Below are positions 1 to 64,000 of a stretch of 64,000 nucleotides of DNA, piece after piece. A program made the position numbers and the translations under genes. Origin of the DNA: Cenarchaeum symbiosum A (GTDB lineage: Archaea; Thermoproteota; Nitrososphaeria; Nitrososphaerales; Nitrosopumilaceae); the NCBI GenBank assembly GCA_000200715.1, contig DP000238.1, positions 556,154-620,153 of the forward strand. The letters run 5' to 3'. How positions within the stretch are numbered: the first letter of the stretch is position 1; every line of letters begins with the position of its first letter. The notes beneath the pieces are model-generated. The model made no database searches. It saw only the letters and a list, made by a program, of their open reading frames with translations, and was not told the DNA's origin.

Positions 1-27
1 AAATGGATCCCCTTTTTTCCACATCCC

Positions 28-1305
28 ATGGGGGCAGGGGGCAGAATCCACATAGCCGACATGGCAAAGCCCATGGCGGGCCAGAAGGTGCTGCTTGCCG
101 GCTGGGTCGAGGACCTGCGTGAGCTCGGAAAGGTCTCCTTTGTCACACTCCGCGACGCCACGGGCCTGGCCCAGATAGTAGTAAAGGGCGGCCTGCAGGC
201 CAGCATGGACGGCCTCACCCGGCAGAGCGTGGTTGCCGTCTCGGGCACAGTGGCGGAGACCCGTGCCAGGGACTTTGAGGTGGAGGTCTCAGCCGAGCAG
301 ATAGACGTGCTGTCCCGGGCCATACACCCTCTCCCGATAGACCCCCTAGGCAGACTAGAGAGCGGCATGGACAACCGCCTCAACGCAAGGGCGCTCGACA
401 TGAGAAACCAAAAGACCGCGTCTATATTCCGCCTCCGGCACCGCGTTTTGGAATCGCTGCGGCAGGGGCTCTCAAAGAGGCGCTTTACCGAGATCACCAC
501 CCCCAAGATAATAGGCAGCGCCAGCGAGGGCGGGGCGAACCTATTCTCGCTCGAATACTTTGGCAAGACCGCATACCTTGCCCAGAGCCCCCAGTTGTAC
601 AAGGAGCAGATGACCATGGGATTAGAAAGGGTCTATGAGATATCCGGCTTTTACCGGGCAGAGAACTCGCACACGGGAAGGCACCTGAGCGAGTTTACAT
701 CCGTGGACATAGAGGCCGCATTCATGGATTATACAGATGTAATGGACGTGCTGGAACAGCTAGTCCGGGAGGCGTGTGTCGCCGCCTCTGAATGTACAAT
801 AGAGCAGGAGGCCACCGGCCACAAGGCGGAGGTGCCGTCCGACATACCCCGGATAACCTACTCGCAGGCGGTAGACGAGCTTGGCTCCGACTGCGGGGTC
901 AGCTTTGGCGACGACCTGCTTGATTCGCACCTGCGGCTACTCGGCGAAAAGCACCCCGGGTATTACTTTCTGACAGACTGGCCCACAAAGCTAAAGCCGT
1001 TTTACATCCGCCCAAAGGATGATGATGCCGAGGTGTCGCGCTCGTTTGATTTGCAGCACGGATACCTCGAGCTCTCCTCCGGCGGGTCTAGACTGCACGA
1101 CCCCTCGATACTCCGGTCGCGCCTCGAACAGCAGGGGCTCGACCCGGCCCTGTTTGCAGACCACCTGCGCGCCTTTGACTGGGGGATGCCGCCCCATTCG
1201 GGATGGGGCATGGGGCTAGACCGGTTCATGGCGGTACTTGTTGGCGTGGATAACGTGCGGGAGGCGGTCCTGTACCCGCGCGACCCCGACAGGCTATCCC
1301 CCTAG
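28..1305 (+). CDS. aspS: aspartyl-tRNA synthetase, archaeal type
   Basis: Class II aminoacyl-tRNA synthetase that charges tRNA(Asp) with aspartate in the cytoplasm. The 425-residue length fits the short archaeal/eukaryal AspRS without the bacterial insertion domain. An N-terminal OB-fold (about residues 10-100, GWVEDLRELGKVSF) for anticodon binding is followed by the catalytic domain. Motif 2 is visible in the stretch GFYRAENSHTGRHLSEF and motif 3 in GWGMGLDRFMAVLVG near the C terminus. The start at base 28 is the first ATG; a second in-frame ATG at base 61 would remove eleven residues. The gene is convergent with leuB and their ends overlap by four bases. Whether it also makes Asp-tRNA(Asn) cannot be decided from here. 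Confidence 0.95.
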   Translation: MGAGGRIHIADMAKPMAGQKVLLAGWVEDLRELGKVSFVTLRDATGLAQIVVKGGLQASMDGLTRQSVVAVSGTVAETRARDFEVEVSAEQIDVLSRAIHPLPIDPLGRLESGMDNRLNARALDMRNQKTASIFRLRHRVLESLRQGLSKRRFTEITTPKIIGSASEGGANLFSLEYFGKTAYLAQSPQLYKEQMTMGLERVYEISGFYRAENSHTGRHLSEFTSVDIEAAFMDYTDVMDVLEQLVREACVAASECTIEQEATGHKAEVPSDIPRITYSQAVDELGSDCGVSFGDDLLDSHLRLLGEKHPGYYFLTDWPTKLKPFYIRPKDDDAEVSRSFDLQHGYLELSSGGSRLHDPSILRSRLEQQGLDPALFADHLRAFDWGMPPHSGWGMGLDRFMAVLVGVDNVREAVLYPRDPDRLSP

Positions 1306-2300
1306 AGTCTCGATATTATCTCTGCGGTAAACTTGTCTGTCCCCGCCGATCCGCCCATGTCCTTTGTCTTTATGCCCTCTTTGACCGCGCCGTAGACTGC
1401 CGCGTTTAACCTGGTTGCGGCAACTAGGCACGTGGCATCATCGTTTCTTCCCCCCAGCCACCCGAGCATCATAGCCGCAGATAGCAGAAACGACGACGGG
1501 TTGGCCTCGTTTTTGCCCGCTATGTCAAAGGCCGCCCCGTGCACCGGCTCAAATATGGCAAACTTGTCCCCTATGTTTCCAGCCGGCGCCATCCCGAGGC
1601 CCCCTGCAGCCTGAGATGATTCATCGGAGAGTATGTCGCCAAAGAGGTTGGTCGTCACTATCACGTCGAACCACTCGGGCCTCCTTATCAGGTTCATGGC
1701 GCACGCATCCACATACATCTCACCAAACTCCACATCCGGGTATTCCGCGGCCACCCTGCGGCAGGTACTAGCAAACAGCCCGTCGGTCACCCTCATCACG
1801 TTTGCCTTGTGCACGCAGGTCACCTTGCGCCTCCTTGTCATGGCGGCCTTCAGCGCATACCTTGCTATCCTCTCTGACGCCCTCTCCGTTATGGTGCGGA
1901 GAGCCACTGCCGCCCCGTCTATGAAAAACTCGTTTCCCGTGTACAGATCTTCTGTATTCTCCCTGGCTATCAAAAGGTCGATATCATCGCGTATCGCTGG
2001 CATGCCCGGGTGTGATTTTGCGGGCCTCACATTGGCGTACAGGTCAAGGCGCCTGCGCAAGGCAACTATAACATCTGCCGCGCTCTCGCCCACCGGCGCC
2101 TTGAGGCATGCATCCGATTCTTCCACCCCTCGTATTGTCTCTGGAGGCAGAGCTGTGCCGTGCTCTTTGAGCGCCCTATCTCCTGCATCGAACCGTTCTA
2201 TGGATAATTTGGGCTCCTTGAGTGCCCCCAGCACATCCGTTACAGAACGGGATATCTCGGGGCCTATGCCGTCGCCCTCTATGAGCGCTATCCGGTACAT
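1302..2300 (-). CDS. leuB: 3-isopropylmalate dehydrogenase (isocitrate/isopropylmalate dehydrogenase family)
   Basis: Oxidative decarboxylation of 3-isopropylmalate to 2-oxoisocaproate, the third step of leucine synthesis. The 332 residues match the family: N-terminal nucleotide-binding start IALIEGDGIGPEI, the conserved substrate/metal segment NLFGDILSDESSQAAGGLG, then GNIGDKFAIFEPVHGAAFDIAGK near the C terminus. It starts six bases after the leuA stop codon and is the last gene of the minus-strand ilv-leu operon. The same family contains homoisocitrate and isocitrate dehydrogenases; operon context is the reason for the leuB call. leuC and leuD are not in this window. Confidence 0.9.
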   Translation of the reverse strand: MYRIALIEGDGIGPEISRSVTDVLGALKEPKLSIERFDAGDRALKEHGTALPPETIRGVEESDACLKAPVGESAADVIVALRRRLDLYANVRPAKSHPGMPAIRDDIDLLIARENTEDLYTGNEFFIDGAAVALRTITERASERIARYALKAAMTRRRKVTCVHKANVMRVTDGLFASTCRRVAAEYPDVEFGEMYVDACAMNLIRRPEWFDVIVTTNLFGDILSDESSQAAGGLGMAPAGNIGDKFAIFEPVHGAAFDIAGKNEANPSSFLLSAAMMLGWLGGRNDDATCLVAATRLNAAVYGAVKEGIKTKDMGGSAGTDKFTAEIISRL

Positions 2301-2306
2301 GATATT

Positions 2307-3824
2307 CTACCCCCGGGTCTTTTTGCCGCCGAGCATCTTTTTGAGCATTATCCGGTTCATGCCGTCTATCACGGCCTGCACGCTCGTGGTCACTATGTCC
2401 TCGCCCACCGAGCGCGCAGACGCCTTGTTCCCCTTGGCATCTTCCACGCCTATGGTCACCTCGCAGAGCGCATTGGAGCCCCCCGATATAGACGCCAGGC
2501 CGTACTCTCTTATGCGCACCTCTGCTATCTCGCCTGTTATCTTTTGCATTGCACTCAGTGATGCGTCCACGGGGCCCACGCCATAGTCTGTAGCAGAGAA
2601 CTCTTTGCCATCCACGTTTAGCTTTACAAACGCATACGGCATCGTCCCTATCCCCGTAGACACGGAGAAGCCGCTCAACTGCACCATCCGCCGCAGGCCC
2701 GGCTCCCCTATCACTTCTCCTGCTATGGAGAGCAGCTCGACATCGGTCACCTTTTTGCCCTGGTCCCCGAGCGCCTTTACCCGGGATAGTATCACCTTGG
2801 ACTGCTCGGCAGTCGGCTTTACCCCGTATTCGCCTAGCATCGCGTTCATACCGTGCAGCCCCGCATGCTTTCCCACCTCGAGGCGCCGCGTATGCCCTAC
2901 AAGCTCGGGGCTTATCGGCTCGTATGTAAGCGGGTTGCTCAGTACGCCGTGCGTGTGTATGCCTGATTCGTGCCCAAACGCATTCTCGCCCACTATGGCC
3001 TTGTTTGGCTGCACCTGGATGCCTACAAGGCCCGATACCGCCCGGGACGTACCGTAGAGCTTTTCAGTATGTATGCCTGTACTTCGCGCCTCGTCAAACT
3101 GCAGGCACTGCAGGGCCATGACGAGCTCTTCCAAAGACGCGTTGCCCGCCCTCTCGCCTATCCCGTTTATTGTAACATGCGCGCACGTGGCGCCCGCCTG
3201 CAGCCCTGATATTGTATTGGCCACTGCCAGCCCGAAATCATTATGGCAGTGCACGCTGACCGGCAGGCCCGTCGCCTCGACGGCATCCCTTGTGATCTCC
3301 GCCATGTATGCTGGAGTAGAGTACCCGACGGTATCCGGTATGTCCGCCCTGTCGGCGCCAGCTTCTGCCACCTGTTTGAAAAAGTCCCGCAGAAATCCCC
3401 TCTCTGTCCTTGTGGCATCCTCTGCAGAGAACTCTACCTTCATGCCGCGCGACTTTGCATACTCTATCGATGATATGGCGCGCCTGACAGCCTCCTCCCT
3501 GTCCATCATCAGCTTGTGCTTTAGATGTATGTCGGACGTGGCAATGAACAGGTGCACATAATCCAGGCCGGCATCTGCTGCAGCATCTATGTCCCTTTTA
3601 TCCGCGCGCGCAAGGCCGCATATGTCCGCGGAGAGGCCGGCTGTTGCTATCATCTTTACCGCCTTTGATTCTCCCTCCGATATCACGGGAAAGCCCGCCT
3701 CTATCGCGTCCACTCCTAGCTCGTCGAGCATCCGCGCTATCTGCAGCTTTTGCTCAGGGGATAGCGATACCCCGGGCGTCTGCTCGCCGTCCCGGAGGGT
3801 AGTATCAAATATGCGTATCCTCAT
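2307..3824 (-). CDS. leuA: 2-isopropylmalate synthase (HMGL-like family)
   Basis: Condenses acetyl-CoA with 2-oxoisovalerate, the committed step of leucine synthesis. The 505-residue protein opens with the family signature DTTLRDGEQTPGVSLSPEQK, carries the metal-binding HCHNDFGLA segment and GERAGNASLEE in the TIM barrel, and has a C-terminal region of about 130 residues that fits the LeuA allosteric dimer domain, so leucine feedback is expected. Its ATG overlaps the end of ilvN by four bases, which points to translational coupling. Citramalate synthase and homocitrate synthase are close relatives; the ilv-leu context favours leuA. Confidence 0.9.
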   Translation of the reverse strand: MRIRIFDTTLRDGEQTPGVSLSPEQKLQIARMLDELGVDAIEAGFPVISEGESKAVKMIATAGLSADICGLARADKRDIDAAADAGLDYVHLFIATSDIHLKHKLMMDREEAVRRAISSIEYAKSRGMKVEFSAEDATRTERGFLRDFFKQVAEAGADRADIPDTVGYSTPAYMAEITRDAVEATGLPVSVHCHNDFGLAVANTISGLQAGATCAHVTINGIGERAGNASLEELVMALQCLQFDEARSTGIHTEKLYGTSRAVSGLVGIQVQPNKAIVGENAFGHESGIHTHGVLSNPLTYEPISPELVGHTRRLEVGKHAGLHGMNAMLGEYGVKPTAEQSKVILSRVKALGDQGKKVTDVELLSIAGEVIGEPGLRRMVQLSGFSVSTGIGTMPYAFVKLNVDGKEFSATDYGVGPVDASLSAMQKITGEIAEVRIREYGLASISGGSNALCEVTIGVEDAKGNKASARSVGEDIVTTSVQAVIDGMNRIMLKKMLGGKKTRG

Positions 3825-4312
3825 GACCTGCTCCTCTGCAGGGCCGCTATCCCCGTCCTTGCGGTCTCTATTATCCCAAAGGGCCGGGCGAGCTCCTCAA
3901 AGGCCCTTATCTGGTCAGGCGTGGCCGTCAGCTCGACCATGATGGAATCCTTTTTTGCATCGTGGACCTTGCCCCCGTAGGTGTTGGCCAGGCTGTTTAT
4001 CTTCATGCTGTCGTCTGCACTCCCCACCTTTATCTTAAAAAGGATCAGCTCCCGGAACACCGCATGGTGCTCGTCTATCTGCCTGACCTCGACAGTGTCT
4101 ATCATCTTGTCTAGCTGCTTTACTATCTGCCTTATCCGCTTTTCATCCCCGTAGGTCGTTATCGTCATCCGGGAGAACTCTGGATCTTCCGTCACCCCGA
4201 CCGATATGCTGTCAATGTTAAAGTTTCTCGACCGGAACAGGTGCGTCACCTGGAAGAGTATTCCAGGCTTGTTCTCGACCAGGATGGATAGTATCGCCCA
4301 CATATTCATCAC
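3821..4312 (-). CDS. ilvN: acetolactate synthase, small regulatory subunit
   Basis: Regulatory subunit of acetohydroxyacid synthase; it binds the IlvB catalytic subunit and passes on feedback inhibition by branched-chain amino acids. The 163 residues contain an N-terminal ACT domain (about residues 4-75; AILSILVENKPGILFQVTHL, then RNFNIDSISVGVTEDPEFSR) and a second C-terminal domain typical of IlvN/IlvH. The start ATG shares a base with the ilvB stop codon, and the gene end overlaps the leuA start. I infer a single polycistronic message. Confidence 0.93.
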   Translation of the reverse strand: MMNMWAILSILVENKPGILFQVTHLFRSRNFNIDSISVGVTEDPEFSRMTITTYGDEKRIRQIVKQLDKMIDTVEVRQIDEHHAVFRELILFKIKVGSADDSMKINSLANTYGGKVHDAKKDSIMVELTATPDQIRAFEELARPFGIIETARTGIAALQRSRS

Positions 4313-5997
4313 TATGAAGGGAGGATCATATCCTTGAGCGGCGTCCCCGGCGCGACAAATGGCAGCACGTCCTCTTCCGGGTCTATTGGTATGTCTATCA
4401 CGGTAGATACATCGCTCTTGAGGCCCGCCTTTATTGCGGCTCCGAGCTCGTCTAGCGACTGGGCCCTTATCCCCTGGGCGCCGTAGGATTCTGCTAGTTT
4501 TACATAATCGGGGCAGTGCTTTTGGTCCACGCCTATCATCCTCCTGTCATAGAACGTCCTCTGCCACTGGGCGACCATTCCCAGGGTAAAGTTGTTTATC
4601 AGGAATACTATCACGGGTATGCCTTCTAGCACAGAGGTGGCAAGCGAGTTCTCCGTCATGTTGAAGCTGCCATCCCCCGCTATGTCGACTACTGGTACGT
4701 CGGGCCGGGCAACCTTTGCGCCTATAGCAGCAGGAAAGCCCCAGCCCATCGTCCCCAGCCCGGTCGAGCTAAAAAAAGTCCCCGGGTGTATCACGTCATA
4801 GAATAATGATGCCCACATCTGGTGCTGGCCCACTTCTGTCGTCACTATAGACTCGTGGGGCAGCATCTCCCGTAGTTTGCGCAGTATCTTTGCCGCGCCC
4901 ATCTCGCCGGGGTGTATCTTTAGGTTCTCCCTCCAGTACTCTTTTACCTTTTTTACGTGGGCAAACCACCCGTCCTGGTCCTTTTTTAGCGCCCTGCCGG
5001 CCAGCATCTTTACCATTATCTTTAGGGACGCGCGCACATCCCCTACCACTGCAACCTGCGCCGTCTGGTTCTTGCCTATCTCGGCCGGGTCGACATCCAT
5101 GTGGATTATGCTGAGCTTTTTCTCAAACTCCTCGAATGTGCCCACCGAGCGGTCCGAAAAGCGCGTACCTATGGCCAGCACGCAGTCGGCCTCTGTCATC
5201 AGCTTGTTTGCCTCTGCGTGCCCGTGCATGCCTATGGGGCCAAGAGACAGCGGGTGGTTCTCTGGAAACGCGCCCTTGCCCTTGAAGGTGGTCACCACCG
5301 GGATCATCATCAGCTCGGCCACCGCCTGCAGCTCTGCAAATGCCGACGAGATTATTGTCCCTCCCCCGGCCAGTATTATCGGCCTCTCTGAGTGCAGCAG
5401 CATGTCTATGGCCTTTTCTATGCTGGGAATATCAGGGTCGGTCCACGGGTGATACCCCCTTATCTTGAACTCGTCGGGAAATGTCATCTCGGCCTCGTTT
5501 TGCTGCACGTCCTTGGGCATATCAATCAGCACCGGCCCCGGCCTGCCGGTCTCTGCTATGTAAAACCCTTTTTTTACGGCAAGCGGCACCTCTGATGCCT
5601 CCCTCGGCTGGAAGGCGTACTTTACGACGGGGTTTGCCATTCCTATGATATCGCTTTCCTGGAACGCGTCTTTTCCTATCATGTGTACCGGCACCTGGCC
5701 CGTCACCGCCACCATTGGGGCAGAATCGGCCTGGGCGGTCGCTATCCCGGTCAGTATGTTTGTGGCCCCGGGGCCCGAGGTGGCAAAGCACACCCCGGGC
5801 TTTCTGCTGACGCGCCCAAAGCCGTCGGCCATGTGCGCGGCAGACTGCTCGTGCCTTACCAGTATGTGGCGTATGTCTGACTTGAATAGCTCGTCGTATA
5901 TCGGCAGGTTTGCGCCCCCCGGCAGGCCGAATACCTGCTTTACGCCCTCTTTTTGAAGCGACTTCATAAGGGCGGTAGCGCCCATCATGCTCTCCAT
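4312..5997 (-). CDS. ilvB: acetolactate synthase, large catalytic subunit
   Basis: Thiamine-diphosphate enzyme that makes 2-acetolactate and 2-aceto-2-hydroxybutyrate, the first common step of branched-chain amino acid synthesis. Visible landmarks are the N-terminal VFGLPGG and HEQSAAHMADGFGR (with the catalytic Glu), CFATSGPGATN, and the ThDP/metal motif GDGSFNMTENSL followed by NNFTLGMVAQWQ. The reading frame stays open to base 6138, but that overlaps the upstream gene; the ATG at 5997 (MESMMGATALMK) gives a family-like N terminus and 561 residues, 25 bases after the preceding stop codon. It is the first biosynthetic gene of the operon. Confidence 0.94.
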   Translation of the reverse strand: MESMMGATALMKSLQKEGVKQVFGLPGGANLPIYDELFKSDIRHILVRHEQSAAHMADGFGRVSRKPGVCFATSGPGATNILTGIATAQADSAPMVAVTGQVPVHMIGKDAFQESDIIGMANPVVKYAFQPREASEVPLAVKKGFYIAETGRPGPVLIDMPKDVQQNEAEMTFPDEFKIRGYHPWTDPDIPSIEKAIDMLLHSERPIILAGGGTIISSAFAELQAVAELMMIPVVTTFKGKGAFPENHPLSLGPIGMHGHAEANKLMTEADCVLAIGTRFSDRSVGTFEEFEKKLSIIHMDVDPAEIGKNQTAQVAVVGDVRASLKIMVKMLAGRALKKDQDGWFAHVKKVKEYWRENLKIHPGEMGAAKILRKLREMLPHESIVTTEVGQHQMWASLFYDVIHPGTFFSSTGLGTMGWGFPAAIGAKVARPDVPVVDIAGDGSFNMTENSLATSVLEGIPVIVFLINNFTLGMVAQWQRTFYDRRMIGVDQKHCPDYVKLAESYGAQGIRAQSLDELGAAIKAGLKSDVSTVIDIPIDPEEDVLPFVAPGTPLKDMILPS

Positions 5998-6022
5998 CCG
6001 ATCAGCCACCCTTTTCCTTGAT

Positions 6023-7294
6023 TTAAAGTGTGCCGGAATTGATCTTTTCTGTATCTGCCTTGTACATGCCGTATGCGACCCATTCCCCGCCGCGCACGGT
6101 ATACAGCTCATAGTCGGAGGCAGCCAGGTCGCCTGCATCGTTGAGTATTATCGGCCCCAGGCTGCCAGAATGGTGCCGGGCTACAGTGGGAAGCGCCACT
6201 GATATCAGCTCCGGATCAGCCGACTGCACCTGGAGTATGCTCATGCCTAGCAGCCACAGCGAATCATAGGAGGAATATGCAAAGCTGTTGGGCGATGAGC
6301 CTATCTGACTGGTAAGCTCCTTTTTGACGTGCTCGTACCGGTCGTTCTGCGAGGCTGCAAACTGGGCCGATACAAAGCCCACCTCCTCCATGAATGCGGT
6401 AGCAATCGGGTCCTCCACCAGTAGCCCGTTGTTGGTAAGCGCGTCGGTGCCCGTCCACAGGACAGACGAAAGGCCGTCGTACGGGCTTGCCGCGTTGAAA
6501 AAATGCACCGCCTCCTCAAAGCCCATCATCACTATTGCCACCTCGGAGGCGGGCCTCTCCTGCAGGTATTCCCCGAGTCTTTCGTTGAGCAGGTGGGCCT
6601 CTGTTGAGAATACCGCGCTCTCCGGGGAGTAGCGTATCCCCTCGTCGAGCGTGCCCCCGCGGGATTCAAACGATCCCTTTGTAGTCTTGTACAGCCCGTC
6701 CCCCCAGACGTCGCCCCTGTAGACGGGGATTGCCGCGGTGATCCCCCTTGATTCAAGCAGGCTGGCAGTCACCCTGCCCTGCTGGGTGTCATCTGGGACG
6801 AGCCGGAATATCCTGTCATCTATGGATAGCGCCGACGACGAGCTTGACGGCGATATGAGCAGCATCCCGTTGGATTCCGCATAGTTTCTTACATTGCGGA
6901 GCTCGGCGCTAGTCTCCGTGCCGAGCACGAGCTTTATCCCCTTGGAGTTTAGCGACTGGATTTTCTCAAGTGCTACTACCGGGTCGGACTGGCTGTCCTC
7001 GACGACCAGGTTGAACTCCCACCCTGCATCTATCTTGTCCAGATACCGGTTAAAATCCTCCAGCGCGAGCTGTGCCGCCAGCCCGTTGTCGTAGCCGTGC
7101 CACGAGACGTCTCCCGTGGCCGGCAGCACCAGCCCTATGTCTATTGTCCCCGAGGGGCCCGTGCTAGCTGTGAGCTGTTCGGGGGCTGCCGGGTCGTCCG
7201 CACCGGTTGTCATATATGAGAATCCGATTGATAGCCCGATGGAGAGGCCCGCGGCCAGCCCCACGGCTCCCATCATCCCGGCGGATCTCTGCAT
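6023..7294 (-). CDS. LivK-like periplasmic branched-chain amino acid binding protein
   Basis: Secreted solute-binding protein of the Leu/Ile/Val binding (Peripla_BP_6) family, 423 residues. A hydrophobic N terminus (about residues 7-28, MGAVGLAAGLSIGLSIGFSY) is a signal peptide or membrane anchor. The two-lobed binding fold begins at IDIGLVLPATGDVSWHG and contains LVLGTETSAELRNVRNYAE and ISPSSSSSALS. No ABC permease or ATPase gene is nearby. It heads the ilvBN-leuAB operon with only 25 bases to ilvB, so a role in sensing or taking up branched-chain amino acids fits. Ligand identity is inference. Confidence 0.82.
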   Translation of the reverse strand: MQRSAGMMGAVGLAAGLSIGLSIGFSYMTTGADDPAAPEQLTASTGPSGTIDIGLVLPATGDVSWHGYDNGLAAQLALEDFNRYLDKIDAGWEFNLVVEDSQSDPVVALEKIQSLNSKGIKLVLGTETSAELRNVRNYAESNGMLLISPSSSSSALSIDDRIFRLVPDDTQQGRVTASLLESRGITAAIPVYRGDVWGDGLYKTTKGSFESRGGTLDEGIRYSPESAVFSTEAHLLNERLGEYLQERPASEVAIVMMGFEEAVHFFNAASPYDGLSSVLWTGTDALTNNGLLVEDPIATAFMEEVGFVSAQFAASQNDRYEHVKKELTSQIGSSPNSFAYSSYDSLWLLGMSILQVQSADPELISVALPTVARHHSGSLGPIILNDAGDLAASDYELYTVRGGEWVAYGMYKADTEKINSGTL

Positions 7295-7309
7295 GGGGCG
7301 ACTCTTGGC

Positions 7310-7323
7310 CCGTTTATTATAAA
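7310..7323 (-). promoter_or_regulatory. TATA box of the binding-protein/ilv/leu operon
   Basis: The minus strand reads CTTTATAATAAACG here, centred about 23 bases upstream of the ATG at 7294. This is the spacing expected for an archaeal TATA box driving a leaderless or nearly leaderless message. Confidence 0.6.
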
Positions 7324-7483
7324 GCAGTTGACACGATGCGGGATCTGGTATGCGGCAGCTTCAAAGACTTGACAGGCACCGTTTCCGGGCCCTGGATGCC
7401 TGTTGTACCGGGCCGTGGACGGCGTCTTGTCACAACTGTATCCGGCATTTCATCGTCCCCGGGGGCCCGAAGTCTCTGCTGTT

Positions 7484-8083
7484 TCAGGCGCGGATCTCCG
7501 GGCGGCTCTTTACCCCGGGGCGGCCGTGCCGCTTTCGCACCTTTAGGTCACGCAGGTCGACTACCGCCCCGTGCTCGCGGAATACAGTGGAGAACCTCCG
7601 CACGTTCCCGCCATAGTATACCATGGCGCATGCCATGGGGGCGCCCTTGCCGCCGTCCCTGCCGTCCACGAGAAACCTTAGGCGCGTATCCCTCAGGAAG
7701 CATACAGCGTCGGCCCTCCCAAAGACGTGCATCTTCCAGTGTGATGTATTGGTGGCCACCGGGACCAGTGCGAGCACCTCCGAGCCTGACTTTCCGGCCT
7801 CCGCGCACCTGCGCAGCCAGTCCGATATTTTCGTGCCTCGGGCTCTGTCCGCACCGTACGGCGGGTTTACGTATATCTTGGGATAGTTCCATTTCTCCTC
7901 CAGCCCGTCGCGGGCGGGCAGCATGTACTCTACCTCCGCTCCGACCACCGACCGCGGGTTGGAGCACGGATCAAGACAGATCACGCCCCCAAGGACACGC
8001 CTCACGGCATCTACATAGACGGGGGGTGTGCCCCAGTCCTTGTTCTCGGTGGTGCTGTGCCTACCTGCCGTCACCGAATCCAC
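7484..8083 (-). CDS. phage-type DNA N6-adenine methyltransferase
   Basis: Probable adenine methylase of the phage Dam-like family (DNA_N6_adenine-MT), 199 residues. The catalytic NPPYG motif is at about residues 73-77 and an SAM-pocket-like VICLDPCSN at 35-42; KDWGTPPVYVDAVRRVL near the N terminus is typical of these short phage enzymes. The start is GTG at 8083, inside the end of a small upstream reading frame. A truncated copy lies at 10912-11100. Surroundings are decayed virus-like genes, so I read it as a provirus remnant that may still be active as an orphan methylase. Confidence 0.8.
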   Translation of the reverse strand: MDSVTAGRHSTTENKDWGTPPVYVDAVRRVLGGVICLDPCSNPRSVVGAEVEYMLPARDGLEEKWNYPKIYVNPPYGADRARGTKISDWLRRCAEAGKSGSEVLALVPVATNTSHWKMHVFGRADAVCFLRDTRLRFLVDGRDGGKGAPMACAMVYYGGNVRRFSTVFREHGAVVDLRDLKVRKRHGRPGVKSRPEIRA

Positions 8084-8231
8084 CCCAGTCCTTATTGGAG
8101 AGCAGGCGCATCTGCTCCTCTAGTTCGGCAAGCGTGCCCGATTCGGGCCGTATCACATTGAACCATGATCTTACTCTTCTGTGGTTCTGGTTGAAATACC
8201 CTAGCATCTCTACATGCGCACCATAATCCAT
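8061..8231 (-). CDS. small hypothetical protein upstream of the phage-type methylase
   Basis: A 56-residue frame (MDYGAHVEMLGYFNQNHRRV at the start, ending LLSNKDWGGFGDGR). The composition looks like real protein: aromatic and charged residues plus an acidic helix (GTLAELEEQMRLL). The stop lies 23 bases inside the methylase gene, as in coupled phage operons. The frame stays open upstream of the ATG, so it may be the tail of a longer gene. The segment NKDWGGFGD echoes NKDWGTP of the methylase. Function unknown. Confidence 0.4.
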   Translation of the reverse strand: MDYGAHVEMLGYFNQNHRRVRSWFNVIRPESGTLAELEEQMRLLSNKDWGGFGDGR

Positions 8232-8323
8232 CTGGATCTTTGTAAACCGCGTTCTTGCGGCATTCCCGGAATATGACCTGTGGAAGGCTTCGGATGCCCG
8301 TCTGCGCCCCTCGGCAGGCTCCA

Positions 8324-8572
8324 GATGTAGAAGAGCCCCGCACAGAGCCTGTGCCGCGCGACGAGCCAGAACCCATCCAGGACAGGGAGGCCCCGGAGGA
8401 GGAACCGGCGGCAGAACCCGCGGACGAGCCCCGTACAGAGCCTCAACAGGACAGGGAGGCCCCCGAAGACAGGCAGGATTCAGGACCGGAGGCAGAACCC
8501 GCAGGGGATTCCGAGGTGGGCTTCTTTGAGGCGATAGGCAACTTTTTCAGGTCGCCGTTCGGGCTTAACTGA
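8324..8572 (+). pseudogene. orphan C-terminal tail of a surface protein
   Basis: This frame encodes an acidic Pro/Glu-rich linker (EEPRTEPVPRDEPEPIQ and similar) that ends in EVGFFEAIGNFFRSPFGLN and a stop. This is the same linker plus terminal motif found at the ends of the giant surface proteins at 11104, 30206, 42864 and 63102. No signal peptide or folded domain precedes it: upstream sequence belongs to a minus-strand frame. I read it as the 3' scrap of a lost surface-protein gene. Confidence 0.6.
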
Positions 8573-9468
8573 CCCCCGTGAACAGGCGGGAACGTATCCA
8601 AAGTCCGATAAATATCCCAAGTATTCGCAGAGGGACCATGCCTGCACCATGGACACAGACGGCCTATGCAACGAATAGGGACAGTTGTAATGATGCTGGC
8701 AATATATTCTCGGTAGTCAGAGTAGGTGCCACGCCGGTAAGAGGCAATGACACAGTGGACGTAAGGTACGCCTTTGACGTGTCGTCCCCTAGAAACTAGG
8801 CCCGGGTGCTGATTTTACACTTTTCTAAATACAATTCCTGGCCGCATATCGTGTAGACAGGTTATGGCGGGGCGTTCAAGCAGTCGCCGGTTCACGTATA
8901 TTCAAGAGACTGCGGGTTTGCACCTGTACCGTGGGAACCCCCAGTATGTGGAGCTGACCGGACATTGGTAGATTCCGGGCCATAACACTAGCGGGCTTTG
9001 GTGCTGTGCGACCCAGGTACCCATATCACAAGCACGCACCGAGTTTCTGCCTGTATCACTGGTAGGCACTAGAGCCTGTCTAACGCGGATCTGAATTTGA
9101 TCAGAGCATGCATCTTGCATCCTTGAATACATGTAGTTAGGAATGGCGGGGTCCACATTGAACCGCGGCGGGGAGCATGACTTTAGATCTGCCCGCCCTG
9201 AACAGCCGGCCTGGACCGCCACCCGGTCGGAGGGGCCGCCATTTACCCGCAATTCTGCACCGTGAGCTGGAATAGGCCAGAGGGCTGGTTCTGACCGCGA
9301 TTCTGAACAGATCAGCGATTTTGCACAGTTGGCCAGATGTGCCTAGAGGTCCGCACTTTGAGCAGTCAGGCAGGCAATTCCATGATATTGAACAGAGTCA
9401 AAAACTCCCGAACTTAACAGTGTAGTGAAACCGCCCGCAGACTTGCCAGAAGCACGCCTGTCATATGA
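8573..9468. other. long stretch without a convincing gene
   Basis: About 0.9 kb between the surface-protein scrap and the UBA-domain gene. A plus-strand frame at 8578-8799 ends in VDVRYAFDVSSPRN, which resembles the end of the broken gene at 62709-63072 (LDVTYTFNIATPYT), so it may be another secreted-protein tail. From 8820 to 9468 I see no coding pattern, tRNA or ordered repeat; base composition is mixed and it looks like decayed sequence. Confidence 0.45.
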
Positions 9469-9852
9469 TCAGTCATTGCGAAGCAGTATGATTGCCTGTT
9501 GTGTGTCTCCCTTGGCGTCGTCAAGAGCCTCCATGGCACGCTTCCTGCCCACGCCCGTATGATTACACACCACGTTTATCATGTCATCAGAGTGTGTGGG
9601 TTTCCCGGGATACTTCTCCTCATCCCTGCCCTCGCTGATCATGAATGGATAACTGTCATTCTTTTTCATCTCTGTAACATGGGGCTTTACAAAGACTATG
9701 TCTTTTCCATTTATCCTTATGGTCATAAAGCCGTCAGGGACTGTCGCCAGATTTTTTTTAAACACGGTTAGCATGGCCTCCATATGGGGATCCACACCGT
9801 CGTCCGGGAACGCCTCGTTTATCTCATCGAGCTCCTTTTGCGAGAGTGTCAT
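9469..9852 (-). CDS. small protein with a C-terminal UBA-like domain
   Basis: 127 residues from the ATG at 9852 (MTLSQKELDEINEAFPDDG). The last ~38 residues (MINVVCNHTGVGRKRAMEAL, then DAKGDTQQAIILL) fit the three-helix UBA pattern also seen in archaeal NAC and EF-Ts, where it mediates protein contacts. The middle (MTIRINGKDIVFVKPHVTEM) looks like a small beta domain. Its start codon follows the stop of the ADP-ribosyltransferase-like gene after two bases, so the two are surely co-translated. A partner or immunity role for its neighbour is possible but unproven. Confidence 0.65.
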   Translation of the reverse strand: MTLSQKELDEINEAFPDDGVDPHMEAMLTVFKKNLATVPDGFMTIRINGKDIVFVKPHVTEMKKNDSYPFMISEGRDEEKYPGKPTHSDDMINVVCNHTGVGRKRAMEALDDAKGDTQQAIILLRND

Positions 9853-9854
9853 GG

Positions 9855-10700
9855 TTAATCTGGTGCCTCTTTTACTTTTATACCTAGTGGAATAAGCTCC
9901 TTTTTCAGGTTTTTTACGACTTTGGGTGAGGTTTTTGCCGGTATATGAACGCGTTTTATCTTGGGCTTTGCCCCATATTTGAGGCGGACTTCCATAAAGT
10001 ACGAGGATGCGGCACTGTGGGCATTCCCGAATTTTTGCAGTACGGCCCCGGCGGGTTTGCCGTCCCTTATACGGCGGCAGATGGGCCGATGATCGTATTT
10101 TTGGGCCAGCCACTCCTTGCCCTCATTTAGAGCCGAAACGTCCATTTCCATTATTATCTTGTCTTTCAAGTCTTGGGCAAAGTGTTTTGCAACGGCAAAC
10201 GAGACGCTAGCCGAGATGTTATCATCCTGTCCGTAATCCTTATCACGTTTTTCTCTGCCATCGCCGACTGCGCCTCCGCGTGCCAAAGTGAGGATCTCGT
10301 TAACCGAGGTGGCCCGGTAAACTTTGCATGTTTTACGAACCAAAGCAGGCAATGCCTCGTTGATATGGTCCAATTCTTTGACTACCTTGGCGGCATTGCC
10401 ATTAGGGTTACGGGCCGCAACTTCACACATCAGTTGGTTGGCGGTCTCAATGTCCTGCCGGAATTGCTCCAGCTCCTCATCCGTTCTAATATCAGAGTCG
10501 TCCTCGACACCCGTAAACGCCCTGCCTCGATCCCAGACACGCTTAAGCTGTAGTTGATCTCTGATCCAGCAACCCTCGTCCTGAGAGATAAAGCCAAGAT
10601 AGGTATGAGACATATTTTCAGTTCGCCTACTGAGGTCACGAATCTCCATCTTGAATAACTCTGATTTTTCCGCCTCGGAGGTGTGATGATCCCCACTCAT
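9855..10700 (-). CDS. putative ADP-ribosyltransferase-like protein
   Basis: 281 residues from the ATG at 10700 (MSGDHHTSEAEKSELFKMEI). The C-terminal half shows the order of elements of the R-S-E class of ADP-ribosyltransferases: CKVYRAT (about 126-131, candidate Arg), NISASVSFAVAKHFA (161-175, candidate Ser-x-Ser and following helix), then IIMEMDVSALNEGKEWL (182-198, candidate Glu). The spacing of the last Glu pair is not the classic ExE, so the assignment is tentative. The N-terminal half is helical with no family I recognise. It lies between a 71-residue frame and the UBA-domain gene. Virus-encoded head-associated ARTs are one model; a toxin is another. Confidence 0.45.
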   Translation of the reverse strand: MSGDHHTSEAEKSELFKMEIRDLSRRTENMSHTYLGFISQDEGCWIRDQLQLKRVWDRGRAFTGVEDDSDIRTDEELEQFRQDIETANQLMCEVAARNPNGNAAKVVKELDHINEALPALVRKTCKVYRATSVNEILTLARGGAVGDGREKRDKDYGQDDNISASVSFAVAKHFAQDLKDKIIMEMDVSALNEGKEWLAQKYDHRPICRRIRDGKPAGAVLQKFGNAHSAASSYFMEVRLKYGAKPKIKRVHIPAKTSPKVVKNLKKELIPLGIKVKEAPD

Positions 10701-10909
10701 GACTTCTGGCACCGGTCTAGCGCCTTGCGCACTGCCAAAGAGGATGCTGTAGTGGTAATGCCTCCCGGGCACCCGTACAGGTGTCTCAGCAGGTCCGGCT
10801 TGCCCGTACCTGTAGGAAACTCGAATGTATCCAGTGCGCCGACAGTAAGGCTCATGGCCCCACTCCGGAGGATCCCGGGGCCGCACCGCCCATACATTGT
10901 ATCATTCAT
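10697..10909 (-). CDS. small hypothetical protein coupled to the ART-like gene
   Basis: A frame of about 70 residues (from ATG 10909; contains SLTVGALDTFEFPTGTGKPD and ends RKALDRCQKS). Its TGA overlaps the next ATG as ATGA, which supports real translation, and it starts just after the end of the methylase remnant. No family recognised. It may be the fragment of a larger virus gene. Confidence 0.35.
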   Translation of the reverse strand: MNDTMYGRCGPGILRSGAMSLTVGALDTFEFPTGTGKPDLLRHLYGCPGGITTTASSLAVRKALDRCQKS

Positions 10910-10911
10910 TT

Positions 10912-11100
10912 CTACCACCCAACCCCGTCGCGGCCGGGCAGCATGTACTCTACTGCATCAACCACCGACTGCCTGTTCGAGCACGGGTCGAGGCAGATCA
11001 CGCCCCCGAGGGCGCGCCTTGCCGCATCGACGTATACGGGGGGCGTGCCCCAGTCCTTGTTCCCGGTGGTGCTGTTTCTGCCCGCCGTCACAGAATCCAG
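10912..11100 (-). pseudogene. truncated copy of the phage-type adenine methylase
   Basis: Sixty-two codons match the N terminus of the methylase at 7484-8083 (DSVTAGRNSTTGNKDWGTPP; then VICLDPCSNRQSVVDAVEYM) with few changes, then the match breaks off after MLPGRD and the frame stops at TAG 10912-10914. The catalytic NPPY motif is absent. The first codon corresponds to the GTG start but is CTG. It begins three bases from the stop codon of the giant subtilase, marking a recombination joint. Confidence 0.8.
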
Positions 11101-11103
11101 CCC

Positions 11104-14100
11104 CTATCCGCCAAACAATGACCGGAACCATTCTACGATCATATCCAGCAGGCCGTCAGGCTCCCCTGTCCCTTCGGGTGAAGGCTCGCTTTCACTTGGA
11201 CCATCAGGCATCGCGCCGGGCCCTGCCGCTGTATCTGCCTCCGGTTCGGCGCCGGGCTCTGGCTCTGCGATGAGAGGCTCCGGAGGCACTTTTGCAGGCT
11301 CTGGCTCTGTGCCCCCGGGCGCCTCCTCGATAATCCCTGCGGGCTCCGGATCAATCTCCAGGACGGGCTCTTCCTGCCCCGTGCTCAGCCTGTACATTGT
11401 ACCCTCATGCGAGAGCAACAGTATGCCGCGGCTGTCCTGCAGCCTGACACTCATTGTCCCCTCAAACTCGCCTTCAAGCGGCACCTCGAGGCTGATCTGA
11501 TCCGAGGAATCAAGCGTGTACCCTGCGTTCTCCTCTGTGATCACCGAGGATACATCACACGCGAATATGCGGTCCGATGAATACGATTCACCGGCGCACT
11601 GCTCGGAGCCGAGCAGCGCGGGGACCGCCGAGTACCTGACGCGTGCATCCTGCTGCCCGCCTGCCCCGTACAGGATTGCCTCCATCCCGAATACCCTTGC
11701 CTCAAAGCTGCCTGATTCTATCTCCGGGGTGATGACTAGGGTGCCGCCCGGTGAGAGGAGTATCCCCGAGGGGGATTCCCTTGCATCCTGCCCTCCCACT
11801 GTGAACCCAAGCGAGGCTGACCTGCCCGCATCTGATCCTGTGAGGATGGAGCCGCCGCCTCCTCCTCCGCCCCCGCCGCCGCCACCGCCGCCCCTGCGCG
11901 GCAGCGGTGCGGGCTGCTGCACGGTGACGGGCTCGGGCGGCGCCGGTGTGAACAGCCCGTACGTGGAGAGCCTGTACGTCCATATTGCAAAATTCTCGCC
12001 GGTATTGAACAGGCAGGCGCCGGCGTCGGCTCCTTGCCCGGGCGCCGACCCGTCTGGGGTGTCGTCGTTGCAGCGAACATCTATCACCGTGGTATTGTTA
12101 GTAGAGTTTATGCGGTATCCCAGGTCTCCCGGCGATCCGACCAGCCCGATCCGGACCGGCGCATCCAGCCCAAGGTCCGCATCGGGCAGGCCCACCTCCA
12201 CGGGTGTGTTCCCGGGATCGCCATCCACATCAGGAGTCCTGGTTGAATTCTGTATGATTATCTGCTGCGTTCCATTGAATCCAGACAGGGTCAGGTTTGC
12301 CGGCAGCAAAAGGGTGACGTTATCTCGGTTGACATTCATCCGGGTGACCGTTATATTCGAGGGAAGGGTTGCGTTGGCATTGTCGGGGCTTTTTACCTGC
12401 TCAAGGTTCAGTATGAGCGGCTTGTCCCGTGTTTCATCATTTAGGCGGACATCGGATATCCCGTCGTGTATTACAAGCAGGTTGCTAGTATCATTTATGA
12501 CTACCTCCCTGTCATCAAGCAGAGCCCTGTCGTTGTCGGTAAGGTTGTATGCATACGCCGCAAGCGTGTTTCCCGCGGGGTCTGCCACGTCTGAAAACCG
12601 TACCGTGATGTTCTGTGCGTTAAAGAGCGCACTGCTTGTGTTTATGAGCAGGTTGCTGCCCGCCACTATCTCCACCATGGGGTTGCTGGCGGATGTGCCG
12701 TTTATCACCAGTATTGTATTGCCGGGGGTGCTGTCAAGCGGCTCGCTGATTGTGGCCACAAGGGTGTAATTTCCAGTGGCCAGGATGCGCGCTATCGAGG
12801 GGACTATGGTGTCGATTACCACGTCTGAGCTGCCCGACAGCGATGAGGCAGAGCCTGGCTGCGGCAGCGTCAGGTCTGCGGGTATTCCGTCATCGGCCGC
12901 CGTTATGCTGCCGTTGCCGGGCACCAGAGCGCCTGTGCTGATATAGGACAGGTCTGGAGAGTTGTGGCCATCTAGCACCGTATAGTTGAAGACAAGCTCG
13001 GCGGTGCCCGAGCCTGACTCAAACGTGGCATTTGCGCCCACGTCAAGCCCGAGCAGCGGGACTCCCGCCACGTTTACGGGCTCGCTAAACGTGATGGTTA
13101 TGGCGACCGTTCCATTCTCTTTTTCAGCGGCGGAGCTGGCCGAGACCGAGCTTACCGTCGGGGTGGTGTGCGCCGAGTCCGCTATGCCCGGGGCATCCGA
13201 TGTATCCAGTAGGATCATGCCCATGCTAGTCTCCGTCTCAAGTATTCCGGGGGCGTCCCCAGTCCCGAGTGATATGGCGCGGAGCACAGTCTCGGAGAAT
13301 GCAGGCGCATCGGTCTCTTGTATAATGCCGTCTTGCATGGCTTCTATCCCGTCAGCCGCGGCCGGGCGGTCCGTTGCACCTATGTGTATCGAAAACATTA
13401 CCACATCAGAGGCCATGGGCGCGTCTGTTCCCTGTGTCATGCCCGACAGGTCCGCGCCAGGTATCTCGGATACGGCAGGCGCGTCCCCTCCTGTCCGTAT
13501 GGCAGTCAGGCTGATATCTGCACGATCTGTAGCGGACGGCTCATCTGCCGCGGCGCGCATCCCCGCCATTGAATTGTCTGTCCTGTCAGATACCGTACTA
13601 TCGGCAATGGCAGGTAAATCTGCCGCGGATATTGCCAGCGATGCAGGGGCCGTCGTACTGTCAGCTGATGCACTATCGGCAATTGCAGGCTCATCAGATG
13701 CGGACCTTGTCAGCGATGTATGGATGGTCGCACCCTCGGTTAAGGGCAGGGCATCTGCTGCATCGCGCATCACCCCCACTGAACTAGCTGTCCCGTTGGC
13801 GGCCACACTGTCGGCCACACTGGGGGAATCAAAAGCGGAGACGCTGACAGACTGTGCTGTGGAGCGCCGCAGCTCATCTGTCGGCACCGGCGAGTCCATG
13901 ACCACTATTGTGATACTCGGGGCCCCCACTGCCACCACTGTTCCAGCAAGTGATGATGCAGATGTGGTGGGCGGCAGGCCCAGCAGCGCGGGAACAGCCG
14001 AACCTGCTGCAGTTATGGATCCTCCCCCGAGCACAAGCGAGTCCTCGTCGACATAGTTGAGGCCCGCCGAGATATCGCCAGAACCCACTGTGTACCCAAA

Positions 14101-17100
14101 GACTATATCCACGGTGCCATTGCCCGAGGAATAGTTGGCCGTTGCCCCGGGTATATCGAGGAGAATATGCGGCATTCCCCCTATGTACACCTCTTCGGAG
14201 AATGTAACAGTAATCGGGACCGTATCCCCTGTATCGTACGTGCCCGCCGGCGCCGCAACCGACAGCACGCGGGGCTCCGCACCCGACTGTACAGAATGGT
14301 ATTCCAAAACGCGTACCTGCACCACCGGGTCTGGCGTGGCTTGCCCCGGGGTCTCTGGTATGAACACGTGTGTCCCGTTGGATGTTATCGAAAAGTGGGA
14401 GTGCCCCGGGGCCGGAACACCAAAATCCTGCAGCAAGCCGCCCTGCAGGCCCATGGCCGCGGCGCCCACCCCGTCTGCAACCAGCATAAAGCCGTCGGAT
14501 ACATGCACGTCGTAGGGGGAGAATGTGCCCCACCCGGGGACCGCCGAGCCGTCAACTGCTCCCCGCGGGGCCCCGCTGGCATTGAACACATGTATCCTAA
14601 AGTTGCCGTTATCGGCCACAAAGATGTGCGTCCCGTTCGATGACACCCCGATGGGCACGCTGAGCTGCCCCGGGCGGGAGCGGTCGGGCATGCCGTCCGT
14701 CCCAAAGGCGATATGGCTGCTGCCGTCTGGCTCAAAGACGGTCACTGTATTATTGAGCAGGCTGGATATTATAATCCCGGGGCCCAGCTCCAGGTCGAAC
14801 GGGATGCCCACCGTATCTGGTATCTCAAAGCTGCCCGTCTGGTTCCCGCTGGGATCCAGCACGTGTATGTTCCCGAGGTGGCTTGCCACCACAATGTTGG
14901 TCCCGTTGACCCCTGCCGCCCGGGGCAGCCACTGTTCCCCGAGTGTCGTCGCATTAACGCGGTCCGCAATATCGAGGGAGCTGTCCAGTATGTCCAGCGT
15001 ATTGTTTCTAAAATCTACAAGAAACAGATGGGTCGAGTTGTGTGCCGCATCGCTCAAGGACGCAAACGGCATCCCGCCGGCGCCTGTCACATTGGCCACA
15101 TTTTGCACCCCGAGGCGCACGTCTGCATCGCGCGCGGATACGGACCCGTACAGGACCACCCTCGGGGGCTCTGCTATCTGCAGGGGCTCAGACAGGGAGA
15201 GGACCACCTCGCTTCCGGAGACTGCCGTATCTGTTACTGTGCCTCCTGTAACGCCAAAGGCCACGGGCCCTGCAGTCGGCGGGTCCACTGCTCTTGTAAA
15301 GCCCACCGTTATGCTCTCCCCGTCGGAAGATAATGCGGCATACTCTGTGTCAAACCCGCCCTCTCCCGCAAAGAACGTATACGAATAGAATACCTTTTGC
15401 GATGAAACCTCGCCGTCTACAAAGTCCATCACCATGTCGTACCCCGCGCCCTCCGGGCCCACAAGCACGGCCCTCTGCAGTATGGATCCCGAATTATCCG
15501 ATGATTCTTGGACCGTCCCGTTGGCCCTCAGGTGCAGATGCACCTCATTGTGGTCATCCCCGTCTGTATCCGCGGTATCGAGCGCCTCTTCGGGCCACCA
15601 GAGCGCGGCGGCCATCTTTTCGGTCCCCCCTGGAATGTCCGGGAGCGGGATCGTCACGTTGCCCGTGGAATTAAACACGTACGTTCCAGAATGCGTCTCT
15701 ATCCTGCCATAGTCCATGCCCATTATCCCCGCGCCCCTCCTCTCGTCCATGCGTATGTCCGAAAAGCTCCCCCCGGTCCCGTCGGCCTGGCTGAGCATCA
15801 TCGCGTATACGTGGCCGGGCTCCAGCACGATACCCTGCCCCTTGTACAATCCAATCATGGTCGCCATCGCGCCTGCTACAGCAGGGGTCGAAAAGCTGGT
15901 CCCGCCGTTGAATCCGGAATATGTGTTCCCCATTGTGGGGAGCGTCATGGGGAATACAGGCGCCACAATCTCGGGCTTTATCCTGCCATCGAGGGTGGTC
16001 CCGTAGTTGTTGGAATCGGAGTTTCTGCCATCCTCGAACACCTGGCCGACAGTAAACACCTTGTGGGAGTCGGCCGTGCCGTTGTAGAACCCCGGATCCT
16101 CAAGGCTGTTGCCCGCCGACCATGTGACTGCTATTCCGTTGTCATAGGCCGCGTCGCCCAGGATGGCATCAGGCCCTGTCCCGTATCCGTCCGCGGGTCC
16201 GCCATAGGATAATGTAAGCACATCCACGCTGGGGGCGGCAGAACTTGAGTTGATAAGCTCGATTACCGCCCTGACCGACCCCCCAAGGTCGGCGTTGCCC
16301 CTAAAGCAGTTCGAGTATATGACCAGCTCCGCGCCGGGCGCAAACCCGCGGAACCTCGGATCAAGCGAGCCCGTGCCCGCCGCCGCCCCCGCCACGTTGG
16401 TCCCGTGGGGGACGCACCCCCTGGGGTCGTCCATACCGTCGGCAGTCACGGTATCCCGGATGTACACCACCTTGGGGTCGTCCGTCAGGGGGTCGTCATC
16501 AAGATCGTCAAGGTCGTCGTGGACCGGCTCGGCTGTGCCTGTGACATTGTCATAGCTTCCAAATACTATGTCAAGGCCGCTGTCTATGCTGGCTATCCTT
16601 GTGCCTTCCCCGCCAAAGCCCGCGTAATACGGGGCGTTTATCCCTGTAGACCTTCTCGACGAGTCCAGCGAGTATTCGTACAGGTACTCTGTCGCCTCTA
16701 TCCTCTCCACCTGTTCTAGCGCGGCTATCCCGCTTATTGCAGATGCCGGGACCTTGGCTGTTATGCCGCCTATGGATGCATGTTTTTCTATCCCTGTCCC
16801 GTTTATCCCCAGGAGGTATTCTGTGACGCGCTCGATGGGCGCGGATATCGCCTCGGCTCTTCTCTCCTTCTCCTCCTGCAACCGGCTGTATACTGCCTCC
16901 ATGTTGTAGTTGTATTCGGCATAGTTTACCTGTATTTTCTCCTGCTCTAATAGTATCAGCACGGAGACGGGCCTGTCTACGGGCACAGAGCAGTCTATAC
17001 CAAAGCGCTCTGTCGCATTATCATCCATGCCGCGGCCGCACATCGGGTGTATGCCTGTTTCTGCGTACCTTTGCAGCTCAGATGACACCTTTGGACGGGA

Positions 17101-17349
17101 TACCTCCTCGGCCTGGAATTGCCGCGGCTGCGCGTATTCCTCCGCTGTAACCTGCACCGGGACTGTGCTGACTGTGATCTCCCCGTCTGTCATCCTGTGG
17201 ACGAGCTGCATATGGGCCTCTTCTGCCTGGGAGTTTGGCGCGCCTGCCAGGACAAGGGCGGCTATTCCAAGGAATGCCGCGAGCCCGGCCATGTAGCCGA
17301 GCCTCCGGGCGCCTGATCCGCGCCGCATGGGGATCTGCCGTCCGTCCAT
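11104..17349 (-). CDS. giant secreted subtilase-family surface protein (paralogue 1)
   Basis: 2081 residues. A signal peptide (about 15-42, AGLAAFLGIAALVLAGAPNS) precedes a pro-region and an S8 subtilase domain with the full triad: Asp256 (RIASIDSGLD), His315 (CVPHGTNVAG) and Ser485 (GGTSFSTPAVAG), with Asn414 as the likely oxyanion residue. Then follow NHL-like repeats (SNGTHIFVADNGNFRIHVF), Ig-like modules (about 1070-1160 and 1450-1560), a Ser/Asp/Pro-rich repeat zone (about 1170-1410), a poly-glycine hinge, a ~120-residue beta domain with two Cys, an acidic Pro/Glu linker, and the terminal motif LLDMIVEWFRSLFGG. Probably an outer-surface protease or adhesin. Its paralogue is at 42864-48737. 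Confidence 0.85.
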   Translation of the reverse strand: MDGRQIPMRRGSGARRLGYMAGLAAFLGIAALVLAGAPNSQAEEAHMQLVHRMTDGEITVSTVPVQVTAEEYAQPRQFQAEEVSRPKVSSELQRYAETGIHPMCGRGMDDNATERFGIDCSVPVDRPVSVLILLEQEKIQVNYAEYNYNMEAVYSRLQEEKERRAEAISAPIERVTEYLLGINGTGIEKHASIGGITAKVPASAISGIAALEQVERIEATEYLYEYSLDSSRRSTGINAPYYAGFGGEGTRIASIDSGLDIVFGSYDNVTGTAEPVHDDLDDLDDDPLTDDPKVVYIRDTVTADGMDDPRGCVPHGTNVAGAAAGTGSLDPRFRGFAPGAELVIYSNCFRGNADLGGSVRAVIELINSSSAAPSVDVLTLSYGGPADGYGTGPDAILGDAAYDNGIAVTWSAGNSLEDPGFYNGTADSHKVFTVGQVFEDGRNSDSNNYGTTLDGRIKPEIVAPVFPMTLPTMGNTYSGFNGGTSFSTPAVAGAMATMIGLYKGQGIVLEPGHVYAMMLSQADGTGGSFSDIRMDERRGAGIMGMDYGRIETHSGTYVFNSTGNVTIPLPDIPGGTEKMAAALWWPEEALDTADTDGDDHNEVHLHLRANGTVQESSDNSGSILQRAVLVGPEGAGYDMVMDFVDGEVSSQKVFYSYTFFAGEGGFDTEYAALSSDGESITVGFTRAVDPPTAGPVAFGVTGGTVTDTAVSGSEVVLSLSEPLQIAEPPRVVLYGSVSARDADVRLGVQNVANVTGAGGMPFASLSDAAHNSTHLFLVDFRNNTLDILDSSLDIADRVNATTLGEQWLPRAAGVNGTNIVVASHLGNIHVLDPSGNQTGSFEIPDTVGIPFDLELGPGIIISSLLNNTVTVFEPDGSSHIAFGTDGMPDRSRPGQLSVPIGVSSNGTHIFVADNGNFRIHVFNASGAPRGAVDGSAVPGWGTFSPYDVHVSDGFMLVADGVGAAAMGLQGGLLQDFGVPAPGHSHFSITSNGTHVFIPETPGQATPDPVVQVRVLEYHSVQSGAEPRVLSVAAPAGTYDTGDTVPITVTFSEEVYIGGMPHILLDIPGATANYSSGNGTVDIVFGYTVGSGDISAGLNYVDEDSLVLGGGSITAAGSAVPALLGLPPTTSASSLAGTVVAVGAPSITIVVMDSPVPTDELRRSTAQSVSVSAFDSPSVADSVAANGTASSVGVMRDAADALPLTEGATIHTSLTRSASDEPAIADSASADSTTAPASLAISAADLPAIADSTVSDRTDNSMAGMRAAADEPSATDRADISLTAIRTGGDAPAVSEIPGADLSGMTQGTDAPMASDVVMFSIHIGATDRPAAADGIEAMQDGIIQETDAPAFSETVLRAISLGTGDAPGILETETSMGMILLDTSDAPGIADSAHTTPTVSSVSASSAAEKENGTVAITITFSEPVNVAGVPLLGLDVGANATFESGSGTAELVFNYTVLDGHNSPDLSYISTGALVPGNGSITAADDGIPADLTLPQPGSASSLSGSSDVVIDTIVPSIARILATGNYTLVATISEPLDSTPGNTILVINGTSASNPMVEIVAGSNLLINTSSALFNAQNITVRFSDVADPAGNTLAAYAYNLTDNDRALLDDREVVINDTSNLLVIHDGISDVRLNDETRDKPLILNLEQVKSPDNANATLPSNITVTRMNVNRDNVTLLLPANLTLSGFNGTQQIIIQNSTRTPDVDGDPGNTPVEVGLPDADLGLDAPVRIGLVGSPGDLGYRINSTNNTTVIDVRCNDDTPDGSAPGQGADAGACLFNTGENFAIWTYRLSTYGLFTPAPPEPVTVQQPAPLPRRGGGGGGGGGGGGGGSILTGSDAGRSASLGFTVGGQDARESPSGILLSPGGTLVITPEIESGSFEARVFGMEAILYGAGGQQDARVRYSAVPALLGSEQCAGESYSSDRIFACDVSSVITEENAGYTLDSSDQISLEVPLEGEFEGTMSVRLQDSRGILLLSHEGTMYRLSTGQEEPVLEIDPEPAGIIEEAPGGTEPEPAKVPPEPLIAEPEPGAEPEADTAAGPGAMPDGPSESEPSPEGTGEPDGLLDMIVEWFRSLFGG

Positions 17350-17367
17350 GACGGGCGGGCGGGGGGC

Positions 17368-17378
17368 GTTTAATTAAC
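17368..17378 (-). promoter_or_regulatory. TATA box of subtilase paralogue 1
   Basis: The palindromic AT stretch TTAATTAAA on the minus strand is centred 24 bases upstream of the ATG at 17349 in an otherwise GC-rich region. This supports the first ATG of the frame as the true, leaderless start. Confidence 0.6.
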
Positions 17379-17419
17379 TGTTATTGGAAAGTTATGCGCC
17401 TGCCGCGGGCAGGCCCCAG

Positions 17420-18226
17420 TCAGGCCCGGGCTTTTGCATGCTCTGGTTTTGAGAGCCTCTGGTATAGCTCGTACGCCTCGTCTGCCTTCATGTTCCCGTG
17501 GACTATTGCCCTCACGGCCCTGATCATGGGGACCGGGTTCTCTGACTGCCAGATGTTCCTCCCCATGTCGACGCCTACCGCCCCCGCATTGACGGCATTG
17601 TATGTAAGGTGCAATGCGTCGCGCTCTGGTATCTTTTTGCCCCCCGCTATGATTACGGGGACAGGGCACGATTCTATAACCTTTTCAAAGTTCTCGCAAT
17701 AGTATGTCTTGATTATGTGGGCCCCCTGTTCGGCGGCTATCCTGCAAGCAAGGGAGAGGTATCTTGCGTCTTTTCCCATGTCCTTTCCGACAGCGGTGAC
17801 AGCTAGAACGGGCATGCCGTATTCCTCTGCCTCGTTTACGAGCCTGCCAAGGCTCACTATTGTCCTGTGCTCGTGCTTTGCGCCCACAAATATCGACATT
17901 GCAAGCGCGCTCGAGTTGAGCCTTAACGCGTCTTTTATCCCAGTGGTTATCCTCTCATTCGATAGGTCCTCGCCTATTATGCTTGAACCGCCGGAGACCC
18001 TCAGCACTATGGGTATGTGCTGGGTTGCGGATACCGAGCTTCGCAATACGCCGCGTGTCACCATGAGGGAATCACAGTGGCGGAGCAGGGGGCGTATGGC
18101 GCGCGCAGGCGCCTCTAGCTTTTCTGTCGGGCCCAGAAAGTAACCGTGGTCGACGGCCAGCATCACGGCCTTGCCGTCGGGCGGGCGTATTATCCCTGAG
18201 ATGCGGTTCTTGAGGCCCCAGTCCAT
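17420..18226 (-). CDS. DeoC/LsrF/DhnA-family class I aldolase-type enzyme
   Basis: 268-residue TIM-barrel enzyme of the archaeal class I aldolase/LsrF group. Family traits seen are LAVDHGYFLGP near the N terminus, a central IIKTYYCENFEKV with the candidate Schiff-base lysine, PVIIAGGKKI, and AGAVGVDMGRNIWQSENP binding phosphate. Members act as fructose-bisphosphate aldolase, as 2-amino-3,7-dideoxy-threo-hept-6-ulosonate synthase (archaeal aromatic amino acid pathway), or as LsrF thiolase; sequence alone does not choose. It stands alone on the minus strand, so context does not help. Confidence 0.8.
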   Translation of the reverse strand: MDWGLKNRISGIIRPPDGKAVMLAVDHGYFLGPTEKLEAPARAIRPLLRHCDSLMVTRGVLRSSVSATQHIPIVLRVSGGSSIIGEDLSNERITTGIKDALRLNSSALAMSIFVGAKHEHRTIVSLGRLVNEAEEYGMPVLAVTAVGKDMGKDARYLSLACRIAAEQGAHIIKTYYCENFEKVIESCPVPVIIAGGKKIPERDALHLTYNAVNAGAVGVDMGRNIWQSENPVPMIRAVRAIVHGNMKADEAYELYQRLSKPEHAKARA

Positions 18227-18277
18227 GCGCGAACGCTAGTTTTACCTATGATAAGCCTTTCCCGGGCCGTGCTGTGG

Positions 18278-18496
18278 GTGTTTGCCCCATCATTACTGAT
18301 GCCAGGCCCTCTTCGATCCATATATTCTTCCTCCTCCACGTCTCTGTGAGAGTTTACCCTCGGCTCCGCAAAACCGGATTTCAGGCACGAATCCTGCCTT
18401 GGAAGTTTTTCCCCCACGCACGAATCTAAACTCTCACCACGTCTCTAGGCATGTCAGGAGCATGCTGAATATCATCATGCCATCAGGCGTCTTGAG
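18278..18496 (-). mobile_element. transposase-tail remnant, copy 1 (interrupted by a MITE)
   Basis: Sequence shared with 20115-20227 in the same orientation: both carry the stretch encoding LKTPDGMMIF plus LLTCL on the minus strand and the following ~70 bases (ATCATTACTGATGCCAGGCC on the plus strand). In this copy a 92-bp element splits the match. The coding part is only a few codons, so this is a dead fragment. Confidence 0.65.
18337..18446. mobile_element. 92-bp MITE with 11-bp inverted ends and a 9-bp target duplication
   Basis: The element spans 18346-18437, starts GTGAGAGTTTA and ends TAAACTCTCAC, a perfect 11-bp terminal inverted repeat. It is flanked on both sides by CACGTCTCT (18337-18345 and 18438-18446). 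Copy 2 of the surrounding remnant at 20115-20227 runs through this point without the insert (TCCTCCGCGCCTACAGGCAC), which is the empty site. It encodes nothing, so it must have been moved by a transposase supplied elsewhere. Confidence 0.85.
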
Positions 18497-18543
18497 ACGC
18501 TCGATCAGTATGTATAATAATCATCTACACCTATACACGTTTT

Positions 18544-19086
18544 ATGGATGCATTTGAATGGGTTGTCTTAATCGCAAGCATGTTTGCCGTGTGTGGCGCG
18601 ATCGCTGCAATTGCCACAGTATGGATATCCGCTCGCAGATATTTAAAGGAAAAAAATACCGAAGAAGTAGATTCAGCTCAAAACCTATACTGCGAATTAA
18701 ATACTGACTCGAAATACCTTGATAAAACAGAATATCCATACAGTTTTTTAAGTCTGAAAACAACCGATTCCACAGGAAATAAAAAAATGGCACGCTTCAT
18801 GTTACAATTTCTGAATCACGACTTTTATGACAGCATGATGTATTCTGGCAAGCTCTATTTCTTGAAACGAGATACTCACCGGTCTATCCAATATGCTTTC
18901 AAGCTAATTAAAACGTACAACAAGTATCTCGAAATGGTGTCACCCGTGCTTATTCAACCAGAGCCAGAACTGGAAGAAATCTGGTTATATTGTAAATTGC
19001 TTGAAGAATACCAGTCACGTATCAAGGTGGCCATTCAGGAAAGTATGAGAAAACTGGAACAAGACTTTAAGATCGTCAAGTGCTAG
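18544..19086 (+). CDS. AT-rich hypothetical membrane-anchored protein
   Basis: 180 residues. One N-terminal membrane segment (about 6-28, WVVLIASMFAVCGAIAAIAT) is followed by a short basic stretch (SARRYLKEKN) and a mostly helical charged domain of ~140 residues; the Cys-containing end is FKIVKC. The layout suggests a signal-anchor with a soluble domain. No family recognised. Base composition is clearly more AT-rich than the flanks and the gene lies between two copies of a transposase-like remnant, both signs of recent transfer. Confidence 0.65.
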   Translation: MDAFEWVVLIASMFAVCGAIAAIATVWISARRYLKEKNTEEVDSAQNLYCELNTDSKYLDKTEYPYSFLSLKTTDSTGNKKMARFMLQFLNHDFYDSMMYSGKLYFLKRDTHRSIQYAFKLIKTYNKYLEMVSPVLIQPEPELEEIWLYCKLLEEYQSRIKVAIQESMRKLEQDFKIVKC

Positions 19087-19245
19087 CCTTTTGTGGCGCC
19101 CGACTCGTCTCGGATGAAATGAACCGTATCCCGACTTTACTCGATCCAAACACTCGCTGATTACCAAATTCCAATTCTGGATGAGTTGTCTTTATACTGG
19201 GTCTCGGGTATAGTCTAGGCAGTAAGGCACTGTGGTAAAACAGAT
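19087..19245. other. short gap after the AT-rich gene
   Basis: No gene, clear hairpin or promoter seen here; it separates the ends of two convergent genes. Confidence 0.4.
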
Positions 19246-20064
19246 TCAGTTTCCTTTCTCCGACCTGATCGGCTCATCTGGCGCAGCCAGCTCCTCCGGC
19301 GTCGCCCTGTATTTCTTGGGTACCAGAAATGGCTCAACGCTGCCATAAAGTGGCTCTTCAACTTTTCCTACTGGCTCATCTGGCGCAGCCAGCTCCTCCG
19401 GCGTCGCCCTGTATTTCTTGGGTACCAGAAATGGCTCAACGCTGCCATAAAGTGGCTCTTCAACTTTTCCTACTGGCTCATCTGGCGCAGCCAGCTCCTC
19501 CGGCGTCGCCCTGTATTTCTCGGGTACCAGAAATGGCTCAACGCTGCCATAAAGTGGCTCTTCAACTTTTCCTACTGGCTCATCTGGCGCAGCCAGCTCC
19601 TCCGGCGTCGCCCTGTATTTCTCGGGTACCAGAAATGGCTCAACGCTGCCATAAAGTGGCTCTTCAACTTTTCCTACCGCCTTATCTGCCGCGGCCAGAT
19701 CCTCCGGCGTCGCCCTGTATTTCTCGGGTACCGGGAATGGCTCAACGGTGCCATGATGCGACTCTTCAACTTTTCCTACCGCCTTATCTGCCGCGGCCAG
19801 ATCCTCCGGCGTCGCCCTGTATTTCTCGGGTACCGGGAATGGCTCAACGGTGCCATGAAACGGCTCTTCGGTTTTTCGCATCTCCGATCCATCCGGCTCG
19901 CCCGGCATGTCAATTACTGCTTTTAGTATAATTTTAACGGGCACCTCGATTCCATCCGGCTTGCCCGGCATGTCATCTAGTTTAAACTCAAGGGGCATCT
20001 CAATTGTCTTGGCATGACTGTAAAGCATCTTCTCCTTTGCCTTCTTTTCTATCTTGTCTGGCAT
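19246..20064 (-). CDS. tandem 34-residue-repeat protein
   Basis: 272 residues. A basic N terminus (MPDKIEKKAKEKM) and a smaller duplicated segment (DMPGKPDG / DMPGEPDG) are followed by six tandem 34-residue repeats of the pattern VEEPLYGSVEPFLVPEKYRA, TPEELAAPDEPVGK. Repeats 1-2 form one subtype (HGTVEPFPVPEKY, DLAAADKAVGK) and 3-6 another, nearly identical one, so the array has grown recently. No signal peptide or membrane segment. The repeat is proline- and glutamate-rich and probably extended. Function unknown; it sits in the island bounded by transposase-like remnants. Confidence 0.7.
   Translation of the reverse strand: MPDKIEKKAKEKMLYSHAKTIEMPLEFKLDDMPGKPDGIEVPVKIILKAVIDMPGEPDGSEMRKTEEPFHGTVEPFPVPEKYRATPEDLAAADKAVGKVEESHHGTVEPFPVPEKYRATPEDLAAADKAVGKVEEPLYGSVEPFLVPEKYRATPEELAAPDEPVGKVEEPLYGSVEPFLVPEKYRATPEELAAPDEPVGKVEEPLYGSVEPFLVPKKYRATPEELAAPDEPVGKVEEPLYGSVEPFLVPKKYRATPEELAAPDEPIRSEKGN
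19258..19868 (-). repeat. six 102-bp tandem repeats inside the repeat protein
   Basis: Units of 102 bp (34 codons) in head-to-tail order; the four nearest the gene's 3' end are almost identical at DNA level (shared block ATGGCTCAACGCTGCCATAA on the plus strand). The unit length is a multiple of three, so gain or loss keeps the frame. Confidence 0.85.
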
Positions 20065-20173
20065 ATGCCGTATTGTGCAAGCTGATATTTAATTGGTATG
20101 TAGGCTCAGACATTGGCGTTTGCCCGATCATTACTGATGCCAGGCCCTCGATCAATATGTTCTTCCTCCGCGC

Positions 20174-20395
20174 CTACAGGCACGTCAGAAGTGCGCCAAA
20201 TATCATCATGCCATCAGGCGTCTTGAGCTGCTCCCTGCACCTCTGCCTCACCGCCTTGATGGCCGCCTCGGCCGAGTTGTTGGCGGACTCTGCATCCTTG
20301 TACCGGAGGAATATGAACAGGCGCGGCTCGGCCCTCTTCGGGGTGCCGGCAAAGGCGGAGCCGGACCGCTCGCAGGCCGCAATCAGGCCGCTCAT
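20174..20395 (-). pseudogene. C-terminal transposase-like remnant, copy 2
   Basis: A 73-residue frame with YKDAESANNSAEAAIKAV, then LKTPDGMMIFGALLTCL. The NNxAExAIKxV pattern followed ~20 residues later by T-x-x-G-x-x-x-F resembles the C-terminal end of IS66-type DDE transposases. The catalytic core is absent. Its ATG overlaps the stop codon of the D12 methylase as ATGA, so it is probably still translated. Downstream sequence repeats at 18278-18496. Alternative: a genuine small protein unrelated to transposases. Confidence 0.45.
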
Positions 20396-21276
20396 CCGGT
20401 AATCAGGGCCTCCACCATGCTGTTTCTCAGGTTTTCAGTGGATCCCAGGTGGTAAAAATGCTCGTGCTTGTGAATGGCAAATCCGCTGAAATACCTGTCT
20501 ATTGTATCGTTTCTGCGGTACTTGTTCTCGTACCATAGGGATAGGGCAAACCTTGTGCCCCTATCTATGAGAAACCCCGCCAGGTCTGCCATGTCTGATT
20601 CCGACCACGTATCGTAATAGTTTGCATGCCTGCCGTAATAGGGCGGGTCCAGATATGCAAAGTCATTATCCCGCATGCCCTCGAGGGCGCCGCGCCAGTC
20701 GGCCGTCTCAAAGCACCACTTGTTATCCCGGATGAGCCGCTCCACCGCATACACCTGGTTGACTATCTTTGTGATGTACGCCTTTGAGAATCTGCCGGGT
20801 TTTTTGCAAAAGGGCGTGTTGTACCCGCCTTTTGAGTTGAACCTGACCAGGCCGTTGAAGCCTGCCCTGTTCAGGAACAGAAAATCCAGCGGATCATGTG
20901 ACGAGTTGAACCTGTCCCTTATTTCATAGTAATATGCGCCCCCTTCTTTAGCCAGCCTTTGGCCCTCTTTTTCCAGGTATCGCCTCACCGCATGATGTGT
21001 GATGGTCCCGCGGGAGATGCCCTGATAGAACCCTGCTATGTGCGGGTTGTGATCCGAGGCAGCTGCGCGCCCGGGCTGGATGTTGAACAGGACCACGCCC
21101 GAGCCCAGGAACGGCTCGAACCATCTCCCTTTCCCGTCCCAGCGTGCATTCTCCCGTATGAACGGGACGAGCTTGCTCTTTATCCCCTGTATCTTGATCG
21201 GGGGTATTATCCTGGGCTGTGCCGCCCGCACCGGGCCGGACTGCGGAATAGTTGATTGCATCATGGGGGCAATCAA
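20392..21276 (-). CDS. D12-class (Dam/DpnM-type) DNA adenine methyltransferase
   Basis: 294 residues. It methylates adenine N6 using S-adenosylmethionine. Motif I appears as RWFEPFLGSGVVLFNIQPGR after the D12-typical KIQGIKSKLVPFIRENA, and the catalytic motif IV is DNDFAYLDPPYYGRHANYYD. The segment LFLNRAGFNGLVRFNSKGGYN is the usual substrate-loop region of this class. No restriction enzyme is adjacent, so it is an orphan methylase or a scar of a lost system. A 73-residue transposase-like remnant is translationally coupled at its 3' end. Confidence 0.88.
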   Translation of the reverse strand: MIAPMMQSTIPQSGPVRAAQPRIIPPIKIQGIKSKLVPFIRENARWDGKGRWFEPFLGSGVVLFNIQPGRAAASDHNPHIAGFYQGISRGTITHHAVRRYLEKEGQRLAKEGGAYYYEIRDRFNSSHDPLDFLFLNRAGFNGLVRFNSKGGYNTPFCKKPGRFSKAYITKIVNQVYAVERLIRDNKWCFETADWRGALEGMRDNDFAYLDPPYYGRHANYYDTWSESDMADLAGFLIDRGTRFALSLWYENKYRRNDTIDRYFSGFAIHKHEHFYHLGSTENLRNSMVEALITG

Positions 21277-21327
21277 ATGCCCCCGTATTCAATGGATCCT
21301 CTGGCACGGAAGGGCTTTGTATCTGGC

Positions 21328-22407
21328 CTAGGCCTTTCCGGTTATGACTATCTTCATGGAGTCGGCGCCGCCCCGGGCGTGCTCAAACGCCCGCTGCGAA
21401 TCCTCGAGCGGATACCTGTGGGTAATCAACGGCGATACGTCTATTCCCCCCGACGACATGAGCTTTAGCGCCTCCCTTGTATCCCTGTCCGATGCGGCAT
21501 AGCTGCTAGCCAGGGTGACCTCTCTCGAATAGAGGCCCGCCATGTCGAGATTCATTGCAGCTCCAGTAGAGGGCACGCCAAACATGACTGCCGTGCCGCC
21601 CTTGCGGACCATCTGTATGCCCTCTTGTAAAGCCCCTATATTCCCTGTTGCCACCATCGCCACGTCTACTCCCCTGTTCTCTGTTCCATCTAGTATCTTG
21701 TCCATTCTATCGGGATCTGTTGCGCCTATGGGCTCGCCTACGTTGCATTTTCTGGCAAACTCGAGCCGGAACGGGTTTGTATCTATACAGAATACTTTGC
21801 TTGCGCCCATCGACTTTGCAAGCATCGCGTGCATCATGCCTGTGGCTCCCACGCCTATTATCCCTATAGCATCGCCCTCTGATATGGGGGCCTTTCTCCA
21901 GGCCCTAATGCAGCATGCAAGCGGCTCTATTAGCGCGGCATCCTCGAATGTTATCTTCTCTGGCAGCCGGATAATCCCGCCGTGCATTATATTGTGGCGG
22001 GGGACCACATATCTCTGGGCCAGCCCGCACGGGGAAAGGTTGCTTTTGGAATATTCTGTGCACATGGTCTCGCTGCCCCTTGTGCAGTAATGGCACGAAT
22101 AGCACGGCACGTGATGGTGCGTGAACACGCGGTCGCCGCCGGATATTCCCCCTGCCCGGGATTGCACTACTGTTCCCGCGGGCTCGTGGCCGAGCCTCAT
22201 GGACGGCTGCGAATAGCTTCCGTACACCCTTTCCACGTCGGAGCCGCATATACCGCAGGCGGCCATCTCTACTAGCACCTCGCCGGGCCCCGGCACGGGA
22301 TCGTCCACCTCCCGCACCTCCACTGACTGGTCCGACACAAATGCAGCCTTCACGGCGGCAGGCCATTCCCGCGGATATATGTACATTCCATGCCTTGCCC
22401 GGGCCAT
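21328..22407 (-). CDS. zinc-dependent alcohol/polyol dehydrogenase (MDR family)
   Basis: 359-residue medium-chain dehydrogenase. Catalytic zinc ligands are likely Cys51 in AACGICGSDVER and His74-Glu75 in RLGHEPAG; the structural zinc lobe is present (PCYSCHYCTRGSETMC). The Rossmann motif is IIGVGATGMMHAMLAKSMGA. The pattern is closest to threonine/sorbitol-type dehydrogenases, but substrate cannot be read from the sequence. The first ATG is used; another at residue 8 (MYIYPREW) is possible. It stands alone on the minus strand upstream of the D12 methylase. Confidence 0.88.
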   Translation of the reverse strand: MARARHGMYIYPREWPAAVKAAFVSDQSVEVREVDDPVPGPGEVLVEMAACGICGSDVERVYGSYSQPSMRLGHEPAGTVVQSRAGGISGGDRVFTHHHVPCYSCHYCTRGSETMCTEYSKSNLSPCGLAQRYVVPRHNIMHGGIIRLPEKITFEDAALIEPLACCIRAWRKAPISEGDAIGIIGVGATGMMHAMLAKSMGASKVFCIDTNPFRLEFARKCNVGEPIGATDPDRMDKILDGTENRGVDVAMVATGNIGALQEGIQMVRKGGTAVMFGVPSTGAAMNLDMAGLYSREVTLASSYAASDRDTREALKLMSSGGIDVSPLITHRYPLEDSQRAFEHARGGADSMKIVITGKA

Positions 22408-22516
22408 GCATCTTCTTTAGTGCCTTGCATTGATGCCTGTTCCCGGATGATATACTTTCAGCAGCAGCCCCGCGCTTTATCCTGCATGGCCCCTGGCATT
22501 TTTACAGCATCGGCGC

Positions 22517-22807
22517 CTAGACGCCGAGTATCTTTTTTAGCATGGCCCTATAGTCCACGTCGGTCTTTGTGGCGCCGGCAGAGGGCAGCGCAAAGACCAG
22601 GGTGGATTTTTCTGCCCTCAGGGCGGTAAGCTGGTCGTTTATGGGCTCCGAGATATCGTCGCTTACTAGTACCAGGCCGACCTCGGGGTCGTCAGATAGC
22701 CTCTTTATCTCGCCGAGCGCCTTGTCGGGGGTGGTTATTACCCCCTGCACGCCTGCCAGGCGGAAGCTTGTCACAAACTGCCTGCTTCCTACCGTGATTA
22801 TCTTCAC
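22517..22807 (-). CDS. atpF: A/V-type ATP synthase subunit F
   Basis: Central-stalk subunit F of the archaeal A1A0 ATP synthase. The protein reads KIITVGSRQFVTSFRLAGVQ, then GLVLVSDDISEPINDQL and STLVFALPSAGATKTDVDYR, the standard fold of this small family. I place the start at GTG 22807, giving 96 residues and the usual M-K-I-x-x-x-G beginning; an upstream TTG at 22831 would add eight unlikely residues. An AT-rich box on the minus strand near 22833 lies 26 bases before this GTG. Other ATPase subunits are not in the window. Confidence 0.88.
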   Translation of the reverse strand: MKIITVGSRQFVTSFRLAGVQGVITTPDKALGEIKRLSDDPEVGLVLVSDDISEPINDQLTALRAEKSTLVFALPSAGATKTDVDYRAMLKKILGV

Positions 22808-22935
22808 GGGTGGAGTGGGGCGTAATTGCAATTTAACCGTTTATTGGGGCTTGAAACGGGCCCCTGTCTATTCCGGGGGGCGGGGCCGCCCGGGACTGCG
22901 GCATCCGGGGAGAGCCCCTGCTGCCTGATCTGGCC

Positions 22936-23820
22936 CTATCCAAGGGGGTTGTGCTTGTAGAACGGGTACTTTTCTATGACCGGCAATACTATCTTTTTAT
23001 CCTTGACGTACCCGCTCGTTACATCGCCATACTTTGTAACCAGTATGAACTCTTTGGGCTCATCCTCGGAGAAGCCCATCGCCTTCACATCGCAATGAAA
23101 ATAATCCACGAACCTGTACCGCGTCCTTATGTTCGTAAAGCACAGCATCGTATCCATGTTTAGGCTGTAGATTCTGGGCCCGCTGTACGTGGTTACCCCG
23201 AATATGATCACTTCGTTTGAATACACGTCTGGCGGCTTTTCACAAGCTATCTCTATGTATGGTATCTTCATTGTGGCGTCCCTGTTGCGCCCAAAGATGT
23301 TCCATGACCGCCTGCCCCGTGGCTGCTGCAATGCCGCGTTGCCGGGACGGATGCCGGCATCTTCCGCCGGCCCGCCGGCCGGGATTCCGCTTGGAGGGCC
23401 CCTGTGGTGCGGCGCCGCCCATGGCCGGTTCCGCAGGTACGGGTGCTCGGCTATCTCCGGAGGCAGCATGATCTTTTTTGGATCGCACTCGACAAAGCCC
23501 GACTTGCTCTTGTAGAACGGGTATTTCTCCAACAGGCCGGTTATGTTTTTTCTCCCGTGGATGAGCACGCTTTTGACGCTCAGCGCCTTTGTGATCATTG
23601 TGAATTGCTGGTACTCATACTTTGAAAATCCCACCTCCGCTATCTCGCCATGAAGATAGCTCCTGCCTGCCATCCATATCCTTTTGCTAGTAAGGCACAG
23701 CGGATCCGGGTGCTCGCTCTTCCTGCCAGGCCAGCCGTGCGTGCGCACGATAAATATGATCTCTTCATCCGGATCCAGCTCCGGCTGCCTGCAGTGCTTG
23801 TCAATGTATGGAACGACCAT
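22936..23820 (-). CDS. duplicated PH-like domain protein (paralogue 1)
   Basis: 294 residues from ATG 23820 (MVVPYIDKHCRQPELDPDEE). Two similar modules each run 'EEIIFxV... LCLTSKRIW... GEIxEVGFS... FTMITK... EKYPFYK' (about 18-115 and 195-294). The strand pattern ending in a helix resembles bacterial/archaeal PH-like (bPH) domains, though I have no search to confirm. They are joined by a Pro/Gly-rich linker (about 135-175). No signal peptide or membrane segment. The start is supported by a TATA-like TTTTTAAGC centred 26 bases upstream and by the paralogue at 24277. Function unknown. Confidence 0.6.
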   Translation of the reverse strand: MVVPYIDKHCRQPELDPDEEIIFIVRTHGWPGRKSEHPDPLCLTSKRIWMAGRSYLHGEIAEVGFSKYEYQQFTMITKALSVKSVLIHGRKNITGLLEKYPFYKSKSGFVECDPKKIMLPPEIAEHPYLRNRPWAAPHHRGPPSGIPAGGPAEDAGIRPGNAALQQPRGRRSWNIFGRNRDATMKIPYIEIACEKPPDVYSNEVIIFGVTTYSGPRIYSLNMDTMLCFTNIRTRYRFVDYFHCDVKAMGFSEDEPKEFILVTKYGDVTSGYVKDKKIVLPVIEKYPFYKHNPLG

Positions 23821-24276
23821 TGCATACATGGCAGTATCGCGCTTAAAAACGTTCCATGGCCGGCTTGGGCATTTGCGCCGTGATTGATACCCTGCATGAC
23901 ATTGCCCTGCTTGTCATTCGGGGCCGCCGGCCTCGCAGTTTTATCCTGTTATGCATGAACTTGTATCACCTCATAATATTTGTCCAATCAGCATCAAAGT
24001 CAATCCCCAAAGCCTGTGATCTTGGCTGTTCTCCGCGGCTTGTTTTCTGGCCATGGCAAATTTCCTGCGCCTTTTGCCGTCCTGTACCGGCATGGATAGC
24101 GCTGCCGATGCCTGGAATGACGCCCGCCGGCAGAAGATAGCACGGGCCGTGCCTGAATGATTCATGTGTGGCCCGCAGTAAAACACCATTCATGGGCCTC
24201 TTCCGGGGCTGCAGCATCTTGCACCCGGGCGGCCGCGCCTGCCCGGTCCAGGGCCGCGGCACCCTTGCGGGTGGGC
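23821..24276. other. intergenic region between the PH-like paralogues, with a promoter
   Basis: The TATA-like sequence of paralogue 1 lies at about 23841-23850 (GCTTAAAAAC on the plus strand). The remaining ~400 bases hold no frame I trust; the minus-strand frame at 23966-24262 lacks family features and consistent start signals. Confidence 0.45.
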
Positions 24277-25161
24277 CTATCCAAGGGGGTTGTGCTTGTA
24301 GAACGGGTACTTTTCTATGACCGGCAATACTATCTTTTTATTCCGGATGTACAGGCGCTTTACGTCGTCTTTCTTTGGGATCAGTATGAGCTCTTTGGGC
24401 TCATCCTCGGAGAAGCCCATCGCCTTCATGTCGCAATGAAAATAATCCCAGGTCCACAACCGTGTCCTTATGTTAGTAAAGCACAGCATCATCTTCAGGT
24501 TTATGCCAAAGATACTAGGCGCGGTGTACGTGGATACCATGAACATGATCGCTTCGTTTGAATACAGTAATGGCGGCTTCTCACAAGCTGTCTCCATGTG
24601 TGGTATCTTCATTGTAGCGCCCCTGTTGCGCCCAAAGATGTTCCATGACCGCCTGCCCCGTGGCTGCTGCAATGCCGCGTTGCCGGGACGGATGCCGGCA
24701 TCTTCCGCCGGTCCGCCGGCCGGGATTCCGCCTGGAGGGCCCCTGCGGTGCGGCGCCGCCCATAGCCGGTTCCGCAGGTACGGGTGCTCGGCTATCTCCG
24801 GAGGCAGCATGATCTTTTTTGGATCGCACTCGACAAAGGCCGACTCGCTCTTGTAGAACGGGTATTTCTCCAACAGGCCGGTTATGTTTTTTCTCCCGTG
24901 GATGAGCACGCTTCTAACTTTCAGTGCCTTTGTGATCATTGTGAATTGCTGGTACACATACTCGGAAAATCCCACCTCCGTTATCTCGCCATGAAGATAG
25001 CTCCTGCCTGCCATCCATATCCTTTTGCTAGTAAGGCACAGCGGATCCGGGTGCTCGCCCTTCCTGCCAGGCCAGCCGTGCGTGCGCACGATAAATATGA
25101 TCTCTTCATCCGGATCCAGCTCCGGCTGCCTGCAGTGTTTGTCAATGTATGGAACGACCAT
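24277..25161 (-). CDS. duplicated PH-like domain protein (paralogue 2)
   Basis: 294 residues from ATG 25161, the same length as paralogue 1. The frame is open far upstream to 25902, but that extension overlaps the opposite-strand gene and has no family resemblance, whereas the ATG at 25161 aligns with paralogue 1 and has a TATA-like CTTTTAAGC centred 26 bases upstream. The first module and linker are nearly identical to paralogue 1; the second keeps its framework (MLCFTNIRTR, DYFHCD, KAMGFSEDEPKE, IEKYPFYKHNPLG) but differs in the loops between. Function unknown. Confidence 0.6.
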   Translation of the reverse strand: MVVPYIDKHCRQPELDPDEEIIFIVRTHGWPGRKGEHPDPLCLTSKRIWMAGRSYLHGEITEVGFSEYVYQQFTMITKALKVRSVLIHGRKNITGLLEKYPFYKSESAFVECDPKKIMLPPEIAEHPYLRNRLWAAPHRRGPPGGIPAGGPAEDAGIRPGNAALQQPRGRRSWNIFGRNRGATMKIPHMETACEKPPLLYSNEAIMFMVSTYTAPSIFGINLKMMLCFTNIRTRLWTWDYFHCDMKAMGFSEDEPKELILIPKKDDVKRLYIRNKKIVLPVIEKYPFYKHNPLG

Positions 25162-25519
25162 TGTATACGTGGCAGTATCGCGCTTAAAAGCGTTATACGG
25201 CCGGCTTGTATACGGGCCCCGGGATTGCAGGATGCCGCGGCCTGCCAAGGCAGCCTCCGTCTTTGCCGCGCATGCAAACAGCGCCCGGGGACCGGCGGCG
25301 CCCTGCCGGAAATACTTGCGGATTAGGCAAAATCTTGCCATCACTATCATCATGCGGGGCTTTGCCGTGCCATGGGGTGCCCCGCATGGGCCAGCTGATC
25401 CCCGTACAAGATTACAAGAGCACAACCTGCAAACCATGGGCTTTGACCATCGGGCGGAACCGTGCACGGGCCGCATCCTGCCCGCGCATTTGATATATGG
25501 CCCGCCGTGAAATATAGAA
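25162..25519. other. intergenic region with two divergent promoters
   Basis: Contains the TATA-like box of PH-like paralogue 2 at about 25183-25190 (minus-strand gene) and that of the HNR protein at 25489-25498 (ATTTGATATA, plus strand). No gene seen between them. Confidence 0.5.
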
Positions 25520-26293
25520 ATGAGCCAGGAGACGCCATGTATCGGGGAATGCTCAAAGTTTCGCGCCATGCGGCCCGAATCTGGTGGCAGGCTGCAGGCA
25601 GGCCAGTGCCTCTGCTGGAACTGCGGGATATGGCTGGCCCCCCATGAATCGCACACAGACGGCGGTCCGTCCCAGGATGCAGGCGGGCCGTACTGCAACT
25701 GCTGCAACCATACGGTCTGCGCGCCCCGCCCGGGCCTTGAAGGCAGTGCAGACCTTGGGCATTTTAGCAGGCCAAAAGCGGAGATGCTAGAAAAAATTGT
25801 GCGGCAGCTAGCGGGAGGGGAGGGCAGATCCTCCATTACACGGTTTATAGATGCAGTACAAAACGATGACCTGCTTGCCATTGGGATACAAGAGCTTGGC
25901 ATTCCGCTCTATGAAATGGTTGATCTGGCGTACACGTACAATCCCCCGAACAAACTCTCCATGCTGCTCGAACTAGAGACGGTGAGAAAAAAGCTAGGGC
26001 ACGTGCCAGATAGGTCCGAGATGGATGAGCATTCGGCCATCTCTGTCTCTGTATACGATGGCGAGTTCCAGTCGTGGGATAGAATGCTCGGGATGCTCGG
26101 GCATGATCCCGGGGCGGATGATCCGCCGGCGCCATCCCCCGGCATGTCCGTCGACGAGATGAAATTGGCAATAAATGACGCACTGCAAAACGAGCCGGAG
26201 ATTTTAGAGCTCTTTGAAAAGCTGTCCAGGGTAGTGCCCCATTTTGACGGGGACGAGCTGGATGGGATAATACGGTCGGTGCGGCAAGACTAG
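25520..26293 (+). CDS. zinc-finger protein with homing-endonuclease-associated repeat (copy 1)
   Basis: 257 residues. The N-terminal ~60 residues hold paired cysteines (CIGEC, CLCWNC, YCNCC, plus one further Cys) that should form zinc ribbons. A helical middle (MLEKIVRQLAGGEGRSSITR) leads to a segment matching the homing-endonuclease-associated HNR repeat: ELETVRKKLGHVPDRSEMDE, then FQSWDRMLGMLGHDP. The C terminus is an acidic helical domain (DEMKLAINDALQNEPEILEL). DNA binding is likely. Start: a TATA box (ATTTGATATA) centred 25 bases before the ATG at 25520. It converges on the SWIM gene, their stop codons overlapping in a CTAG. Confidence 0.65.
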   Translation: MSQETPCIGECSKFRAMRPESGGRLQAGQCLCWNCGIWLAPHESHTDGGPSQDAGGPYCNCCNHTVCAPRPGLEGSADLGHFSRPKAEMLEKIVRQLAGGEGRSSITRFIDAVQNDDLLAIGIQELGIPLYEMVDLAYTYNPPNKLSMLLELETVRKKLGHVPDRSEMDEHSAISVSVYDGEFQSWDRMLGMLGHDPGADDPPAPSPGMSVDEMKLAINDALQNEPEILELFEKLSRVVPHFDGDELDGIIRSVRQD

Positions 26294-28377
26294 GCCTCTG
26301 CGCGCAGCTGCAGGTACTCCAAAAGGATCTCCCTGTCTTCTATACCTAGTGTATCGTATACCGCCTGGATGCTCCTCTTCATGTTGAGGGATCTGAGCCC
26401 TGCCAGCTGTATGGTGGTTGATTCTATCCTCTTGAATATCACATCCCACCCGAGCCCGTCCAGGCAGTAGTGTATTACACCGGAGACCAGGTGGCTGCAA
26501 AGTGTATGATAGTATGTCTCGTTCATGGATTTTCCGCATGTGCATTCGGGGGGCCCTCCCATCCCGGGGCCAAGGCTTGCATATACATTCTCAAACTGCA
26601 CGTACGATATGCCGGAAGGCTTTTTCTCTGTGTTGATCGGCGGGTGTACTCCCTCGTATAGTTCCGGGTGTATTTTGCGCTGGAGATTTTCAAACGTGTC
26701 ATGGATGGCCACAGGTTCTGTGCGCATCCCGTCCTCAAAGTCATCCTCCGACATGGAGTATAGGGTGCGCACAAGGCCAAAATAGATAGCATTTGCCGCC
26801 TCGTAATCTTCTCCGTCAGGTAAGCGTAGGTCCACCTCTTTCATGCAGCCTATAGGAAACGCCGCCTCTTTTCCGTCTGGCATCTCCACTACAGCCAGGC
26901 CGGATTCATAGTTTAGCGACTTTACCAGCACGGTGCTGCCCGAGCTGTCCCCGTACATTATGCGCGCGACTGAAAGCCTCCTGCACGGGATTATCGGGGT
27001 AATCTCGCACCAGTTTCTGATGCCCGCCTCGCCTATCACCTGTATAATCCTGTCCTGTCTGGTCAGCTCTGCTATCTCCCGGCTTACCGTCCTGCATGTA
27101 AACACCACGCCCTGCTCTTCTGCGGGGACCGCCCTTTTGAGGTCGGAGATCACATCTTCTGTGACCTCCTCGTCTATCATCACCTTACAGTGGAATATCT
27201 TTGCTGTGGCCTCAAAGTCGAGGTTTTTCATCATGTCTAGATGCTCGGGCCTGAAGGTATACTCTGTAAGGTCCACGACAAAGTCAAAGCCTCTTGCGTA
27301 CTCTTTGGGGCTCTGCAGCGAGGCAGAATCGGCTAGCACCAGCCCTGCAATGCGCGTTATCTGGTCGTCAAGGTCGTCGAGGTCGCCGCGCTCGAGTGAT
27401 TCGAGCTCCATGATGAACTGGTCCGGCGTTATATTCCTGCCAAAGAACGCCGTCTTTCCCGACAGGACCTTCTCAGTTCTGACCTTTTCCATCATCCGTA
27501 TGTAATTGTCATGCGTGAACAGCTGGTCTGATGTAGGGGACCCTCCGGAGAACGGCCGCTTTCTTACTATGCCGTCCTTTGCCTCGAGATCATCGAGGGC
27601 GCTGTTGAGAATATCCAGCCCGAAGACCATCGCAAGGAGGGGAAACTTGGCCCATATGCTTGTCAGCAGGCGCCTGTAAGTGATTCCGCTCTTTTCCTGC
27701 CCTATCAGCCCGTGAAGGGTCTGCGTTATGTTGGGATACTCTTCTGGGACAGATATGTCGGCTCCAGTCCTTGCAACATTACACTCTTTTACAAGCTCGC
27801 CGGTTATATCGTTGAGCTTTGTCCTCAGGTCTTTCTGGATATACTCTTCAAACGATTCCCGTATGCTGTCGTCTTCTAGCAGTGGGATGGACTTGAGCCT
27901 GGCATAGGTCTCTCTGACGGCATTCTCGGCCTCCTTGTACTCGATAAACTGGGCCTCTAGTATCGCATGTACTAGAAACGACCTGAGAATGTTATAGTTT
28001 AGCAGGCCGGATATCTGTCGGTGAAACCTGTCGCATTGCGCGTGTATCAGCATGTATCTTTGCTCCCATTTGTCATTGGAGAGGTTGGCATTGCGGCTTT
28101 CTGTGCCCTTGCCCGTAGACCGGTGTCCGACAAACTTCAACTTGGAGGCCAGATAGGAAAAATCCTCATAATTGCGTATGTTGTATTTTCTTCTAATCAC
28201 CGACGTCTTGATTCCGTCTATGTAATCTTCGAGCAGTCCGGGCAGGAACACGTGGGGGTATTTTCTGTTGATTTTTAGTACAAGCTCGACTATCTCGTTT
28301 GCACGCCCCAGCTCGTCGGGCCCCATCTGGGCAGTCATGGAATGGCAGGCCTCTTTGAAATCCCCTATCTGTGACAA
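26290..28377 (-). CDS. SWIM-zinc-finger protein of unknown function (copy 1)
   Basis: 695 residues. The clear motif is near the C terminus: C612-x-C614 in PECTCGKSMNE and C627-x-H629 in LCSHLVSGVIH, the CxCx(n)CxH pattern of SWIM fingers, which bind DNA or protein. The rest is long, mostly helical and charged, with no Walker motif or nuclease signature that I recognise (a DDLDDQITRIAGLVLADSAS stretch is notable). No signal peptide. Convergent partner of the HNR protein; the pair is kept together in both duplicated copies, which suggests a joint role, possibly in nucleic-acid handling. Confidence 0.6.
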   Translation of the reverse strand: MSQIGDFKEACHSMTAQMGPDELGRANEIVELVLKINRKYPHVFLPGLLEDYIDGIKTSVIRRKYNIRNYEDFSYLASKLKFVGHRSTGKGTESRNANLSNDKWEQRYMLIHAQCDRFHRQISGLLNYNILRSFLVHAILEAQFIEYKEAENAVRETYARLKSIPLLEDDSIRESFEEYIQKDLRTKLNDITGELVKECNVARTGADISVPEEYPNITQTLHGLIGQEKSGITYRRLLTSIWAKFPLLAMVFGLDILNSALDDLEAKDGIVRKRPFSGGSPTSDQLFTHDNYIRMMEKVRTEKVLSGKTAFFGRNITPDQFIMELESLERGDLDDLDDQITRIAGLVLADSASLQSPKEYARGFDFVVDLTEYTFRPEHLDMMKNLDFEATAKIFHCKVMIDEEVTEDVISDLKRAVPAEEQGVVFTCRTVSREIAELTRQDRIIQVIGEAGIRNWCEITPIIPCRRLSVARIMYGDSSGSTVLVKSLNYESGLAVVEMPDGKEAAFPIGCMKEVDLRLPDGEDYEAANAIYFGLVRTLYSMSEDDFEDGMRTEPVAIHDTFENLQRKIHPELYEGVHPPINTEKKPSGISYVQFENVYASLGPGMGGPPECTCGKSMNETYYHTLCSHLVSGVIHYCLDGLGWDVIFKRIESTTIQLAGLRSLNMKRSIQAVYDTLGIEDREILLEYLQLRAEA

Positions 28378-28446
28378 CTTCTAGACCTGCCCTGCTGCCG
28401 ATATTATACATTTTGAATGCATTCTGGCTGTAAAGAATGCCATGGC

Positions 28447-30117
28447 TTAGAGCCCCAGCAGAGAACCAAAGAACTCTGCTATTGCGTCTAGTATGCCGGG
28501 CTCTTCAGACGGGGCCGCGGCATCTGCAAATATATCATATCTATCTGGCAGCTCGTACCTGCTTACAGAATCTCCCCCTACAACAAACATTACAGCGCCT
28601 TCGTCCGCAAAGGCAAGCCCGCTGGCCCGCTGACCCTCAGTATCTAGCGAGCCCATGTATCCCCTCAGGGCGGGGTCGTACGGCCCGCCAAGCTCGTACC
28701 CGTGCACCTCTGTCTCCTCTGATACAAACAAGAGCAGGCCGTCATCAGAGAACTCTATCTCCCAGATTACATCGGAATGCTCCCCCAGATCGTACGAGCC
28801 GTCGTGGACAGGATTAGTTATGTCGTACGGGGCAGACAGGCTGTACCGTTGGATAGAGTCATCTCCCGATATGAGCATCTCTGTTCCCCCTGGGACAAAT
28901 ACTATTCCGCCTGATTCTGTAATGCCCTCTTTGAGCTCAAAGGATCCTGAGTGGATGGGGCCTGTTATGTCATACGGGGCGTATAGATCATACTGCTCAA
29001 TGGAGATGCTCTCCCCCGGATTTCCGTTTCTAGATACAAATAGAACGGTGCCGTCATCTGATGTGGCCATTCCATATGCGCTACCTCCGTCTTTCAGCTC
29101 TGCCGAGCCCGCGTATACCGGACTGGATGTATCGTGCGGGGAGTGAAGGTCATACCGGTGTACCGCGTCGGGACCGGTAGATACGGTAAGCATGATCATG
29201 CCGTCAGATGAAAAGGCCTCGTCGGTTATCTCTGCGGACTGGCCCAGGGGGCCCTGCGGCGCCTCTATCTGTGCCGATGTGATGTCATATTCTCCTGATA
29301 GCGCATACCGACTCATGGAGCTCTCTCCTGCCACGAACAGCTCTGTGCCCCCGTCTGAAAAGGCAAGGCCGCTTGCAGGCTGTTCACCGGTATCAAACGA
29401 TCCCGCATACTCCATGTTGTCCAGGTCGTACGGCCCGCCAAGCTCGTAACTGTGCACGCCGGTCTCTTCTGATGCAAACATGCTCGTGCCGTCATCAGAG
29501 AACTCTATCTCCCAGATGAACTCTGTCTGGTTTAGACCGTACGATGTATCGTGGATAGGGTCTGATATGTCGTATGGGGCGGAGAGCTCGTACCGTAGGA
29601 CGGAGTTGTCCGACGAGACGAACATGACCGTTCCCCCCTGAGCAAAGACTATCCCCCCTGTCTCCGGGGCGTGCAGCTCAAAGAGACCGGCATGCACGGG
29701 GGCTGATATGTCAAACGGGGAAGAGAGATCGTACCTGTGTATGGATGCGGGCCCGGCACGTATACTCTGGTCGGTAGCAGCCATCATCCCCTCCATTCCA
29801 TTCCGTACCACAAACAGGGCGGCGCCGTCGCCTGAAAATGCCATTCCGACAGCGGAACCGCCTTCTTCGAGCCTGAACGAGTCTGAATATTCGGGATAGG
29901 CCGTATCGAACGGAGAAGACAGGGTATAGTGGTATATTGCGTCGGGGTCGGTCACCGACGTGAATGCATCAAGGCCGTCATCTGAGAATACCATGTCGGA
30001 GACGTATGCAAAGGGCCCGAGGACGGTCCTCTCGGGGTTTGCATATGCGGGGGTGGCGATCGCCAGTGCCGCGGCTATCGAAAGGGCAAGGATGCAACCT
30101 GTACTTGGGGTCTTCAT
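28447..30117 (-). CDS. secreted propeller-like repeat protein with terminal sorting-like motif (copy 1)
   Basis: 556 residues from ATG 30117. A signal peptide (MKTPSTGCILALSIAAALAI, cleavage near AYA-N) is followed by about ten ~50-residue repeats of the pattern 'AFSDDGTxMFVxxxxSxxRYxLSxPYDIxxPxxxGSxxL', arranged as two related halves of ~260 residues, consistent with beta-propeller folding. The tail EEPGILDAIAEFFGSLLGL is the short motif shared by the giant surface proteins, here with only a brief acidic linker and no glycine hinge. The frame extends upstream of 30117, but the conserved palindrome and TATA box fix the start. Probably displayed on the cell surface. Confidence 0.78.
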   Translation of the reverse strand: MKTPSTGCILALSIAAALAIATPAYANPERTVLGPFAYVSDMVFSDDGLDAFTSVTDPDAIYHYTLSSPFDTAYPEYSDSFRLEEGGSAVGMAFSGDGAALFVVRNGMEGMMAATDQSIRAGPASIHRYDLSSPFDISAPVHAGLFELHAPETGGIVFAQGGTVMFVSSDNSVLRYELSAPYDISDPIHDTSYGLNQTEFIWEIEFSDDGTSMFASEETGVHSYELGGPYDLDNMEYAGSFDTGEQPASGLAFSDGGTELFVAGESSMSRYALSGEYDITSAQIEAPQGPLGQSAEITDEAFSSDGMIMLTVSTGPDAVHRYDLHSPHDTSSPVYAGSAELKDGGSAYGMATSDDGTVLFVSRNGNPGESISIEQYDLYAPYDITGPIHSGSFELKEGITESGGIVFVPGGTEMLISGDDSIQRYSLSAPYDITNPVHDGSYDLGEHSDVIWEIEFSDDGLLLFVSEETEVHGYELGGPYDPALRGYMGSLDTEGQRASGLAFADEGAVMFVVGGDSVSRYELPDRYDIFADAAAPSEEPGILDAIAEFFGSLLGL

Positions 30118-30139
30118 TCTGATGGCGCCTTGTGGGTGG

Positions 30140-30161
30140 CATAAAAACCCACTTGGGTTTT
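30140..30161 (-). promoter_or_regulatory. TATA box overlapped by perfect palindrome AAAACCCACTTGGGTTTT
   Basis: The palindrome (30144-30161; two 8-bp arms around CT) overlaps the TATA-like TTTTTATG (30140-30147), which is centred 26-27 bases upstream of the ATG at 30117. The same element is at 53510-53527 with identical spacing, and a degenerate form at 35104-35121. I infer a repressor site, since it covers the TBP/TFB region. Confidence 0.7.
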
Positions 30162-30205
30162 CAGTCCGGATCGGTGCCCATGTAGAACGAGACAATATGG
30201 TTCGG

Positions 30206-33200
30206 TCACAGCCCCAGCAGTGACCTAAAGAACTCTGTTATTGCGTCTATTATGCCGGGTTCCTGTCCTGTCTCCACCCGTGCTACCGCGGGAGTGATTT
30301 TCGCAGAATCCTCTGCCCCCGGGACCGTGTCTGATTTTACGGCTTCCACGGGAATAATCGGCTCTGCCTCCGGTTCGGGCTCTGCGGGGACTGGCTCTGG
30401 ATCCATCTCGGGAACTATCACCGGCTCTGGATCCATCTCGGGCTCTACTGCCTGCACCGGGATTATCACCTCCGGCGCGGGTCCCGTATCCAGTGCATTT
30501 ACGGGCACAGATGACGGGTTTATCCTGTATACTTTGTCATGGGAGACAAGTATTATGCCGGAGTTGTCCCGGAGCTGCATGCTCATGGTCCCAGAGAACT
30601 CGCCTTCCAGGGGCACGGCAAGGCTCTCAAAGGAGCCGTCATTATCATCCCTGTATGACGCCCCGGAGGGGGATATCAGCGACTGCACGTCGCACGTGTA
30701 CAGGCTGCCGGATGCGGCCGCATCCCCCTCGCATTCCCTGTCAAAGAACGCCCCTATCCTGTTATAGTATATCTTGGCCTGGCCGTCTTCACTGGATATG
30801 ATGACCTCCATGTCGTATACGTCAAGGTCATCTGCTGACAGGGGGGATATCACCAGGGGCATGTTTGTCCCTATGATTATCTCGGAGCTCCCCCTTGATG
30901 CGTCCTGTCCATCGGCTGTAAACTCCAGCGAGACGTCGCGCCCTATGCTCGTTATACTGGTGGAGGTTCCGCCGCCACCGCCTCCTCCGCCTCCCCTGGG
31001 ACGGGGATCGGGCTGGGGATTGGGTTGGGAAACAGGCTGGGGATCAGGCTGGAGAGTGTTGGACGCAAAAGCAATTTGATGGTCCATGGAAACTGTCTCA
31101 ACCATGGCAGGCGTATCAGGGCCCATCATACCACTCCCGTCTTGGTTTACCGTTGGCTGTGGGATCTGCTCTTTTGGTTCGTACCGGCTTATGGAATCTC
31201 CCCCTGCCACAAAGAGCCCCGTGCCGTCGGCCGAGAAGGCAAGCCCATCGGCCCGCTGTCCTCCGGTATAGAACGAGCCCAGGTATTCCACCTGATCCAG
31301 ATCGTATGCCCTGCCGAGATCATGGCCGTATACGTGCCTGCCCTCCGAGACAAACATGCGCATACCGTCGGCCGAGAACTCCAGCCCCGAGAGCTGACCT
31401 ACATACTCCTCCAGATCGTACGAGCCGGAGGGTACAGGAGAGGTGATGTTGTATGGAGAGGAGAGGCTGTAGCGGCGGATGGATTCCCCGGCAACCACAA
31501 AGACGTGCATGCCTTCCTCGGAAAAGACAATGTCGCCAGTCCCGTGGACACCGTCCAGTTCAAACGAACCGGAGGCGGCGGGCTCGGATATGTCATACGG
31601 GGAGGACAGGTTGTAGCTGTGGACGGAGGCATTCTTGGCTTCCTGAACGTATTGGTTGCTGTTATATCCATACGAGTACTTGTATCCGCCGTATCTGGTC
31701 ACAAATATTGTGCTTCCGTCTGCCGAAAAAGCAATGCCAGCCGCGTCGTCATCGCCCCCCAGCCGGCCCATACCCACATACAGCGGGCTAGTCGTGTTGT
31801 ACGGCGAAGTGAGGTTGTAGCGGTATATGGCATCATGGCCCGCTATACCCGTGAACATGGCCATGCCGTCGGCCGAGAAGGCCACGTCGTAGACACTTCC
31901 GGACGAATCCAAGCCGTTGCGCGAGGTTACAAGCCGAGGTGATGTAATGTCGTACTGTGTCAGTATGTACCGGCTTATGGAATCTCCCCCTGCCACAAAG
32001 AGCCCCGTGCCGTCGGCCGAGAAGGCAAGCCCATCGGACCGCTGTCCTCCGGTATAGAACGAGCCCAGGTATTCCACCTGATCCAGATCGTATGCCCTGC
32101 CGAGATCATGGCCGTATACGTGCCTGCCCTCCGAGACAAACATGCGCATACCGTCGGCCGAGAACTCCAGCCCCGAGAGCTGACCTACATACTCCTCCAG
32201 ATCGTACGAGCCGGAGGGTACAGGAGAGGTGATGTTGTATGGAGAGGAGAGGCTGTAGCGGCGGATGGATTCCCCGGCAACCACAAAGACGTGCATGCCT
32301 TCCTCGGAAAAGACAATGTCGCCAGTCCCGTGGACACCGTCCAGTTCAAACGAACCGGAGGCGGCGGGCTCGGATATGTCATACGGGGAGGACAGGTTGT
32401 AGCTGTGGACGGAGGCATTCTTGGCTTCCTGAACGTATTGGTTGCTGTTATATCCATACGAGTACTTGTATCCGCCGTATCTGGTCACAAATATTGTGCT
32501 TCCGTCTGCCGAAAAAGCAATGCCAGCCGCGTCGTCATCGCCCCCCAGCCGGCCCATACCCACATACAGCGGGCTAGTCGTGTTGTACGGCGAAGTGAGG
32601 TTGTAGCGGTATATGGCATCATGGCCCGCTATACCCGTGAACATGGCCATGCCGTCGGCCGAGAAGGCCACGTCGTAGACACTTCCGGACGAATCCAAGC
32701 CGTTGCGCGAGGTTACAAGCCTAGACAAATCTATGGTAAATGGTATGGGTAATTCATATTCTTGCACATAGTCTTCCTGCAGTATGAACATCTTGGTACC
32801 ATTGCCTGAGAATGCCAGCCCGGTGGCATCATTGTCCTGCAGGTCTATGGATCCTGATCTGTTCAGCGAGGACAGGTTGTACGGCTCGGCTAGGTCGTAC
32901 TGATCCAGCATACTATACTCCATCAAGAACAACCTCGTTCCCTCCGGCGAGAAGGCCATGTCCAGGATTGATGTCTGGATATCTTGCGTTGAGTTGTATT
33001 CCGCCGTGGAGACATCATACGGCACAGGCAGCTTGTATGTCATTATCTGCCTGTAATTAGACACGAACATCATGTCCCCAGTCGTCGAGAAGTAAAGCCC
33101 TGTTCCATAGTAACGCCCGCCATACAAATCATACGATCCTACCTGCCGTGGTGCAATGATCTCGTACGGCTCGGACAGAGAGTATGTGTGCACAGACAAG

Positions 33201-35077
33201 CGGCTGCTATCTATGTATGAGAGTACGAACAACAAGGTGCCGTTAGCCGAGAAGGAAAAGTCAATGGTATTGCCATCTTCCGGACCCACGTATACGGAAT
33301 CCACAAATGAGGAGTCGGTGGTATTGTACGGCTGCGACAGGTCGTACCTGTACATATGATGGTCGTACCTACCCAGCATGAACATCTGGGCGCCGTCATC
33401 AGAGAAGACCAGTCCCTCGAAATAATCATTTTGTCCTCCGGTATGAAATATTAGATCACGTTCCGGAGCGGCAATGTCATACGTATGGGGCAGGTGATAT
33501 TCTTGCACATAGTCTTCCTGCAGTATGAACATCTTGGTACCATTGCCTGAGAATGCCAGCCCGGTGGCATCATTGTCCTGCAGGTCTATGGATCCTGATC
33601 TGTTCAGCGAGGACAGGTTGTACGGCTCGGCTAGGTCGTACTGATCCAGCATACTATACTCCATCAAGAACAACCTCGTTCCCTCCGGCGAGAAGGCCAT
33701 GTCCAGGATTGATGTCTGGATATCTTGCGTTGAGTTGTATTCCGCCGTGGAGACATCATACGGCACAGGCAGCTTGTATGTCATTATCTGCCTGTAATTA
33801 GACACGAACATCATGTCCCCAGTCGTCGAGAAGTAAAGCCCTGTTCCATAGTAACGCCCGCCATACAAATCATACGATCCTACCTGCCGTGGTGCAATGA
33901 TCTCGTACGGCTCGGACAGAGAGTATGTGTGCACAGACAAGCGGCTGCTATCTATGTATGAGAGTACGAACAACAAGGTGCCGTTAGCCGAGAAGGAAAA
34001 GTCAATGGTATTGCCATCTTCCGGACCCACGTATACGGAATCCACAAATGAGGAGTCGGTGGTATTGTACGGCTGCGACAGGTCGTACCTGTACATATGA
34101 TGGTCGTACCTACCCAGCATGAACATCTGGGCGCCGTCATCAGAGAAGACCAGTCCCTCGAAATAATCATTTTGTCCTCCGGTATGAAGTACACTTGCAT
34201 GCTCAAACCCTGTAAGCCTAGGGGATATACCAAATATCTCTTCACCGTAGTCGGACAGGACAGTAGGCTCAAAGTACAACAACGGCTGCGCATACCTGAC
34301 GACCTCTTGCCTGTTTTCCTCCGTGAGTCGGAATTTGATTGCTCCGGGGTTTTTCACGTCTACAAGTTCCATTTCTGATAGCGTAATTCCAAGCGACGAC
34401 ATAGTATCATTTCTTACCTGGATCCTCTCAGGTTGTATGGCAACGGTGTCAACCGTGTCATCAAATACGATCTCCAACACGCCCGTCTGTCTATCCATAT
34501 AGGCGAAAAGTACGCTAGTTGTGTAATTTACATCGCGTTCATCGCCACGATCATAGCCGCGTTCATCGCCACGATCATAGCCGCGTTCATCGCCACGATC
34601 ATAGCCGCGTTCATCGCCACGATCATAGCCGCGTTCATCGCCACGATCATAGCCGCGTTCATCGCCACGATCATAGCCATTATCTCTGTTCTCTACCACC
34701 GTAATCGTTCCTGTATGCCACGGGTGCACCGAACAAAAGTAAGGATAATCCCCTGGTTCCTCATGAAATATTCTGGAATATGATTCCCCCCTCTCTACGC
34801 TACCACTGTCGAAGAGGTTGTCTTCCTCCCCTATCCCTACTCCACTGGTCACTGTGTGGAAAAACATGTCTTCATTGATCCACGTTATCTCGTCACCCTG
34901 TTCAATTATGACATCGCTTGGAATGTCGCATTCATTGGTCTCTTCACAACCCTGCATGTATGAATTCTCTGATATTATGATGGTTGCTCCGGAACGATCT
35001 GCGTATGACGTGGTAGTGATTGCTACTGCTGCAATAATAAAAAACGTGAAAAACCAGCCAATATTCAGAACCTTCAT
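30206..35077 (-). CDS. giant secreted cupredoxin-propeller surface protein
   Basis: 1623 residues. A signal peptide (1-26) is followed by a plastocyanin-like copper domain (about 30-130) with candidate ligands His74 (MFFHTVTSG), Cys115 and His118 (YFCSVHPWHTG); the usual axial Met position is His121. Next come six GYDRGDER repeats (134-181), an Ig-like module, and about twenty propeller-type repeats (AFSADGxxxFV, RYxLSSPYN) with two internal tandem duplications. Then a Pro-rich stretch, nine glycines, a ~120-residue beta domain with two Cys, an acidic linker and the tail GIIDAITEFFRSLLGL. Probably exposed at the surface; copper suggests electron transfer, but this is inference. Confidence 0.82.
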   Translation of the reverse strand: MKVLNIGWFFTFFIIAAVAITTTSYADRSGATIIISENSYMQGCEETNECDIPSDVIIEQGDEITWINEDMFFHTVTSGVGIGEEDNLFDSGSVERGESYSRIFHEEPGDYPYFCSVHPWHTGTITVVENRDNGYDRGDERGYDRGDERGYDRGDERGYDRGDERGYDRGDERGYDRGDERDVNYTTSVLFAYMDRQTGVLEIVFDDTVDTVAIQPERIQVRNDTMSSLGITLSEMELVDVKNPGAIKFRLTEENRQEVVRYAQPLLYFEPTVLSDYGEEIFGISPRLTGFEHASVLHTGGQNDYFEGLVFSDDGAQMFMLGRYDHHMYRYDLSQPYNTTDSSFVDSVYVGPEDGNTIDFSFSANGTLLFVLSYIDSSRLSVHTYSLSEPYEIIAPRQVGSYDLYGGRYYGTGLYFSTTGDMMFVSNYRQIMTYKLPVPYDVSTAEYNSTQDIQTSILDMAFSPEGTRLFLMEYSMLDQYDLAEPYNLSSLNRSGSIDLQDNDATGLAFSGNGTKMFILQEDYVQEYHLPHTYDIAAPERDLIFHTGGQNDYFEGLVFSDDGAQMFMLGRYDHHMYRYDLSQPYNTTDSSFVDSVYVGPEDGNTIDFSFSANGTLLFVLSYIDSSRLSVHTYSLSEPYEIIAPRQVGSYDLYGGRYYGTGLYFSTTGDMMFVSNYRQIMTYKLPVPYDVSTAEYNSTQDIQTSILDMAFSPEGTRLFLMEYSMLDQYDLAEPYNLSSLNRSGSIDLQDNDATGLAFSGNGTKMFILQEDYVQEYELPIPFTIDLSRLVTSRNGLDSSGSVYDVAFSADGMAMFTGIAGHDAIYRYNLTSPYNTTSPLYVGMGRLGGDDDAAGIAFSADGSTIFVTRYGGYKYSYGYNSNQYVQEAKNASVHSYNLSSPYDISEPAASGSFELDGVHGTGDIVFSEEGMHVFVVAGESIRRYSLSSPYNITSPVPSGSYDLEEYVGQLSGLEFSADGMRMFVSEGRHVYGHDLGRAYDLDQVEYLGSFYTGGQRSDGLAFSADGTGLFVAGGDSISRYILTQYDITSPRLVTSRNGLDSSGSVYDVAFSADGMAMFTGIAGHDAIYRYNLTSPYNTTSPLYVGMGRLGGDDDAAGIAFSADGSTIFVTRYGGYKYSYGYNSNQYVQEAKNASVHSYNLSSPYDISEPAASGSFELDGVHGTGDIVFSEEGMHVFVVAGESIRRYSLSSPYNITSPVPSGSYDLEEYVGQLSGLEFSADGMRMFVSEGRHVYGHDLGRAYDLDQVEYLGSFYTGGQRADGLAFSADGTGLFVAGGDSISRYEPKEQIPQPTVNQDGSGMMGPDTPAMVETVSMDHQIAFASNTLQPDPQPVSQPNPQPDPRPRGGGGGGGGGTSTSITSIGRDVSLEFTADGQDASRGSSEIIIGTNMPLVISPLSADDLDVYDMEVIISSEDGQAKIYYNRIGAFFDRECEGDAAASGSLYTCDVQSLISPSGASYRDDNDGSFESLAVPLEGEFSGTMSMQLRDNSGIILVSHDKVYRINPSSVPVNALDTGPAPEVIIPVQAVEPEMDPEPVIVPEMDPEPVPAEPEPEAEPIIPVEAVKSDTVPGAEDSAKITPAVARVETGQEPGIIDAITEFFRSLLGL
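31181..32721 (-). repeat. two near-identical 755-bp direct repeats, period 786 bp
   Basis: 31181-31935 and 31967-32721 match almost base for base (one visible change: codon for Ala versus Ser in RADGLAF / RSDGLAF). Each encodes a ~260-residue five-blade unit of the surface protein. The period is a multiple of three. Confidence 0.9.
32756..34188 (-). repeat. two apparently identical 692-bp direct repeats, period 741 bp
   Basis: 32756-33447 and 33497-34188 show no difference that I could find by eye. Each encodes about 230 residues of propeller-type repeats in the surface protein. The period is a multiple of three, so copy-number change preserves the frame. Confidence 0.9.
34535..34678 (-). 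repeat. six perfect 24-bp tandem repeats encoding GYDRGDER
   Basis: The unit on the plus strand begins GCGTTCATCGCCACG and repeats six times without change. It forms a charged spacer between the cupredoxin domain and the rest of the protein. Not a CRISPR: there are no spacers. Confidence 0.93.
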
Positions 35078-35099
35078 TCTAGTAGAGCTTTATCGGTGG

Positions 35100-35121
35100 C
35101 ATAAAAACCCACTTGAATTTT
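35100..35121 (-). promoter_or_regulatory. TATA box with degenerate palindrome of the giant cupredoxin gene
   Basis: AAAACCCACTTGAATTTT (35104-35121) keeps the left arm and the TATA overlap of the element at 30144-30161, again centred 26-27 bases before the ATG at 35077; the right arm has two changes. The flanking GGTGGCATAAAAACCCACTT is the same in all three promoters. Confidence 0.65.
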
Positions 35122-35183
35122 CACGGGCGAATTTGGGCTAGTGTCTACACCAACTCTGATCCGCAGAATTAAACCGATAGATC

Positions 35184-36194
35184 GTGTTTTCTAGATGTCT
35201 GAAGTTTATAGATTACTGCCCTACTGGAACAACTGTATTGACCAGATTCTACAGGAGCCCACTGTTTGGGAGCATACGGGCATATCTCAAAGGCGGGTCC
35301 CCTGACCAGACAATCTTCATCTTTGTGCCGTATATCCGGACGGAGGCGCTCAGGGGCCTACTCGAGGATCTGCCCAACAGGGCGGTCATCGTGACCTCTT
35401 GGAGGCCGAGCGATCTCCGGCTAGGCTCATCGGATCTGGGACTGTATCCGTTTTGCCGTGAAAGGGGCATCGCCTTGTACATTAATGAGGATGTGCACCT
35501 CAAGGCGTACTCGCTGGACCTCTCTAGCATGATACTTGCCACCGGGAACATATCACAGCGGGGTCTTATGCCCGGCGGGAACCACGAGGCAGCAGTTCTT
35601 GTGGATCCGCTTGCGGCCGAGGACCACCTGTTCTTTGAGCACATACGGAACGAGTCAAGACTCGTGGACGATGACGTATACAACGCACTGGTACAATGGC
35701 TTGATAACAACAAGGCGCCTCCGGAAGAAGACGTTGCCATGAAGGACGTCATACCATCTCTCAAAAAGGACTATTTCCTCATATCCGAGCTCCCCATGAC
35801 CATGCACGTAGATGCCCTTGTAGATGGCTATTCATGTATACAACGGGGCCAAGAGCCATCAGATGATGCAGAGACTGCCGCATGTATCTTCCATGACATA
35901 GAAAACTATGGCATCAGACCGGGACTATCAGAGGGGCAGTTCCGAGAGTCCCTCGTGACTGCATTCTTTGCACATCCGTTCATACAACGAATAGACGGGT
36001 TCATAGCGCCAGAGGCATACTTTGGCAGGATAAAGGAGTGGATACAGAGTAACTGCACAGATGTCCCTGTGCCGAGTAGAAGGGAGCTCACCGGGAACGT
36101 CCAGGTGCTTCTCAGGTGGTTTGTGGAGCTGGCAGGAGACCGGTATGCAGTGGACATACCGGGGGCCCGCTCGGAACGCATAAGAAAGATCTAG
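35184..36194 (+). CDS. single-HKD phospholipase D-family nuclease
   Basis: 336 residues. The PLD-type active site is visible as NEDVHLKAYSLDLSSMILAT (His105, Lys107) followed by GNISQRGL and NHEAAVLV. Only one HKD-like motif is present, as in BfiI/Nuc-type enzymes that work as dimers and cut DNA. The C-terminal ~180 residues match nothing I know and may bind a partner or DNA. The gene converges on the GHKL ATPase of the neighbouring operon. The GTG at 35184 is the first possible start; an AT-rich box near 35166-35173 suggests the real start may be slightly downstream. A defence role is inferred from context. Confidence 0.72.
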   Translation: MFSRCLKFIDYCPTGTTVLTRFYRSPLFGSIRAYLKGGSPDQTIFIFVPYIRTEALRGLLEDLPNRAVIVTSWRPSDLRLGSSDLGLYPFCRERGIALYINEDVHLKAYSLDLSSMILATGNISQRGLMPGGNHEAAVLVDPLAAEDHLFFEHIRNESRLVDDDVYNALVQWLDNNKAPPEEDVAMKDVIPSLKKDYFLISELPMTMHVDALVDGYSCIQRGQEPSDDAETAACIFHDIENYGIRPGLSEGQFRESLVTAFFAHPFIQRIDGFIAPEAYFGRIKEWIQSNCTDVPVPSRRELTGNVQVLLRWFVELAGDRYAVDIPGARSERIRKI

Positions 36195-36224
36195 TGCGTT
36201 CGGGCAGGATGTCACATACTCGTC

Positions 36225-37997
36225 TTAACGCTTGAGAAAATGCTCAATCATCTCGCCCCAGTTGGTCCGTATTATCCCCATCATCTTGCGCTTTTCATCA
36301 TTTGACTCTTCGTCTTCAAGGCGCGCCCACGATGCTATGAGCAGGCGCAGGCCAGACCACATGTCCCGGAGGCGCTTTACGGCCTCGTCATGTTCTATGT
36401 CGTCCGGTATGTTCTCCACTATAGACATCAGATTGTTGTATGCACTGTGGCTTGTATTCATCTTGATTATGGCGACCCCGCCCTCCAGGCTGATGTCAAA
36501 GAACAGCGGGTTGTTGTAGCTGGCATTTTGAAAGACCACCCGTATCTTGTTTTCAATTATGTCGTTTATGAACCCGTTCATGTCATCGGTTGCCACCAGC
36601 CCGTCAAGCTCCTTTTGGATGTGCTCCTTTCTTGTCTGCTCGTCCTGTGTTGTAATCTGCTCGTCGGTCGTCCCCCTGTTTCCGCCCTCTGTCCTGCCCC
36701 TGAACTTGTCCGTGGGATCCGGGCCGTGCCTCTTGGGGTCGGACGAGCGCGTGCCTTTTCTCTGTATTGTAATCACCTTCCGCATCTGCCGTATGCGGGC
36801 CTGCAGCCGCTTGACAATGTGCGCCATGTCCTTGTCATCCTCGATGATGCTCTCCATGGCCGGGTTGTCATGGCTCTCCACCCCGTATAACTTGGTCATG
36901 GCGGTAAAGGTGGTGGCGTCTTGCTTGTTGTTGGTTATGCCAAAGAACTCGTCTAGCGCGGGCGGAAATTCTATCTCTGCCCCCCACCAGCGCTCCACCG
37001 GATCATAGGTGATGACCAGATTTTGGTCCATGCCAATCTCCCTGCCCTCCCTGACTATCGACACGCCCAGGTTGAAGTTTGCGTGGCGGCCGTGGGGCTG
37101 CCTTCCGGCGTCATCCCCTGTATCTGACAGCTTCCTGGCCTCTTTTTTTGCAAATGCAAAGCGCAGTGTGACTGCCTGGGGCTTTCCATCCCTGTCTTTG
37201 ACCTTTATGACCTCCTCCGGCTTTTCACCATCTGGCTGGAACATCGGCTCCCTGTCCCATGGCGGGGGTGCGGAGGAGTTTTTCATCTGGTATAGCGGGT
37301 CGTTTGGCCTCAGGTGCCTGTCGGCTGAGACCTCGTACGAGTTGTTTACGGATATCATCCGTATATCCAGTTTTTTAGAGCCCAAAAACCTGCGGTATAT
37401 CCTGCCTATCAGCTTCTCCGAGTTTGCAATCATTGTAGACGACTTTTTCCACGAGCACCGGTCCAGGCCGGACCAGACTACGACGGTCCCTGATTTGTAC
37501 GATCCCGCGCCAGACATGTCCCTGAGAATATCCGGCAGCTTTGCACGCTTTGGTTCCGGCACATCCCGCATGTTCTTGCCCTGAATTTCGTCTAGATCCA
37601 GGTATGTGTGCAGCACCTCCCCTGGCTTTTGCCAGCTGTACACGTCGACCCTCCTGCACTGGGACAGGGATGAATACGGGAGGCCCATGCCGAACCTGCC
37701 TATGCCCCTTCTCGCCCTGCGCGTGCCCTCTCCGAACCTCAGAGATTCCCAGAGATCTTCTTTTGTCATGCCCGTCCCGTTGTCCGTTACAATTATCTCA
37801 TGCATGCGCTCCACCATGTTCGCCAGGGAATCTTCTATCTTGTCCTTGCAGAAAATCTCTATCTTGTCCGCGTCAGCCTCAAATGAGTTGTCTATGATCT
37901 CGGCAATCGCATATGCCGGATTCTTGTACCCGCCGTACCGCATTGAATCAATTAAATTCTCGTTTGACAGGATGCTGCGGCTCTTAGTCATTTCCAC
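36225..37997 (-). CDS. MORC/MutL-like GHKL ATPase
   Basis: 590 residues with an N-terminal Bergerat-fold ATPase: N box AEIIDNSFEAD (about 32-42), G1 box DNGTGM (72-77), G2 box GIGRFGMGLPYSS (98-110). This order and the length fit the prokaryotic MORC-like ATPases found beside restriction genes. The C-terminal third has charged helices (DEQTRKEHIQKELDGLVATD) and an acidic end. ATP-driven dimer clamping on DNA is the family's expected mode. Its start overlaps the helicase stop by ten bases, so the two are coupled. Last gene of the minus-strand operon. Confidence 0.8.
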   Translation of the reverse strand: MEMTKSRSILSNENLIDSMRYGGYKNPAYAIAEIIDNSFEADADKIEIFCKDKIEDSLANMVERMHEIIVTDNGTGMTKEDLWESLRFGEGTRRARRGIGRFGMGLPYSSLSQCRRVDVYSWQKPGEVLHTYLDLDEIQGKNMRDVPEPKRAKLPDILRDMSGAGSYKSGTVVVWSGLDRCSWKKSSTMIANSEKLIGRIYRRFLGSKKLDIRMISVNNSYEVSADRHLRPNDPLYQMKNSSAPPPWDREPMFQPDGEKPEEVIKVKDRDGKPQAVTLRFAFAKKEARKLSDTGDDAGRQPHGRHANFNLGVSIVREGREIGMDQNLVITYDPVERWWGAEIEFPPALDEFFGITNNKQDATTFTAMTKLYGVESHDNPAMESIIEDDKDMAHIVKRLQARIRQMRKVITIQRKGTRSSDPKRHGPDPTDKFRGRTEGGNRGTTDEQITTQDEQTRKEHIQKELDGLVATDDMNGFINDIIENKIRVVFQNASYNNPLFFDISLEGGVAIIKMNTSHSAYNNLMSIVENIPDDIEHDEAVKRLRDMWSGLRLLIASWARLEDEESNDEKRKMMGIIRTNWGEMIEHFLKR

Positions 37998-39601
37998 ACA
38001 TCTTCCCAGTTTGCAAATGCATCTACTATGCTGTTAAATCCTGGCAGGTTTATATCTGTCACGGTGACCACGTCGCATTCCTTGGAACCGCCCATCTTCG
38101 GGCCCCGTATGGCCCTGCCCATCATCTGGCTGTAAAGAATCAGGGACTTAGTGGGGCGGGCTATGAGAACGGCCGATGTCTTGGGCGCGTCAAAACCGGT
38201 GGTCAGCACGCCGAAATTGCACATTATCCTGGTATCTGCAGTGTCCTCCCTAAAGTGGTTGATCAGGGAGTTTCGCACGTCCTTTGGGGTGTCGGAATCT
38301 ACATAGGATGCATCGTGCCCCATTGTGTGCAGTACTAGCGATATGTCGCGGGCATGGCGTATGCCGGCGGCAAACACTATGATGCGCCTGTGGTCTCTGG
38401 CAAGCCGCTTGATCTTGTCAATTATCAGCATGTTCCGCTTGGCATCGCGGGCCAGCTTGTCAAGTATGTCGTTGGGTATTTCAAGTGATTTTGCAATTCT
38501 TTCCATGTCGGAATTCGTCAGCATGCCGTCATGCCTTATCTGCTCAATGTTGGGCTTTGCCAGGTATCCATCCTTTATCAAAAAGCTTACGGGATCCGTG
38601 CCTGTCTCTATCGTCACTTTTTTTTCGTTAAAAAACTCTGCAAGCTTTCTATCTTCAAGGGGGCTGTTCCACGTCCTGCCGGGGGTGGCACTAAGGCCGA
38701 CAAGGTTGACATCATGCTTTTCCACCAGATAGCCAAGCACAAGCTTGTATGTCTCTGCAATGGCCTGGTGGGCCTCGTCAATTATTACCAGCGATGCCCT
38801 GTCGGCCAGCGTGGTCAGCAGCATGCTGTTGGTCCGCGCCCGCCTGTACACCTTGGAGAGGCCTGCAACGATCAGGCCCGACCTGCATTCGCGGCCAAGT
38901 ACGTCCGTATCATGCCCCCCAAACAGCCTGTAAATACTGACATCTCTGTTCCCGGTGTGCCTCCATGCCGACTTGAACTCTTCTATGGCCTGCTCGCACA
39001 ATTCCTCGCTGTATGCAAGCCAGATTACTAGCGATGAGGGGTTTTCCAAAAGCAGGTCGGCCACAACCCGCATCGCAATCCGAGTTTTTCCCCCGCCCGT
39101 TGGAACATGTAGGAGGACGCGCCCTCCCTCATGTTCCAGAATGTCCTTGATTCTGCTGACTGCGCCAATTTGATACTCAAACAGGGGCCGTTCTGCCTTG
39201 ACCAGCTCAATATCCGGCGGGCCTTCGTCCGGCCGGTGTTCGATCCACGGTACGCCAAAGAACCCAAAGAGAGCCTGCTCTGACTCTGAATTCTTTCTAA
39301 AAGACATGCGGGTTATGCTCTGATACGCGTCCTCCGCACTGTCCATCCCCAGTCTTTTTGCGAGCCTGGTTATGTCGTCCTGCCTCATGCTCATAACTAT
39401 GGCACTGCGCATATCCTTACTGCGCAGCATCTCTGCATGCGACATCCTGTCCAAGACGAGGGATGCCAGGGCGTGCAGCTGTGTCTCTTGCCCTAGTGCG
39501 TGCAGGATGTCTATGCAGTTTTTGCCGAGAAACACGTCTTGTATCTTGACTATGCCCATGTTTGTAATTGCTCTTTCTAGTTCACGGTTTTCAGGATGCA
39601 T
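37988..39601 (-). CDS. superfamily 2 DEAH helicase of a defence operon
   Basis: 537 residues. Walker A VPTGGGKTRIA (about 166-176), DEAH box IIDEAHQA (273-280), LSATPGRTW motif III, and motif VI QMMGRAIRGPKMGG. This is the COG1061-like helicase/translocase arrangement seen in restriction systems. A ~140-residue N-terminal extension of unknown fold (helical, charged) precedes the ATPase core. It starts 18 bases after the PAPS-reductase-like gene and overlaps the GHKL ATPase gene, so it is in the middle of one operon. DNA translocation or unwinding is the expected activity. Confidence 0.85.
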   Translation of the reverse strand: MHPENRELERAITNMGIVKIQDVFLGKNCIDILHALGQETQLHALASLVLDRMSHAEMLRSKDMRSAIVMSMRQDDITRLAKRLGMDSAEDAYQSITRMSFRKNSESEQALFGFFGVPWIEHRPDEGPPDIELVKAERPLFEYQIGAVSRIKDILEHEGGRVLLHVPTGGGKTRIAMRVVADLLLENPSSLVIWLAYSEELCEQAIEEFKSAWRHTGNRDVSIYRLFGGHDTDVLGRECRSGLIVAGLSKVYRRARTNSMLLTTLADRASLVIIDEAHQAIAETYKLVLGYLVEKHDVNLVGLSATPGRTWNSPLEDRKLAEFFNEKKVTIETGTDPVSFLIKDGYLAKPNIEQIRHDGMLTNSDMERIAKSLEIPNDILDKLARDAKRNMLIIDKIKRLARDHRRIIVFAAGIRHARDISLVLHTMGHDASYVDSDTPKDVRNSLINHFREDTADTRIMCNFGVLTTGFDAPKTSAVLIARPTKSLILYSQMMGRAIRGPKMGGSKECDVVTVTDINLPGFNSIVDAFANWEDVWK

Positions 39602-39619
39602 GATCTGTATATTATGACA

Positions 39620-40459
39620 TTACAAATGGCAGACGGTGCATGGCGTCTTGTCGTCGTCATCGTCAAGCGCGTCGGATAGCACGTCCATCAACGGGACGTT
39701 CTTTCTCTTCTCCTTTGCCTTTTTGAGGCTCTTTTCATGGTTTGCCATTATGTCGTCTCTCCTGTCTAGCAGTTGGGTCAGGGTCTCGCCCTGCGACCAG
39801 GTATACTGGCTTCCTTTCATGCCCTGCGCGCTAAAGTTGGCATCGCCAGCGACCCCTGCGTCCTTGAGGACCTTTTGTTCTATGGCCACCGCACGTTTGA
39901 ACAGTTCGGGGTGATGGTCCGCCAGCCCTACCCACTCTGCCTTTCTCTGGAAGAAGCAAAAGTAACAGCCTGAGCGGGTGCGCCACTTGTAGTATTCCGG
40001 GAGGTTTATCCCCGCATCATCAAGTATCTTGATGACGCCGGCGTGGTCTATGCCGTCGTCAATGAACGGAAACATGGTCTTTATGTTGGGCTTTGTGGAG
40101 ACGTAACCGGTACGGTTCTTTTCATCGGCCCTTATGGCCACGTATGATATTACCTCCTCGTCCCCGAGCCAGTCTTCTAGCGGCTTTATCTTGAGCAGAT
40201 TGGTGCACCAGCGCATCTGAGGGGAAGGCAGGGCTCCCCTGAACACCTCGAAATAATGGTCAAAGCTCCTAGTCGAGTTGAGCTTGGTTATCTTCCTGCC
40301 CAGCACTACCTCGAGCTTTGCCAAGTATGCGTATGTCTCGGGCAGCTCGGCCCCTGTATCGCAGAAAAAGTATTCCATGTCCGGCACCTTGTCGCGCATG
40401 TATACTGCAAGCGCACTCGAGTCCTTGCCGCCCGATATGCCGCAGACCTGCTTTACCAT
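39620..40459 (-). CDS. PAPS-reductase/DndC-like ATP pyrophosphatase
   Basis: 279 residues of the PP-loop family. The ATP-binding loop is GISGGKDSSALAVYM (7-21). Conserved cysteines include Cys85 (MRWCTN), CYFC (165-168, in RTRSGCYFCFFQRKAEW) and a C-terminal CTVC (274-277). The GCxxC segment followed by a basic stretch is typical of DndC-type proteins, which activate DNA or tRNA for sulfur insertion, more than of assimilatory PAPS reductase. The C-terminal ~60 residues are strongly charged (DALDDDDDK). No dndD or dndE homologue is present. Position in a helicase/GHKL operon argues for DNA modification or sensing rather than sulfate assimilation. Confidence 0.75.
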   Translation of the reverse strand: MVKQVCGISGGKDSSALAVYMRDKVPDMEYFFCDTGAELPETYAYLAKLEVVLGRKITKLNSTRSFDHYFEVFRGALPSPQMRWCTNLLKIKPLEDWLGDEEVISYVAIRADEKNRTGYVSTKPNIKTMFPFIDDGIDHAGVIKILDDAGINLPEYYKWRTRSGCYFCFFQRKAEWVGLADHHPELFKRAVAIEQKVLKDAGVAGDANFSAQGMKGSQYTWSQGETLTQLLDRRDDIMANHEKSLKKAKEKRKNVPLMDVLSDALDDDDDKTPCTVCHL

Positions 40460-40463
40460 GCGA

Positions 40464-40634
40464 TCACCGTATCTTGGAGGCCAGCCCGTCGAACTCTTTC
40501 TTGGTCACGGTAAGGCAGAACAGGACCTTGTTCGGCTTTTTTGCGTTCTTGATCATGGGGTAGAACTTGATTGTGTACTTGCCGTCGGTCTTTGTGACTT
40601 CGTATGGGCGCTCTCCTATTTTTTCCCTCATCAT
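40464..40634 (-). CDS. 56-residue protein leading the defence operon
   Basis: MMREKIGERPYEVTKTDGKY and FCLTVTKKEFDGLASKIR make a compact basic protein, probably a small beta-rich fold. Its stop is four bases before the ATG of the PAPS-reductase-like gene, and a TATA-like box (CATAAATA on the minus strand) is centred about 24 bases before its ATG, so it is the first gene of the operon. No family recognised; a small DNA-binding or partner subunit is plausible. Confidence 0.6.
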   Translation of the reverse strand: MMREKIGERPYEVTKTDGKYTIKFYPMIKNAKKPNKVLFCLTVTKKEFDGLASKIR

Positions 40635-40653
40635 GTTATAGCATTACTTCCAC

Positions 40654-40663
40654 GTATTTATGT
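40654..40663 (-). promoter_or_regulatory. TATA box of the helicase/GHKL/PAPS operon
   Basis: TATTTATG on the plus strand (CATAAATA on the coding strand), centred about 24 bases upstream of the ATG at 40634. Confidence 0.5.
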
Positions 40664-40834
40664 GCGCCCTTACCGAGTAGGTCAAGATCATCTTCGTAGC
40701 CACAAGGCGCACTTATGAACATGGATGCCATGCTGAGGACGTCATGCTGATCGGAAGAATGTGAGATCGCATCTGTGTGGCCTACTCTTGAGATCCGTTA
40801 GTATGTAGATAAAAACAAGCAGTTCCATTAGAAA

Positions 40835-40846
40835 CGGTTAAAACCA
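40835..40846 (+). promoter_or_regulatory. TATA box of the DUF262 gene; decides a TTG start
   Basis: GGTTAAAACC is centred 26 bases upstream of the TTG at 40867. With leaderless spacing elsewhere in the window, it supports TTG as the initiation codon. CATATAG at 40851-40857 is a second, less well placed candidate. Confidence 0.45.
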
Positions 40847-40866
40847 CATACATATAGTCGATTTGT

Positions 40867-42636
40867 TTGTCTAGCATTTGTAGCGCCAACACTGATTCAT
40901 TGGGTGGCATACTGAATGGAAAAACTCGCTATACCATACCCGATTATCAGAGAAGATATATTTGGCCATCCGAGAGCGTCGAAATTCTATACGAAGATCT
41001 GGTGCTAGATTATGATGAAAGCGGAGAAGGGTACCTACTAGGCCCAATTGTAACCAAACAAGTATCTCCTAGATGTAAGGAAATCATAGATGGCCAGCAG
41101 CGCTTGATTAGCATGACGCTTTTGTTCTGTACGCTACGGGATTGTGTGGTTGAAAAACATCCACCACCCCCTGACGGCAGAGCGACTTTTGAGAAGTTCA
41201 TAAAATCTATTAACATTGCCATACAGGATGATAAAGGAGAACCCCTAATCGAATTAAACAATCGTAAAGCACGTGAGATTTTCAAGAAAATATGCGCTAG
41301 TTCAGACTGGAAACAAAAAAAACTTAAACACCGCCTGTTCTCGAACTATTTTGAGTTATTTAGCAGTGTGGAGGAGCTATGCAGTAAACGTTTTAAAGAA
41401 AGCAAAACGTATGGCGACGGAATAACCGCGATTAGAGAGTTGTTTGACAGGCTCAAGGCATACACCTATTTCATATCTGTTATGATACAGCATGATGATT
41501 ACACATTTCCCGTCTTTCAATCCCTCAATTCAAAAGGACAACCATTACACCAGTCAGATCTAATCAAATCCCATTTGTTAAGCATAGCTAACAAAAATGG
41601 CAAAAAATTCTACGATGAAGTTATTGGCAAATGGGATCAGATAACCAATCTACCAGAGAAGGAAAGTAAAAAAATTGATGAATTGCTCTACCATACAGCA
41701 CTATCCCGTGAGTGCGAGGATAAAACATCTGCCAAAGAAATCCGTAAGAATGACATGTACAAGAGCACTAAATACATAAAAACTCCTAATCAGATAAATG
41801 ATTATCTAGAAAATCTAGAGGAAGATGCCGAAATTTATAAAAAAATAGCCAATCCAGCAGCATTAAAAACCACTATTGACAGATATGCCCATATTCTTTA
41901 TGGAGCTGATCAAATTGGCGCTCGGTATTTTAAAAGAGCCATAATTGCTACACATAGAAAGAAAATAGATTCTGATGCTGTTAAACTGCTAGATTGCTTG
42001 GTCAAGTTCTTTTTTGTGTACAGGACGATTTGTAAGAAAGACATTGATCTATTGAAAAGCATTGCACATACTGTCACATGTAAAATCAACCAGAAAAAGG
42101 ATCTGGGCGAAATATTATGCAGCATATTGATAAATGATAAAGGACGTCAGAATGTAGGGTACGATGAATTTGCCAAAAAAATAAGAGAGAGGACAGATAA
42201 TCTTACAAACAATGTACTCAAATACATACTTTATTCGATCGAGTATAAGCTACAGGAGCCGCGTCCGGTAAAAAATACCCCCAATCTTGAATTGGAGCAT
42301 ATTCTTCCCCAAAAACCTGACAAAAAAGACTGGCACAATGCACCAAAACCAGATGAATATAAAAACGATCTAGGTAATGTCACGTTAATCAAAGAGAAAT
42401 TTAACAAAGACATAAAAAATCATGGTTTTATCAGAAAACGTGACGATGTGAAATCTGGTTACAAAGCATCGAAGTTGGAAATTAACCGACTTTATCTTAA
42501 TAATTACAATACGTGGGATGTGAAGCAGATAGAGGAACGCAGGGAGAATCTGTGCAAAAAAGCAGAGGAGATCTGGGATCTGTCGGAATATACCAAAATG
42601 GCCGAAGCGTACAAGGAAAAATCCAAACGCGGATGA
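40867..42636 (+). CDS. DUF262/DUF1524 fusion, GmrSD-like modification-dependent nuclease
   Basis: 589 residues. The DUF262 (GmrS-like, ParB-related NTPase) half shows IPDYQRRYIW (24-33), EIIDGQQRLISM and FQSLNSKGQPLHQSDLIKSH. The DUF1524 HNH-nuclease half shows LELEHILPQ (474-482), a conserved His/Asp region and LGNVTLI. Fused enzymes of this kind are type IV restriction systems that cut modified (for example glucosylated hydroxymethylcytosine) or phosphorothioated DNA. Start codon is TTG. The gene is far more AT-rich than its neighbours and rich in AAA/AAT codons, so it was probably acquired recently. It diverges from the PAPS/helicase/GHKL operon. Confidence 0.85.
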   Translation: MSSICSANTDSLGGILNGKTRYTIPDYQRRYIWPSESVEILYEDLVLDYDESGEGYLLGPIVTKQVSPRCKEIIDGQQRLISMTLLFCTLRDCVVEKHPPPPDGRATFEKFIKSINIAIQDDKGEPLIELNNRKAREIFKKICASSDWKQKKLKHRLFSNYFELFSSVEELCSKRFKESKTYGDGITAIRELFDRLKAYTYFISVMIQHDDYTFPVFQSLNSKGQPLHQSDLIKSHLLSIANKNGKKFYDEVIGKWDQITNLPEKESKKIDELLYHTALSRECEDKTSAKEIRKNDMYKSTKYIKTPNQINDYLENLEEDAEIYKKIANPAALKTTIDRYAHILYGADQIGARYFKRAIIATHRKKIDSDAVKLLDCLVKFFFVYRTICKKDIDLLKSIAHTVTCKINQKKDLGEILCSILINDKGRQNVGYDEFAKKIRERTDNLTNNVLKYILYSIEYKLQEPRPVKNTPNLELEHILPQKPDKKDWHNAPKPDEYKNDLGNVTLIKEKFNKDIKNHGFIRKRDDVKSGYKASKLEINRLYLNNYNTWDVKQIEERRENLCKKAEEIWDLSEYTKMAEAYKEKSKRG

Positions 42637-42782
42637 CGGCAAATACAGGATAACACACGGGACAGTCGATAAACAGTTAATTGCGTGCCTGTCCGGTTGC
42701 ACGATATGGATGGGCAGTAGATGCACACACGGGACCGCTCAGCGTCTGCCTTTGGCGGTCCGCGCCAAAAGCGCAAGGCGTG

Positions 42783-42818
42783 CCCCCCCCCCCCCCCCCG
42801 AGTAAATTTCACTCGGCT
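42783..42818 (+). repeat. 17-C homopolymer followed by a hairpin, upstream of subtilase 2
   Basis: Seventeen consecutive C (42783-42799) run into CCGAGTAAATTTCACTCGG, a 6-bp stem (CCGAGT/ACTCGG) around a TAAATTT core that could be the TATA element. The ATG of the subtilase is at 42864. Such a tract is prone to slipped-strand mispairing; changes in length would alter promoter spacing. Confidence 0.8.
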
Positions 42819-42863
42819 GTTCTAGCAGGTGGCATAGCCTTGGGCCTGCACAGACGCGGCCGC

Positions 42864-45800
42864 ATGATCGCCATTTCAGCATCCCTTGTATTCCTGTCCG
42901 TACTTGTGGCGTTCTCTGCAGGAGCGCCTTATTCCCAGGCAGAGGAGGGGCACATACAGCTGGTGCACCGCACGATAGACGGGGAGCTGGCCGTATCCAT
43001 GGTACCAGTGCCGGTTACGTCCGTCGAGACATTCGAGCCGCCGCGGCAGTTCCAACTGGAGGCGGACCCCGGCGCAAAGATATCCCCCGCCCTTCAGAGG
43101 TATGCCGAGACCGGGGTACACCCCATGTGCGGCCGGGATATGGACGAGCAGGCGGAACTGCGCTTTGACATTGACTGCTCTGTGCCCGGCGACTTTGAGA
43201 ACCGTTACACCTCCGTATTGATAATGCTCAAGCAGGAGCGGAGGGCGGTAAACTATGCGGAATATAACTACGACATGGAGACGGTATACGGGCTCTTGCG
43301 GGAGGAGGGCGCCAGAAGGTCCGAGGCGGTGGCTGCACCCACAGAATCCGTAAAGGAATACCTTGGGAGCAACAATGCGACTGGAATAGAGGTGTATTCT
43401 GCGATAGGGGGCGTGGTGGCACAGGTACCAGGCTCGCTCATGCCGGGGATAGCTGCATTGGAATGGGTGGAGAGCGTGGATATCACAGAGTACCTGTCCC
43501 CTCTCTTGCTGGACTCGACGCGAAGGTCGACGGGGATAAACTACCTGTATGATGGCGGCTTTGGGGGCAACGGAACCAGAATAGCCACTATCGACAGCGG
43601 TTTGGACATTGTAGACGGAAGCTACGACAATGTTGCCTTTACTGCCGATATAGCCCATGACGACCTTGATGACCTTGACGATGACCCCAACACAGATGAT
43701 CCCAAGGTGGTGTACATTCGGGATGTGTCATTTGACGGCTTTGACAATCCCGTGTATTGCGCCCCTCATGGCACCCAGGTGGCCGGGGTAGCCGCCGGCA
43801 CCGGCTCGATTGATTCGAGGTTCCGTGGCTTTGCCCCATATGCGGAGCTAATCGTATACACGGCCTGTTTTGACGACGATATTGACACCCTTGCCGCCCT
43901 GATCGCCATAGATGATCTGATTAACAACACCCTGGAGGCTCCGGATGAGGGAGCTGACGTACTTACCCTGTCCTTTGGCGGCTTGGGGGAGGGTTACGGC
44001 ACCGGTTTAGATGCACTCTTCGGTGACTTGGCATATGACAGCGGCATTGCGGTTACTTGGGCGGGGGCCAACGAGCTGCCAGATGCCCGGTTCTTCAACG
44101 ATTCAGCTGATGGCCACAAGATGTTTACAGTGGGCCAGACGTTCGAGGACGGTAGCAACACAGACTCTAGCAACTACGGTGTCACCCTTGATGGCAGGAT
44201 AAAGCCCGAGATAGTGGTCCCGGTAAACCCGATAACACTTCCCACGGTGGGCAACACGTATGCTGGAGGCATATCCGGCACGAGCTTTGCAACCCCCGCG
44301 GTTGCGGGGGCCATGGCGACCATGATTGGGTTGTACAAAGAACAGGGCCTGGTGCTGGAGCCGGGTCATGTATACGCAATGATACTCAGTCAGGCCGACG
44401 GGACCGGAAGGGGGAACTTTACGGACATACACATGGATGACAGGCGGGGTGCGGGGGTCATGGGCATGGACTATGGCCGAATGGAGACGCGATCGGGCTC
44501 GCACATGTTCAGCTCCACGGGCAGTGTTACAATCCCCCTAGTCGACATACCGGAAAGAACAGAGAGGATAACTGCCGCGCTGTGGTGGCCAGAAGAAGCT
44601 CTGGATACGGAAACCTTTGACGGGGCCGACCATAATGAGATACACCTGAATCTGAGGCTCAACGGCGCAGCAGAGGTATCATCTACAAACCCGGACTCGG
44701 TACTGCAGAGGCTAGTGCTGGAGGACCCCGTGGCAGGCAGCTCTGGATATGACCTTGTAATCGATTTTGTCGGGGGCGAGGCTCCGCCACAACAGGTGTT
44801 CTACTCGTACACACTATTCTCAGAACAGGACGAGTTTGCCGTGGATTATGCAGCGCTCGCGCCTGACGGGGGGAGCATCAGGATGGGCTTTTCTCGGGAG
44901 GTGGACCCATCCTCGGCGGGTGCCGCGGCCTTCGGCGTGCCCGGCAGCAGCGTCACGGGAACTGTAGTGTCCGGAAGCGAGGTGCTCCTCTCGCTGTCCG
45001 ACCCCCTGCCAGTGGACAAGCCGCCGGAGATAACCCTGTACGGGTCTGTTGCCCCTCGCAATGGCGACGAGCGGCTGGCAATATCGGAGGTGGCAGGCAT
45101 AACGGATGTCGGCGGGGTGCCGCTTGGAACGATATTTGATATTGCACACAACTCGACCCATTTTTTCCTTACCGATAACGATAATCCCACACTGCACATA
45201 TTTGACGACGCCCTGGATCCCGTGGATCTTGTCGATGAGACGTCTCTTGGGGAGGCATGGTCCCCCACCGGGGTGGGGGTCAACGGGACCCACATTGTAG
45301 TGGCAAGCAACTTGGGACGTGTACACGTACTGGATCCTAGTGGGAATCCAGCGGACAGCTTTGACATATCAGGAATCCTTACAACCACGTACGACTTGGC
45401 GCTGGGCCCCGGAATTATCGTATCCGATCCGACAAATGGTACTGTGACTGTATTTGAGCCCGACGGCAGCGGCTACATTGCCTTTGGTAATGACAGTCAA
45501 GCCGATCCCTCTGATGCCGGACAGTTCTTTATCCCTCTGGGCGTGTCATCCAACGGGACCCATATCTTCGTAGCCGACAACTTTAACTTCAGAATACAGG
45601 TGTTTGACGGCAGCGGGACCCTGCGGGATATACTTGACGGGTTCACGGTCCCGGAATGGAGTTTCTTATTTCCTCGGGACGTGTACGTATCTGGCGATAT
45701 CATGCTGGCGGTGGACGATTTTGGTTCTGCGGTCATAAGCAGACAAGGCGACATACTGCAGCAATTTGGCAGGCCCACCCAGGGGCATGTACCCGATACT

Positions 45801-48737
45801 TTGACATCCAACGGAACCCATGTGTTTGTCTCAGAGTTTCCAGTTTTTGATGCAACATCCCCGGTAAACCGGGTCCGCGTGTACGAGTACCACACAGTAC
45901 AGGCCACTGGCGCACCCCGTGTGATCTCCGTGACGGCGCCTGCGGGCACGTACGGGAGCGGCGCCACCATCCCAATCACTGTGACATTCTCCGGAGCAGT
46001 GGACGCCACCGGCATCCCACAGCTGCTCCTGAATATACCCGGGGCGGCCGCCAACTATTCCTCGGGCACGGGCACCACAGATCTCGTCTTTGAGTATGCC
46101 GTACTCCAGAATCACAGCTCGCCGGCGCTCAACTATTCCGACGTGGACTCGCTTGTGCTTAATGGCGGCTCTATAACGGCAGAGGGCTCAATAGTGCCGG
46201 CATTTCTGGAGCTGCCGCCCCCTTCGGCTGCATCATCGCTTGGCGGGTCAGGCGTGGTAATAGAGGCGCCGGGGATCATGCTAGTGCTCGTGGACTCGCC
46301 GATGTCATCAGACGGGCTGCGGGTCTCCGCCCCCATGTCCCGCAGCATAGATGTCTCCGATTCCCCCACCCTCTCTGTGATGGTATCTGGGATGGGAATG
46401 ACTTCGGCAGATACAACGGAGACCCCACTCATTGACGACGGGGCCTCGTTGTCCTTGTCCCTTGGTCCTGCCGATACATCGGCAGTGGCCGACAATGCAG
46501 AGGTGGTACTCGGGGGCAAGCCGCGGGCGGCAGACGCACCCGGCACTGTCGAGATTATCTCCCTGTCGGTCTCTATGAGTGCGGAGGAGGGCCCTGTCTT
46601 GTCCGAGATGGTTACCGGCATGGGCACTATATTCCTGGACTTTACAGAGGCGCCCAGCCTGGAAGATGATGCGTACACTGTCCCGAGGGTGCGGTCTGTC
46701 TCTGCCGATTCTTCCGCTGAAAAAGAGAACGGGACAGTCTCCATAACCATCGTGTTTAGCGAGCCCGTAAACGTGACGGGATTCCCGCTGCTCAGGCTTG
46801 ACGTGGGTGATGATGCCAATTATACAACGGGCTCGGGCACCACCAACCTGACTTTCAGCTATACGGTGGACGCGGGCCACAACTCGGGCGACCTATCCTA
46901 TGCTGGAACAGGCGCGCTTGACGGCAACATAACGGCATCCGATGACGGGGCGGCGGCCAACCTTCTGCTGCCCCGTCCCGGCTCCCCGTCGTCTTTGTCT
47001 GGCAGCTCAGACGTGGTAATAGATACTATGGCCCCCGGGATAGTGCGCATCCTGGCCACTGGGCACAACACACTGGAGGCCACGATGAGCGAGCGGCTCG
47101 ATGCGGGCACCGGCAGGGACAACATCACACTTGTAACAACCGGCAACGGCTCTGGCGCCGCCAACGTGACACTGGTGGTCCCGGTGGCAGAAAACAACCT
47201 GCTCATTACTACCGACCACAACCTCACATCGATACAGAACATCACTGTCCGGTTTGCGAACGTGGCAGACCCCGCGGGAAACCCGCTTTCCCCAGGCGAG
47301 TACAGCCTCTCCGATAACGACAAGGCTCTCATTGGCGGGCTGCCACTCAACATAACAGACGCCGACAACCTGCTGGTCATACACGAGGGGATGCCCGGGG
47401 ACCTGCTCATCGAGGACGGCACATCCGGGAATATGCCGCTCATACTATACCTTGGGCTCACTGTGGAGAATGATACCGCCACGCTGCCCCCGTCGGTGAC
47501 CATCCTGTCCGGAGGCTCCACCGTTTTGCTGCCGGCAAACCTGAACCTGACGGGGTTCAACGGCACACTGCAGATAGCCATCGAAGAATCAGACAGGGTG
47601 CCGGACGTGGACGGCACTCCCCAGGACGGCGCCATAGAGGTGGGACTGCCGGATGCGGACCTTGAGCTGGGCAGCCCTGTCAGTATTTCCCTGGGCGGGC
47701 AAGGGGGGAACACCGGATACCGCATAAACTCGGCTGATTCCACCACGCCCATAGACGCACGGTGCACCGCGGATAGAGCGGCAGGCGCTGTTGCACAGGC
47801 AGAGAGCGGCGGAGCCTGCTCGCTGGATGTAGGCGGGAACCTTACGATATGGACATACGGCCTCTCTGCATTTGGCTCGTACATACCCGCGCCCGAGTCC
47901 CGCGCAGATCCGCTGCCTGCGCCAAGGCCGCGCGGGGGCGGAGGAGGAGGCGGGGGCGGCGGAGCCGTCGTCTCCGGCGGCATCACTGGCCAGACCGCCT
48001 CGCTTGGGTTTGCATCCGGAGGGCAGGATGCAAGAGAATCCCCCTCGGGGATACGCATTGCGCCCGAGGGCACGCTCGTCATAACCCCGGAGATAGAATC
48101 CGACGTCTTTGCGGCAAGGGTATTTTCGATGGAGGTGATCCTGTACGGGATGGGCGCCCAAGAAGACGCCCGCGTCAGGTATTCGGCGGTCCCGGTGCTG
48201 CTCAACTCCGAGCAGTGCGACGGAGAATCGCATGTAGAGGACCGCATATTCGCATGCGATGCATCTTCTGTGATCTCGGAGGGGCAGGCCGGGTATACGC
48301 TTGATGCATCGGGCCGGCTGAGCCTCGAGATACCGTTTGAGGGCGAGTTTTCCGGTACCATGAGTGTCATGTTGCAGGACAACCGCGGCATACTGTTGCT
48401 CTCGCATGAGCGGGATGTATACGAGCTAGACGCGGGGCAGGCAGCGGGGCCATCCTTGGAGGCATCCAGTGCGGATGAGCCCGGCGACGGGCCCGTCGTA
48501 ATGCAAGAGCCTTCGCCGGAGGAAGCCGTTCCACAGGATCCCGCCGCGGAGGCGTCCATGGATGCCGAGCCTGAACCAGAGCCTCTGGTGCCCGCAGAGC
48601 CTGATGATGCAGAGCCGCGCGTCGTACCTGCAGAGCCCGGAATACCCGGGGATCCCCCTGCAGTGCCCGCAGAACCGGGGCCTACCGACCTGCTTGGCAT
48701 GATTGTCGAATGGTTTGCGTCACTGTTTGGCAGATGA
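42864..48737 (+). CDS. giant secreted subtilase-family surface protein (paralogue 2)
   Basis: 1957 residues from ATG 42864 (MIAISASLVFLSVLVAFSAG, a signal peptide); an open frame extends upstream to 42681 through the 17-C tract but lacks a secretory start. The S8 domain keeps the triad: Asp244 (RIATIDSGLD), His302 (CAPHGTQVAG), Ser474 (SGTSFATPAVAG). Next are NHL-like repeats (SNGTHIFVADNFNFRIQVF), Ig-like modules, a shorter Ser/Asp/Pro repeat zone than paralogue 1, a poly-glycine hinge, the ~120-residue two-Cys beta domain (RIFACDASSVISE), an acidic linker, and the tail LLGMIVEWFASLFGR. Together with the gene at 11104 it forms an old duplicated pair. Confidence 0.85.
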   Translation: MIAISASLVFLSVLVAFSAGAPYSQAEEGHIQLVHRTIDGELAVSMVPVPVTSVETFEPPRQFQLEADPGAKISPALQRYAETGVHPMCGRDMDEQAELRFDIDCSVPGDFENRYTSVLIMLKQERRAVNYAEYNYDMETVYGLLREEGARRSEAVAAPTESVKEYLGSNNATGIEVYSAIGGVVAQVPGSLMPGIAALEWVESVDITEYLSPLLLDSTRRSTGINYLYDGGFGGNGTRIATIDSGLDIVDGSYDNVAFTADIAHDDLDDLDDDPNTDDPKVVYIRDVSFDGFDNPVYCAPHGTQVAGVAAGTGSIDSRFRGFAPYAELIVYTACFDDDIDTLAALIAIDDLINNTLEAPDEGADVLTLSFGGLGEGYGTGLDALFGDLAYDSGIAVTWAGANELPDARFFNDSADGHKMFTVGQTFEDGSNTDSSNYGVTLDGRIKPEIVVPVNPITLPTVGNTYAGGISGTSFATPAVAGAMATMIGLYKEQGLVLEPGHVYAMILSQADGTGRGNFTDIHMDDRRGAGVMGMDYGRMETRSGSHMFSSTGSVTIPLVDIPERTERITAALWWPEEALDTETFDGADHNEIHLNLRLNGAAEVSSTNPDSVLQRLVLEDPVAGSSGYDLVIDFVGGEAPPQQVFYSYTLFSEQDEFAVDYAALAPDGGSIRMGFSREVDPSSAGAAAFGVPGSSVTGTVVSGSEVLLSLSDPLPVDKPPEITLYGSVAPRNGDERLAISEVAGITDVGGVPLGTIFDIAHNSTHFFLTDNDNPTLHIFDDALDPVDLVDETSLGEAWSPTGVGVNGTHIVVASNLGRVHVLDPSGNPADSFDISGILTTTYDLALGPGIIVSDPTNGTVTVFEPDGSGYIAFGNDSQADPSDAGQFFIPLGVSSNGTHIFVADNFNFRIQVFDGSGTLRDILDGFTVPEWSFLFPRDVYVSGDIMLAVDDFGSAVISRQGDILQQFGRPTQGHVPDTLTSNGTHVFVSEFPVFDATSPVNRVRVYEYHTVQATGAPRVISVTAPAGTYGSGATIPITVTFSGAVDATGIPQLLLNIPGAAANYSSGTGTTDLVFEYAVLQNHSSPALNYSDVDSLVLNGGSITAEGSIVPAFLELPPPSAASSLGGSGVVIEAPGIMLVLVDSPMSSDGLRVSAPMSRSIDVSDSPTLSVMVSGMGMTSADTTETPLIDDGASLSLSLGPADTSAVADNAEVVLGGKPRAADAPGTVEIISLSVSMSAEEGPVLSEMVTGMGTIFLDFTEAPSLEDDAYTVPRVRSVSADSSAEKENGTVSITIVFSEPVNVTGFPLLRLDVGDDANYTTGSGTTNLTFSYTVDAGHNSGDLSYAGTGALDGNITASDDGAAANLLLPRPGSPSSLSGSSDVVIDTMAPGIVRILATGHNTLEATMSERLDAGTGRDNITLVTTGNGSGAANVTLVVPVAENNLLITTDHNLTSIQNITVRFANVADPAGNPLSPGEYSLSDNDKALIGGLPLNITDADNLLVIHEGMPGDLLIEDGTSGNMPLILYLGLTVENDTATLPPSVTILSGGSTVLLPANLNLTGFNGTLQIAIEESDRVPDVDGTPQDGAIEVGLPDADLELGSPVSISLGGQGGNTGYRINSADSTTPIDARCTADRAAGAVAQAESGGACSLDVGGNLTIWTYGLSAFGSYIPAPESRADPLPAPRPRGGGGGGGGGGAVVSGGITGQTASLGFASGGQDARESPSGIRIAPEGTLVITPEIESDVFAARVFSMEVILYGMGAQEDARVRYSAVPVLLNSEQCDGESHVEDRIFACDASSVISEGQAGYTLDASGRLSLEIPFEGEFSGTMSVMLQDNRGILLLSHERDVYELDAGQAAGPSLEASSADEPGDGPVVMQEPSPEEAVPQDPAAEASMDAEPEPEPLVPAEPDDAEPRVVPAEPGIPGDPPAVPAEPGPTDLLGMIVEWFASLFGR

Positions 48738-48844
48738 GGGGACAGTCCACACGTGCTGCGTATACAAAGCAGGCATGACGCCGGTACATGAACAAAACGG
48801 CGGCTCCTGAGACCGCCTAGAAGACATCCCATGCCCCGCGTATT

Positions 48845-48852
48845 TGATATAT
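48845..48852 (+). promoter_or_regulatory. TATA box of HNR protein copy 2
   Basis: TGATATAT, centred 25 bases before the ATG at 48874, as in copy 1 (25491-25498 before 25520). An upstream in-frame ATG at 48868 is ATA in copy 1, so 48874 is the conserved start. Confidence 0.6.
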
Positions 48853-48873
48853 GGCCTGCCGCAAAACATGGAA

Positions 48874-49662
48874 ATGAGCCAGGAGACGCCCTGTATCGGG
48901 GAATGCTCAAAGTTTCGCGCCATGCGGCCGGAATCTGGCGGCAGGCTGCAGGCAGGCCAGTGCCTCTGCTGGAACTGCGGGATATGGCTGGCCCCCCATG
49001 AATCTCACACAGACGGCGGCCAGTCCCAGGATGCAGGCGGGCCGTACTGCAACTGCTGCAACCGTATACTCTGCACACCCCGCCCAGGCCTTGAATGCAC
49101 AGGCCTTGGGCATTTTAGCAGGCCAAAAGCAGAGATGCTAGAAAAAATAGTGCGGCAGCTAGCAGGCGGGGAGGGCAGAGCGTCCATTACCCGGTTTATA
49201 GATTCAGTACAGAACGATGACCTGCTTGCCATTGGGATACAGGAGCTTGGCATTCCGCTCTATGAAATGGTTGATCTGGCGTACACGTACAATCCCCCGA
49301 ACAAACTCTCCATGCTGCTCGAACTAGAGACGGTGAGAAAAAAGCTAGGGCACGTGCCAGATAGGTCCGAGATGAATGAGCATTCGGCCATCTCTGTCTC
49401 TGTATACGATGGCGAGTTCCAGTCGTGGGATAGAATGCTCGAGTTGCTCGGGCATGATCCCGGGGAACAGGAAGGGCCCACGCCGCCCAAAGAGGGCCCG
49501 GAGCCCGCCGGCATGTCCGTCGACGAGATGAAATTGGCAATAAATAACGCCCTGCAAAACGAGCCGGAGATTTTGGAGCTCTTTGAAAAGCTGTCCAGGG
49601 TAGTGCCCCATTTTGACGGGGACGAGCTAGACGGCATAATACGGTCGGTGCGGCAAGACTAG
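48874..49662 (+). CDS. zinc-finger protein with homing-endonuclease-associated repeat (copy 2)
   Basis: 262 residues from ATG 48874. Same plan as the protein at 25520: N-terminal cysteine pairs (CIGEC, CLCWNC, YCNCC), a helical segment, an HNR repeat (LGHVPDRSEMNEHSAISVSV, FQSWDRMLELLGHDP) and an acidic helical end. It differs mainly in the linker after the HNR repeat (GEQEGPTPPKEGPEPAG, seven residues longer net) and near the third cysteine group (RILCTPRPGLECTGLG), where an extra Cys appears. Convergent on the second SWIM gene with stop codons sharing a CTAG. Confidence 0.65.
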   Translation: MSQETPCIGECSKFRAMRPESGGRLQAGQCLCWNCGIWLAPHESHTDGGQSQDAGGPYCNCCNRILCTPRPGLECTGLGHFSRPKAEMLEKIVRQLAGGEGRASITRFIDSVQNDDLLAIGIQELGIPLYEMVDLAYTYNPPNKLSMLLELETVRKKLGHVPDRSEMNEHSAISVSVYDGEFQSWDRMLELLGHDPGEQEGPTPPKEGPEPAGMSVDEMKLAINNALQNEPEILELFEKLSRVVPHFDGDELDGIIRSVRQD

Positions 49663-51749
49663 GCCTCTGCACGCAGCTGCAGGTACTCTACAAGGATCTC
49701 TCTGTCTTCTTCGCCAAGGATATCGTATACCGCCTGGATGCTCCTCTTCATGTTGAGGGATCTGAGCCCTGCCAGCTGTATGGTGGTTGATTCTATCCTC
49801 TTCTGTATCACATCCCACCCGAGCCCGTCCAGGCAGTAGTGTATTACAGCTGAGACCAGGTGGCTGCAAAGCGTGTGATAGTATGTCTCGTTCATGGATT
49901 TTCCGCATGTGCATTCGGGCGGGCCGCCCATCCCGGGGCCAAGGCTTGCATATACATTCTCAAACTGCACGTACGATATCCCAGGGGGCTTTTTCTCTGT
50001 GTTGAACGGCGGGTGTACTCCCTCGTATAGTTCCGGGTGTATTTTGCGCTGGAGATTTTCAAACGTGTCATGGATGGCCACAGGTTCTGTGCGCATCCCG
50101 TCCTCAAAGTCATCCTCCGACATGGAGTATAGGGTGCGCACAAGGCCAAAATAGATGGCATTTGCCGCCTCGTAATCCTCCCCGTCAGGTAAGCGTAGGT
50201 CCACCTCCTTCATGCAGCCTATAGGAAACGCCGCTTCTTTTCCGTCTGGTATCTCCACTACAGCCAGGCCGGATTCATAGTTGAGCGACTTCACCAATAC
50301 CGTGCTGCCAGAGTTGTCCCCGTACATTATGCGCGCGACTGAAAGCCTCCTGCACGGGATTATCGGGGTGATCTCGCACCAGTTTCTGATGCCCGCCTCG
50401 CCTATCACCTGTATAATCCTGTCCTGTCTGGTCAGCTCCGCTATCTCCTGGCTTACGCTCCTGCACGTAAACACCACTCCTTGCTCTTCTGCGGGGATCG
50501 CCCTTTTGAGGTCGGCTAGAACATCTTCTGTGACCTCCTCGTCTATCATCACCTTACAGTGGAATATCTTTGCTGTGGCCTCAAAGTCGAGGTTTTTCAT
50601 CATCTCGATATGCTCGGGCCTGAAGGTGTACTCTGTAAGGTCCACGACAAAGTCAAAGCCTCTTGCGTACTCTTTGGGGCTCTGCAGCGAGGCAGAATCG
50701 GCCAGCACCAGCCCGGCAATGCGCGTTATCTGGTCGTCAAGGTCGTCGAGGTCGCCGCGCTCGAGCGATTCGAGCTCCATGATGAACTGGTCCGGCGTTA
50801 TATTCCTGCCAAAGAATGCCGTCTTTCCCGACAGGACCTTCTCAGTTCTGATCTTTTCCATCATCCGTATGTAGTTGTCATGTGTGAACAGCTGGTCTGA
50901 TGTAGGGGACCCTCCGGAGAACGGCCGCTTTCTTACTATGCCGTCCTTTGCCTCGAGATCATCGAGGGCGCTGTTGAGAATATCCAGCCCGAAGACCATC
51001 GCAAGAAGCGGAAACTTGGCCCATATGCTTGTCAGCAGGCGCCTGTAAGTGATTCCGCTCTTTTCCTGCCCTATCAGCCCGTGAAGGGTCTGCGTTATGT
51101 TGGGATACTCTTCTGGGACCGATATGTCGGCGCCAGTCCTTGCAACATTGCACTCTTTTACAAGCTCGCTAGTAATATCGTTGAGCTTTGTCCTCAGGTC
51201 TTTCTGGATGTACCCTTCAAACGATTCCCGCATGCTGTCATCTTCTAGCAGTGGGACAGACTTGCCCAGCCTGGCATAGGTCTCTCTGACGGCATTCTCG
51301 GCGTCCTTGTACTCGATAAACTGGGCCTCTAGTATGGAATGTACTAGAAACGACCTGAGAATGTTATAGTTTAGCAGGCCGGATATCTGTAGGTGAAACC
51401 TGTCGCACTGCGCGTGTATGAGCATGTATCTTTGCTCCCATTTGTCATTGGAGAGGTTTGCATTGCGGCTGTCTGTGCCCTTGCCTGTAGACCGGTGTCC
51501 GACAAACTTCAACTTGGAGGTCAGATAGGAAAAATCCTCATAATTGCGTATGTTGTATTTTCTTCTAATCACCGACGTCTTGATTCCGTCTATGTAATCT
51601 TCGAGCAGTCCGGGCAGGAATACGTGGGGGTATTTTCTGTTGATTTTTAGTACAAGCTCGACTATCTCGTTTGCACGCCCCAGCTCGTCGGGCCCCATCT
51701 GGGCAGTCATGGAATGGCAGGCCTCTTTGAAATCCTCTATCTGTGACAA
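49659..51749 (-). CDS. SWIM-zinc-finger protein of unknown function (copy 2)
   Basis: 696 residues, nearly identical to the protein at 26290 along its whole length, with one residue more (ARLGKSVPLL versus ARLKSIPLL) and scattered conservative changes. The C-terminal CxC...CxH SWIM motif is unchanged (ECTCGKSMNE, LCSHLVSAVIH). Strong conservation of both copies, with most DNA differences silent, suggests that both are under selection. Function unknown; paired with the HNR protein in both copies. Confidence 0.6.
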   Translation of the reverse strand: MSQIEDFKEACHSMTAQMGPDELGRANEIVELVLKINRKYPHVFLPGLLEDYIDGIKTSVIRRKYNIRNYEDFSYLTSKLKFVGHRSTGKGTDSRNANLSNDKWEQRYMLIHAQCDRFHLQISGLLNYNILRSFLVHSILEAQFIEYKDAENAVRETYARLGKSVPLLEDDSMRESFEGYIQKDLRTKLNDITSELVKECNVARTGADISVPEEYPNITQTLHGLIGQEKSGITYRRLLTSIWAKFPLLAMVFGLDILNSALDDLEAKDGIVRKRPFSGGSPTSDQLFTHDNYIRMMEKIRTEKVLSGKTAFFGRNITPDQFIMELESLERGDLDDLDDQITRIAGLVLADSASLQSPKEYARGFDFVVDLTEYTFRPEHIEMMKNLDFEATAKIFHCKVMIDEEVTEDVLADLKRAIPAEEQGVVFTCRSVSQEIAELTRQDRIIQVIGEAGIRNWCEITPIIPCRRLSVARIMYGDNSGSTVLVKSLNYESGLAVVEIPDGKEAAFPIGCMKEVDLRLPDGEDYEAANAIYFGLVRTLYSMSEDDFEDGMRTEPVAIHDTFENLQRKIHPELYEGVHPPFNTEKKPPGISYVQFENVYASLGPGMGGPPECTCGKSMNETYYHTLCSHLVSAVIHYCLDGLGWDVIQKRIESTTIQLAGLRSLNMKRSIQAVYDILGEEDREILVEYLQLRAEA

Positions 51750-51818
51750 CTTCTAGACCTGCCCTGCTGCCGATGTTATGCATTTTGAATGTATTCTGGC
51801 TGTAAAGAATGCCATGAC

Positions 51819-53483
51819 TTAGAGCCCCAGCAGAGAGCCAAAGAACTCTGCTATTGCGTCTAGTATGCCGGGCTCTTCAGGCAGGGTCGCGGCATCTGCA
51901 AATATATCATATCTATCTGGCAGCTCGTACCTGCTTACAGAATCGCCCCCGACAACAAACATTACAGCGCCTTCGTCCGCAAAGGCAAGCCCGCTGGCCC
52001 GCTGACCCTCAGTATCTAGCGAGCCCATGTATCCCCTCAGGGCGGGGTCGTACGGCCCGCCAAGCTCGTACCCGTGCACCTCCTCTTCTTCGGCGACGAA
52101 CAAGAGCAGGCCGTCATCAGAGAACTCTATCTCCCAGATTACCTCGGAATGCTCCCCTAGATCGTACGAGCCGTCGTGGACAGGATTAGTTATGTCGTAC
52201 GGGGCAGACAGGCTGTACCGCTGGAGAGAGTCATCTCCCGATATGAGCATCTCTGTACCCCCCGGGACAAATACTATGCCGCCTGATTCTGTAATGCCCC
52301 CTTTGAGCTCAAAGAATCCTGAATGTATGGGGCCTGTTATATCGTACGGGGCGGATAGCTCATACTGTTCAATGGAGATGCCCTCCCCCGGATTTCCGTT
52401 TCTGGACACAAACAGGATGGCGCCGTCATCCGATGCGGCCATTCCATATGCGGCGCCGCCGTCTTTCAGCCCTGCCGAGCCTGTATACACAGGACTGGAT
52501 GTATCGTACGGGGATGCAAGGTCATAGCGGTGTATCGCGTCGGGGCCGGTCGTTATAGTAAGCATGATCATGCCGTCAGGCGAAAATGCCTCGTCTGTTA
52601 TCTCTGCGGACTGTCCCAGGTGGCCCTGCGGCGCCTCTAGTCTTGCTGATGTGATGTCATATTCTTCTGATAACGCATACCTGCTCATGGAGCTCTCGCC
52701 TGCCACGAATAGTTCTGTGCCCCCGTCTGAAAAGGCAAGGCCGCTTGCAGGCTGTTCTTTTGTATCAAACGAGCCCGCATACTCCATGCTGTCCAGGTTA
52801 TACGGCCCGCCAAGCTCGTAACCGTGCACGCCGGTCTCTTCTGATGCAAACATGCCCGTGCCGTCATCAGAGAACTCTATCTCCCAGATGAACTCTGTCT
52901 GGTTTAGGCCATACGAGGAATCGTGGACGGGGTTGGATAGGCCGTACGGGGAGGATAACTCGTACCGGTGGATGGAGTTGTCCGCCGAGACGAACATGAC
53001 CGTTCCCCCCGGCGCAAAGGCTATCCCCCCTGTCTCCGGGGCGGGCAGCTCAAAGCGTTCGCCCCGCTCGGGGGCCGATATGTCAAACGGGGAAGAGAGA
53101 TCATACTTGTGTATGAATGCGGGCCCGGCACCCCCGCTCTGGATGGCATCCACACCTTCCATTCCGTTCCGGGCCACGAACAGGTCGGTGCCGTCGCCTG
53201 AAAATGCCATTCCGACAGCGGAGCCGCCATATTCGAGCCTGAAAGAATCCGAGTACACCGGCCAGGTCGTATCGTACGGCGAAGACAGGGTATAGTGGTA
53301 TATTGCATCGGGGTCGGTCACCGATGCGAATGCATCAAGGCCGTCGTCAGAGAATACTATGTCGGATACGTATGCAAAGGGCCCGAGGACCGTCCTCTCG
53401 GGGTCTGCATATGCGGGGGTGCTGATCGCCAGTGATATGGCTATCGAAAGGGCAAGGATGCAGCCTGCACTTGGGGCCTTCAT
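51819..53483 (-). CDS. secreted propeller-like repeat protein with terminal sorting-like motif (copy 2)
   Basis: 554 residues from ATG 53483 (signal peptide MKAPSAGCILALSIAISLAI). It has the same two halves of five ~50-residue repeats (FSDDGLDAFASVTDPDAIYH, LSSPYD) and the same tail GILDAIAEFFGSLLGL as the protein at 28447. An upstream in-frame extension to 53627 is untenable because it crosses the shared promoter. Compared with copy 1, differences cluster in exposed-looking loop positions of the repeats. Probably a cell-surface protein. Confidence 0.78.
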   Translation of the reverse strand: MKAPSAGCILALSIAISLAISTPAYADPERTVLGPFAYVSDIVFSDDGLDAFASVTDPDAIYHYTLSSPYDTTWPVYSDSFRLEYGGSAVGMAFSGDGTDLFVARNGMEGVDAIQSGGAGPAFIHKYDLSSPFDISAPERGERFELPAPETGGIAFAPGGTVMFVSADNSIHRYELSSPYGLSNPVHDSSYGLNQTEFIWEIEFSDDGTGMFASEETGVHGYELGGPYNLDSMEYAGSFDTKEQPASGLAFSDGGTELFVAGESSMSRYALSEEYDITSARLEAPQGHLGQSAEITDEAFSPDGMIMLTITTGPDAIHRYDLASPYDTSSPVYTGSAGLKDGGAAYGMAASDDGAILFVSRNGNPGEGISIEQYELSAPYDITGPIHSGFFELKGGITESGGIVFVPGGTEMLISGDDSLQRYSLSAPYDITNPVHDGSYDLGEHSEVIWEIEFSDDGLLLFVAEEEEVHGYELGGPYDPALRGYMGSLDTEGQRASGLAFADEGAVMFVVGGDSVSRYELPDRYDIFADAATLPEEPGILDAIAEFFGSLLGL

Positions 53484-53505
53484 TCTGGTGGCGCCTTGCG
53501 GGTGG

Positions 53506-53527
53506 CATAAAAACCCACTTGGGTTTT
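53506..53527 (-). promoter_or_regulatory. TATA box overlapped by palindrome AAAACCCACTTGGGTTTT, copy 2
   Basis: Perfect palindrome at 53510-53527 over the TATA-like TTTTTATG (53506-53513), centred 26-27 bases before the ATG at 53483. Same geometry as at 30140-30161. Confidence 0.7.
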
Positions 53528-53616
53528 CACAGCCCTGATTAGTGTCCGCTCTGGTTCTTGCTAGTATACGCCTCTGGAATCCGCAGGACAGTGTGAGGCG
53601 AAATTCGCATAAAAGC

Positions 53617-53761
53617 GACTCTGTCAAGTTGCGGGGACATGGCCTCTAATCTGTTAACCCACGGGGACATGGAATGTCTTTTGGCGCCTGACAATATTCA
53701 AAGAAATTTGGTCATGTCCCCGGCTCTTGAAACTTGTACCATGTTCCCATAACAGAGCCGG
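53617..53761 (-). repeat. ~150-bp dispersed repeat, copy A (inverted relative to B and C)
   Basis: Read on the minus strand it matches copies B (54840-54988) and C (56680-56830) from CGGCTCTGTTA through ATGACCAAATTTCTTT and ATTGTCAGGC to CAACTTGACAGAGTC. It contains the octamer GGGGACAT three times. It overlaps the 3' end of the kinase-like gene and supplies its last codons. Confidence 0.88.
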
Positions 53762-54152
53762 AACTGTCAAAGTCTATTATGCTACACATGTCCTCTGTTA
53801 TCACGTGCTTGTTCATGGAACTCAGCTCCCCATGATCAATGCCCGCCATGCCCGGCTTGTAACAGTCCTCCAGTATTTTTCTTATATGTAAGATGGCAGT
53901 TTCCTTGTCCCCCGCACTCCTGCCACGGATCCAGCCCCCTGTGCCCTCCCCTTTGAGATATTTCATGACAAGAAAATTATTACTGTGGGAAACAAGCCTG
54001 GGCCCCGCGCCAGTCTCGTTTGCAGCAGACATCATATCCGCCTCTCCCCCCATGTCATTGCGGCCGGAATCCGGCCTGCGTATCTTTAATGTGACAACAT
54101 CATTTTTGGTGCTGTACAGGACGGTTATCCCGGCATGTTCCATGCCTATCAC
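53712..54152 (-). pseudogene. COG2112-like Ser/Thr kinase, 3' end replaced by a repeat
   Basis: 146 codons from GTG 54152. Kinase-like features are TLKIRRPDSGRNDMGGEADM (nucleotide-binding Lys), ANETGAGPRLVSHSNNFLVM and GIDHGELSSMNKHVI followed by IIDFDSSG (catalytic and metal-binding segments of the RIO-like COG2112 family). After IIDFDSSGSVMGT the last ~9 codons come from repeat copy A, so the normal C terminus is missing. Coding-like sequence continues upstream of the GTG without a better start codon, so the 5' end may also be damaged. Confidence 0.6.
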
Positions 54153-54314
54153 ATGCAGGCTGCCTAGTGCTGCAGGGCCGTCAAAACATATGCCTGTAAT
54201 GACAAGGTTGGGCAGTTCATTGTTTTTTCACCTTACATTGCTGCCTCCGGGATGGCCGATTATCCCTGCATACTGCCATCTCCCGCACAGGATGGAATGT
54301 ATGTTCAGTCATAC

Positions 54315-54728
54315 CTACCAAGAGTAATATTTATCGGGCGTGATTTCTATTATACAGTCAGTAAGATCAAGAATCTCCCCGGTGCTTGTATTTGTCATCG
54401 GATAACGGGACAGTATGCTGTTCTCAATATTCCTCACAACATTACTGTCCAGTATGACGTTTGCACTACCACTGCCCGCAACGGCGGTAACCCCCGGGGC
54501 ATCAACACCCTCGTCAACGCAGAATCCTGCTCTGGGGCATGATTTTACATTCCGTGCTTTTTGCGTGCCGGTGTTTGTCCCTATGTTTATCTTGCCGTTT
54601 GCATATTCGTACCAGACGGGCACTACATGTGGCGTGCCGTCCGGGCATGTTGTTGCAAGCCTCAGCAGTTTCTGTTTTTTTAGGAATTCATCGCGATCCT
54701 GTTTTGGAAACGGTTTGGGTTCTTCCAT
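54315..54728 (-). CDS. pyridoxamine 5'-phosphate oxidase-family flavin/F420-binding protein
   Basis: 137 residues with the split-barrel flavin-binding fold: LLRLATTCPDGTPHVVPVWY is the typical N-terminal strand pair, then INIGTNTGTQKARNVKSCPR, which contacts the cofactor phosphate. Members reduce or oxidise diverse substrates using FMN or F420; this one cannot be assigned a substrate. It is complete in length for the family. Isolated on the minus strand between repeat copies A and B. Confidence 0.8.
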   Translation of the reverse strand: MEEPKPFPKQDRDEFLKKQKLLRLATTCPDGTPHVVPVWYEYANGKINIGTNTGTQKARNVKSCPRAGFCVDEGVDAPGVTAVAGSGSANVILDSNVVRNIENSILSRYPMTNTSTGEILDLTDCIIEITPDKYYSW

Positions 54729-54839
54729 CTATAAAACCGCTTTTGATGTATGACGAGGATTGAAACAGCCTCTTTGCATGCCTGCATGACAGTTCGGCTG
54801 AATATAATCATTTTTAGGCATGTCCCGGTGCAGAACTGG

Positions 54840-54988
54840 CCCTGTTATGTCATGGGATTATGGGACAAAAAGTGTCAAGAGCCGGGGAGATGACCAAATT
54901 TCTTTAAATATTGTCAGGCACCAAAAGGCATTCCATGTCCCCGCGGGTTAACAGATTAGAGGCTATGTCCCCGCAACTTAACAGAGTC
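54840..54988 (+). repeat. ~150-bp dispersed repeat, copy B
   Basis: Direct repeat of copy C. It supplies the last ~12 codons of the virus-like gene at 54956-56434 (SVKLRGHSL and stop), so it has cut off that gene's original 3' end. Confidence 0.88.
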
Positions 54989-56434
54989 CTCCCCGCGTTT
55001 TTCAGTTGTCTGATCTTTATACTGTTCTTTAATGTCCTTTAGAACGCCTGACGTCAGGCCCTGCACCATGCCCTGATACCGTTCCTGCATGTCCTTGGGC
55101 TCTATTTTCTTTATGTGGGAATAAGCAACAGCAAACATGTCGTCGCCCTCTTTAAAGCCTATTTTGTAGCCCTCGCCGTCTGCGGGCGCGAAACTGCTCC
55201 CTTCATGCGGATAAGCACTGATCCAATAAACACCGTCTTTGTCAGGCTCTATATGGTTTGGCGGGTTGAAACTGCCTTTGTTGAATCGTGCCGTTTTAAC
55301 TTTGGTCACGGCCGGCTCATAGTAATACTTGTCGATTATCCGCTGCAGGTAATTATCAACGTAATGGCGGCGGTCTCGATCCTCCATGTTGTCGCCGGCG
55401 CGCTCGTGGATCATATGCGCCAGATTGTCGCCCGGCTTTGCAAAGATATTCTCGCCGGGAACGTCCAGCTCGTATTCGCCCTTGCTGTTTGGCTGGCCCA
55501 TTGCGGGCGTGGGGTTAAAGTTATCTGGCTTTAATCTATGATAGCCATGACCAGATTTTAACTGCTTAGGATCGCGGCCGCCGTCTGTAAACTGGACGTC
55601 CTCATCACGCGGATGATCCTCCTTAAAGTCGGCAGCCTGTAAAGAGTCGCCAGAGTACAGCTTTTTCATTTCTGCAATAAAGTTATTCTTGAGTGCGATG
55701 ACGTTTGCCGTAATGTCATGCTCGTTGTTTATCTGATCAGTGATAACATCATGAAGCTCTGCGTGGATCGCGGCTTTTATCCGGCCTGCGACTTGATCAC
55801 CCTTTTTGAAAGTAGGCTTTATCACATGGCCGTCATATTCAAGTCTGACTGTATAAGAGCCATTATCTGACTTCATGCCCGGCGCGGGGCTGAATAATTT
55901 GCGGAACGGGGTCTTTTTGGGTTTTGGCTCAGTCTCATATAGTTTTTCAAGCTTGTCAAATATCCTTTCAGCAGGCCTTTCCCATTGCCGATGTGTGCTT
56001 ATACTGTCCGGTTTTTGGGCAAGTATTTGCTGCCAAACGTCATCGCCCTCTTTTAACGAGATTGTATAATTGTCAAATTTGAACTGATAATTGCCATCTG
56101 CATCAGACTTTGCCCCTGCGGGCGGCCTGAATGTATTGCTGAATGTCGTGCCGCCTGTGCCGAATTTCCCGCCCTCATCCCGGGGATGCTCACTCTCTTT
56201 GAATATGGCCGCCGTCATAGAGTCCTTTTCCCACAGGCCAAGACGATCAAGGGCGGCCATTTCCTCCTCCTCAGTGTCATATTCGGTAAGGCCAAATTCC
56301 GCCTCCTCAGGCGTGACCTTTTCCATAATAAGAGACTCTTGCCCACTGGTTATCTCAAGACGTGACCTCATTACGGCCTTTTTGTGATCAAAGGTTCTCT
56401 TGCCGTTCTTGTCAAGATAAACACCCAGATCCAT
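54956..56434 (-). CDS. virus-like repeat protein with two HPRDE motifs, 3' end altered by a repeat
   Basis: 492 codons. Two copies of the motif seen in tailed-virus minor head proteins occur: SEHPRDEGGKFGTGG (about 80-94) and DHPRDEDVQFTDGG (about 275-288). Four modules of ~90 residues share the pattern 'F-x-P-x-x-x-M/A-x-x-D-x-x-G-x-Y ... F-K-x-G-D': NTFRPPAGAKSDADGNYQF, KLFSPAPGMKSDNGSYTV, DNFNPTPAMGQPNSKGEYEL and GSFNPPNHIEPDKDGVYWI. Helical segments lie between. No catalytic signature seen. Its ATG overlaps the stop of the upstream broken gene (TAATG). I read it as provirus remains; exact function unknown. Confidence 0.55.
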   Translation of the reverse strand: MDLGVYLDKNGKRTFDHKKAVMRSRLEITSGQESLIMEKVTPEEAEFGLTEYDTEEEEMAALDRLGLWEKDSMTAAIFKESEHPRDEGGKFGTGGTTFSNTFRPPAGAKSDADGNYQFKFDNYTISLKEGDDVWQQILAQKPDSISTHRQWERPAERIFDKLEKLYETEPKPKKTPFRKLFSPAPGMKSDNGSYTVRLEYDGHVIKPTFKKGDQVAGRIKAAIHAELHDVITDQINNEHDITANVIALKNNFIAEMKKLYSGDSLQAADFKEDHPRDEDVQFTDGGRDPKQLKSGHGYHRLKPDNFNPTPAMGQPNSKGEYELDVPGENIFAKPGDNLAHMIHERAGDNMEDRDRRHYVDNYLQRIIDKYYYEPAVTKVKTARFNKGSFNPPNHIEPDKDGVYWISAYPHEGSSFAPADGEGYKIGFKEGDDMFAVAYSHIKKIEPKDMQERYQGMVQGLTSGVLKDIKEQYKDQTTEKRGEDSVKLRGHSL

Positions 56435-56679
56435 TAGGTGATCCTCTGCTCCTTGCGCGCGATCTCACTCTCACTGTCCGGCTCGTCCATCTCATCTATT
56501 TTCCTTTTCTTTCTTATATATTCGGCGGCCACCTCCAAGGTAGCCCTATCCCACTTATCACGTTATCCGGTGCCGGGCGTATTCATTATGGCGACTGTCT
56601 CAGAGTGCGACTCGTTGTCATAGTCAGACAGGTAGTGCTTGAAGTAAGACTCCATTTTATGCCCATAGTCGCCATTATC
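56434..56679 (-). pseudogene. virus-like gene broken by a nonsense codon and by repeat C
   Basis: From ATG 56655 the frame reads MESYFKHYLSDYDNESHSET ... NTPGTG, hits TAA at 56563-56565, then continues in the same frame as DKWDRATLEVAAEYIRKKRK ... ARKEQRIT to a TAA that overlaps the next ATG. Coding-like residues (ADNGDYGHK) also precede the ATG up to the edge of repeat C. So this is one gene with an internal stop and a 5' end removed by the repeat. No family recognised. Confidence 0.55.
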
Positions 56680-56830
56680 GGCTCTGTTACGTCATGGGAA
56701 CATGGGACAAAAAGTGTCAAGAGCCTGGGACATGACCAAATTTCTTTAAATATTGTCAGGCACCAAAAGACATTCCATGTCCCCGCGGGTTAACAGATTA
56801 GAGGCTATGTCCCCGCAACTTGACAGAGTC
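56680..56830 (+). repeat. ~150-bp dispersed repeat, copy C
   Basis: Nearly identical to copy B, same orientation. B and C flank the two virus-like genes. Its outer end is 40 bases from the stop codon of the type III restriction gene. Confidence 0.88.
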
Positions 56831-56870
56831 ATAAAAGAGCATGTTTTTAGGCCTTGAGCGAAAAGTAAGG

Positions 56871-59546
56871 CTATTCGGGGTAATGCTGGCCCAGGATTAC
56901 CGGCACATCCTTCGGGTCCATTGCAATGTCGGACGCCCATGTGCCAAACCGCCCGTCATCGTTCACGGTCTCAACCCACTCCTTTAGGGCATCATTTTTT
57001 GCCTGGACGTTTGCAAGCTCCTGCCCCTTTATCTCCAGAATAAGCATTACACTGTTCCCCGATTCGGGGTTTGTGAGTTTTGCCATAAAGTCGGGCTTGT
57101 AAGTGGCCATATTGCCTCTAAACATGTATGGTATACCAAACCCTATGTTGTCCGCCCTGGTCCACGATTCAACCCTGTTGTTCCTCTCCATCTCCTGTAT
57201 TGCTTTCTTTTCCCATCCTCGATTGTATGGCTGCGGGTTTATGTGGGATTTTTTTACATCCAATACCTTACTGGTGGTAAACTTGTCCATTACGTCAAAA
57301 GTGGATTTCATATTACGTCCCGGTTTGAGTGCCAGGGTCTTTTCCATGGTATTGTTGACGATTATGGCCTGCCGTATGTGGTTGATTATCGCATTCATGT
57401 TGAATATTATCGCAAGCCTCTTCCGTATCTCCAAGTCATCTGGTAGGTTCATCACGCGTATCATGTTTCTGCCTATGAATTCCTCTGCGAGTCTGACCAG
57501 CCTGGCAAACAACTCATATTTTGGGCCGGGCGTATCTATATCGCGATATATGTCACGCGTCACGTGGAACATGATGCTCTGCATGCGTATGCGTGATGCC
57601 GTGTCTTCTAGTTCCATCTTGTCTGCCAGATCCAGGTGCGGTATGTTCGACTCAGGCACTGGCGCCACGTGAACTTTAACATCACAACTGCGACCATCCA
57701 CCCTCAGTTCATTTACGTTCTCCCAGTCCATTTCAAGTTCGGGATGCATGATGGTGTTTATGCGCTCTACATTGGGCCATGCTATCTCGTGTTCTACGTT
57801 CATGGGATCGGGTCGTACCAATATACGTGGATCACTGTTGGTTGTATCTTTTCCACCTTCATGGGGAAGGAATGCAAACGGCACCCCGACTATGTTCACA
57901 TATTCGGGATTGAACATTCCCTTCTCGTTCAGCTCATACGACTGGCGTCGCAGGCCCCTGCCGACCACCTGCTCGCACAATAGCTGGCTTGTAAACGCAC
58001 GCAGTCCCATGACATGTGTTACATTGTTGGCATCCCAACCCTCGGACAGCATCTGGACCGCTATTATGTTGCGGATCTGCTCTCCAGATTTATCTATCTG
58101 TCCTACCGTGTTTACCTTTTCACGTAGGGCAACATCCCCCTTGCTACCTTTGTATTCGCTCATCACATCTGAATCCACGCGGCACATATGCTCCTTGTCC
58201 TTCAGCTCGGCCACGTCAAAAGATATGTCCGTCTTGAAAAAATTCTCTATCCGTGCTGCCGTACTGGTCGTATTGCAGATTGTAATCATCACCGGCGGAA
58301 CACGTGAATCCTTCATAATGTCCCACTTCTTCCGCCAGTCGGCCCCTAGCAATGCATACCCGTTCCTTACAAGGTCAGGCAGCTTTCGGTGTGGGTCGCG
58401 GGCCACCTGCAGGTCGGTTGTGACAGTTTCATCGGCGTATATGTGATAATACTTGGTCTCATCCGTGATTATGGGCTTGATCACATCGTCAGCCGCAGGC
58501 ATGCGCGGGGTCTTGACCAGTCCGGATTCTATGGCATCGTTGAGTGAAAAGTCGCTGATTATCCAGCCGAACAGGTCGTCCTCCCCGCTGAGCCTCCCCG
58601 ACGGTATGAACGGGGTGGCGGTAAAATCAAAGCATCCCCGTATATTTCTGGCCTTGTGTATCTTGTCAAGGCCGCCCATCCATAGCGTGGCTATCATCTC
58701 GTCATCCGTCAGATTCTCATTATCACCGCCGTTCTTGCGCCAGGCATGGTGTGCTTCGTCATTTATCACCATGACGTTGTCATGCCTGTGTCCGAGTATG
58801 CGGCGTGCCACGTCCTCATCGCTTTCCGGTCCCTTGCGTACGACGCCGTTGTTGGTTTCTGATTTCTTGAACTTGTGCCAGTTTGTTATGGTAATATGGC
58901 CCTCCCGGAGTCTGTCGTATAGTGGTTCTGGAACAAGCTCGTATTTCAGATAGTAATTATCTGACTTCATATAATCCAGCACTCCGAGTCTCTGCGTTAC
59001 TGTAATGTTGGGTGCCACCATGAGAAAGTATTTGGAAAAGCGAGAATCAGTAGGACGGTCCAACTTGTTGAGTGTCATCCATGTGATAAGCATGCCCATG
59101 ACTATCGTCTTGCCGGTGCCCGTGGCCATCTTGAAGCATCTGCGCGCAAATTCTCCGCCGTCCCTTGGTATATTGAGGTCCAGTTTTTCATTGTCATCTG
59201 CTTCTGTAAGCCAAATTATGGTCTCCATGGCCTCTATCTGGCAGAAAAATAACCTTCGTACACGTTTTTCGTCCTTCCAGAATTTTAACAGCATCCTGGT
59301 AACCGTTGTTATTCCGGGGTAGCCATCATTTCTCCATCTCTTGACCCGTGGACGTATATCATTTACCAGCTTTATGTGAATACTCTTCCCACGTGCAAGC
59401 TTATTGTCGGTTTCAGATGCCTTTACATATCCCGCTGGACGTCTATTAGAGGTCAGTTCATAATTTTGTCTCTCATCATTCCAGCGCCAGTGTTTTTTGG
59501 GCTCATCATATGGGCCGGTTATGATTAACTGCTTAATTTTTTCCAC
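56871..59546 (-). CDS. res: type III restriction enzyme, Res subunit
   Basis: 891 residues. Cuts DNA and translocates along it in complex with Mod. The SF2 helicase core shows Walker A FKMATGTGKTIVMGML, DEAH-like INDEAHHAW, FTATPFIPSG and a motif VI region VVGRGLRRQSYE. The C-terminal nuclease core is VMLILEIKGQELANVQAKND (E-x-K with a preceding Asp-rich strand), as in type III Res proteins. Length and order are intact. The start overlaps the mod stop codon by 14 bases, which makes the two genes a coupled mod-res operon. Base composition is less GC-rich than the flanking core genes. Confidence 0.92.
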   Translation of the reverse strand: MEKIKQLIITGPYDEPKKHWRWNDERQNYELTSNRRPAGYVKASETDNKLARGKSIHIKLVNDIRPRVKRWRNDGYPGITTVTRMLLKFWKDEKRVRRLFFCQIEAMETIIWLTEADDNEKLDLNIPRDGGEFARRCFKMATGTGKTIVMGMLITWMTLNKLDRPTDSRFSKYFLMVAPNITVTQRLGVLDYMKSDNYYLKYELVPEPLYDRLREGHITITNWHKFKKSETNNGVVRKGPESDEDVARRILGHRHDNVMVINDEAHHAWRKNGGDNENLTDDEMIATLWMGGLDKIHKARNIRGCFDFTATPFIPSGRLSGEDDLFGWIISDFSLNDAIESGLVKTPRMPAADDVIKPIITDETKYYHIYADETVTTDLQVARDPHRKLPDLVRNGYALLGADWRKKWDIMKDSRVPPVMITICNTTSTAARIENFFKTDISFDVAELKDKEHMCRVDSDVMSEYKGSKGDVALREKVNTVGQIDKSGEQIRNIIAVQMLSEGWDANNVTHVMGLRAFTSQLLCEQVVGRGLRRQSYELNEKGMFNPEYVNIVGVPFAFLPHEGGKDTTNSDPRILVRPDPMNVEHEIAWPNVERINTIMHPELEMDWENVNELRVDGRSCDVKVHVAPVPESNIPHLDLADKMELEDTASRIRMQSIMFHVTRDIYRDIDTPGPKYELFARLVRLAEEFIGRNMIRVMNLPDDLEIRKRLAIIFNMNAIINHIRQAIIVNNTMEKTLALKPGRNMKSTFDVMDKFTTSKVLDVKKSHINPQPYNRGWEKKAIQEMERNNRVESWTRADNIGFGIPYMFRGNMATYKPDFMAKLTNPESGNSVMLILEIKGQELANVQAKNDALKEWVETVNDDGRFGTWASDIAMDPKDVPVILGQHYPE

Positions 59547-62122
59547 TTTTGACCTCCATTACACACATGGATTCTATCCCTCTATCATCAACTATCTTTA
59601 CTGCCACCCTGTTCTTTTTCCCCGGTTTAAACGGAATCGATTTACTTCCCTTGTATGTCTCCAAATAATCTGGTTCTATGTAATCATTGAGTGTCTTGTA
59701 TAAATTTGACCATGTATCCTTTCCGCCCATTGGAAAGAATACTTGCTGGGGATAGACACTTCTTCCGTCGTAATCTGTATCTAACATCCACATTACTACG
59801 TGAGAGATGTCACCTGATACTATCTTGTCATTGGCTATGTCATAGAAATCAAAACCCAGAACAGACACCGTGTACATACCATTGCCTTCATCTATCTTTA
59901 TTTCGGGCTGCCCCACTATCATGAAATCATCCCCCCCTGATTTGTTCTTCTTTAGGTGACCTACGAAATTATCCGCATTCATTTGTGCCTTTAGGAATGT
60001 CACACCGTTTAGTTCAAGATTGTCTATGTTATTTGCTGCCTCCGGATCAAACTGCATTCCTCCAAAAACTACAACATCCGGCTTCTTCTTCATCTTCTTT
60101 ACTTCTTCAAACACACCGGTTACTTGACGTGTCTCAAATGGATAGTGCTCTGGCCCAAACGATATCATGACGTTTCTGTGCGCCGTCTCGTTGGTTATGC
60201 CTCTGGCATGAATATACCTAGTGGTTGGAAATGATGACACCTCAATAAATTCTATCTTTTCACCATTTCTTCCTCTTATTCCGGATGCATGTAATTTTGC
60301 TCTCCATTCCTCCTGTCTTTTGTTTATTGTCGCAATATGCGTGCCTCTAGTTCTCTTATCATATAGCGCATCTATAGATATTGCCATGGGGGACGGCACC
60401 GCCTCTACAGTAAAGGGCCCTGATACACGCATTTTGTTTTTATCCTCATCTGGGTTACCGTGTAGAACTATTGATTCCGGCTCTACATCATACGCAAGCG
60501 AACTCGCCGATATTTTCTGGAAGATGCCATCAGGCGTACTGTGTAAAAATCCCGAGTCAACTCCCCGTCCAGGATATCGCAATTTATAATATTTGTATTT
60601 TGATGCCATAATTCTTCTTTTGGCTAGTGTTATTGCTACACGCTGGGTATCTACTGTTATCCATCTCCTGCCATATTCTTCTGATACGTATGCGGTTGTA
60701 CCGGATCCGCATGTTGGATCGAATACGAGGTCTCCGGGATCTGTTGTCATAAGCATGAATCGTCTTATGGTTTTTGCCGTTGTTTGTACCACGTATGTTT
60801 TCCCTTCAAATCCGCCCGATGTTGTATCTAGCCACATATTGTTTAATTGTTCATAATTTGTCTCGTGAAAATAACTAACTCGATTAATTGTGTTTCCACT
60901 AACAACAAGTCGATTCTTTTTTTCCAGATTTTTTATACCATCTTCTTTGATGCTCCATGATCTATTTGCAGGAGGCTTGTATTTTTTATTATTAAACACA
61001 TACGTGTACTGATTCGATTGACCACCTTGTGATACAAGTGCAACAATTCTATATATTTTTGAACCCTCCGGCAAAAGATTAGGGTTTCGACGTTCTTCTG
61101 GGCTCATTCTTCTTCTCTCTCCATTTATCTCTACAAATCTATAATTTGGGTCATTTATTGGAAATGATCTTTTTTCATAAATAGGATTATATTTTAATTC
61201 TGACTTGTTTTTTGCGTACCATATAATGTAGTCACAGACTATGGGTATAGATGACTTGGTAATCGATGTTGCTGTTGTTCTATATTGTATAATGCCTACA
61301 AAATTCTTTTTCCCAAAGACTTCATCCATTAACATTCTTACATAATGCATATTCTCATCTGATATTTGGACTCCTATGCTTCCAGATACTTTCAGTAATT
61401 CCCTAGACAGAACTAGCCTATCTCTCAAATATGATATGTATGAGTGTATTTCAAGATCCCATGTATCCTTAAATGCATGGATGGTTTCCGGCGTATATGC
61501 TAAATCTTTATCACTGCCATCCTTAACTTCTTTCTTGGATACAAACGGTTGGAAATTTGATCCATATTTTATGCCATAAGGAGGGTCGATGTAAATCATC
61601 TGAACCGTATCTGCCATTCGTTCCTTACGCAATAACGAATTCATTACCAGCAAAGAGTCGCCTCCAATCAATCTGTTGGACCAGCCATTTTTATGCTGAT
61701 AGAACTGTATAGCTTTTTCTTCTATAGGGTTGTTCTCTTCGGTCTCAAAATAACTTTCAAATGTTTCCTGCCTACCTGTTTCCTTTTTCATTACCTTGTC
61801 AAGTATTGTGGATGTGTCAATTCTCTCGTGGACATGCAATGAAACGGTTGGTATCTGAAGTTTCTCGGCCTCATATTTGCCAGTCCATTCCATTGTGGGA
61901 TCTTGATGAGAGCTGTACTTGTACGTGGTTGGAATCTCGTCTTGGTCGCGTTCGTAATTTGTTAGACCAACAGGGGGGTTATTGCGACGCTTCTTTTCTT
62001 CATGTTTGTAGGATGATATCTTTTCTTTTGATGTAAGTGGGGGAGATCTCTTTTTCCGGTTGTGTTTTTTGCCAGCACTCTTCTTTTGGGTTGCTGCTCC
62101 AACGCTTATGGGGCGACACCAC
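59533..62122 (-). CDS. mod: type III DNA methyltransferase, Mod subunit, with an N-terminal frameshift
   Basis: The intact ATG frame runs 61893-59533 (786 residues): motif IV IYIDPPYGIKYGSNFQPF and motif I FDPTCGSGTTAYVSEEYGRR in beta-class order. It sets sequence specificity and methylates adenine. The same frame continues upstream without a start codon and encodes a family-like N terminus (NNPPVGLTNYERD, KKRSPPLTSKEKISSYKHEE). A good Shine-Dalgarno AAGGAG (62131-62136) sits eight bases before GTG 62122, but that GTG is one frame off; removing one base of the C4 run at 62110-62113 would join them. So the gene is frameshifted, phase-off, or misread there. Very AT-rich. Confidence 0.85.
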
Positions 62123-62174
62123 CGTTATAACTCCTTTGAATTGTGCCGGTTTGCTCACTTTGTGTTTGAAGTTG

Positions 62175-62244
62175 GAGTGAGTAAGAGTGAGTAAGAGTGA
62201 GTAAGAGTGAGTAAGAGTGAGTAAGAGTGAGTAAGAGTGAGTAA
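62175..62244 (-). repeat. seven perfect copies of a decamer at the 5' end of mod
   Basis: GAGTGAGTAA x7 on the plus strand (TTACTCACTC on the mod strand). The unit is not a multiple of three and has no stop codon in any mod-strand frame. Just upstream is an ATG (62256) with a TATA-like TTTTTATG centred about 27 bases before it. With seven copies that ATG frame ends at TGA 62155-62157; with eight or five copies it would enter the frame of the GTG at 62122. Confidence 0.93.
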
Positions 62245-62256
62245 ATACCCGTTCAT

Positions 62257-63101
62257 ACGAACCGCTCTATTTTGAGCTCATAAAAACATTTTTACCGCGT
62301 TTATAAGCTACTTTAGTCCTTTTCCGTGTCTCCGCCTATTCCCAGTCATGCCCTCGTCTGGCCCTCTTTTCCCCTTGGATATTCGTGATAGTACAAGAAT
62401 CTGCTTCCAATCTGCTCCCTGCTTGTGTTATACCTAGACATGCCTGCCACCTTCCACGTACTCAAAATAATTATACATTTTTTGATGGTCTTTTGATCTA
62501 GTTGCAGTTTGTTGACAAGACATATTCTTCCTTTGTAGTCCGCCCAAGCTCCTGCCGTATCTCCTTAACTCTCCACCGGCCTATGTCTATCCGCACCGCA
62601 ACATACTCCAGCTCGAACCACAAGGACTACTTCCTGACCTGTATGCCTCCTGCAGACCCACAGTGTTTCTGGATCCTTTTGCCGTCCTAAAACACCACCG
62701 TATTCCCTCTAGGTGTAAGGTGTTGCTATGTTGAACGTATAAGTGACATCAAGTACGCCACTCTCATTCCGACTCTCACCTTCCAGTGGGGCTGCCGCAA
62801 ACTGTATTGCCCTATCAGGATCGTCTCTGTCTCTATCATTTTGTTCAAGATTCTGTATCCTGAATATCACAAGGTCACTATCTCCTACCCCGACCCATGT
62901 AGGTCACAAAGCTTTCTGCTGTGTTGACACCGGTTATCCAAACATCTTTCATTTCAGCAATTCCTGTTTCTGAATCATGTTCAATGTTGGTACCGGCTAC
63001 ACAACTGCCGTCCAGTTTGAACAGTACTACCACATTACCAATTTCATTCTTGATCAGACTGTGTCCATATTTCTAGACACCATTCCGATCTCTCCACATT
63101 G
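62257..63101. other. promoter and gene-remnant region between mod and the last surface protein
   Basis: Holds the TATA-like box upstream of the decamer tract (about 62280-62287), then short minus-strand coding-like scraps: MSRYNTSREQIGSRFLYYHE and on (ends near 62345), and a 41-codon frame at 62498-62623 (FELEYVAVRIDIGRWRVKEI). None is long enough to name. The broken gene at 62709-63072 is listed separately. Confidence 0.45.
62709..63072 (-). pseudogene. broken secreted-type protein downstream of the last surface gene
   Basis: One frame reads SLIKNEIGNVVVLFKLDGSC ... DVWITGVNTAESFVTYMG, then a one-base shift near 62885-62904 moves the sense into a second frame, VGDSDLVIFRIQNLEQND ... VLDVTYTFNIATPYT and stop at 62709. 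There is no ATG at the 5' end. The last residues resemble the frame ending at 8799, so this is a small family with two damaged members here. Function unknown. Confidence 0.55.
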
Positions 63102-64000
63102 TCACAGCCCCAGCAGTGATCTGAAGAACTCTGTTATTGCACCCATTATACCATGTTCCTGCCGGGATTCGGATTGTCCGGTTTCCACCTGCGTTGCTGC
63201 AGGAGTGGGGGCTTCAGGATCCTCAGCGCCGGTGGCCGTGTCTGATTCTTCATGCTCTGTGAGCGTGATCGATTCCACCTCCAGTTTAGACTCTGCGGAA
63301 ACGGTCTCGGGCTCTGGATCCATCTCGGGTTCTGGGACTGCCACCGGCTCTGGATCCATCTCAGGTTCCAGTACCACCTGTACCGGGATTATCACCTCCG
63401 GCGCGGGTCCCGTATCTGGTGCATTCACGGGTGCAGATGACGGGTTTATCCTGTATACTTTGTCATGGGAGGCAAGTATTATGCCGGAGTTGTCCCGGAG
63501 CTGCATGCTCATGGTTCCAGAGAACTCGCCTTCCAGGGGCACGGCAAGGCTCTCAAAGGAGCCGTCACTATCATCCCGGTATGACGCCCCGGAGGGGGAT
63601 ATCAGCGACTGCACGTCGCACGTGTACAGGCTGCCGGATGCGGCCGCATCCCCCTCGCATTCCCTGTCAAAGAACGCCCCTATCCTGTTATAGTATATCT
63701 TGGCCTGGCCGTCTTCACTGGATATGATGACCTCCATGTCGTATACGTCGAGGTCATCTGCTGACAGGGGGGATATCACCAGGGGCATGTTCGTCCCTAT
63801 GATTATCTCGGAGCTCCCCCTTGATGCGTCCTCTCCATCGGCCGTAAACTCCAGCGAGACATCGCGCCCTATGCTCGTTATACCGGTGGAGGTTCCGCCG
63901 CCACCGCCTCCTCCGCCGCCCCTGGGGCGGGGATCGGGCTGGGGATTGGGTTGGGAAACAGGCTGGGGATCAGGCTGGAGAGTGTTGGACGCAAAAGCAA
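63102..64000 (-). CDS. C-terminal part of a second giant surface protein (continues past the window)
   Basis: About 300 codons in view. They match the end of the 1623-residue protein at 30206 almost exactly through the Pro-rich stretch (DPQPVSQPNPQPDPRP), the glycine run, the two-Cys beta domain (FFDRECEGDAAASGSLYTC) and the start of the acidic linker. The linker then differs in sequence but not in composition, and the tail GIMGAITEFFRSLLGL keeps the terminal motif. The first ATG in view (63788) is internal; the true start lies beyond base 64000. Confidence 0.85.
   Translation of the reverse strand, partial: AFASNTLQPDPQPVSQPNPQPDPRPRGGGGGGGGGTSTGITSIGRDVSLEFTADGEDASRGSSEIIIGTNMPLVISPLSADDLDVYDMEVIISSEDGQAKIYYNRIGAFFDRECEGDAAASGSLYTCDVQSLISPSGASYRDDSDGSFESLAVPLEGEFSGTMSMQLRDNSGIILASHDKVYRINPSSAPVNAPDTGPAPEVIIPVQVVLEPEMDPEPVAVPEPEMDPEPETVSAESKLEVESITLTEHEESDTATGAEDPEAPTPAATQVETGQSESRQEHGIMGAITEFFRSLLGL

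Follow-up and report, generated by a model that had tools for sequence, protein, structure and literature searches.

A near-private C-terminal tail shared by about thirty giant proteins of Cenarchaeum symbiosum A, most with a Sec-like start, a putative surface-retention signal

Why do the large surface proteins encoded by one stretch of the Cenarchaeum symbiosum A chromosome end in variants of one short motif, and does this tail act as an anchoring signal? We addressed this question in a window of 64,000 nucleotides (the whole stretch analyzed, positions 556154 to 620153 of contig DP000238.1, assembly GCA_000200715.1), which belongs to a single-contig genome of 2,045,086 bases, hereafter G000. 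A first-pass annotation had listed six long proteins (at 11104, 28447, 30206, 42864, 51819, and 63102) and a scrap at 8324 ending in an acidic linker plus [ILM]-x-E-[WF]-F-x-S-[LF]-[LF]-G. It had noted the absence of a transmembrane (TM) span of the type found in PEF/PGF-CTERM signals and had proposed that an amphipathic terminal helix could be a new sorting or S-layer anchoring signal.

Translation of the window confirmed the presence of the tail at all seven places, and the observation is correct and larger in scale than originally stated. The features identified in the window were the following.

8295..8583 (+), orphan 3'-end fragment (linker plus tail FFEAIGNFFRSPFGLN), a 91% DNA copy of the 3' end of the ORF ending at G000:1532797, 0.97 Mb away
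11104..17349 (-), ORF of 2081 aa with a Sec-like start, subtilase S8, Big_5, and the module at its C terminus
11107..11151 (-), tail helix LLDMIVEWFRSLFGG of this subtilase ORF (stop 11104-11106)
11152..11376 (-), Pro/Glu-rich acidic linker, 75 aa
11377..11850 (-), two-Cys domain (predicted beta), the copy in the subtilase ORF
11851..11892 (-), glycine run before the domain
28450..28494 (-), tail helix ILDAIAEFFGSLLGL on a 582-aa beta-propeller-like ORF without the two-Cys domain
30209..30253 (-), tail helix IIDAITEFFRSLLGL of a 1623-aa ORF
30254..30511 (-), acidic linker, 86 aa
30512..30967 (-), two-Cys domain
47964..48437 (+), two-Cys domain of the second subtilase ORF (42681/42864-48737)
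48438..48689 (+), acidic linker, 84 aa
48690..48734 (+), tail helix LLGMIVEWFASLFGR (stop 48735-48737)
51822..51866 (-), tail helix ILDAIAEFFGSLLGL on the second beta-propeller-like ORF
63105..63149 (-), tail helix IMGAITEFFRSLLGL; the ORF runs out of the window
63150..63437 (-), acidic linker, 96 aa
63438..63893 (-), two-Cys domain

Several details of the first-pass annotation required correction. The glycine run, two-Cys domain, and Pro/Glu linker assigned to the long proteins are present in four of the six (11104, 30206, 42864-48737, and 63102), whereas the two beta-propeller-like proteins (28447 and 51819, 86.5% identical to each other) carry the tail on a short linker only. The gene given as 42864 is on the + strand, with its tail at 48690-48734. 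The motif's Gly is followed by 0 to 9 residues rather than 0 or 1 (0 residues in 4 tails, 1 in 19, 2 in 3, 3 in 2, and 9 in 2, of 30).

To determine whether the tail exceeds chance expectation, the genome was scanned with a degenerate DNA pattern for E-[WF]-F-x-S-[LF]-[LF]-G plus stop. The pattern had 9 hits, all of which were in frame at a protein C terminus, against none for the pattern read backwards. In 60 relatives, 4 hits were obtained against 4 backward hits, which is chance level. A profile built from the first nine tails returned 29 rows at E<=10 in the genome, 28 of which were located 0 to 8 residues before a stop, the other being an internal partial match in a permease-like ORF. A profile of seven two-Cys domains detected 33 domain copies in 32 ORFs, the ORF at 405841-408015 having two. 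A 28-row tail profile had 32 matches, corresponding to 29 of these 32 ORFs, the two propeller-like proteins, and the scrap. Of the three remaining ORFs, one has the tail YLGMLVEFLRSALGL in another frame following a frameshift in its linker (this is the ORF with two tandem domains; region G000:407400-408700), one has an extended degenerate version, and one has a divergent end. The 32 open frames add up to 99,070 codons, or 14.5% of the genome, the largest being of 12,016, 10,048, 7,622, and 6,886 codons. The cargo is varied and includes subtilase S8, Big_5, NHL, plastocyanin-like, Ig-like, and gluconolactonase-like propeller regions.

Alignment of 29 tails, leaving out one near-copy (locus L021) and one unmatched tail (locus L078), extended over 14 columns without gaps. 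The columns were hydrophobic, hydrophobic, mostly D/E/G, x, I (27/29), x, mostly D/E/G, F/W (28/29), F (23/29), R (24/29), S (25/29), L (24/29), F (22/29), and G (25/29), indicating that conservation exceeds mere hydrophobicity. The helical moment of the mean hydrophobicity profile peaked at 100 degrees per residue, and 2 of 5000 joint column permutations reached the observed mean moment. None of 30 C-terminal 70-mers reached a mean KD of 1.6 over 19 residues (maximum, 1.26), indicating the absence of a TM-like span. The linker contains 23% Pro, 19% Glu, and 15% Ala, has a net charge of -5 to -30 (29 linkers) and no Cys, and is 79.8 +/- 6.4 aa long (n = 30; range, 67 to 96 aa). Each of the 29 domains has exactly two Cys. 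A Sec-like hydrophobic start was found near the beginning of the open frame in 26 of 32 ORFs, one of which (L162) is doubtful on visual inspection, against 7 of 92 inner control blocks. At least two of the six ORFs without such a start (L159 and L161) appear to be cut from an upstream frame.

The tail is under selection. Over all 406 pairs of copies, pS and pN were 0.735 and 0.292 for the tail (pN/pS = 0.40), 0.618 and 0.387 for the domain (0.63), and 0.697 and 0.457 for the linker (0.66). The copies are therefore old at synonymous sites, which are saturated, and the tail is the most constrained of the three parts, although these pairs are paralogs of one genome and are not independent. In the 251 pairs with a domain identity under 45%, mean identity was 0.45 in the tail and 0.37 in the domain, the linker value (0.35) being inflated by its Pro/Glu/Ala composition. 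In one recent duplicate pair (30206-31205 versus 63102-64000), the DNA of the domain and of the tail remains 95% alike, while the linker between them no longer aligns end to end.

Two AF2 runs performed with the four window rows gave beta-sandwich models of low confidence (mean pLDDT of 54.5 and 55.5), the longer model having an unstructured linker and a C-terminal helix at 239-251. Fold comparison of these low-confidence models returned immunoglobulin V-set-like matches (VIA-align Z up to 8.6, rmsd 2.9 over 109 residues; Foldseek E 1.2e-3), with 6-13% sequence identity in the VIA-align rows and a Z near the level common to unmatched models, so that the resemblance is a lead only. No Pfam or NCBIfam hit covers the domain, and its comparison with solved chains returned only one row, at E 1.2 and unrelated.

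We next investigated whether the module is a feature of the lineage, since absence from the lineage had been set beforehand as grounds for rejecting the sorting-signal proposal. The tail profile matched in 2 of 250 family genomes, the own genome included. In the second of these, G010, which belongs to another genus, a Pro/Glu linker and tail (...PLVPDPIPEPEAEEFESIFDAIINWFRSLFGG) end a 53-codon frame cut by the contig end (contig C63). The domain was not found in G010, which a fragmented assembly may explain, although three weak partial matches were obtained at E 0.02-0.09 among relatives of G010. The best homologue of the subtilase, considered as a possible ortholog with another tail, is also in G010 (contig C12, 39% identity) but fills its whole contig without a stop, leaving no C terminus to compare. 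The domain profile matched in 1 of 400 order genomes, the own genome, in a search in which only 9 first-look candidates were scored for some genomes. It matched in 2 of 101 relatives, the own genome included, the second match covering 34 residues with an inner stop in genome G090 (E 0.009) and being unconvincing. No domain match was obtained at E<=10 in four chosen genomes, including the single same-genus genome, which lacks both domain and tail. Peptide patterns detected no relative in collections of genome contigs and viral contigs, from which the own genome may be left out. Short frames of 17-34 codons ending like the tail (E 0.002-0.02), with similar surrounding DNA, were found in three genomes of another genus (G069, G082, and G202; loci L128, L129, and L131). 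They had no shared start, a base being missing in the G202 copy, and were treated as chance, although a conserved noncoding stretch is also possible. Three weaker matches (in G287, G306, and G342) were not at recognizable C termini and were dropped. These grounds for rejection therefore largely apply to Nitrososphaerota as a whole, but not to this genome.

Known C-terminal surface signals of archaea (PGF-, PEF-, and PEFG-CTERM) rest on a transmembrane stretch and a sortase-like enzyme. Like PEFG-CTERM, the tail is a short C-terminal signal shared by several exported proteins of one genome. However, scanning of five window proteins for PEFG-CTERM (TIGR04296) revealed no match at E<=1. The genome has eight PEFG-CTERM matches, and the five whose places are listed are none of the module C termini. 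PEFG-CTERM matches occur in 42 of 61 genomes, whereas the tail is nearly confined to one. A search with PF09721 detected no archaeosortase in the genome at E<=1e-3, but this was a lack of sensitivity, since a thaumarchaeosortase is encoded at G000:336405-337331 (L014:14406-15332; TIGR04297, 488 bits for a cut-off of 250), a few kb from a broken module-bearing subtilase gene (327-333 kb). This enzyme, the only archaeosortase found, is 67% identical to that of G003, a relative without the tail. The identification of the tail as an archaeosortase substrate was rejected on motif and TM span, and the tail is thus a module parallel to PEFG-CTERM. No LPXTG motif with a TM span and a basic end was found on reading 29 of the C-terminal sequences. 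Type I secretion relies on an uncleaved C-terminal signal in proteins without an N-terminal Sec signal, in contrast to the Sec-like start of 26 of 32 ORFs. In the S-layer protein of Nitrosopumilus maritimus (NmSLP), which has Ig-like domains, the membrane-proximal C terminus is highly acidic, a property with which the acidic linker is compatible, and the last Ig-like domain is speculated to provide anchoring (PMC11153153). An expanded set of S-layer proteins has been noted in C. symbiosum, with a suggested role in adhesion or recognition (PMC6790972), and an S-layer was unconfirmed in this organism as of 2017 (PMC5744192). The tail was not mentioned in the passages seen of these publications, nor described in the titles or abstract openings returned by literature searches on archaeosortases of Thaumarchaeota, thaumarchaeosortase, PEFG-CTERM, Cenarchaeum surface and giant proteins, the Nitrosopumilus S-layer, and C-terminal amphipathic helices.

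Together, these results partly support the initial interpretation. They support a shared, selected, amphipathic C-terminal helix devoid of a TM span on exported proteins of different kinds and distinct from PEFG-CTERM, but they do not support a distribution across Nitrososphaerota (two genera of those searched) or a dedicated sortase. We favor a surface-retention module, with a probability of about 0.5. The analysis establishes a single architecture (glycine run, two-Cys domain of ca. 150 aa, Pro/Glu spacer, and amphipathic helix of ca. 15 residues at the extreme C terminus) on 30 or so ORFs with otherwise different N-terminal parts, most of which start with a Sec-like signal, together with stronger purifying selection on the helix than on the domain or the linker. 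Export, anchoring, and binding are inferred from sequence alone. In this view, Sec would export the protein, the disordered acidic spacer would act as a tether of roughly fixed length reaching through or under the S-layer, and the helix would dock by its Phe/Leu/Ile face and the near-fixed R-S-L-F-G end onto one common envelope receptor (S-layer or membrane protein), holding the giant proteins on the cell beside, not through, the PEFG-CTERM/thaumarchaeosortase route. The occurrence of the tail on two propeller-like proteins without the domain is in favor of this reading. No receptor or enzyme was found, however, and the very limited distribution prevents co-occurrence tests and is odd for a basic anchoring device. 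More tentatively, the tail may represent a new class of prokaryotic surface-sorting signal, i.e., a TM-free, uncleaved docking helix read by an unidentified envelope receptor, which evolved in a narrow archaeal lineage beside the existing archaeosortase route and spread onto some 30 giant proteins whose genes take up about a seventh of the genome. A genome that keeps the archaeosortase system gives a far larger share of its coding capacity to proteins ending in this different, TM-free signal. If the tail is a docking peptide, its receptor is a single protein that organizes nearly all giant surface proteins of a sponge-associated archaeon, and the module could be used to display cargo on archaeal cells. 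A single 17-residue profile also provides a simple means of recognizing these proteins in sponge metagenomes.

Among the alternatives, a direct in-plane membrane anchor, in which the helix would lie in the outer leaflet of the membrane by its hydrophobic face without any protein receptor, is unlikely but survives best. The strong amphipathicity, the large aromatic/aliphatic face, the extreme C-terminal position, and the absence of a TM span are in favor of this possibility. In contrast, the Arg, Ser, and Gly of the polar side are nearly fixed, which a lipid would not demand and which argues for a protein receptor, the tail net charge is 0 or -1 in 25 of 29, and no basic face is present. Self-assembly of tails into a short helical bundle or coiled coil, joining giant proteins into surface fibers or bouquets, is less likely still. 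Hydrophobic positions 1, 5, 8, 12 and 2, 9, 13 resemble heptad spacing and one tail is shared by many partners, but a motif of ca. 15 residues is short for a stable bundle and tail-tail contact does not by itself explain retention. A functionless tail carried along by recent paralog expansion or gene conversion is very unlikely, since synonymous sites are saturated and the tails keep a lower pN/pS than the domain and are more alike than the domains in distant pairs, even though many module genes are clearly paralogous, some are tandem, and an orphan 3' fragment exists. A membrane-active peptide directed against sponge-cell or competitor membranes, suggested by an amphipathic, Phe-rich helix on exported proteins of a sponge-associated lineage, is equally improbable in view of the nearly neutral or negative charge, the acidic linker, and a conservation that is specific rather than compositional.

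Other duplications and repeats were observed. The propeller-plus-tail genes belong to a two-gene block present at 26290-30195 and 49659-53627 of the window, in which each lies next to a gene for a 695/696-aa protein of unknown family (96% identical). A PAPS-reductase-like gene is present twice (window 39620-40459 and L018:3908-4747; 92% identical). Finally, the window encodes at 19246-20064 a protein of tandem repeats of ca. 33 residues (EEPLYGSVEPFLVPEKYRATPEELAAPDEPVGK) without an NCBIfam match.

Follow-up and report, generated by a model that had tools for sequence, protein, structure and literature searches.

The window that we analysed is the whole stretch of 64,000 nucleotides at positions 556154-620153 of the single 2,045,086-base contig of Cenarchaeum symbiosum A, a genome for which the available text of PMC3990693 quotes a size of 2.05 Mbp and a G+C content of 57.7%; the window itself has a G+C content of 54.0%. 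Between an aldolase-family gene and an ORF of 180 aa, the terminal part of an older IS66-type remnant is interrupted by a 92-bp unit whose inverted ends (11 bp) and flanking direct repeats (9 bp) are all perfect (Table 1), confirming the miniature inverted-repeat element (MITE) that the initial annotation had claimed here. At 92 bp the unit is too short to encode a transposase, and the list of ORFs across it holds none of transposase length, a 75-aa ORF overlapping the MITE. Further along the window (19246-20064), a 272-aa ORF consists of a unit of about 42 residues repeated in near-identical form.

Table 1. Features of the MITE locus (window coordinates) and IS66-type elements elsewhere on the chromosome (chromosome coordinates, marked chr)
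Feature	Position	Strand	Remarks
MITE, 92 bp	18346..18437	.	unique among the copies found in having both 11-bp ends perfect at this spacing
Left terminal inverted repeat, GTGAGAGTTTA	18346..18356	+	identical to both ends of IS A
Right terminal inverted repeat, TAAACTCTCAC on the + strand	18427..18437	-	matches the ends of IS A
Target-site duplication, left copy, CACGTCTCT	18337..18345	+	
Target-site duplication, right copy, CACGTCTCT	18438..18446	+	
Conserved core, CAGGCACGAATCCTGCC	18382..18398	+	consensus over the family, CAGGCACGGATTCCGCC, fits the motif next to the left end of three IS66-type elements
End of the IS66-type remnant hosting the MITE	18274..18345	+	decayed end GTGGGTGTTTG at 18274-18284
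Same host remnant, continued	18447..18515	-	resembles the tail of an IS66-type transposase gene
Possible far end of the host remnant, GCGAGTGTTTG	19147..19157	-	tentative
Second IS66-type remnant	20115..20400	-	the "empty copy" of the initial annotation
IS A, 1,736 bp, apparently intact	chr 299697-301432		same perfect 11-bp ends as the MITE, the right one at 301422-301432; 9-bp duplication ACACCATCG
IS B, apparently intact, more divergent	chr 628867-630609		ends GTGTGTGTTTA; 8-bp repeat ATCAAAAT
IS C, decayed	chr 1122900-1123893		
IS D, decayed	chr 106056-107151		
IS E, decayed	chr 107160-107517		8-bp repeat ACAACATT

The MITE ends and their duplication together are far beyond chance. Allowing one mismatch, GTGAGAGTTTA is found in the window at the two MITE ends only (0.46 occurrences expected). 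A chance palindrome beside a chance repeat could be proposed on the ground that the window holds 10 perfect inverted pairs of such length (arms of 11 bp or more, total length 50-400 bp), some of them being registers of one longer pair. Against this, the 92-bp unit is the only one of the 10 flanked by a direct repeat of at least 8 bp, and none of the 632 inverted pairs in 100 simulated first-order Markov sequences of window length had such a duplication. Coincidence is further refuted by the diverged copies elsewhere in the genome and by IS A, which shares the MITE ends and has a 9-bp duplication as well; we regard its probability as practically nil.

We then compared the flanks of the MITE with the rest of the genome. 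Both flanks fall into another repeat family, which is the tail of IS66-type elements, ending in GTGAGTGTTTACCC; the in-window relative at 20115-20227 matches 14 places, itself included. The MITE is therefore a transposon nested in a transposon, having inserted some 70 bp into an older relative of its partner. According to the initial annotation, the uninterrupted paralogous copy at 20115-20227 proved the insertion. This copy is real, with 81.6% identity to the flanks over 125 columns (insert and one duplication copy left out), but it is weak at the target and does not by itself prove the insertion, because one of its 3-bp gaps falls exactly there, together with mismatches. A better empty site is found at chromosome 107 kb (one place covered by the overlapping loci L014 and L016), where 108 gapless columns run through the junction at 78.7% identity and a single copy of CCACGTCTCC stands at the junction itself. 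A third relative, at 1,135.9 kb (L022), is 88% identical to the flanks over 75 bp and reaches just past the target. In the second remnant of the window, the ORF at 20174-20395 matches DDE_Tnp_IS66 weakly (15.7 bits, under the cut-off of 23.1).

The extent of the host remnant is more tentative. IS66-type-like ends at 18274-18284 and 19147-19157 bracket the MITE and the 180-aa ORF (18544-19086), which may delimit an 884-bp element, perhaps a decayed one carrying a passenger gene; no target-site duplication was seen around this candidate. A relative of the 180-aa ORF, 51% identical, lies at chromosome 271525, and weaker ones are present both in its own genome and in a congeneric one.

The initial annotation had further predicted an autonomous element elsewhere and proposed a search for an IS with matching ends. 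This search recovered IS A, with an intact IS66-type frame, the identical 11-bp ends and a 9-bp target duplication. Its frame of 555 codons, or 550 aa when counted from the first ATG, extends to the right end, the TAA of that end being the stop codon. The protein carries GDETG, CDGLGSY and NNAAERA at residues 338, 386 and 494, motifs that may contain the catalytic DDE triad. It passes the DDE_Tnp_IS66 cut-off of 23.1 with 149.8-152.8 bits; since it scores 157.7 bits against the NCBIfam IS66 equivalog NF033517, under the cut-off of 180, we call IS A IS66-type rather than a certified member. Genome-wide, ends of the form GTGAGWGTTTR occur 20 times with zero mismatch, compared to once for the reversed control, and at 79 places with at most one mismatch. 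Within 2 kb of each other, such ends form 15 convergent pairs (a count that includes combinations sharing an end), compared to 4 divergent pairs and 1.5 expected.

The product of the 557-codon frame of IS B is 37% identical to the IS A transposase. A piece of 225 bp at 1473457-1473681, which starts like IS B and lacks a duplication, seems to derive from an element of the IS B type by internal deletion. A different small element is possibly represented by a 104-bp unit at chromosome 1402556-1402659 (L112:157-260), with the ends GTGAGTGTTTA and GTGATAGTTTA, around which no duplication was seen.

When genome contigs, a set that may leave out records of the window's own genome, were searched with the IS A transposase, a single relative was found, 31% identical, in a Nitrosopumilaceae MAG. 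In a genome of the same genus (G001; loci L100 and L107 among others), this transposase has 23 matches, 25-29% identical to it and each within a frame of at least 500 codons (one with an internal TAG). Because these frames are long and 9 of them share an identical length of 593 codons, they suggest a recent expansion of IS66-type elements in G001.

Several IS66-type end variants coexist in the C. symbiosum genome, and the MITE could have been moved by a transposase other than that of the IS A type, either of the IS B type or of a lost IS. That IS A is the sole intact element found with the exact MITE ends, and that most MITE copies are old, would be compatible with this view. However, IS B departs from the MITE at 2 of the 11 end positions and has an 8-bp duplication, whereas IS A agrees exactly in its ends and in the 9 bp. 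We therefore consider another transposase unlikely.

Besides the ends, the MITE and the IS share a short motif. Over 30 copies of the MITE family, the best-conserved block is TCAGGCACGGATTCCGCC. The core motif matches at 14 of 18 positions in IS A, 14 of 18 in IS D and 13 of 18 in IS C, at the same offset in all three (base 14 of the IS, beside the left end), and of 2000 shuffles 0, 1 and 4 reached the score of A, D and C, respectively. It is absent from IS B (9 of 18 positions; 1402 shuffles) and weak in IS E (11 of 18; 182 shuffles). Hence, the core motif is plausibly a transposase-binding site. Similarity is limited elsewhere: the MITE right end is 94% similar to that of IS D over 17 bp, and beyond the 11 bp only 4 to 9 of the next 17 positions are alike between the MITE and IS A and D. 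As the similarity stops after 11 to about 18 bp, leaving only the ends and one short motif in common, we rejected the idea that the MITE arose simply by internal deletion from one of the IS copies found.

Other copies, another point that the initial annotation had proposed to check, were found in diverged form. With the 92 bp as a query, 12 places in the genome were recovered at E<=1, namely the window copy, eight at E<=1e-5 with identities of 71-86%, and three with weak matches. A 92-bp pair in which both ends are perfect is present a single time. A sequence-only family model built from 10 aligned copies extended this to 48 matches at E<=10, 31 of them at E<=0.01 (including the 10 sequences that built the model). 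Among the best 30 of the 48 places, identity to the consensus, which starts with GTGAGAGTTTG, ranges from 57 to 84%, with 82% for the window copy. About 30 MITE copies are thus dispersed in the genome, mostly old and decayed. Two of them form a tail-to-tail pair, 12 bp apart, at 1299329-1299516. Four diverged copies lie in one orientation within 6 kb (L035, L036, L040 and L053; chromosome 750.7-756.6 kb), and the similar flanks of L040 and L053 suggest a local duplication. Outside this genome, the model gave one match in 60 related genomes (G008, E=0.009), a marginal value that is the chance expectation over 60 genomes. The MITE pair had no match in viral contigs, nor in either of the genomes G001 and G016.

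We also looked for direct repeats at the flanks of the 29 other copies. First, the mean best 9-mer match was 6.10, compared to 5.51 in displaced controls, none of 120 of which reached 6.10, and four copies matched at 8 or more of 9 positions (control mean 0.4). Second, in a narrower flank window (11 bp out, 2 bp in), one of the 29 had a repeat of at least 8 of 9, which 11 of the 120 controls also reached; the mean (5.10 versus 4.57) was still above all 120 controls. Third, in this narrower window, the mean of the best 9 other copies was reached by 1 of 120 controls and that of the 20 weaker ones by 5 of 120. Given the single repeat of at least 8 of 9 and the mean above the controls, these other insertions are old, with their duplications mostly lost. 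Because of their age, we infer recent activity just for the window copy and for IS A, the one intact IS found that shares its ends.

Across copies, the outermost 10 bp are less conserved than the core, the opposite of a young MITE family, a difference that may partly be ascertainment given that copies were found by local similarity. The better conserved interior would also be expected of a conserved RNA or regulatory DNA near promoters, kept for its function, with the paired ends forming a stem. According to a crude ORF calling, six of the 10 copies in the model (5 of 9 regions) have divergent genes on their two sides, and the entire 92 nt folds well (z of -3.8 and -4.3). However, the fold becomes ordinary once the ends are removed (z of -0.4 and -1.7), and this explanation accounts neither for the target duplication and the empty site nor for an IS with the same ends; the one marginal match among 60 related genomes also speaks against it. 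A structured RNA family was not supported, as RNAalifold on the 10 copies gave no well-supported structure and an Rfam scan of 17800-20700 returned no match at E<=1. We thus judge maintenance for such a function very improbable. It is conceivable, if improbable, that the host retained old copies as regulatory DNA, so that a transposase-binding motif became a dispersed operator of this sponge-symbiont archaeon; the better conserved core of the old copies and their frequent position between divergent genes are the basis for this idea.

Taking together the identical 11-bp ends, the equal 9-bp duplication, the uninterrupted related site, the dispersed copies and the intact transposase frame, the MITE is very probably a non-autonomous transposon moved in trans by the IS66-type DDE transposase of a full-length IS on the same chromosome. 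Such mobility in trans is predicted from the DNA sequence. The transposase would bind the MITE ends and the AGGCACGGATT motif, cut or copy the 92-bp unit and join it to target DNA cut with a 9-bp stagger, which repair would then turn into the target duplication.

In a survey of thaumarchaeal mobile elements, the available text counts 0 IS in C. symbiosum A (PMC6563490), a count that overlooks two or more IS66-type elements in apparently intact form, along with a family of about 30 small derivatives; transposase enrichment in C. symbiosum is mentioned in the accessible parts of PMC7848895 and PMC6790972. In the accessible text of the openly licensed literature, a set excluding the original genome paper, neither this MITE nor the IS was found to be described. 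What our data add is a MITE, its uninterrupted related target and its full-length partner documented in one archaeal chromosome, which matters for the annotation of the C. symbiosum A genome and does not amount to new biology.

With the IS66 family (Pfam PF03050, NCBIfam NF033517), the elements share the transposase domain, ends beginning with GT and a target duplication of 8-9 bp, 8 bp being the length typical of IS66. They differ in that IS A has one long gene, no TnpA/TnpB having been noticed. The ends of the C. symbiosum IS begin with GTGAG, compared to GTAAGCG in a Pseudomonas IS66 as given in the available text of PMC12888890. By its published description, MITEPsy1 of Pseudomonas syringae (PMC3189936, available text) is similar in having about 100 bp, inverted ends, no gene and an assumed mobilisation in trans; we liken it to our MITE by description, and it is listed as IS5-like with a question mark. 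The MITEs of Staphylothermus marinus, as far as the accessible text of PMC2678158 describes them, are likewise short non-coding repeats with inverted ends and many copies, and they resemble DNA next to a transposase gene in their own genome. They measure about 260 nt and have 14 copies, compared to 92 bp and about 30 mostly decayed copies in C. symbiosum, where the partner, unlike theirs, is of the IS66 type. The MITE and its partner thus represent an ordinary kind of genomic parasite, but an unusually complete case of it.

Follow-up and report, generated by a model that had tools for sequence, protein, structure and literature searches.

Why should several genes for surface proteins share one palindrome directly over their TATA boxes? 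The question arose in a stretch of 64,000 nt (the window; positions 556154-620153 of the single-contig genome, 2,045,086 bp) of Cenarchaeum symbiosum A, a sponge symbiont. Here AAAACCCACTTGGGTTTT occurs exactly in two promoters (A1 and A2, Table 1) and with two mismatches in a third (B1, 35104-35121), and a whole-genome search placed a fourth copy (B2) at genome position 623739, just outside the window, with two mismatches and the same sequence as the 35104 variant. The initial annotation had read the three window sites as an operator for the repression of a surface regulon, and the positions it gave were confirmed, with five palindrome matches observed against 0.04 expected in shuffled sequences. 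The geometry that it described was also borne out: at all three window sites, on the minus strand, the order is palindrome, TATG, 22 nt and ATG, with the centre of TTTTTAT falling, at an equal offset each time, about 27 nt short of the ATG, and all four copies point towards their gene with one fixed spacing to TATA and ATG. The element is non-random, lies directly upstream of and overlapping the BRE/TATA of surface-protein genes, as had been proposed, and bears signs of constraint. We consider it quite likely that it is the old, inherited core and proximal promoter of one orthologous blue-copper gene of the Nitrosopumilaceae, ammonia-oxidising archaea of the sea, spread with the 5' module of that gene by duplication and fusion, a reading that draws together the identity of the copies, their spacing, their specificity, their orthology and their co-inheritance with the N-terminus. 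Statements on the genome as a whole draw on searches with patterns and profiles and on stretches sampled from it.

Table 1. Promoter element copies, associated genes and duplicated blocks in the window
Feature	Position	Strand	Evidence
Promoter element copy A1, TGAAAACCCAAGTGGGTTTTTATG (holds palindrome 30144-30161 and TATA run)	30140-30163	-	R1 profile match, 17.3 bits; sequence
TATA box TTTTTATG, centre about 27 nt before the ATG at 30117	30140-30147	-	sequence
Promoter element copy A2 (palindrome 53510-53527), equal to A1 in sequence	53506-53529	-	R1 match, 16.8 bits
Promoter element copy B1, TGAAAATTCAAGTGGGTTTTTATG	35100-35123	-	R1 match, 15.7 bits; R2 match
Gene A1: signal peptide, beta-propeller-like repeats, tail FFGSLLGL	28447-30117	-	translation; no Pfam match
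Gene A2: A1 paralog (87% identity); sub-threshold WD40 match	51819-53483	-	sequence comparison
Gene B1: signal peptide, plastocyanin-like (Copper-bind) domain, propeller repeats, tail FFRSLLGL	30206-35077	-	PF00127 at residues 53-127
Duplicated block copy 1 (gene A1, ORF 26290-28377, promoter element)	25481-30163	.	blastn, 92.9% over 4709 nt to 48835-53529
Duplicated block copy 2	48835-53529	.	blastn to copy 1

The origin of the element is indicated by the few other places where it is found. Besides the four copies, the home genome holds two-mismatch palindrome sites only at 1774975, in the promoter of a blue-copper gene, and at 1986846, which is unrelated, and sites with three mismatches are at control level. 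The gene behind the site at 1774975 encodes a blue-copper protein of 331 aa that is secreted and has a PEFG-CTERM tail, and the promoter of this gene, AAAACCCAAGTGAGGTTTTTATG, is the palindrome plus one extra A. Over the N-terminus of B1, identity with the stand-alone blue-copper protein encoded at genome position 1775021 is 64%. Promoters of blue-copper (plastocyanin-like) genes in other Nitrosopumilaceae have CTGRAAATYCCAGTGAGGTTTTTATGTAT with unchanged spacing, and orthologs in other genera, found by protein similarity, have AAAATCCCAGTGAGGTTTTTATG at equal distance from the ATG. From the first G of GGTTTTTATG to the ATG the distance is 33 nt at the blue-copper gene, as it is at most of the orthologs, and 32 nt at the A and B genes.

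Searches with profiles and exact patterns demonstrated that the element is nearly confined to this gene. Profile R1, built from 16 such blue-copper promoters, found six sites in the 2.05-Mb home genome at E<=1, namely two tandem blue-copper genes and the four palindromes, and nothing else. The stricter profile R2, built from other genomes and holding no C. symbiosum sequence, found five of these six at E<=5, missing one palindrome and again adding nothing else. The profile scores of the four palindromes were modest, with E values of 0.01-0.16 per genome. Among 101 genomes of the family, all 10 exact matches to CNNAGNGAGGTTTTTATG were directly upstream of the start of a blue-copper ORF. The 20-base version AGWGAGGTTTTTATGTATSC matched 31 times in about 85,000 prokaryotic species. 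In 30 cases the match is followed, at a distance of 32-38 nt, by the ATG of a gene with a cupredoxin-type signal-peptide N-terminus, and all but two matches were in records named as members of Nitrososphaerota or as 'archaeon'. One match lay in a Phycisphaerales bin that holds the same gene and looks mis-binned, and the sole match without the gene, in Poribacteria, is within chance. A class-wide search gave no convincing match outside Nitrosopumilaceae, and the element was not found in the literature on Nitrosopumilus promoters, transcription start site maps and plastocyanin regulation. The element can also be lost, since the blue-copper gene of the other Cenarchaeum genome has AGGTTTTTATTT only and gives no profile match. 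Other blue-copper genes (L064, L076, L079, L083 and L084) have a different promoter type, AAGGATTTTTAT, sometimes with the dyad AATCC-N6-GGATT.

Alignment of 29 promoters placed the peak of conservation at -15 to +16 around AGGTTTTTAT, with the consensus CTGRAAATYCCAGTGAGGTTTTTATGTATCC. Conservation extends upstream past a normal BRE, with A at -10 in 28 of 29 promoters and G at -3 in all 29, and the A-rich stretch and CCAG, which lie outside the usual BRE, are conserved in orthologs. The version at the four propeller genes lacks one base, reading AAGTG-GGTTTTT in place of AAGTGAGGTTTTT. The TATA run of the element lies within the 25-30 nt or so upstream of the start codon that are typical of leaderless core promoters, and occupies the same place as the TATA of generic promoters in C. 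symbiosum and one related genome (-29 to -24), which suggests that the transcripts may be leaderless. A neighbouring gene of another kind has its own well-conserved, different promoter, indicating that conservation of whole core promoters may be ordinary here. A per-column comparison with neighbouring promoters was rejected as a sign of stronger constraint, being circular, because the blue-copper loci had been picked by the motif. Also discarded as regulatory was a conserved block farther upstream in relatives, the inverted repeat TTCTAAAGTTGTACCAGTTTAGAA, which is the 3' end of the upstream ORF (...KLYQFRKN stop); this identity explains its likeness to the copper motif discussed below.

The exact identity of the copies might simply mean that they are too young to have diverged, and for A1 and A2 this is true. 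The homology of their 4.7-kb blocks (92.9% identical) ends exactly at the upstream edge of the palindrome (30163/53529), and one block duplication covers both perfect palindromes, so that their identity represents one event. Duplication of whole promoters, which the initial annotation had named as the finding that would undo its proposal, does apply here: one pair is a block duplication, and the element moves with the 5' end of the gene. Its statement that the coding sequences differ fails for this pair, whose genes are 87% identical within the duplicated block, and is to be qualified in general, as all the signal peptides are related far above shuffles. Recent duplication is nevertheless an unlikely explanation of the element as a whole, and is already contradicted as such, because the element is retained across genera of Nitrosopumilaceae and because B1 and B2 (35104 and 623739) are a second, older pair, with upstream flanks about 64-74% identical and coding starts about 80% identical, in which the element is nonetheless 100% identical. 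The B promoters share one identical run of 30 nt, TGAAAATTCAAGTGGGTTTTTATGCCACCG, within noncoding sequence that is 71% identical overall (column-shuffle p 0.0014). This run lacks the perfect dyad, indicating that the stretch is probably constrained, though not as a palindrome. A dimeric repressor that binds AAAACCCA-N2-TGGGTTTT across BRE/TATA and silences surface-protein genes is less probable still. Placement over BRE/TATA and exact identity are what such an operator would be expected to show, the ancestral element is partly symmetric here (AAAA.C.CAGTG.G.TTTT), and the relative L066 reads AAAAACC-N6-GGTTTTT. However, the perfect dyad is confined to the recently duplicated A pair, the B pair, for all its 30 identical bases, has 6 of 8 arm pairs, the right arm is nothing more than the T-run of the TATA box, and one-mismatch palindrome sites in eight genomes outside the home genome are unrelated, none being at a blue-copper promoter. 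Of the two weak dyads that can be drawn, one over the TATA box as originally proposed and one at CTGGAA-A-TTCCAG, the latter is the axis of best symmetry in orthologs (0.60-0.62 complementary), and its covariation there was not above shuffles or consensus. Repression found no support, and neither did the palindrome as functional unit: the B pair and the orthologous promoters retain the element without a perfect dyad, and the recipient genes, rather than forming one functional class independent of common descent, share their 5' module by descent. A surface regulon marked by the FFRSLLGL tail fared no better. The C-terminal region with the F/W-F-x-S-L-L/F-G tail occurs in at least 22 further ORFs, including two subtilases in the window, none with an R1 or R2 match, and blue-copper genes that lack the tail have the element. 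Judged from these distributions, tail and element are independent.

It is possible, though we hold it with some doubt, that a dedicated regulator, for example a copper- or redox-responsive one, acts on the conserved upstream part CTGRAAATYCCAG, and that the element-bearing genes form a small cupredoxin regulon. Conservation upstream of the normal BRE and a dyad-like consensus are in keeping with this, each element-bearing gene encodes or descends from a cupredoxin N-terminus, and in Nitrososphaera viennensis plastocyanin transcripts are lowered in copper-limited cells (PMC7785015). Gene function and these transcripts hint that the element genes may respond to copper. However, in most relatives one gene per genome bears the element, a pattern that descent accounts for with no need of a regulon; the element is missing from further blue-copper paralogs of these genomes, and the dyad does not covary. 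The promoter motif of copper limitation in N. viennensis, TTCSGSMTTTGWACYANT, which varies in position and strand (PMC7785015), is a different sequence, and was not found at -35 to -70 of the C. symbiosum element genes. With similar reserve, we can conceive that one dedicated factor, either a regulator or one TFB, reads the 31-bp element as a cupredoxin programme, and that surface proteins of the symbiont joined it by repeated capture of the 5' module. Convergent with the blue-copper gene is one for a secreted product with AHTTVxVGxYxIEAGWxIEPPVVG and no Pfam match (L198:5898-6536:- and about 20 relatives; in C. symbiosum L055:6030-6728:-); in Nitrosopumilus this gene has a conserved upstream TTCGANATTTGTACCAAT, about two mismatches from TTCSGSMTTTGWACYANT, which is absent in C. 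symbiosum.

Inheritance of a blue-copper promoter, the reading that we prefer, is further supported by genes that acquired the N-terminus. The blue-copper gene of relatives is directly preceded by a CFI-box-CTERM gene, which has a promoter of its own, AGAGTACAATTTTTATTT. The C. symbiosum counterpart of this CFI-box gene, whose promoter is CCAAGTGAGGTTTTTATG, is a chimera in which a cupredoxin N-half is joined to a C-half 59% identical to the ordinary CFI-box protein. The AGNGARGTTTTTATG promoter is found at CFI genes whose N-terminus is of the cupredoxin type (in C. symbiosum, L224, L227 and probably L133), whereas ordinary ones have AGAGTACAATTTTTATTT. The A and B signal peptides align with that of the blue-copper protein at scores exceeding those of 500 shuffles. 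As far as the sequences indicate, the promoter follows the 5' module, and genes that gained the cupredoxin or signal-peptide N-terminus also carry its promoter. The promoter of CFI-box-CTERM genes (L198:4190-5020:+ and relatives), conserved as AGAGTAC(A/G)A(T/C)TTTTATTT, is another core promoter of the family that is specific to one gene.

Several features of the surrounding genes were observed along the way. A1-type propeller repeats recur across giant ORFs of the C. symbiosum genome, which form a very large family (up to 12016 codons, 239 matches; for example G000:C1:765000-805000 and 912000-943000), many of which end in the same C-terminal region with its F/W-F-x-S-L-L/F-G tail. In the other Cenarchaeum genome (G001), a B1 query matched cupredoxin parts only. 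The two subtilases of the window (11104-17349 and 42681-48737) are paralogous surface proteins with the tails WFRSLFGG and WFASLFGR and no copy of the element. Defence-like genes lie among the surface genes at 36225-42636 and 56871-61893, including HATPase, ResIII helicases, a PAPS-reductase-domain protein and GmrSD, with a type III-like methylase and ResIII pair between B2 and A2.

In the history that we propose, the ancestral promoter would be a sequence of about 31 bp, CTGRAAATYCCAGTGAGGTTTTTATGTATCC, belonging to one plastocyanin-like PEFG-CTERM gene. TBP would bind TTTTTATG and TFB would bind GTGAGG just upstream, the spacing points to a leaderless mRNA, and the A-rich stretch and CCAG farther upstream would tune the promoter, probably through contact with TFB or with an activator or repressor specific to the gene. 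In the C. symbiosum lineage, this promoter and the signal peptide would have been copied as one piece, in some cases along with the cupredoxin domain, to the two B and two A genes for propeller surface proteins and to one CFI-box-CTERM gene, and the recipient proteins would probably be expressed on the programme of the copper protein. The one-base-shorter element of the A pair reads as a perfect palindrome by happenstance, which illustrates how a core promoter can produce a striking palindrome as a side effect. The interest of the element lies in its near-perfect specificity across prokaryotes and in the recurrent capture of promoter plus N-terminus. It provides a nearly gene-specific promoter element for abundant archaea that are uncultured or slow-growing and about whose gene regulation almost nothing is known. 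It is also a case, open to testing, in which promoter and signal peptide spread jointly and build new surface proteins in a sponge symbiont.

Comparison with known systems places the element among several of them. The protein of the ancestral-promoter gene has the same domain as PDB 5fc9, a Blue (type 1) copper domain protein (phmmer 9.5e-12), a likeness of proteins that carries no information on the promoter. The N. viennensis motif TTCSGSMTTTGWACYANT is likewise conserved upstream of copper-protein genes in an ammonia-oxidising archaeon, but its sequence differs from that of the element, and its position and strand vary whereas the position of the element is fixed. With archaeal leaderless core promoters (BRE/TATA, recognised by TFB/TBP) the element shares a TATA about 27 nt before the ATG and a purine-rich stretch directly upstream; unlike the generic promoters here, which have a weak TTTAAAT/TTTATA consensus only, it holds to one sequence for about 31 bp and is peculiar to a single gene family. 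Promoter capture, or shuffling of 5' modules by partial gene duplication, is similar in that promoter and N-terminus move jointly onto unrelated C-terminal parts, and differs from the present case in that here the modules are archaeal cupredoxin modules, apparently captured more than once.

What the first reader, a model, noticed from the sequence alone, without database searches (positions are those of the whole stretch)
35184..40663. Candidate undescribed defence operon: 56-aa protein, DndC-like, SF2 helicase, MORC-like GHKL ATPase, with a convergent PLD nuclease
Four genes share one promoter with overlaps or gaps of a few bases. A sulfur-transfer-type PP-loop enzyme, a helicase and a Bergerat-fold clamp ATPase together, facing a BfiI-like nuclease, do not match any named system I know (Dnd, Ssp, BREX, DISARM each share only one or two parts). 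A model: the PP-loop protein marks or senses DNA, helicase plus MORC survey it, PLD cuts. A GmrSD-like type IV enzyme lies next door.
Basis: inference. Interest (0 to 1): 0.82.

Follow-up and report, generated by a model that had tools for sequence, protein, structure and literature searches.

The report
New effector trio beside sulfur-DNA genes
In a sponge-symbiont archaeon and in many bacteria, a helicase, a MORC-like ATPase and a DNA-cutting enzyme travel together with the genes that put sulfur into the DNA backbone, which suggests a widespread and so far unnamed virus-defence module for many sulfur-marking systems whose partner was unknown.

Summary
The genes are real and laid out as described. 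The 'DndC-like' protein is SspD (PADLOC E 2.5e-109), sulfur donor of the single-strand phosphorothioate (PT) system Ssp. The genome (2,045,086 bp; by size Cenarchaeum symbiosum A) holds a second sspD, 92% identical, with sspB and sspA, about 27 kb away. The two loci are a segmental duplication; the second keeps a broken piece of the PLD gene, so the ancestral unit was sspA-sspB-sspD-helicase-MORC facing PLD. Elsewhere the helicase abuts MORC in 77 of 80 loci, PLD follows in 58 of 80, and sspB/C/D lie within 10 kb in 46 of 52 loci with long flanks. In Nitrosopumilaceae all six genomes with SspB have the pair; four others pair a relative of it with Dnd genes. The trio is not SspE, SspFGH, DndFGH or PbeABCD, the only PT restriction branches in a 2025 review, and 84% of sspBCD loci were reported without SspE or SspFGH. 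Best reading: an undescribed PT-linked restriction module. Activity and mode are untested. Caveats: C. symbiosum lacks SspC; orphan helicase-MORC pairs exist; subscription papers could not be searched.

The parts
35184..36194 (+). PLD-family nuclease (336 aa), convergent to the operon; single HKD-type site plus a conserved C-terminal helical domain
   Evidence: fold match SauUSI Z 16.0, Nuc 14.2, BfiI 13.8; H105, K107, N122, E135 invariant in 23 sequences
36225..37997 (-). MORC-like GHKL ATPase (590 aa; GTG start, ATG possible at 37991)
   Evidence: HATPase_c_3 4.7e-24; profile finds MORC2/3/4 first in PDB; predicted fold MORC3 Z 22.5; N-box and G-boxes conserved
37988..39601 (-). SF2 helicase (537 aa), RadD/PbeA/SauUSI-like
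   Evidence: ResIII 3.4e-21, RadD 5.9e-36, PbeA 4.4e-19, SauUSI structure 6.6e-30; Walker A PTGGGKT, DEAH, motif VI intact
39620..40459 (-). SspD, PP-loop sulfurtransferase of the Ssp phosphorothioate system (279 aa), first of two copies in the genome
   Evidence: PADLOC SspD 2.5e-109 over the full length; paralogue 92% identical, dN/dS about 0.045
40464..40634 (-). 56-aa ORF, first gene of the operon; member of a small-protein family of Nitrosopumilaceae
   Evidence: relatives in 17 of 250 genomes, several just upstream of PT operons
40655..40663 (-). TATA-like box CATAAATAC, candidate archaeal promoter of the operon
   Evidence: sequence; inference only
40867..42636 (+). GmrSD-like (DUF262-DUF1524) gene, divergent; possible second effector
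   Evidence: GmrSD_N 4.1e-31, GmrSD_C 1.5e-24; PADLOC HEC-06 1.2e-69, SspE 2.1e-18; GmrSD genes near other Ssp loci: L041, L035, Hymenobacter
30205..35401 (.). duplicated segment (surface-protein gene plus 5' end of the PLD gene), homologous to L003 1255-6032
   Evidence: 77-90% DNA identity; the L003 copy of the PLD start is frameshifted
39620..40463 (.). duplicated segment (sspD), homologous to L003 6062-6905, where sspB and sspA follow upstream (genome 624965-627069, outside the window)
   Evidence: 85% DNA identity; sspB and sspA

Best explanation
This is a DNA phosphorothioate (PT) based defence locus whose restriction half is an undescribed three-protein module: an SF2 helicase (HEL), a MORC-like GHKL ATPase and a PLD-family nuclease. 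SspA, SspB and SspD (with SspC where present) would place sulfur in one strand of host DNA. HEL would load on and move along DNA, the MORC-like ATPase would close as an ATP-driven clamp or loop holder, and the PLD dimer would cut, with PT marks deciding whether cutting is allowed. Shown by computation: gene identity, intact catalytic motifs, tight linkage of the trio to Ssp (and, for archaeal relatives, Dnd) across archaea and bacteria, and an ancestral single locus in this genome. Inferred: that the three form one complex, that PT controls them, and that they restrict viruses. I slightly favour PT as a self mark that blocks cutting, because the three orphan pairs checked genome-wide lack both PT genes and the nuclease; but the intact trio in C. 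symbiosum without SspC fits a PT-activated mode, as in SspE and Pbe, about as well.
For: SspD identity and SspA/SspB beside its paralogue. Ancestral joint locus shown by the PLD remnant. HEL adjacent to MORC in 77 of 80 loci, PLD in 58 of 80; SspB/C/D within the fetched flanks in 46 of 52 loci with at least 7 kb on both sides, all three in 37. Archaea: six of six SspB genomes have MORC-HEL among 250, four more have Dnd genes beside it. Plasmids: 11 of 12 full-length MORC records carry SspC. PLD and HEL resemble the two halves of SauUSI, a translocating PLD restriction enzyme (PMC7913695). MORC with SF2 helicase and nuclease is the known arrangement of restriction systems (PMC2292703).
Against: No experiment. 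C. symbiosum has no SspC or DndD, so PT in this organism is doubtful. Helicase-MORC pairs exist without PLD and without PT genes in Microcoleus and Chloroflexi. PLD was not recognised next to 22 of 80 pairs. Linkage alone cannot tell control by PT from co-transfer of independent defence genes. The 80 loci are the best-scoring relatives, not a random sample, and closely related genomes are counted apart.
Confidence: 0.7

Rival explanations
1. The trio is a MORC-type restriction system in the sense of Iyer et al. 2008 that acts on its own recognition signal and merely shares islands and operons with PT genes as a backup effector; PT does not control it.
For: MORC plus SF2 helicase plus nuclease is a known restriction theme with no stated PT link. 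Orphan helicase-MORC pairs exist.
Against: The PT link is near-constant in long-flank loci and holds for two unrelated PT machineries, Ssp and Dnd. The PLD gene is missing in the three orphan pairs without PT genes that were checked genome-wide.
Confidence: 0.17
2. It is a rearranged PbeABCD system: PbeA split into separate PLD and helicase proteins, with MORC in place of the PbeC/PbeD pair.
For: The helicase's best defence-model match is PbeA (4.4e-19); PbeA is PLD plus ResIII helicase (PMC6459918); PbeB is a small protein, like the 56-aa ORF in size.
Against: No CxC ABC ATPase or DndE-like partner in the operon; no DndD match in the genome. The helicase is closer to RadD (5.9e-36). The 56-aa family is absent from the same-genus relative and most genomes with the pair outside the family were not searched for it.
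Confidence: 0.06
3. In C. symbiosum the locus is a decaying remnant: with SspC gone no PT is made, and the restriction genes have lost their function.
For: SspC is absent while six related genomes give positive controls. One of the two loci has already lost the trio.
Against: All ORFs of the window locus are intact with conserved motifs. The two sspD copies diverged at dS about 0.96 with dN/dS about 0.045, so both stayed under selection. This rival concerns this genome only, not the module elsewhere.
Confidence: 0.2
4. The PP-loop protein works in sulfate assimilation or tRNA thiolation, and its neighbours are unrelated.
For: Weak generic similarity to PAPS reductases.
Against: Full-length SspD match, sister locus with SspA and SspB, conserved SspABCD context elsewhere.
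Confidence: 0.02

Closest known systems
SspABCD with SspE or SspFGH (single-strand PT defence)
   Same: SspD here, SspA and SspB at the sister locus; effector genes beside the modification genes; SspE shares the GmrSD architecture of the neighbouring gene
   Different: Effectors are helicase, MORC-like ATPase and PLD nuclease, not SspE or the Walker A / FtsK-like SspFGH (PMC8092258); SspC is missing in this genome. An Agrobacterium plasmid carries FtsK-containing genes of SspFGH-like layout next to the trio.
DndCDEA-PbeABCD of haloarchaea
   Same: PT-linked restriction with PLD and ResIII-type helicase activities (PMC6459918)
   Different: PbeA is one fused protein and works with a CxC ABC ATPase, a DndE-like protein and a small protein; here PLD and helicase are separate and a GHKL ATPase is present
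MORC and paraMORC restriction-modification operons (Iyer et al. 2008)
   Same: GHKL ATPase with SF2 helicase and a nuclease, HKD type in some (PMC2292703)
   Different: Those were tied to DNA methylases; no PT partner was found in a text search of that paper
SauUSI and CglI/NgoAVII ATP-dependent restriction enzymes
   Same: PLD-type nuclease driven by an SF2 motor (PMC7913695, PMC5737866)
   Different: SauUSI is one polypeptide that reads modified cytosine; CglI/NgoAVII have no MORC-like ATPase; no PT link
MZA system (MzaB)
   Same: N-terminal GHKL domain, 3e-20 over about 200 residues
   Different: 72 bits against a cut-off of 850; no other MZA component was recognised among the genes scanned here

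Membership tests
SspABCD PT modification | SspD sulfurtransferase | tested here: met
   PADLOC SspD 2.5e-109, full length
SspABCD PT modification | SspB (DUF4007) and SspA (cysteine desulfurase) | tested here: met
   at the duplicated locus outside the window: SspB 7.3e-85, SspA 2.7e-126
SspABCD PT modification | SspC ATPase | tested here: not met
   no match in the whole genome with two SspC queries; six related genomes positive
SspABCD PT modification | PT present in DNA | not testable with these tools
   needs mass spectrometry or sequencing of native DNA
SspFGH | Walker A SspF and FtsK-like SspH | tested here: not met
   the three genes are SF2 helicase, GHKL ATPase and PLD; definition from PMC8092258
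SspE | DUF262-DUF1524 protein scoring best against SspE | tested here: inconclusive
   both domains present, but HEC-06 1.2e-69 beats SspE 2.1e-18
PbeABCD | PLD fused to the helicase in one protein (PbeA) | tested here: not met
   separate genes on opposite strands
PbeABCD | CxC ABC ATPase (PbeC) and DndE-like PbeD | tested here: not met
   none in the operon; the DndD query, whose family overlaps PbeC, finds nothing in the genome
Dnd modification | DndC above the family cut-off | tested here: not met
   TIGR03183 14.7 bits against 290.4; no DndD in the genome
MORC-type restriction-modification operons | GHKL ATPase with S5-like domain, SF2 helicase and nuclease together | tested here: met
   MORC3 Z 22.5 over residues 1-415
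MORC-type restriction-modification operons | the specific MORC-family motif that separates MORC from paraMORC | not tested
   motif not compared; 'MORC-like' is used here
MZA system | MzaB above its cut-off | tested here: not met
   72.1 bits against 850
Type-4 BREX (shares SspB, SspC, SspD homologues) | PglZ and BrxL | not tested
   not searched in this genome; none listed in the annotated Trichormus and Hymenobacter loci

The most novel reading that the evidence does not exclude
Helicase, MORC-like ATPase and PLD nuclease form a further branch of PT-dependent restriction, spread across archaea and bacteria and paired with both single-strand (Ssp) and double-strand (Dnd) PT machineries. It would supply the missing effector for part of the roughly 84% of sspBCD loci without a known one, and would tie MORC-like ATPases to reading a DNA backbone mark.
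Probability: 0.6. Interest if true: 0.82.

Novelty: new variant of a known kind. Interest (0 to 1): 0.72.

Why it matters
Wang et al. 2021 found 83.9% of 2,678 sspBCD loci without SspE or SspFGH and proposed undiscovered restriction partners as one explanation (PMC8092258); in Acinetobacter baumannii 5,518 of 5,530 Ssp loci lack sspE (PMC12421847). A 2025 review lists only DndFGH/SspFGH, SspE and PbeABCD as PT restriction branches (PMC12707154). A widespread helicase-MORC-PLD set makes that open question directly testable with culturable bacteria, and it would link MORC-like clamp ATPases, whose eukaryotic relatives silence genomes, to an epigenetic backbone mark in prokaryotes. It also adds to the earlier statement that C. 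symbiosum has part of a PT system, which rested on DUF262/DUF1524 domains (PMC7848895).

Tried and rejected
SspFGH identity: considered when the order sspA-B-C-D-HEL-MORC-PLD appeared, rejected after reading PMC8092258. SspC elsewhere in the genome: two queries, none found. DndD in the genome: none. A bacterial reverse test by order failed because a genome handle was needed; plasmids were used instead: 11 of 60 SspC plasmids carry a full-length MORC. MORC-PLD single ORF in L073: one MAG, and the conserved WARxED end of MORC is missing, so it may be a deletion; not counted as evidence. A first adjacency count was too strict because long ORF starts overlap; redone. The sigma-70 promoter scan was uninformative for an archaeon. 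A PDB sequence search with the PLD profile gave nothing convincing; the predicted fold did. Full-text searches combining PT with GHKL, MORC, HATPase or PLD, and searches for sspBCD and DUF4007, showed no description of this set in the titles, abstracts and passages read; subscription papers such as Xiong 2020 are not held. The C-terminal domain of the PLD protein had no clear structural match in the rows shown, but it was not folded alone.
Full report
What is there. The window is 556154-620153 of a 2,045,086-bp single-contig genome. The size equals that of Cenarchaeum symbiosum A as I remember it, and the nearest relatives found are Cenarchaeum MAGs. On the minus strand: a 56-aa ORF (40464-40634), a PP-loop protein (39620-40459), an SF2 helicase (37988-39601) and a GHKL ATPase (36225-37997), with gaps of 4 and 18 nt and a 10-nt overlap. 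A PLD-like gene (35184-36194, plus) converges on the GHKL gene; a GmrSD-like gene (40867-42636, plus) diverges from the operon.

Identity of the parts. The PP-loop protein is SspD over its full length (2.5e-109) and not DndC (TIGR03183 14.7 bits against a cut-off of 290). The helicase is of ResIII type, nearest to RadD and, among defence models, PbeA; its profile also finds the structure of the restriction enzyme SauUSI at 6.6e-30. The GHKL profile finds MORC2, MORC3 and MORC4 first, and the predicted fold (pLDDT 80.4) matches MORC3 best (Z 22.5, 306 residues, 3.8 A), tied with SMCHD1 and ahead of MutL and topoisomerase VI. The PLD protein is barely seen by Pfam (0.053), but its predicted fold (pLDDT 86.9) matches SauUSI (Z 16.0), Nuc (14.2) and BfiI (13.8) over residues of about 9-173, with H105, K107, N122 and E135 invariant in 23 sequences. 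Catalytic motifs of all three are intact.

A duplicated locus reveals the ancestral unit. A second sspD, 92% identical, lies about 27 kb downstream, next to sspB (DUF4007) and sspA (cysteine desulfurase). DNA homology between the loci covers window 30205-35401 and 39620-40463. Between the second sspD and its neighbouring surface-protein gene sits a frameshifted piece of the PLD 5' end. The second locus therefore lost helicase, MORC and most of PLD; upstream, homology ends at the sspD start, where one locus has sspB-sspA and the other the 56-aa ORF. The simplest ancestral order is sspA-sspB-sspD-helicase-MORC with PLD convergent. The two sspD copies have dS about 0.96 and dN/dS about 0.045: both have been kept under selection.

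Conservation in archaea. In 250 Nitrosopumilaceae genomes, 11 have a strong MORC match; the helicase is next to MORC in all 12 loci. PT genes lie in the fetched neighbourhood in 10 of 12 loci, and somewhere in the genome in 11 of 11. SspABCD accompanies the pair in L036, L037 and L042; DndABCDE in L038, L039 and L040, and DndA, DndD, DndE in L043. SspB occurs in six of the 250 genomes, all six with MORC-HEL (p about 1e-9 ignoring phylogeny). Across 398 genomes of the phylum, all four with a sound SspB have MORC; these sets overlap.

Conservation in bacteria. A profile scan of the species genome collection gave at least 430 relatives; the best 80 loci, mostly cyanobacteria, actinobacteria, Bacteroidota, Chloroflexi and proteobacteria, were examined. 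The helicase abuts MORC in 77 of 80 and a PLD gene lies beside MORC in 58 of 80. Of 52 loci with at least 7 kb on both sides, 46 have one or more of SspB, SspC, SspD and 37 have all three. A common order is sspA-B-C-D-HEL-MORC-PLD. Of 12 plasmids with a full-length MORC, 11 carry SspC on the same record within about 15 kb, while only 60 of 72,556 plasmids carry SspC at all; in reverse, 11 of those 60 carry the MORC. Public annotation calls the genes 'DEAD/DEAH box helicase', 'ATP-binding protein' and 'phospholipase D family protein'. The MORC tree separates an Ssp-linked clade that includes C. symbiosum from an archaeal clade linked mainly to Dnd, in which two members are Ssp-linked (L041, L042), suggesting module exchange.

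Exceptions. Seven loci without SspB/C/D nearby were checked genome-wide: three have SspC elsewhere, four do not. Of these four, Microcoleus vaginatus HSN003 (L086) and the Chloroflexi L084 and L091 have a helicase-MORC pair with no PLD, the Chloroflexi pair beside a rhamnose-utilisation operon; the fourth, L073, has the odd MORC-PLD ORF. That PT genes and nuclease are missing together fits PT protecting the host from the nuclease, but three cases from two lineages are few. C. symbiosum is the opposite: full trio, no SspC. If SspC is needed for PT, as in characterised Ssp systems (background knowledge), then the trio must be silent without PT, as SspE and Pbe are (PMC8092258, PMC6459918), or PT is made in another way, or the locus is decaying.

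Mechanism. From the parts: the motor moves on DNA, the GHKL clamp closes around or loops DNA as proposed for MORC restriction systems (PMC2292703), and a PLD dimer cuts, as in SauUSI and CglI, where a translocating SF2 motor feeds a PLD-type nuclease (PMC7913695, PMC5737866). Which protein reads the PT state is unknown; the conserved C-terminal helical domain of the PLD protein and the N-terminal domain of the helicase are candidates. None of these steps is shown here.

Comparison with the known. The modification half is Ssp. The effector half is not SspE, not SspFGH (Walker A protein and FtsK-like protein; an Agrobacterium plasmid carries FtsK-containing genes of that layout directly next to the trio), not DndFGH and not PbeABCD. 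A 2025 review lists no other PT restriction branch (PMC12707154). MORC with helicase and nuclease is a known theme from 2008, but a text search of that paper shows no sign of a PT link. I found no description of this set in the open literature held; subscription papers could not be searched. I therefore rate it a new variant of a known kind.

Noticed in passing
window 40464-40634; relatives near L039 18.8 kb, L040 17.6 kb, L042 0.66 kb, G149 C25:41218: The 56-aa ORF belongs to a family of about 55-aa proteins found in 17 of 250 Nitrosopumilaceae genomes, several lying just upstream of dndB-led operons or next to the PLD gene of PT loci.
   Followed up: partly
L084, L086, L091 (also L066, L082, L090 with short flanks): Orphan helicase-MORC pairs without PLD and without PT genes, in Chloroflexi beside a rhamnose-utilisation operon and in Microcoleus.
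   Followed up: partly
L073 9959-12616: MORC and PLD read as one 885-aa ORF in a Pleurocapsa MAG, but the conserved end of MORC is missing, so a deletion is possible.
   Followed up: partly
window 30206-35077 and L003 1256-5713: Giant duplicated surface proteins with a plastocyanin-like domain and large internal repeats sit beside both sspD copies; a 24-bp tandem repeat differs in copy number between them.
   Followed up: no
L003 9282-13775: An IS66-type transposase between two near-identical GRAM-domain genes lies upstream of sspA, a possible mobile context.
   Followed up: no
L076, L093, L123, L126, L133; Trichormus plasmid locus L164 6866-9172: A DndB-like gene lies in several sspBCD loci, between sspD and the helicase or beside the trio, although DndB belongs to Dnd systems.
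   Followed up: no

What the first reader, a model, noticed from the sequence alone, without database searches (positions are those of the whole stretch)
62120..62290. Decamer repeat tract suggests a phase-variable type III restriction-modification system in an archaeon
Seven perfect GAGTGAGTAA units sit between a TATA-associated ATG (62256) and the mod gene. The 10-bp unit shifts frame with each gain or loss and is open in all three mod-strand frames, the layout of bacterial phase-variable mod genes (phasevarions). At n=7 the ATG frame ends at TGA 62155-62157; at n=8 or 5 it runs into the GTG at 62122. The repeat also lies where it could change promoter-to-gene spacing.
Basis: partly seen in the sequence, partly recalled or inferred. 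Interest (0 to 1): 0.85.

Follow-up and report, generated by a model that had tools for sequence, protein, structure and literature searches.

The report
Decamer repeats before archaeal methyltransferase gene
Seven perfect copies of a 10-base repeat lie just before a DNA-modification gene of a sponge-dwelling archaeon; they cannot switch that gene by reading frame as first proposed, but they belong to a wider set of slippage-prone tracts near gene starts in this genus, which hints at a switching system hardly known in archaea.

Summary
The repeat is real: 7.0 perfect GAGTGAGTAA units at 62175-62244, the only such array in the genome (probably Cenarchaeum symbiosum A). Mod and Res are an ordinary, otherwise intact type III pair. 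The proposed frame switch fails: with 1-14 units, translation from ATG 62256 never enters mod (at most 108 codons). The conserved mod frame has stops at 62155 and 62125 after the repeat and no ATG/GTG/TTG before its conserved N-terminus. The best start, GTG 62122 with a well-spaced Shine-Dalgarno, lies after the repeat and is one base out of frame with mod in the assembly. So the repeat sits in a leader or upstream ORF, not in mod.

A hypermutable mod gains support elsewhere. The congener's mod has G13 inside its ORF (G10/13/16 ON, other lengths OFF). The second type III mod of this genome has C9 18 nt before its start. C. symbiosum carries 18 G/C runs of 9-17 bases, bimodal in length and enriched at gene starts. 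Homologues outside Cenarchaeum lack convincing tracts. Variation between cells could not be tested. Most likely: a slippage-prone leader tract that tunes mod expression; neutrality is not excluded.

The parts
62175..62244 (-). Seven perfect decamer units (TTACTCACTC read on the mod strand)
   Evidence: TRF 7.0 copies, 100%; only place in the genome with two adjacent units
62300..62306 (-). TTATAAA, best TATA-like element; predicts a transcript start near 62280
   Evidence: Position; TATA peak at -25 to -36 from start codons in this genome
62279..62286 (-). TTTTTATG, weaker TATA-like element 30 nt before ATG 62256
   Evidence: Position; weak match, inferred
62155..62256 (-). Upstream ORF from ATG 62256 (33 codons at n=7) that contains the repeat
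   Evidence: Frame simulation for n=1-14; use as an ORF is inferred
62117..62137 (-). AAAGGAG (62137-62131) plus GTG GTG (62122-62117), likeliest mod start, one base out of frame with mod in this assembly
   Evidence: GGAG at -12 is the commonest spacing in this genome
59533..62124 (-). mod: conserved type III methyltransferase frame, 863 codons, no ATG/GTG/TTG upstream of ATG 61893
   Evidence: Pfam N6_N4_Mtase, PADLOC MTase_III, EcoP15I Mod; DPPY and DPTCGSGTT motifs
56871..59546 (-). res: type III restriction subunit
   Evidence: ResIII, NCBIfam BPTD_3080 family above cut-off; GTGKT and DEAH motifs

Best explanation
The array is a slippage-prone (VNTR-type) tract in the 5' leader of an archaeal type III mod-res operon. 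Shown: its position, perfection and rarity, an intact mod-res pair, and the lack of any path from ATG 62256 into mod. Inferred: transcription starts near 62280 from TTATAAA 62306-62300; the leader carries the repeat; mod starts at the Shine-Dalgarno-led GTG 62122. Copy number then changes leader length and, if ATG 62256 is used, where the short upstream ORF ends relative to the mod ribosome site: before it (n=4, 7, 10), just past the GTG (n=6, 9) or about 120 nt past it (n=5, 8). That would tune mod expression through coupling or interference rather than switch it by frame. It belongs to a wider set of hypermutable tracts near gene starts in the genus Cenarchaeum.
For: Perfect identity of all seven units points to recent slippage. 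The repeat lies between a TATA-like box and a Shine-Dalgarno-led GTG whose spacing is the genome's commonest. The termination points of the upstream ORF for each n come from simulation. Tracts recur at type III mod starts in the genus: C9 before mod2 of this genome and G13 inside the congener's mod. 18 G/C runs of 9 or more in C. symbiosum, with a second length peak at 11-13, are enriched near starts, 11/18 against 28%. Eleven thaumarchaeal homologues outside Cenarchaeum have no tract.
Against: No copy-number variation has been seen; one assembled genome only. Predicted Shine-Dalgarno accessibility does not change with n. The GTG start is one base out of frame with mod in the assembly, so no start gives full-length Mod without a frame change. 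Neither the promoter nor the upstream ORF has been shown to be used.
Confidence: 0.42

Rival explanations
1. Neutral tandem repeat: the array arose by slippage in a spacer and its length has no effect on mod.
For: The repeat is outside the mod ORF; accessibility of the ribosome site does not change with n; two other arrays with periods not divisible by 3 exist in the sampled 41% of the genome, one of them with no predicted gene start nearby.
Against: Tracts recur at the start of the other type III mod and of the congener's mod, and G/C tracts are enriched at gene starts.
Confidence: 0.28
2. Classical frame switch as in bacterial phasevarions: Mod is translated from ATG 62256 through the repeat, ON at n=5, 8, 11 and OFF at n=7, and the assembly (or the sequenced variant) has a one-base frame break between GTG 62122 and the conserved mod block.
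For: At n=5, 8, 11 the ATG frame runs through GTG 62122. Homologues show that the mod frame should have a start 17-57 codons before NNPPVGL, which GTG 62122 would supply but for one base. The congener's mod has exactly this kind of switch with G13.
Against: On the sequence as assembled no n from 1 to 14 reaches mod. Even with the frame break removed, GTG 62122 with its own Shine-Dalgarno would make Mod whatever the repeat number.
Confidence: 0.2
3. The array is an operator: seven sites one helical turn apart bound by a regulator of the operon.
For: Unit length is close to one helical turn, and the array lies between a TATA-like box and the gene.
Against: All copies are identical, as expected from recent slippage rather than a maintained operator; the motif pair occurs nowhere else.
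Confidence: 0.05

Closest known systems
[quoted passage not shown] ModS of Streptococcus suis, PMC8125046)
   Same: A type III mod with res, and a perfect short tandem repeat whose unit is not a multiple of 3, near the 5' end of the gene.
   Different: Here the repeat is outside the mod ORF and cannot switch it by frame; the host is an archaeon; no length variation has been shown.
Mod homologue of the congener G001 with G13 tract (L008)
   Same: 49% identical Mod of the same genus with a slippage-prone tract at its start.
   Different: G13 is inside the ORF and gives the classical ON/OFF pattern; here a decamer lies in the leader.
EcoP15I-type type III restriction-modification
   Same: Mod matches EcoP15I Mod (4zcf) and PADLOC MTase_III; Res has a ResIII domain.
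   Different: Longer Mod (about 860 aa) paired with a BPTD_3080-family Res.
Promoter or leader repeats that change expression level in bacteria (general knowledge, e.g. poly-G in the meningococcal porA promoter)
   Same: A repeat near the promoter rather than inside the ORF.
   Different: Here the repeat lies downstream of the predicted TATA box and transcript start, not in the promoter spacer.

Membership tests
Type III restriction-modification system | Adjacent mod and res genes with catalytic motifs | tested here: met
Type III restriction-modification system | Full-length Mod translated from a start codon in frame with the conserved N-terminus | tested here: not met
   No ATG/GTG/TTG in the mod frame before the conserved block; GTG 62122 is one base out of frame
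Bacterial-type phase-variable mod (phasevarion) | SSR tract inside the mod open reading frame (PMC8125046) | tested here: not met
   Repeat lies upstream of mod; two stops separate it from the mod frame
Bacterial-type phase-variable mod (phasevarion) | Change in repeat number switches mod between in-frame and out-of-frame | tested here: not met
   Simulation for n=1-14 never reaches mod; met in the congener G001 with G10/13/16
Bacterial-type phase-variable mod (phasevarion) | Repeat number varies between cells or strains | not testable with these tools
   One genome per species held; no reads
Bacterial-type phase-variable mod (phasevarion) | Methylation and expression of a regulon follow the mod state | not testable with these tools
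   Needs methylome and transcriptome data

The most novel reading that the evidence does not exclude
Cenarchaeum archaea run a genome-wide set of contingency loci: slippage-prone tracts at the starts of type III mod, surface-protein and glycosylation genes, including tracts between TATA box and start codon (L155, L162). The decamer would be a leader or upstream-ORF version that controls an archaeal phasevarion.
Probability: 0.3. Interest if true: 0.85.

Novelty: new variant of a known kind. Interest (0 to 1): 0.6.

Why it matters
Repeat-based phase variation is documented almost only in bacteria; a 2025 review names archaea as an open field (PMC11868660), and my searches of the paper library found no archaeal case of slippage-driven switching. 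If these tract lengths vary, a sponge-associated archaeon would use the same bet-hedging strategy as host-adapted bacteria on the same gene classes (restriction-modification and surface genes). The first test is simple: count tract lengths in reads from sponge samples.

Tried and rejected
Reading-frame switch from ATG 62256: rejected for the assembled sequence by simulation. Ribosome-site masking by the repeat: predicted accessibility is flat with n. The same repeat in viral contigs: none. SSRs as a general trait of this Mod subfamily: 11 thaumarchaeal homologues outside Cenarchaeum with readable N-termini have none; of the homologues none but the congener has a long tract near its start, only runs of eight A or T and a few 3-copy arrays (L076, L086, L143). 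The Atack 2018 type III survey and a 2020 companion are not held. The gene caller behind the enrichment test is crude and missed mod2, so 11/18 undercounts by at least one.

Full report
Identity. The window lies in a single-contig genome of 2,045,086 bp, about 57% GC in sampled stretches. This fits Cenarchaeum symbiosum A (2.05 Mbp, 25 RM loci including two complete type III systems; PMC10609329). The name is an inference from size and content.

Observation. Seven perfect GAGTGAGTAA units are at 62175-62244. Two adjacent units occur nowhere else in the genome. In 844 kb (41% of the genome) seven perfect arrays were found, three of them with periods not divisible by 3; the decamer has the shortest unit and the most copies. 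The coordinates of ATG 62256, TGA 62155-62157 and GTG 62122 are right.

Gene. Mod (minus strand, conserved frame 62124-59533) is a type III N6-adenine-type methyltransferase (Pfam N6_N4_Mtase; PADLOC MTase_III; EcoP15I Mod). Res (56871-59546) is of the BPTD_3080 family. The mod frame is open for 863 codons.

Frames. The conserved N-terminal block (SYKHEEKKRRNNPPVGL) is in the same frame as ATG 62256, but that frame has TGA 62157-62155 and TAA 62127-62125 after the repeat and no ATG, GTG or TTG until ATG 61893, which lies after the block. Changing the copy number from 1 to 14 gives products of 13 to 108 codons and never Mod.

Start site. GTG 62122 follows AAAGGAG, whose GGAG begins at -12, the commonest spacing in this genome. 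Eleven thaumarchaeal homologues outside Cenarchaeum with readable N-termini all have an in-frame start 17-57 codons before NNPPVGL; GTG 62122 would fit that range but is one base out of frame. The mod frame resembles a Nitrosopumilus Mod N-terminus up to about 62100 (score 50, 2 of 2000 shuffles as high; the GTG frame scores 33, 27 of 2000), so the break probably lies between 62117 and about 62085. Sequencing error, an OFF variant or early decay cannot be told apart here.

Promoter. TATA-type hexamers peak 25-36 nt before start codons in this genome, so leaderless genes are probably common. TTATAAA at 62306-62300 predicts a transcript start near 62280; the repeat would then be transcribed leader. 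TTTTTATG, 30 nt before ATG 62256, is a weaker candidate for a leaderless upstream ORF. Both lie upstream of the repeat, so repeat number does not change that spacing. Predicted Shine-Dalgarno accessibility is flat across n.

Relatives. The only congener found among the genomes searched, G001, has a 49% identical Mod with G13 inside its ORF; G10, G13 and G16 give 858-860 aa, other lengths from 9 to 17 give 14-60 aa. The second complete type III locus of the window's genome (L167: mod2 5725-7422, res2 3230-5728, minus strand) has C9 ending 18 nt before its TTG start, with a Shine-Dalgarno-like GAGGAG between them. The thaumarchaeal homologues outside Cenarchaeum show no tract.

Genome-wide tracts. 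C. symbiosum has 18 G/C runs of 9 or more: 9:1, 10:2, 11:5, 12:6, 13:3, 17:1, against 10 runs of exactly 8. A second peak at 11-13 is not expected of a steadily declining run-length distribution. Of nine genomes of the same order other than the two Cenarchaeum searched, only G028 has a run of 12 or more. Eleven of 18 tracts lie within -250..+150 of a predicted gene start against 28% of random positions (p=0.003); in G001 it is 13 of 35 against 17% (p=0.003). G001 stretches were partly chosen for tracts, its genome-wide counts (8:161, 10:53, 12:46) are a heavy tail rather than a clean second peak, and its sampled GC is 69%, so it is weaker evidence. Tract-bearing genes include ORFs that begin with signal-peptide-like sequences (L153 subtilase, L155, L160, L162, L165, L166; by eye), a glycosyltransferase/epimerase pair (L156) and mod2. 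In L155 and L162 the tract lies between a TATA box and the start codon at about the usual total spacing.

Verdict. No variation has been seen, so phase variation remains a hypothesis.

Noticed in passing
window 42783-42799: C17 run at the 5' end of the ORF of a large subtilase-type surface protein (ORF 42681-48737), upstream of its likely signal peptide.
   Followed up: partly
L162 and L155, tract at about 1502-1514: G/C tract lies between a TATA box and the start codon, so tract length would change TATA-to-start spacing.
   Followed up: partly
L152 and L156: Long coding stretches change frame at a 12-base G/C tract: a split surface-protein ORF (L152) and a glycosyltransferase/epimerase junction (L156).
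   Followed up: partly
L167:7441-7449: C9 tract 18 nt before the TTG start of the second type III mod of this genome.
   Followed up: yes
L051 (G001:C1 714879-718697): A second mod-like gene of the congener is interrupted by about 1.2 kb that encodes a transposase-like ORF.
   Followed up: no
G001:C1 1566042/1568136, 2144291/2146385, 2509722/2511816, 2784852/2786946: G10 runs in inverted pairs exactly 2,094 bp apart, as if at both ends of a repeated mobile element.
   Followed up: no
window 40867-42636: GmrSD-family type IV restriction gene next to the C17-bearing subtilase.
   Followed up: no
window 54956-56434: 492-aa ORF with three similar segments and no match in Pfam, NCBIfam, PHROGs or PADLOC, near the mod-res pair.
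   Followed up: partly
window 19271-19869 and 34534-34678: 5.9 copies of a 102-bp repeat and 6 perfect copies of a 24-bp repeat, both with periods divisible by 3.
   Followed up: no
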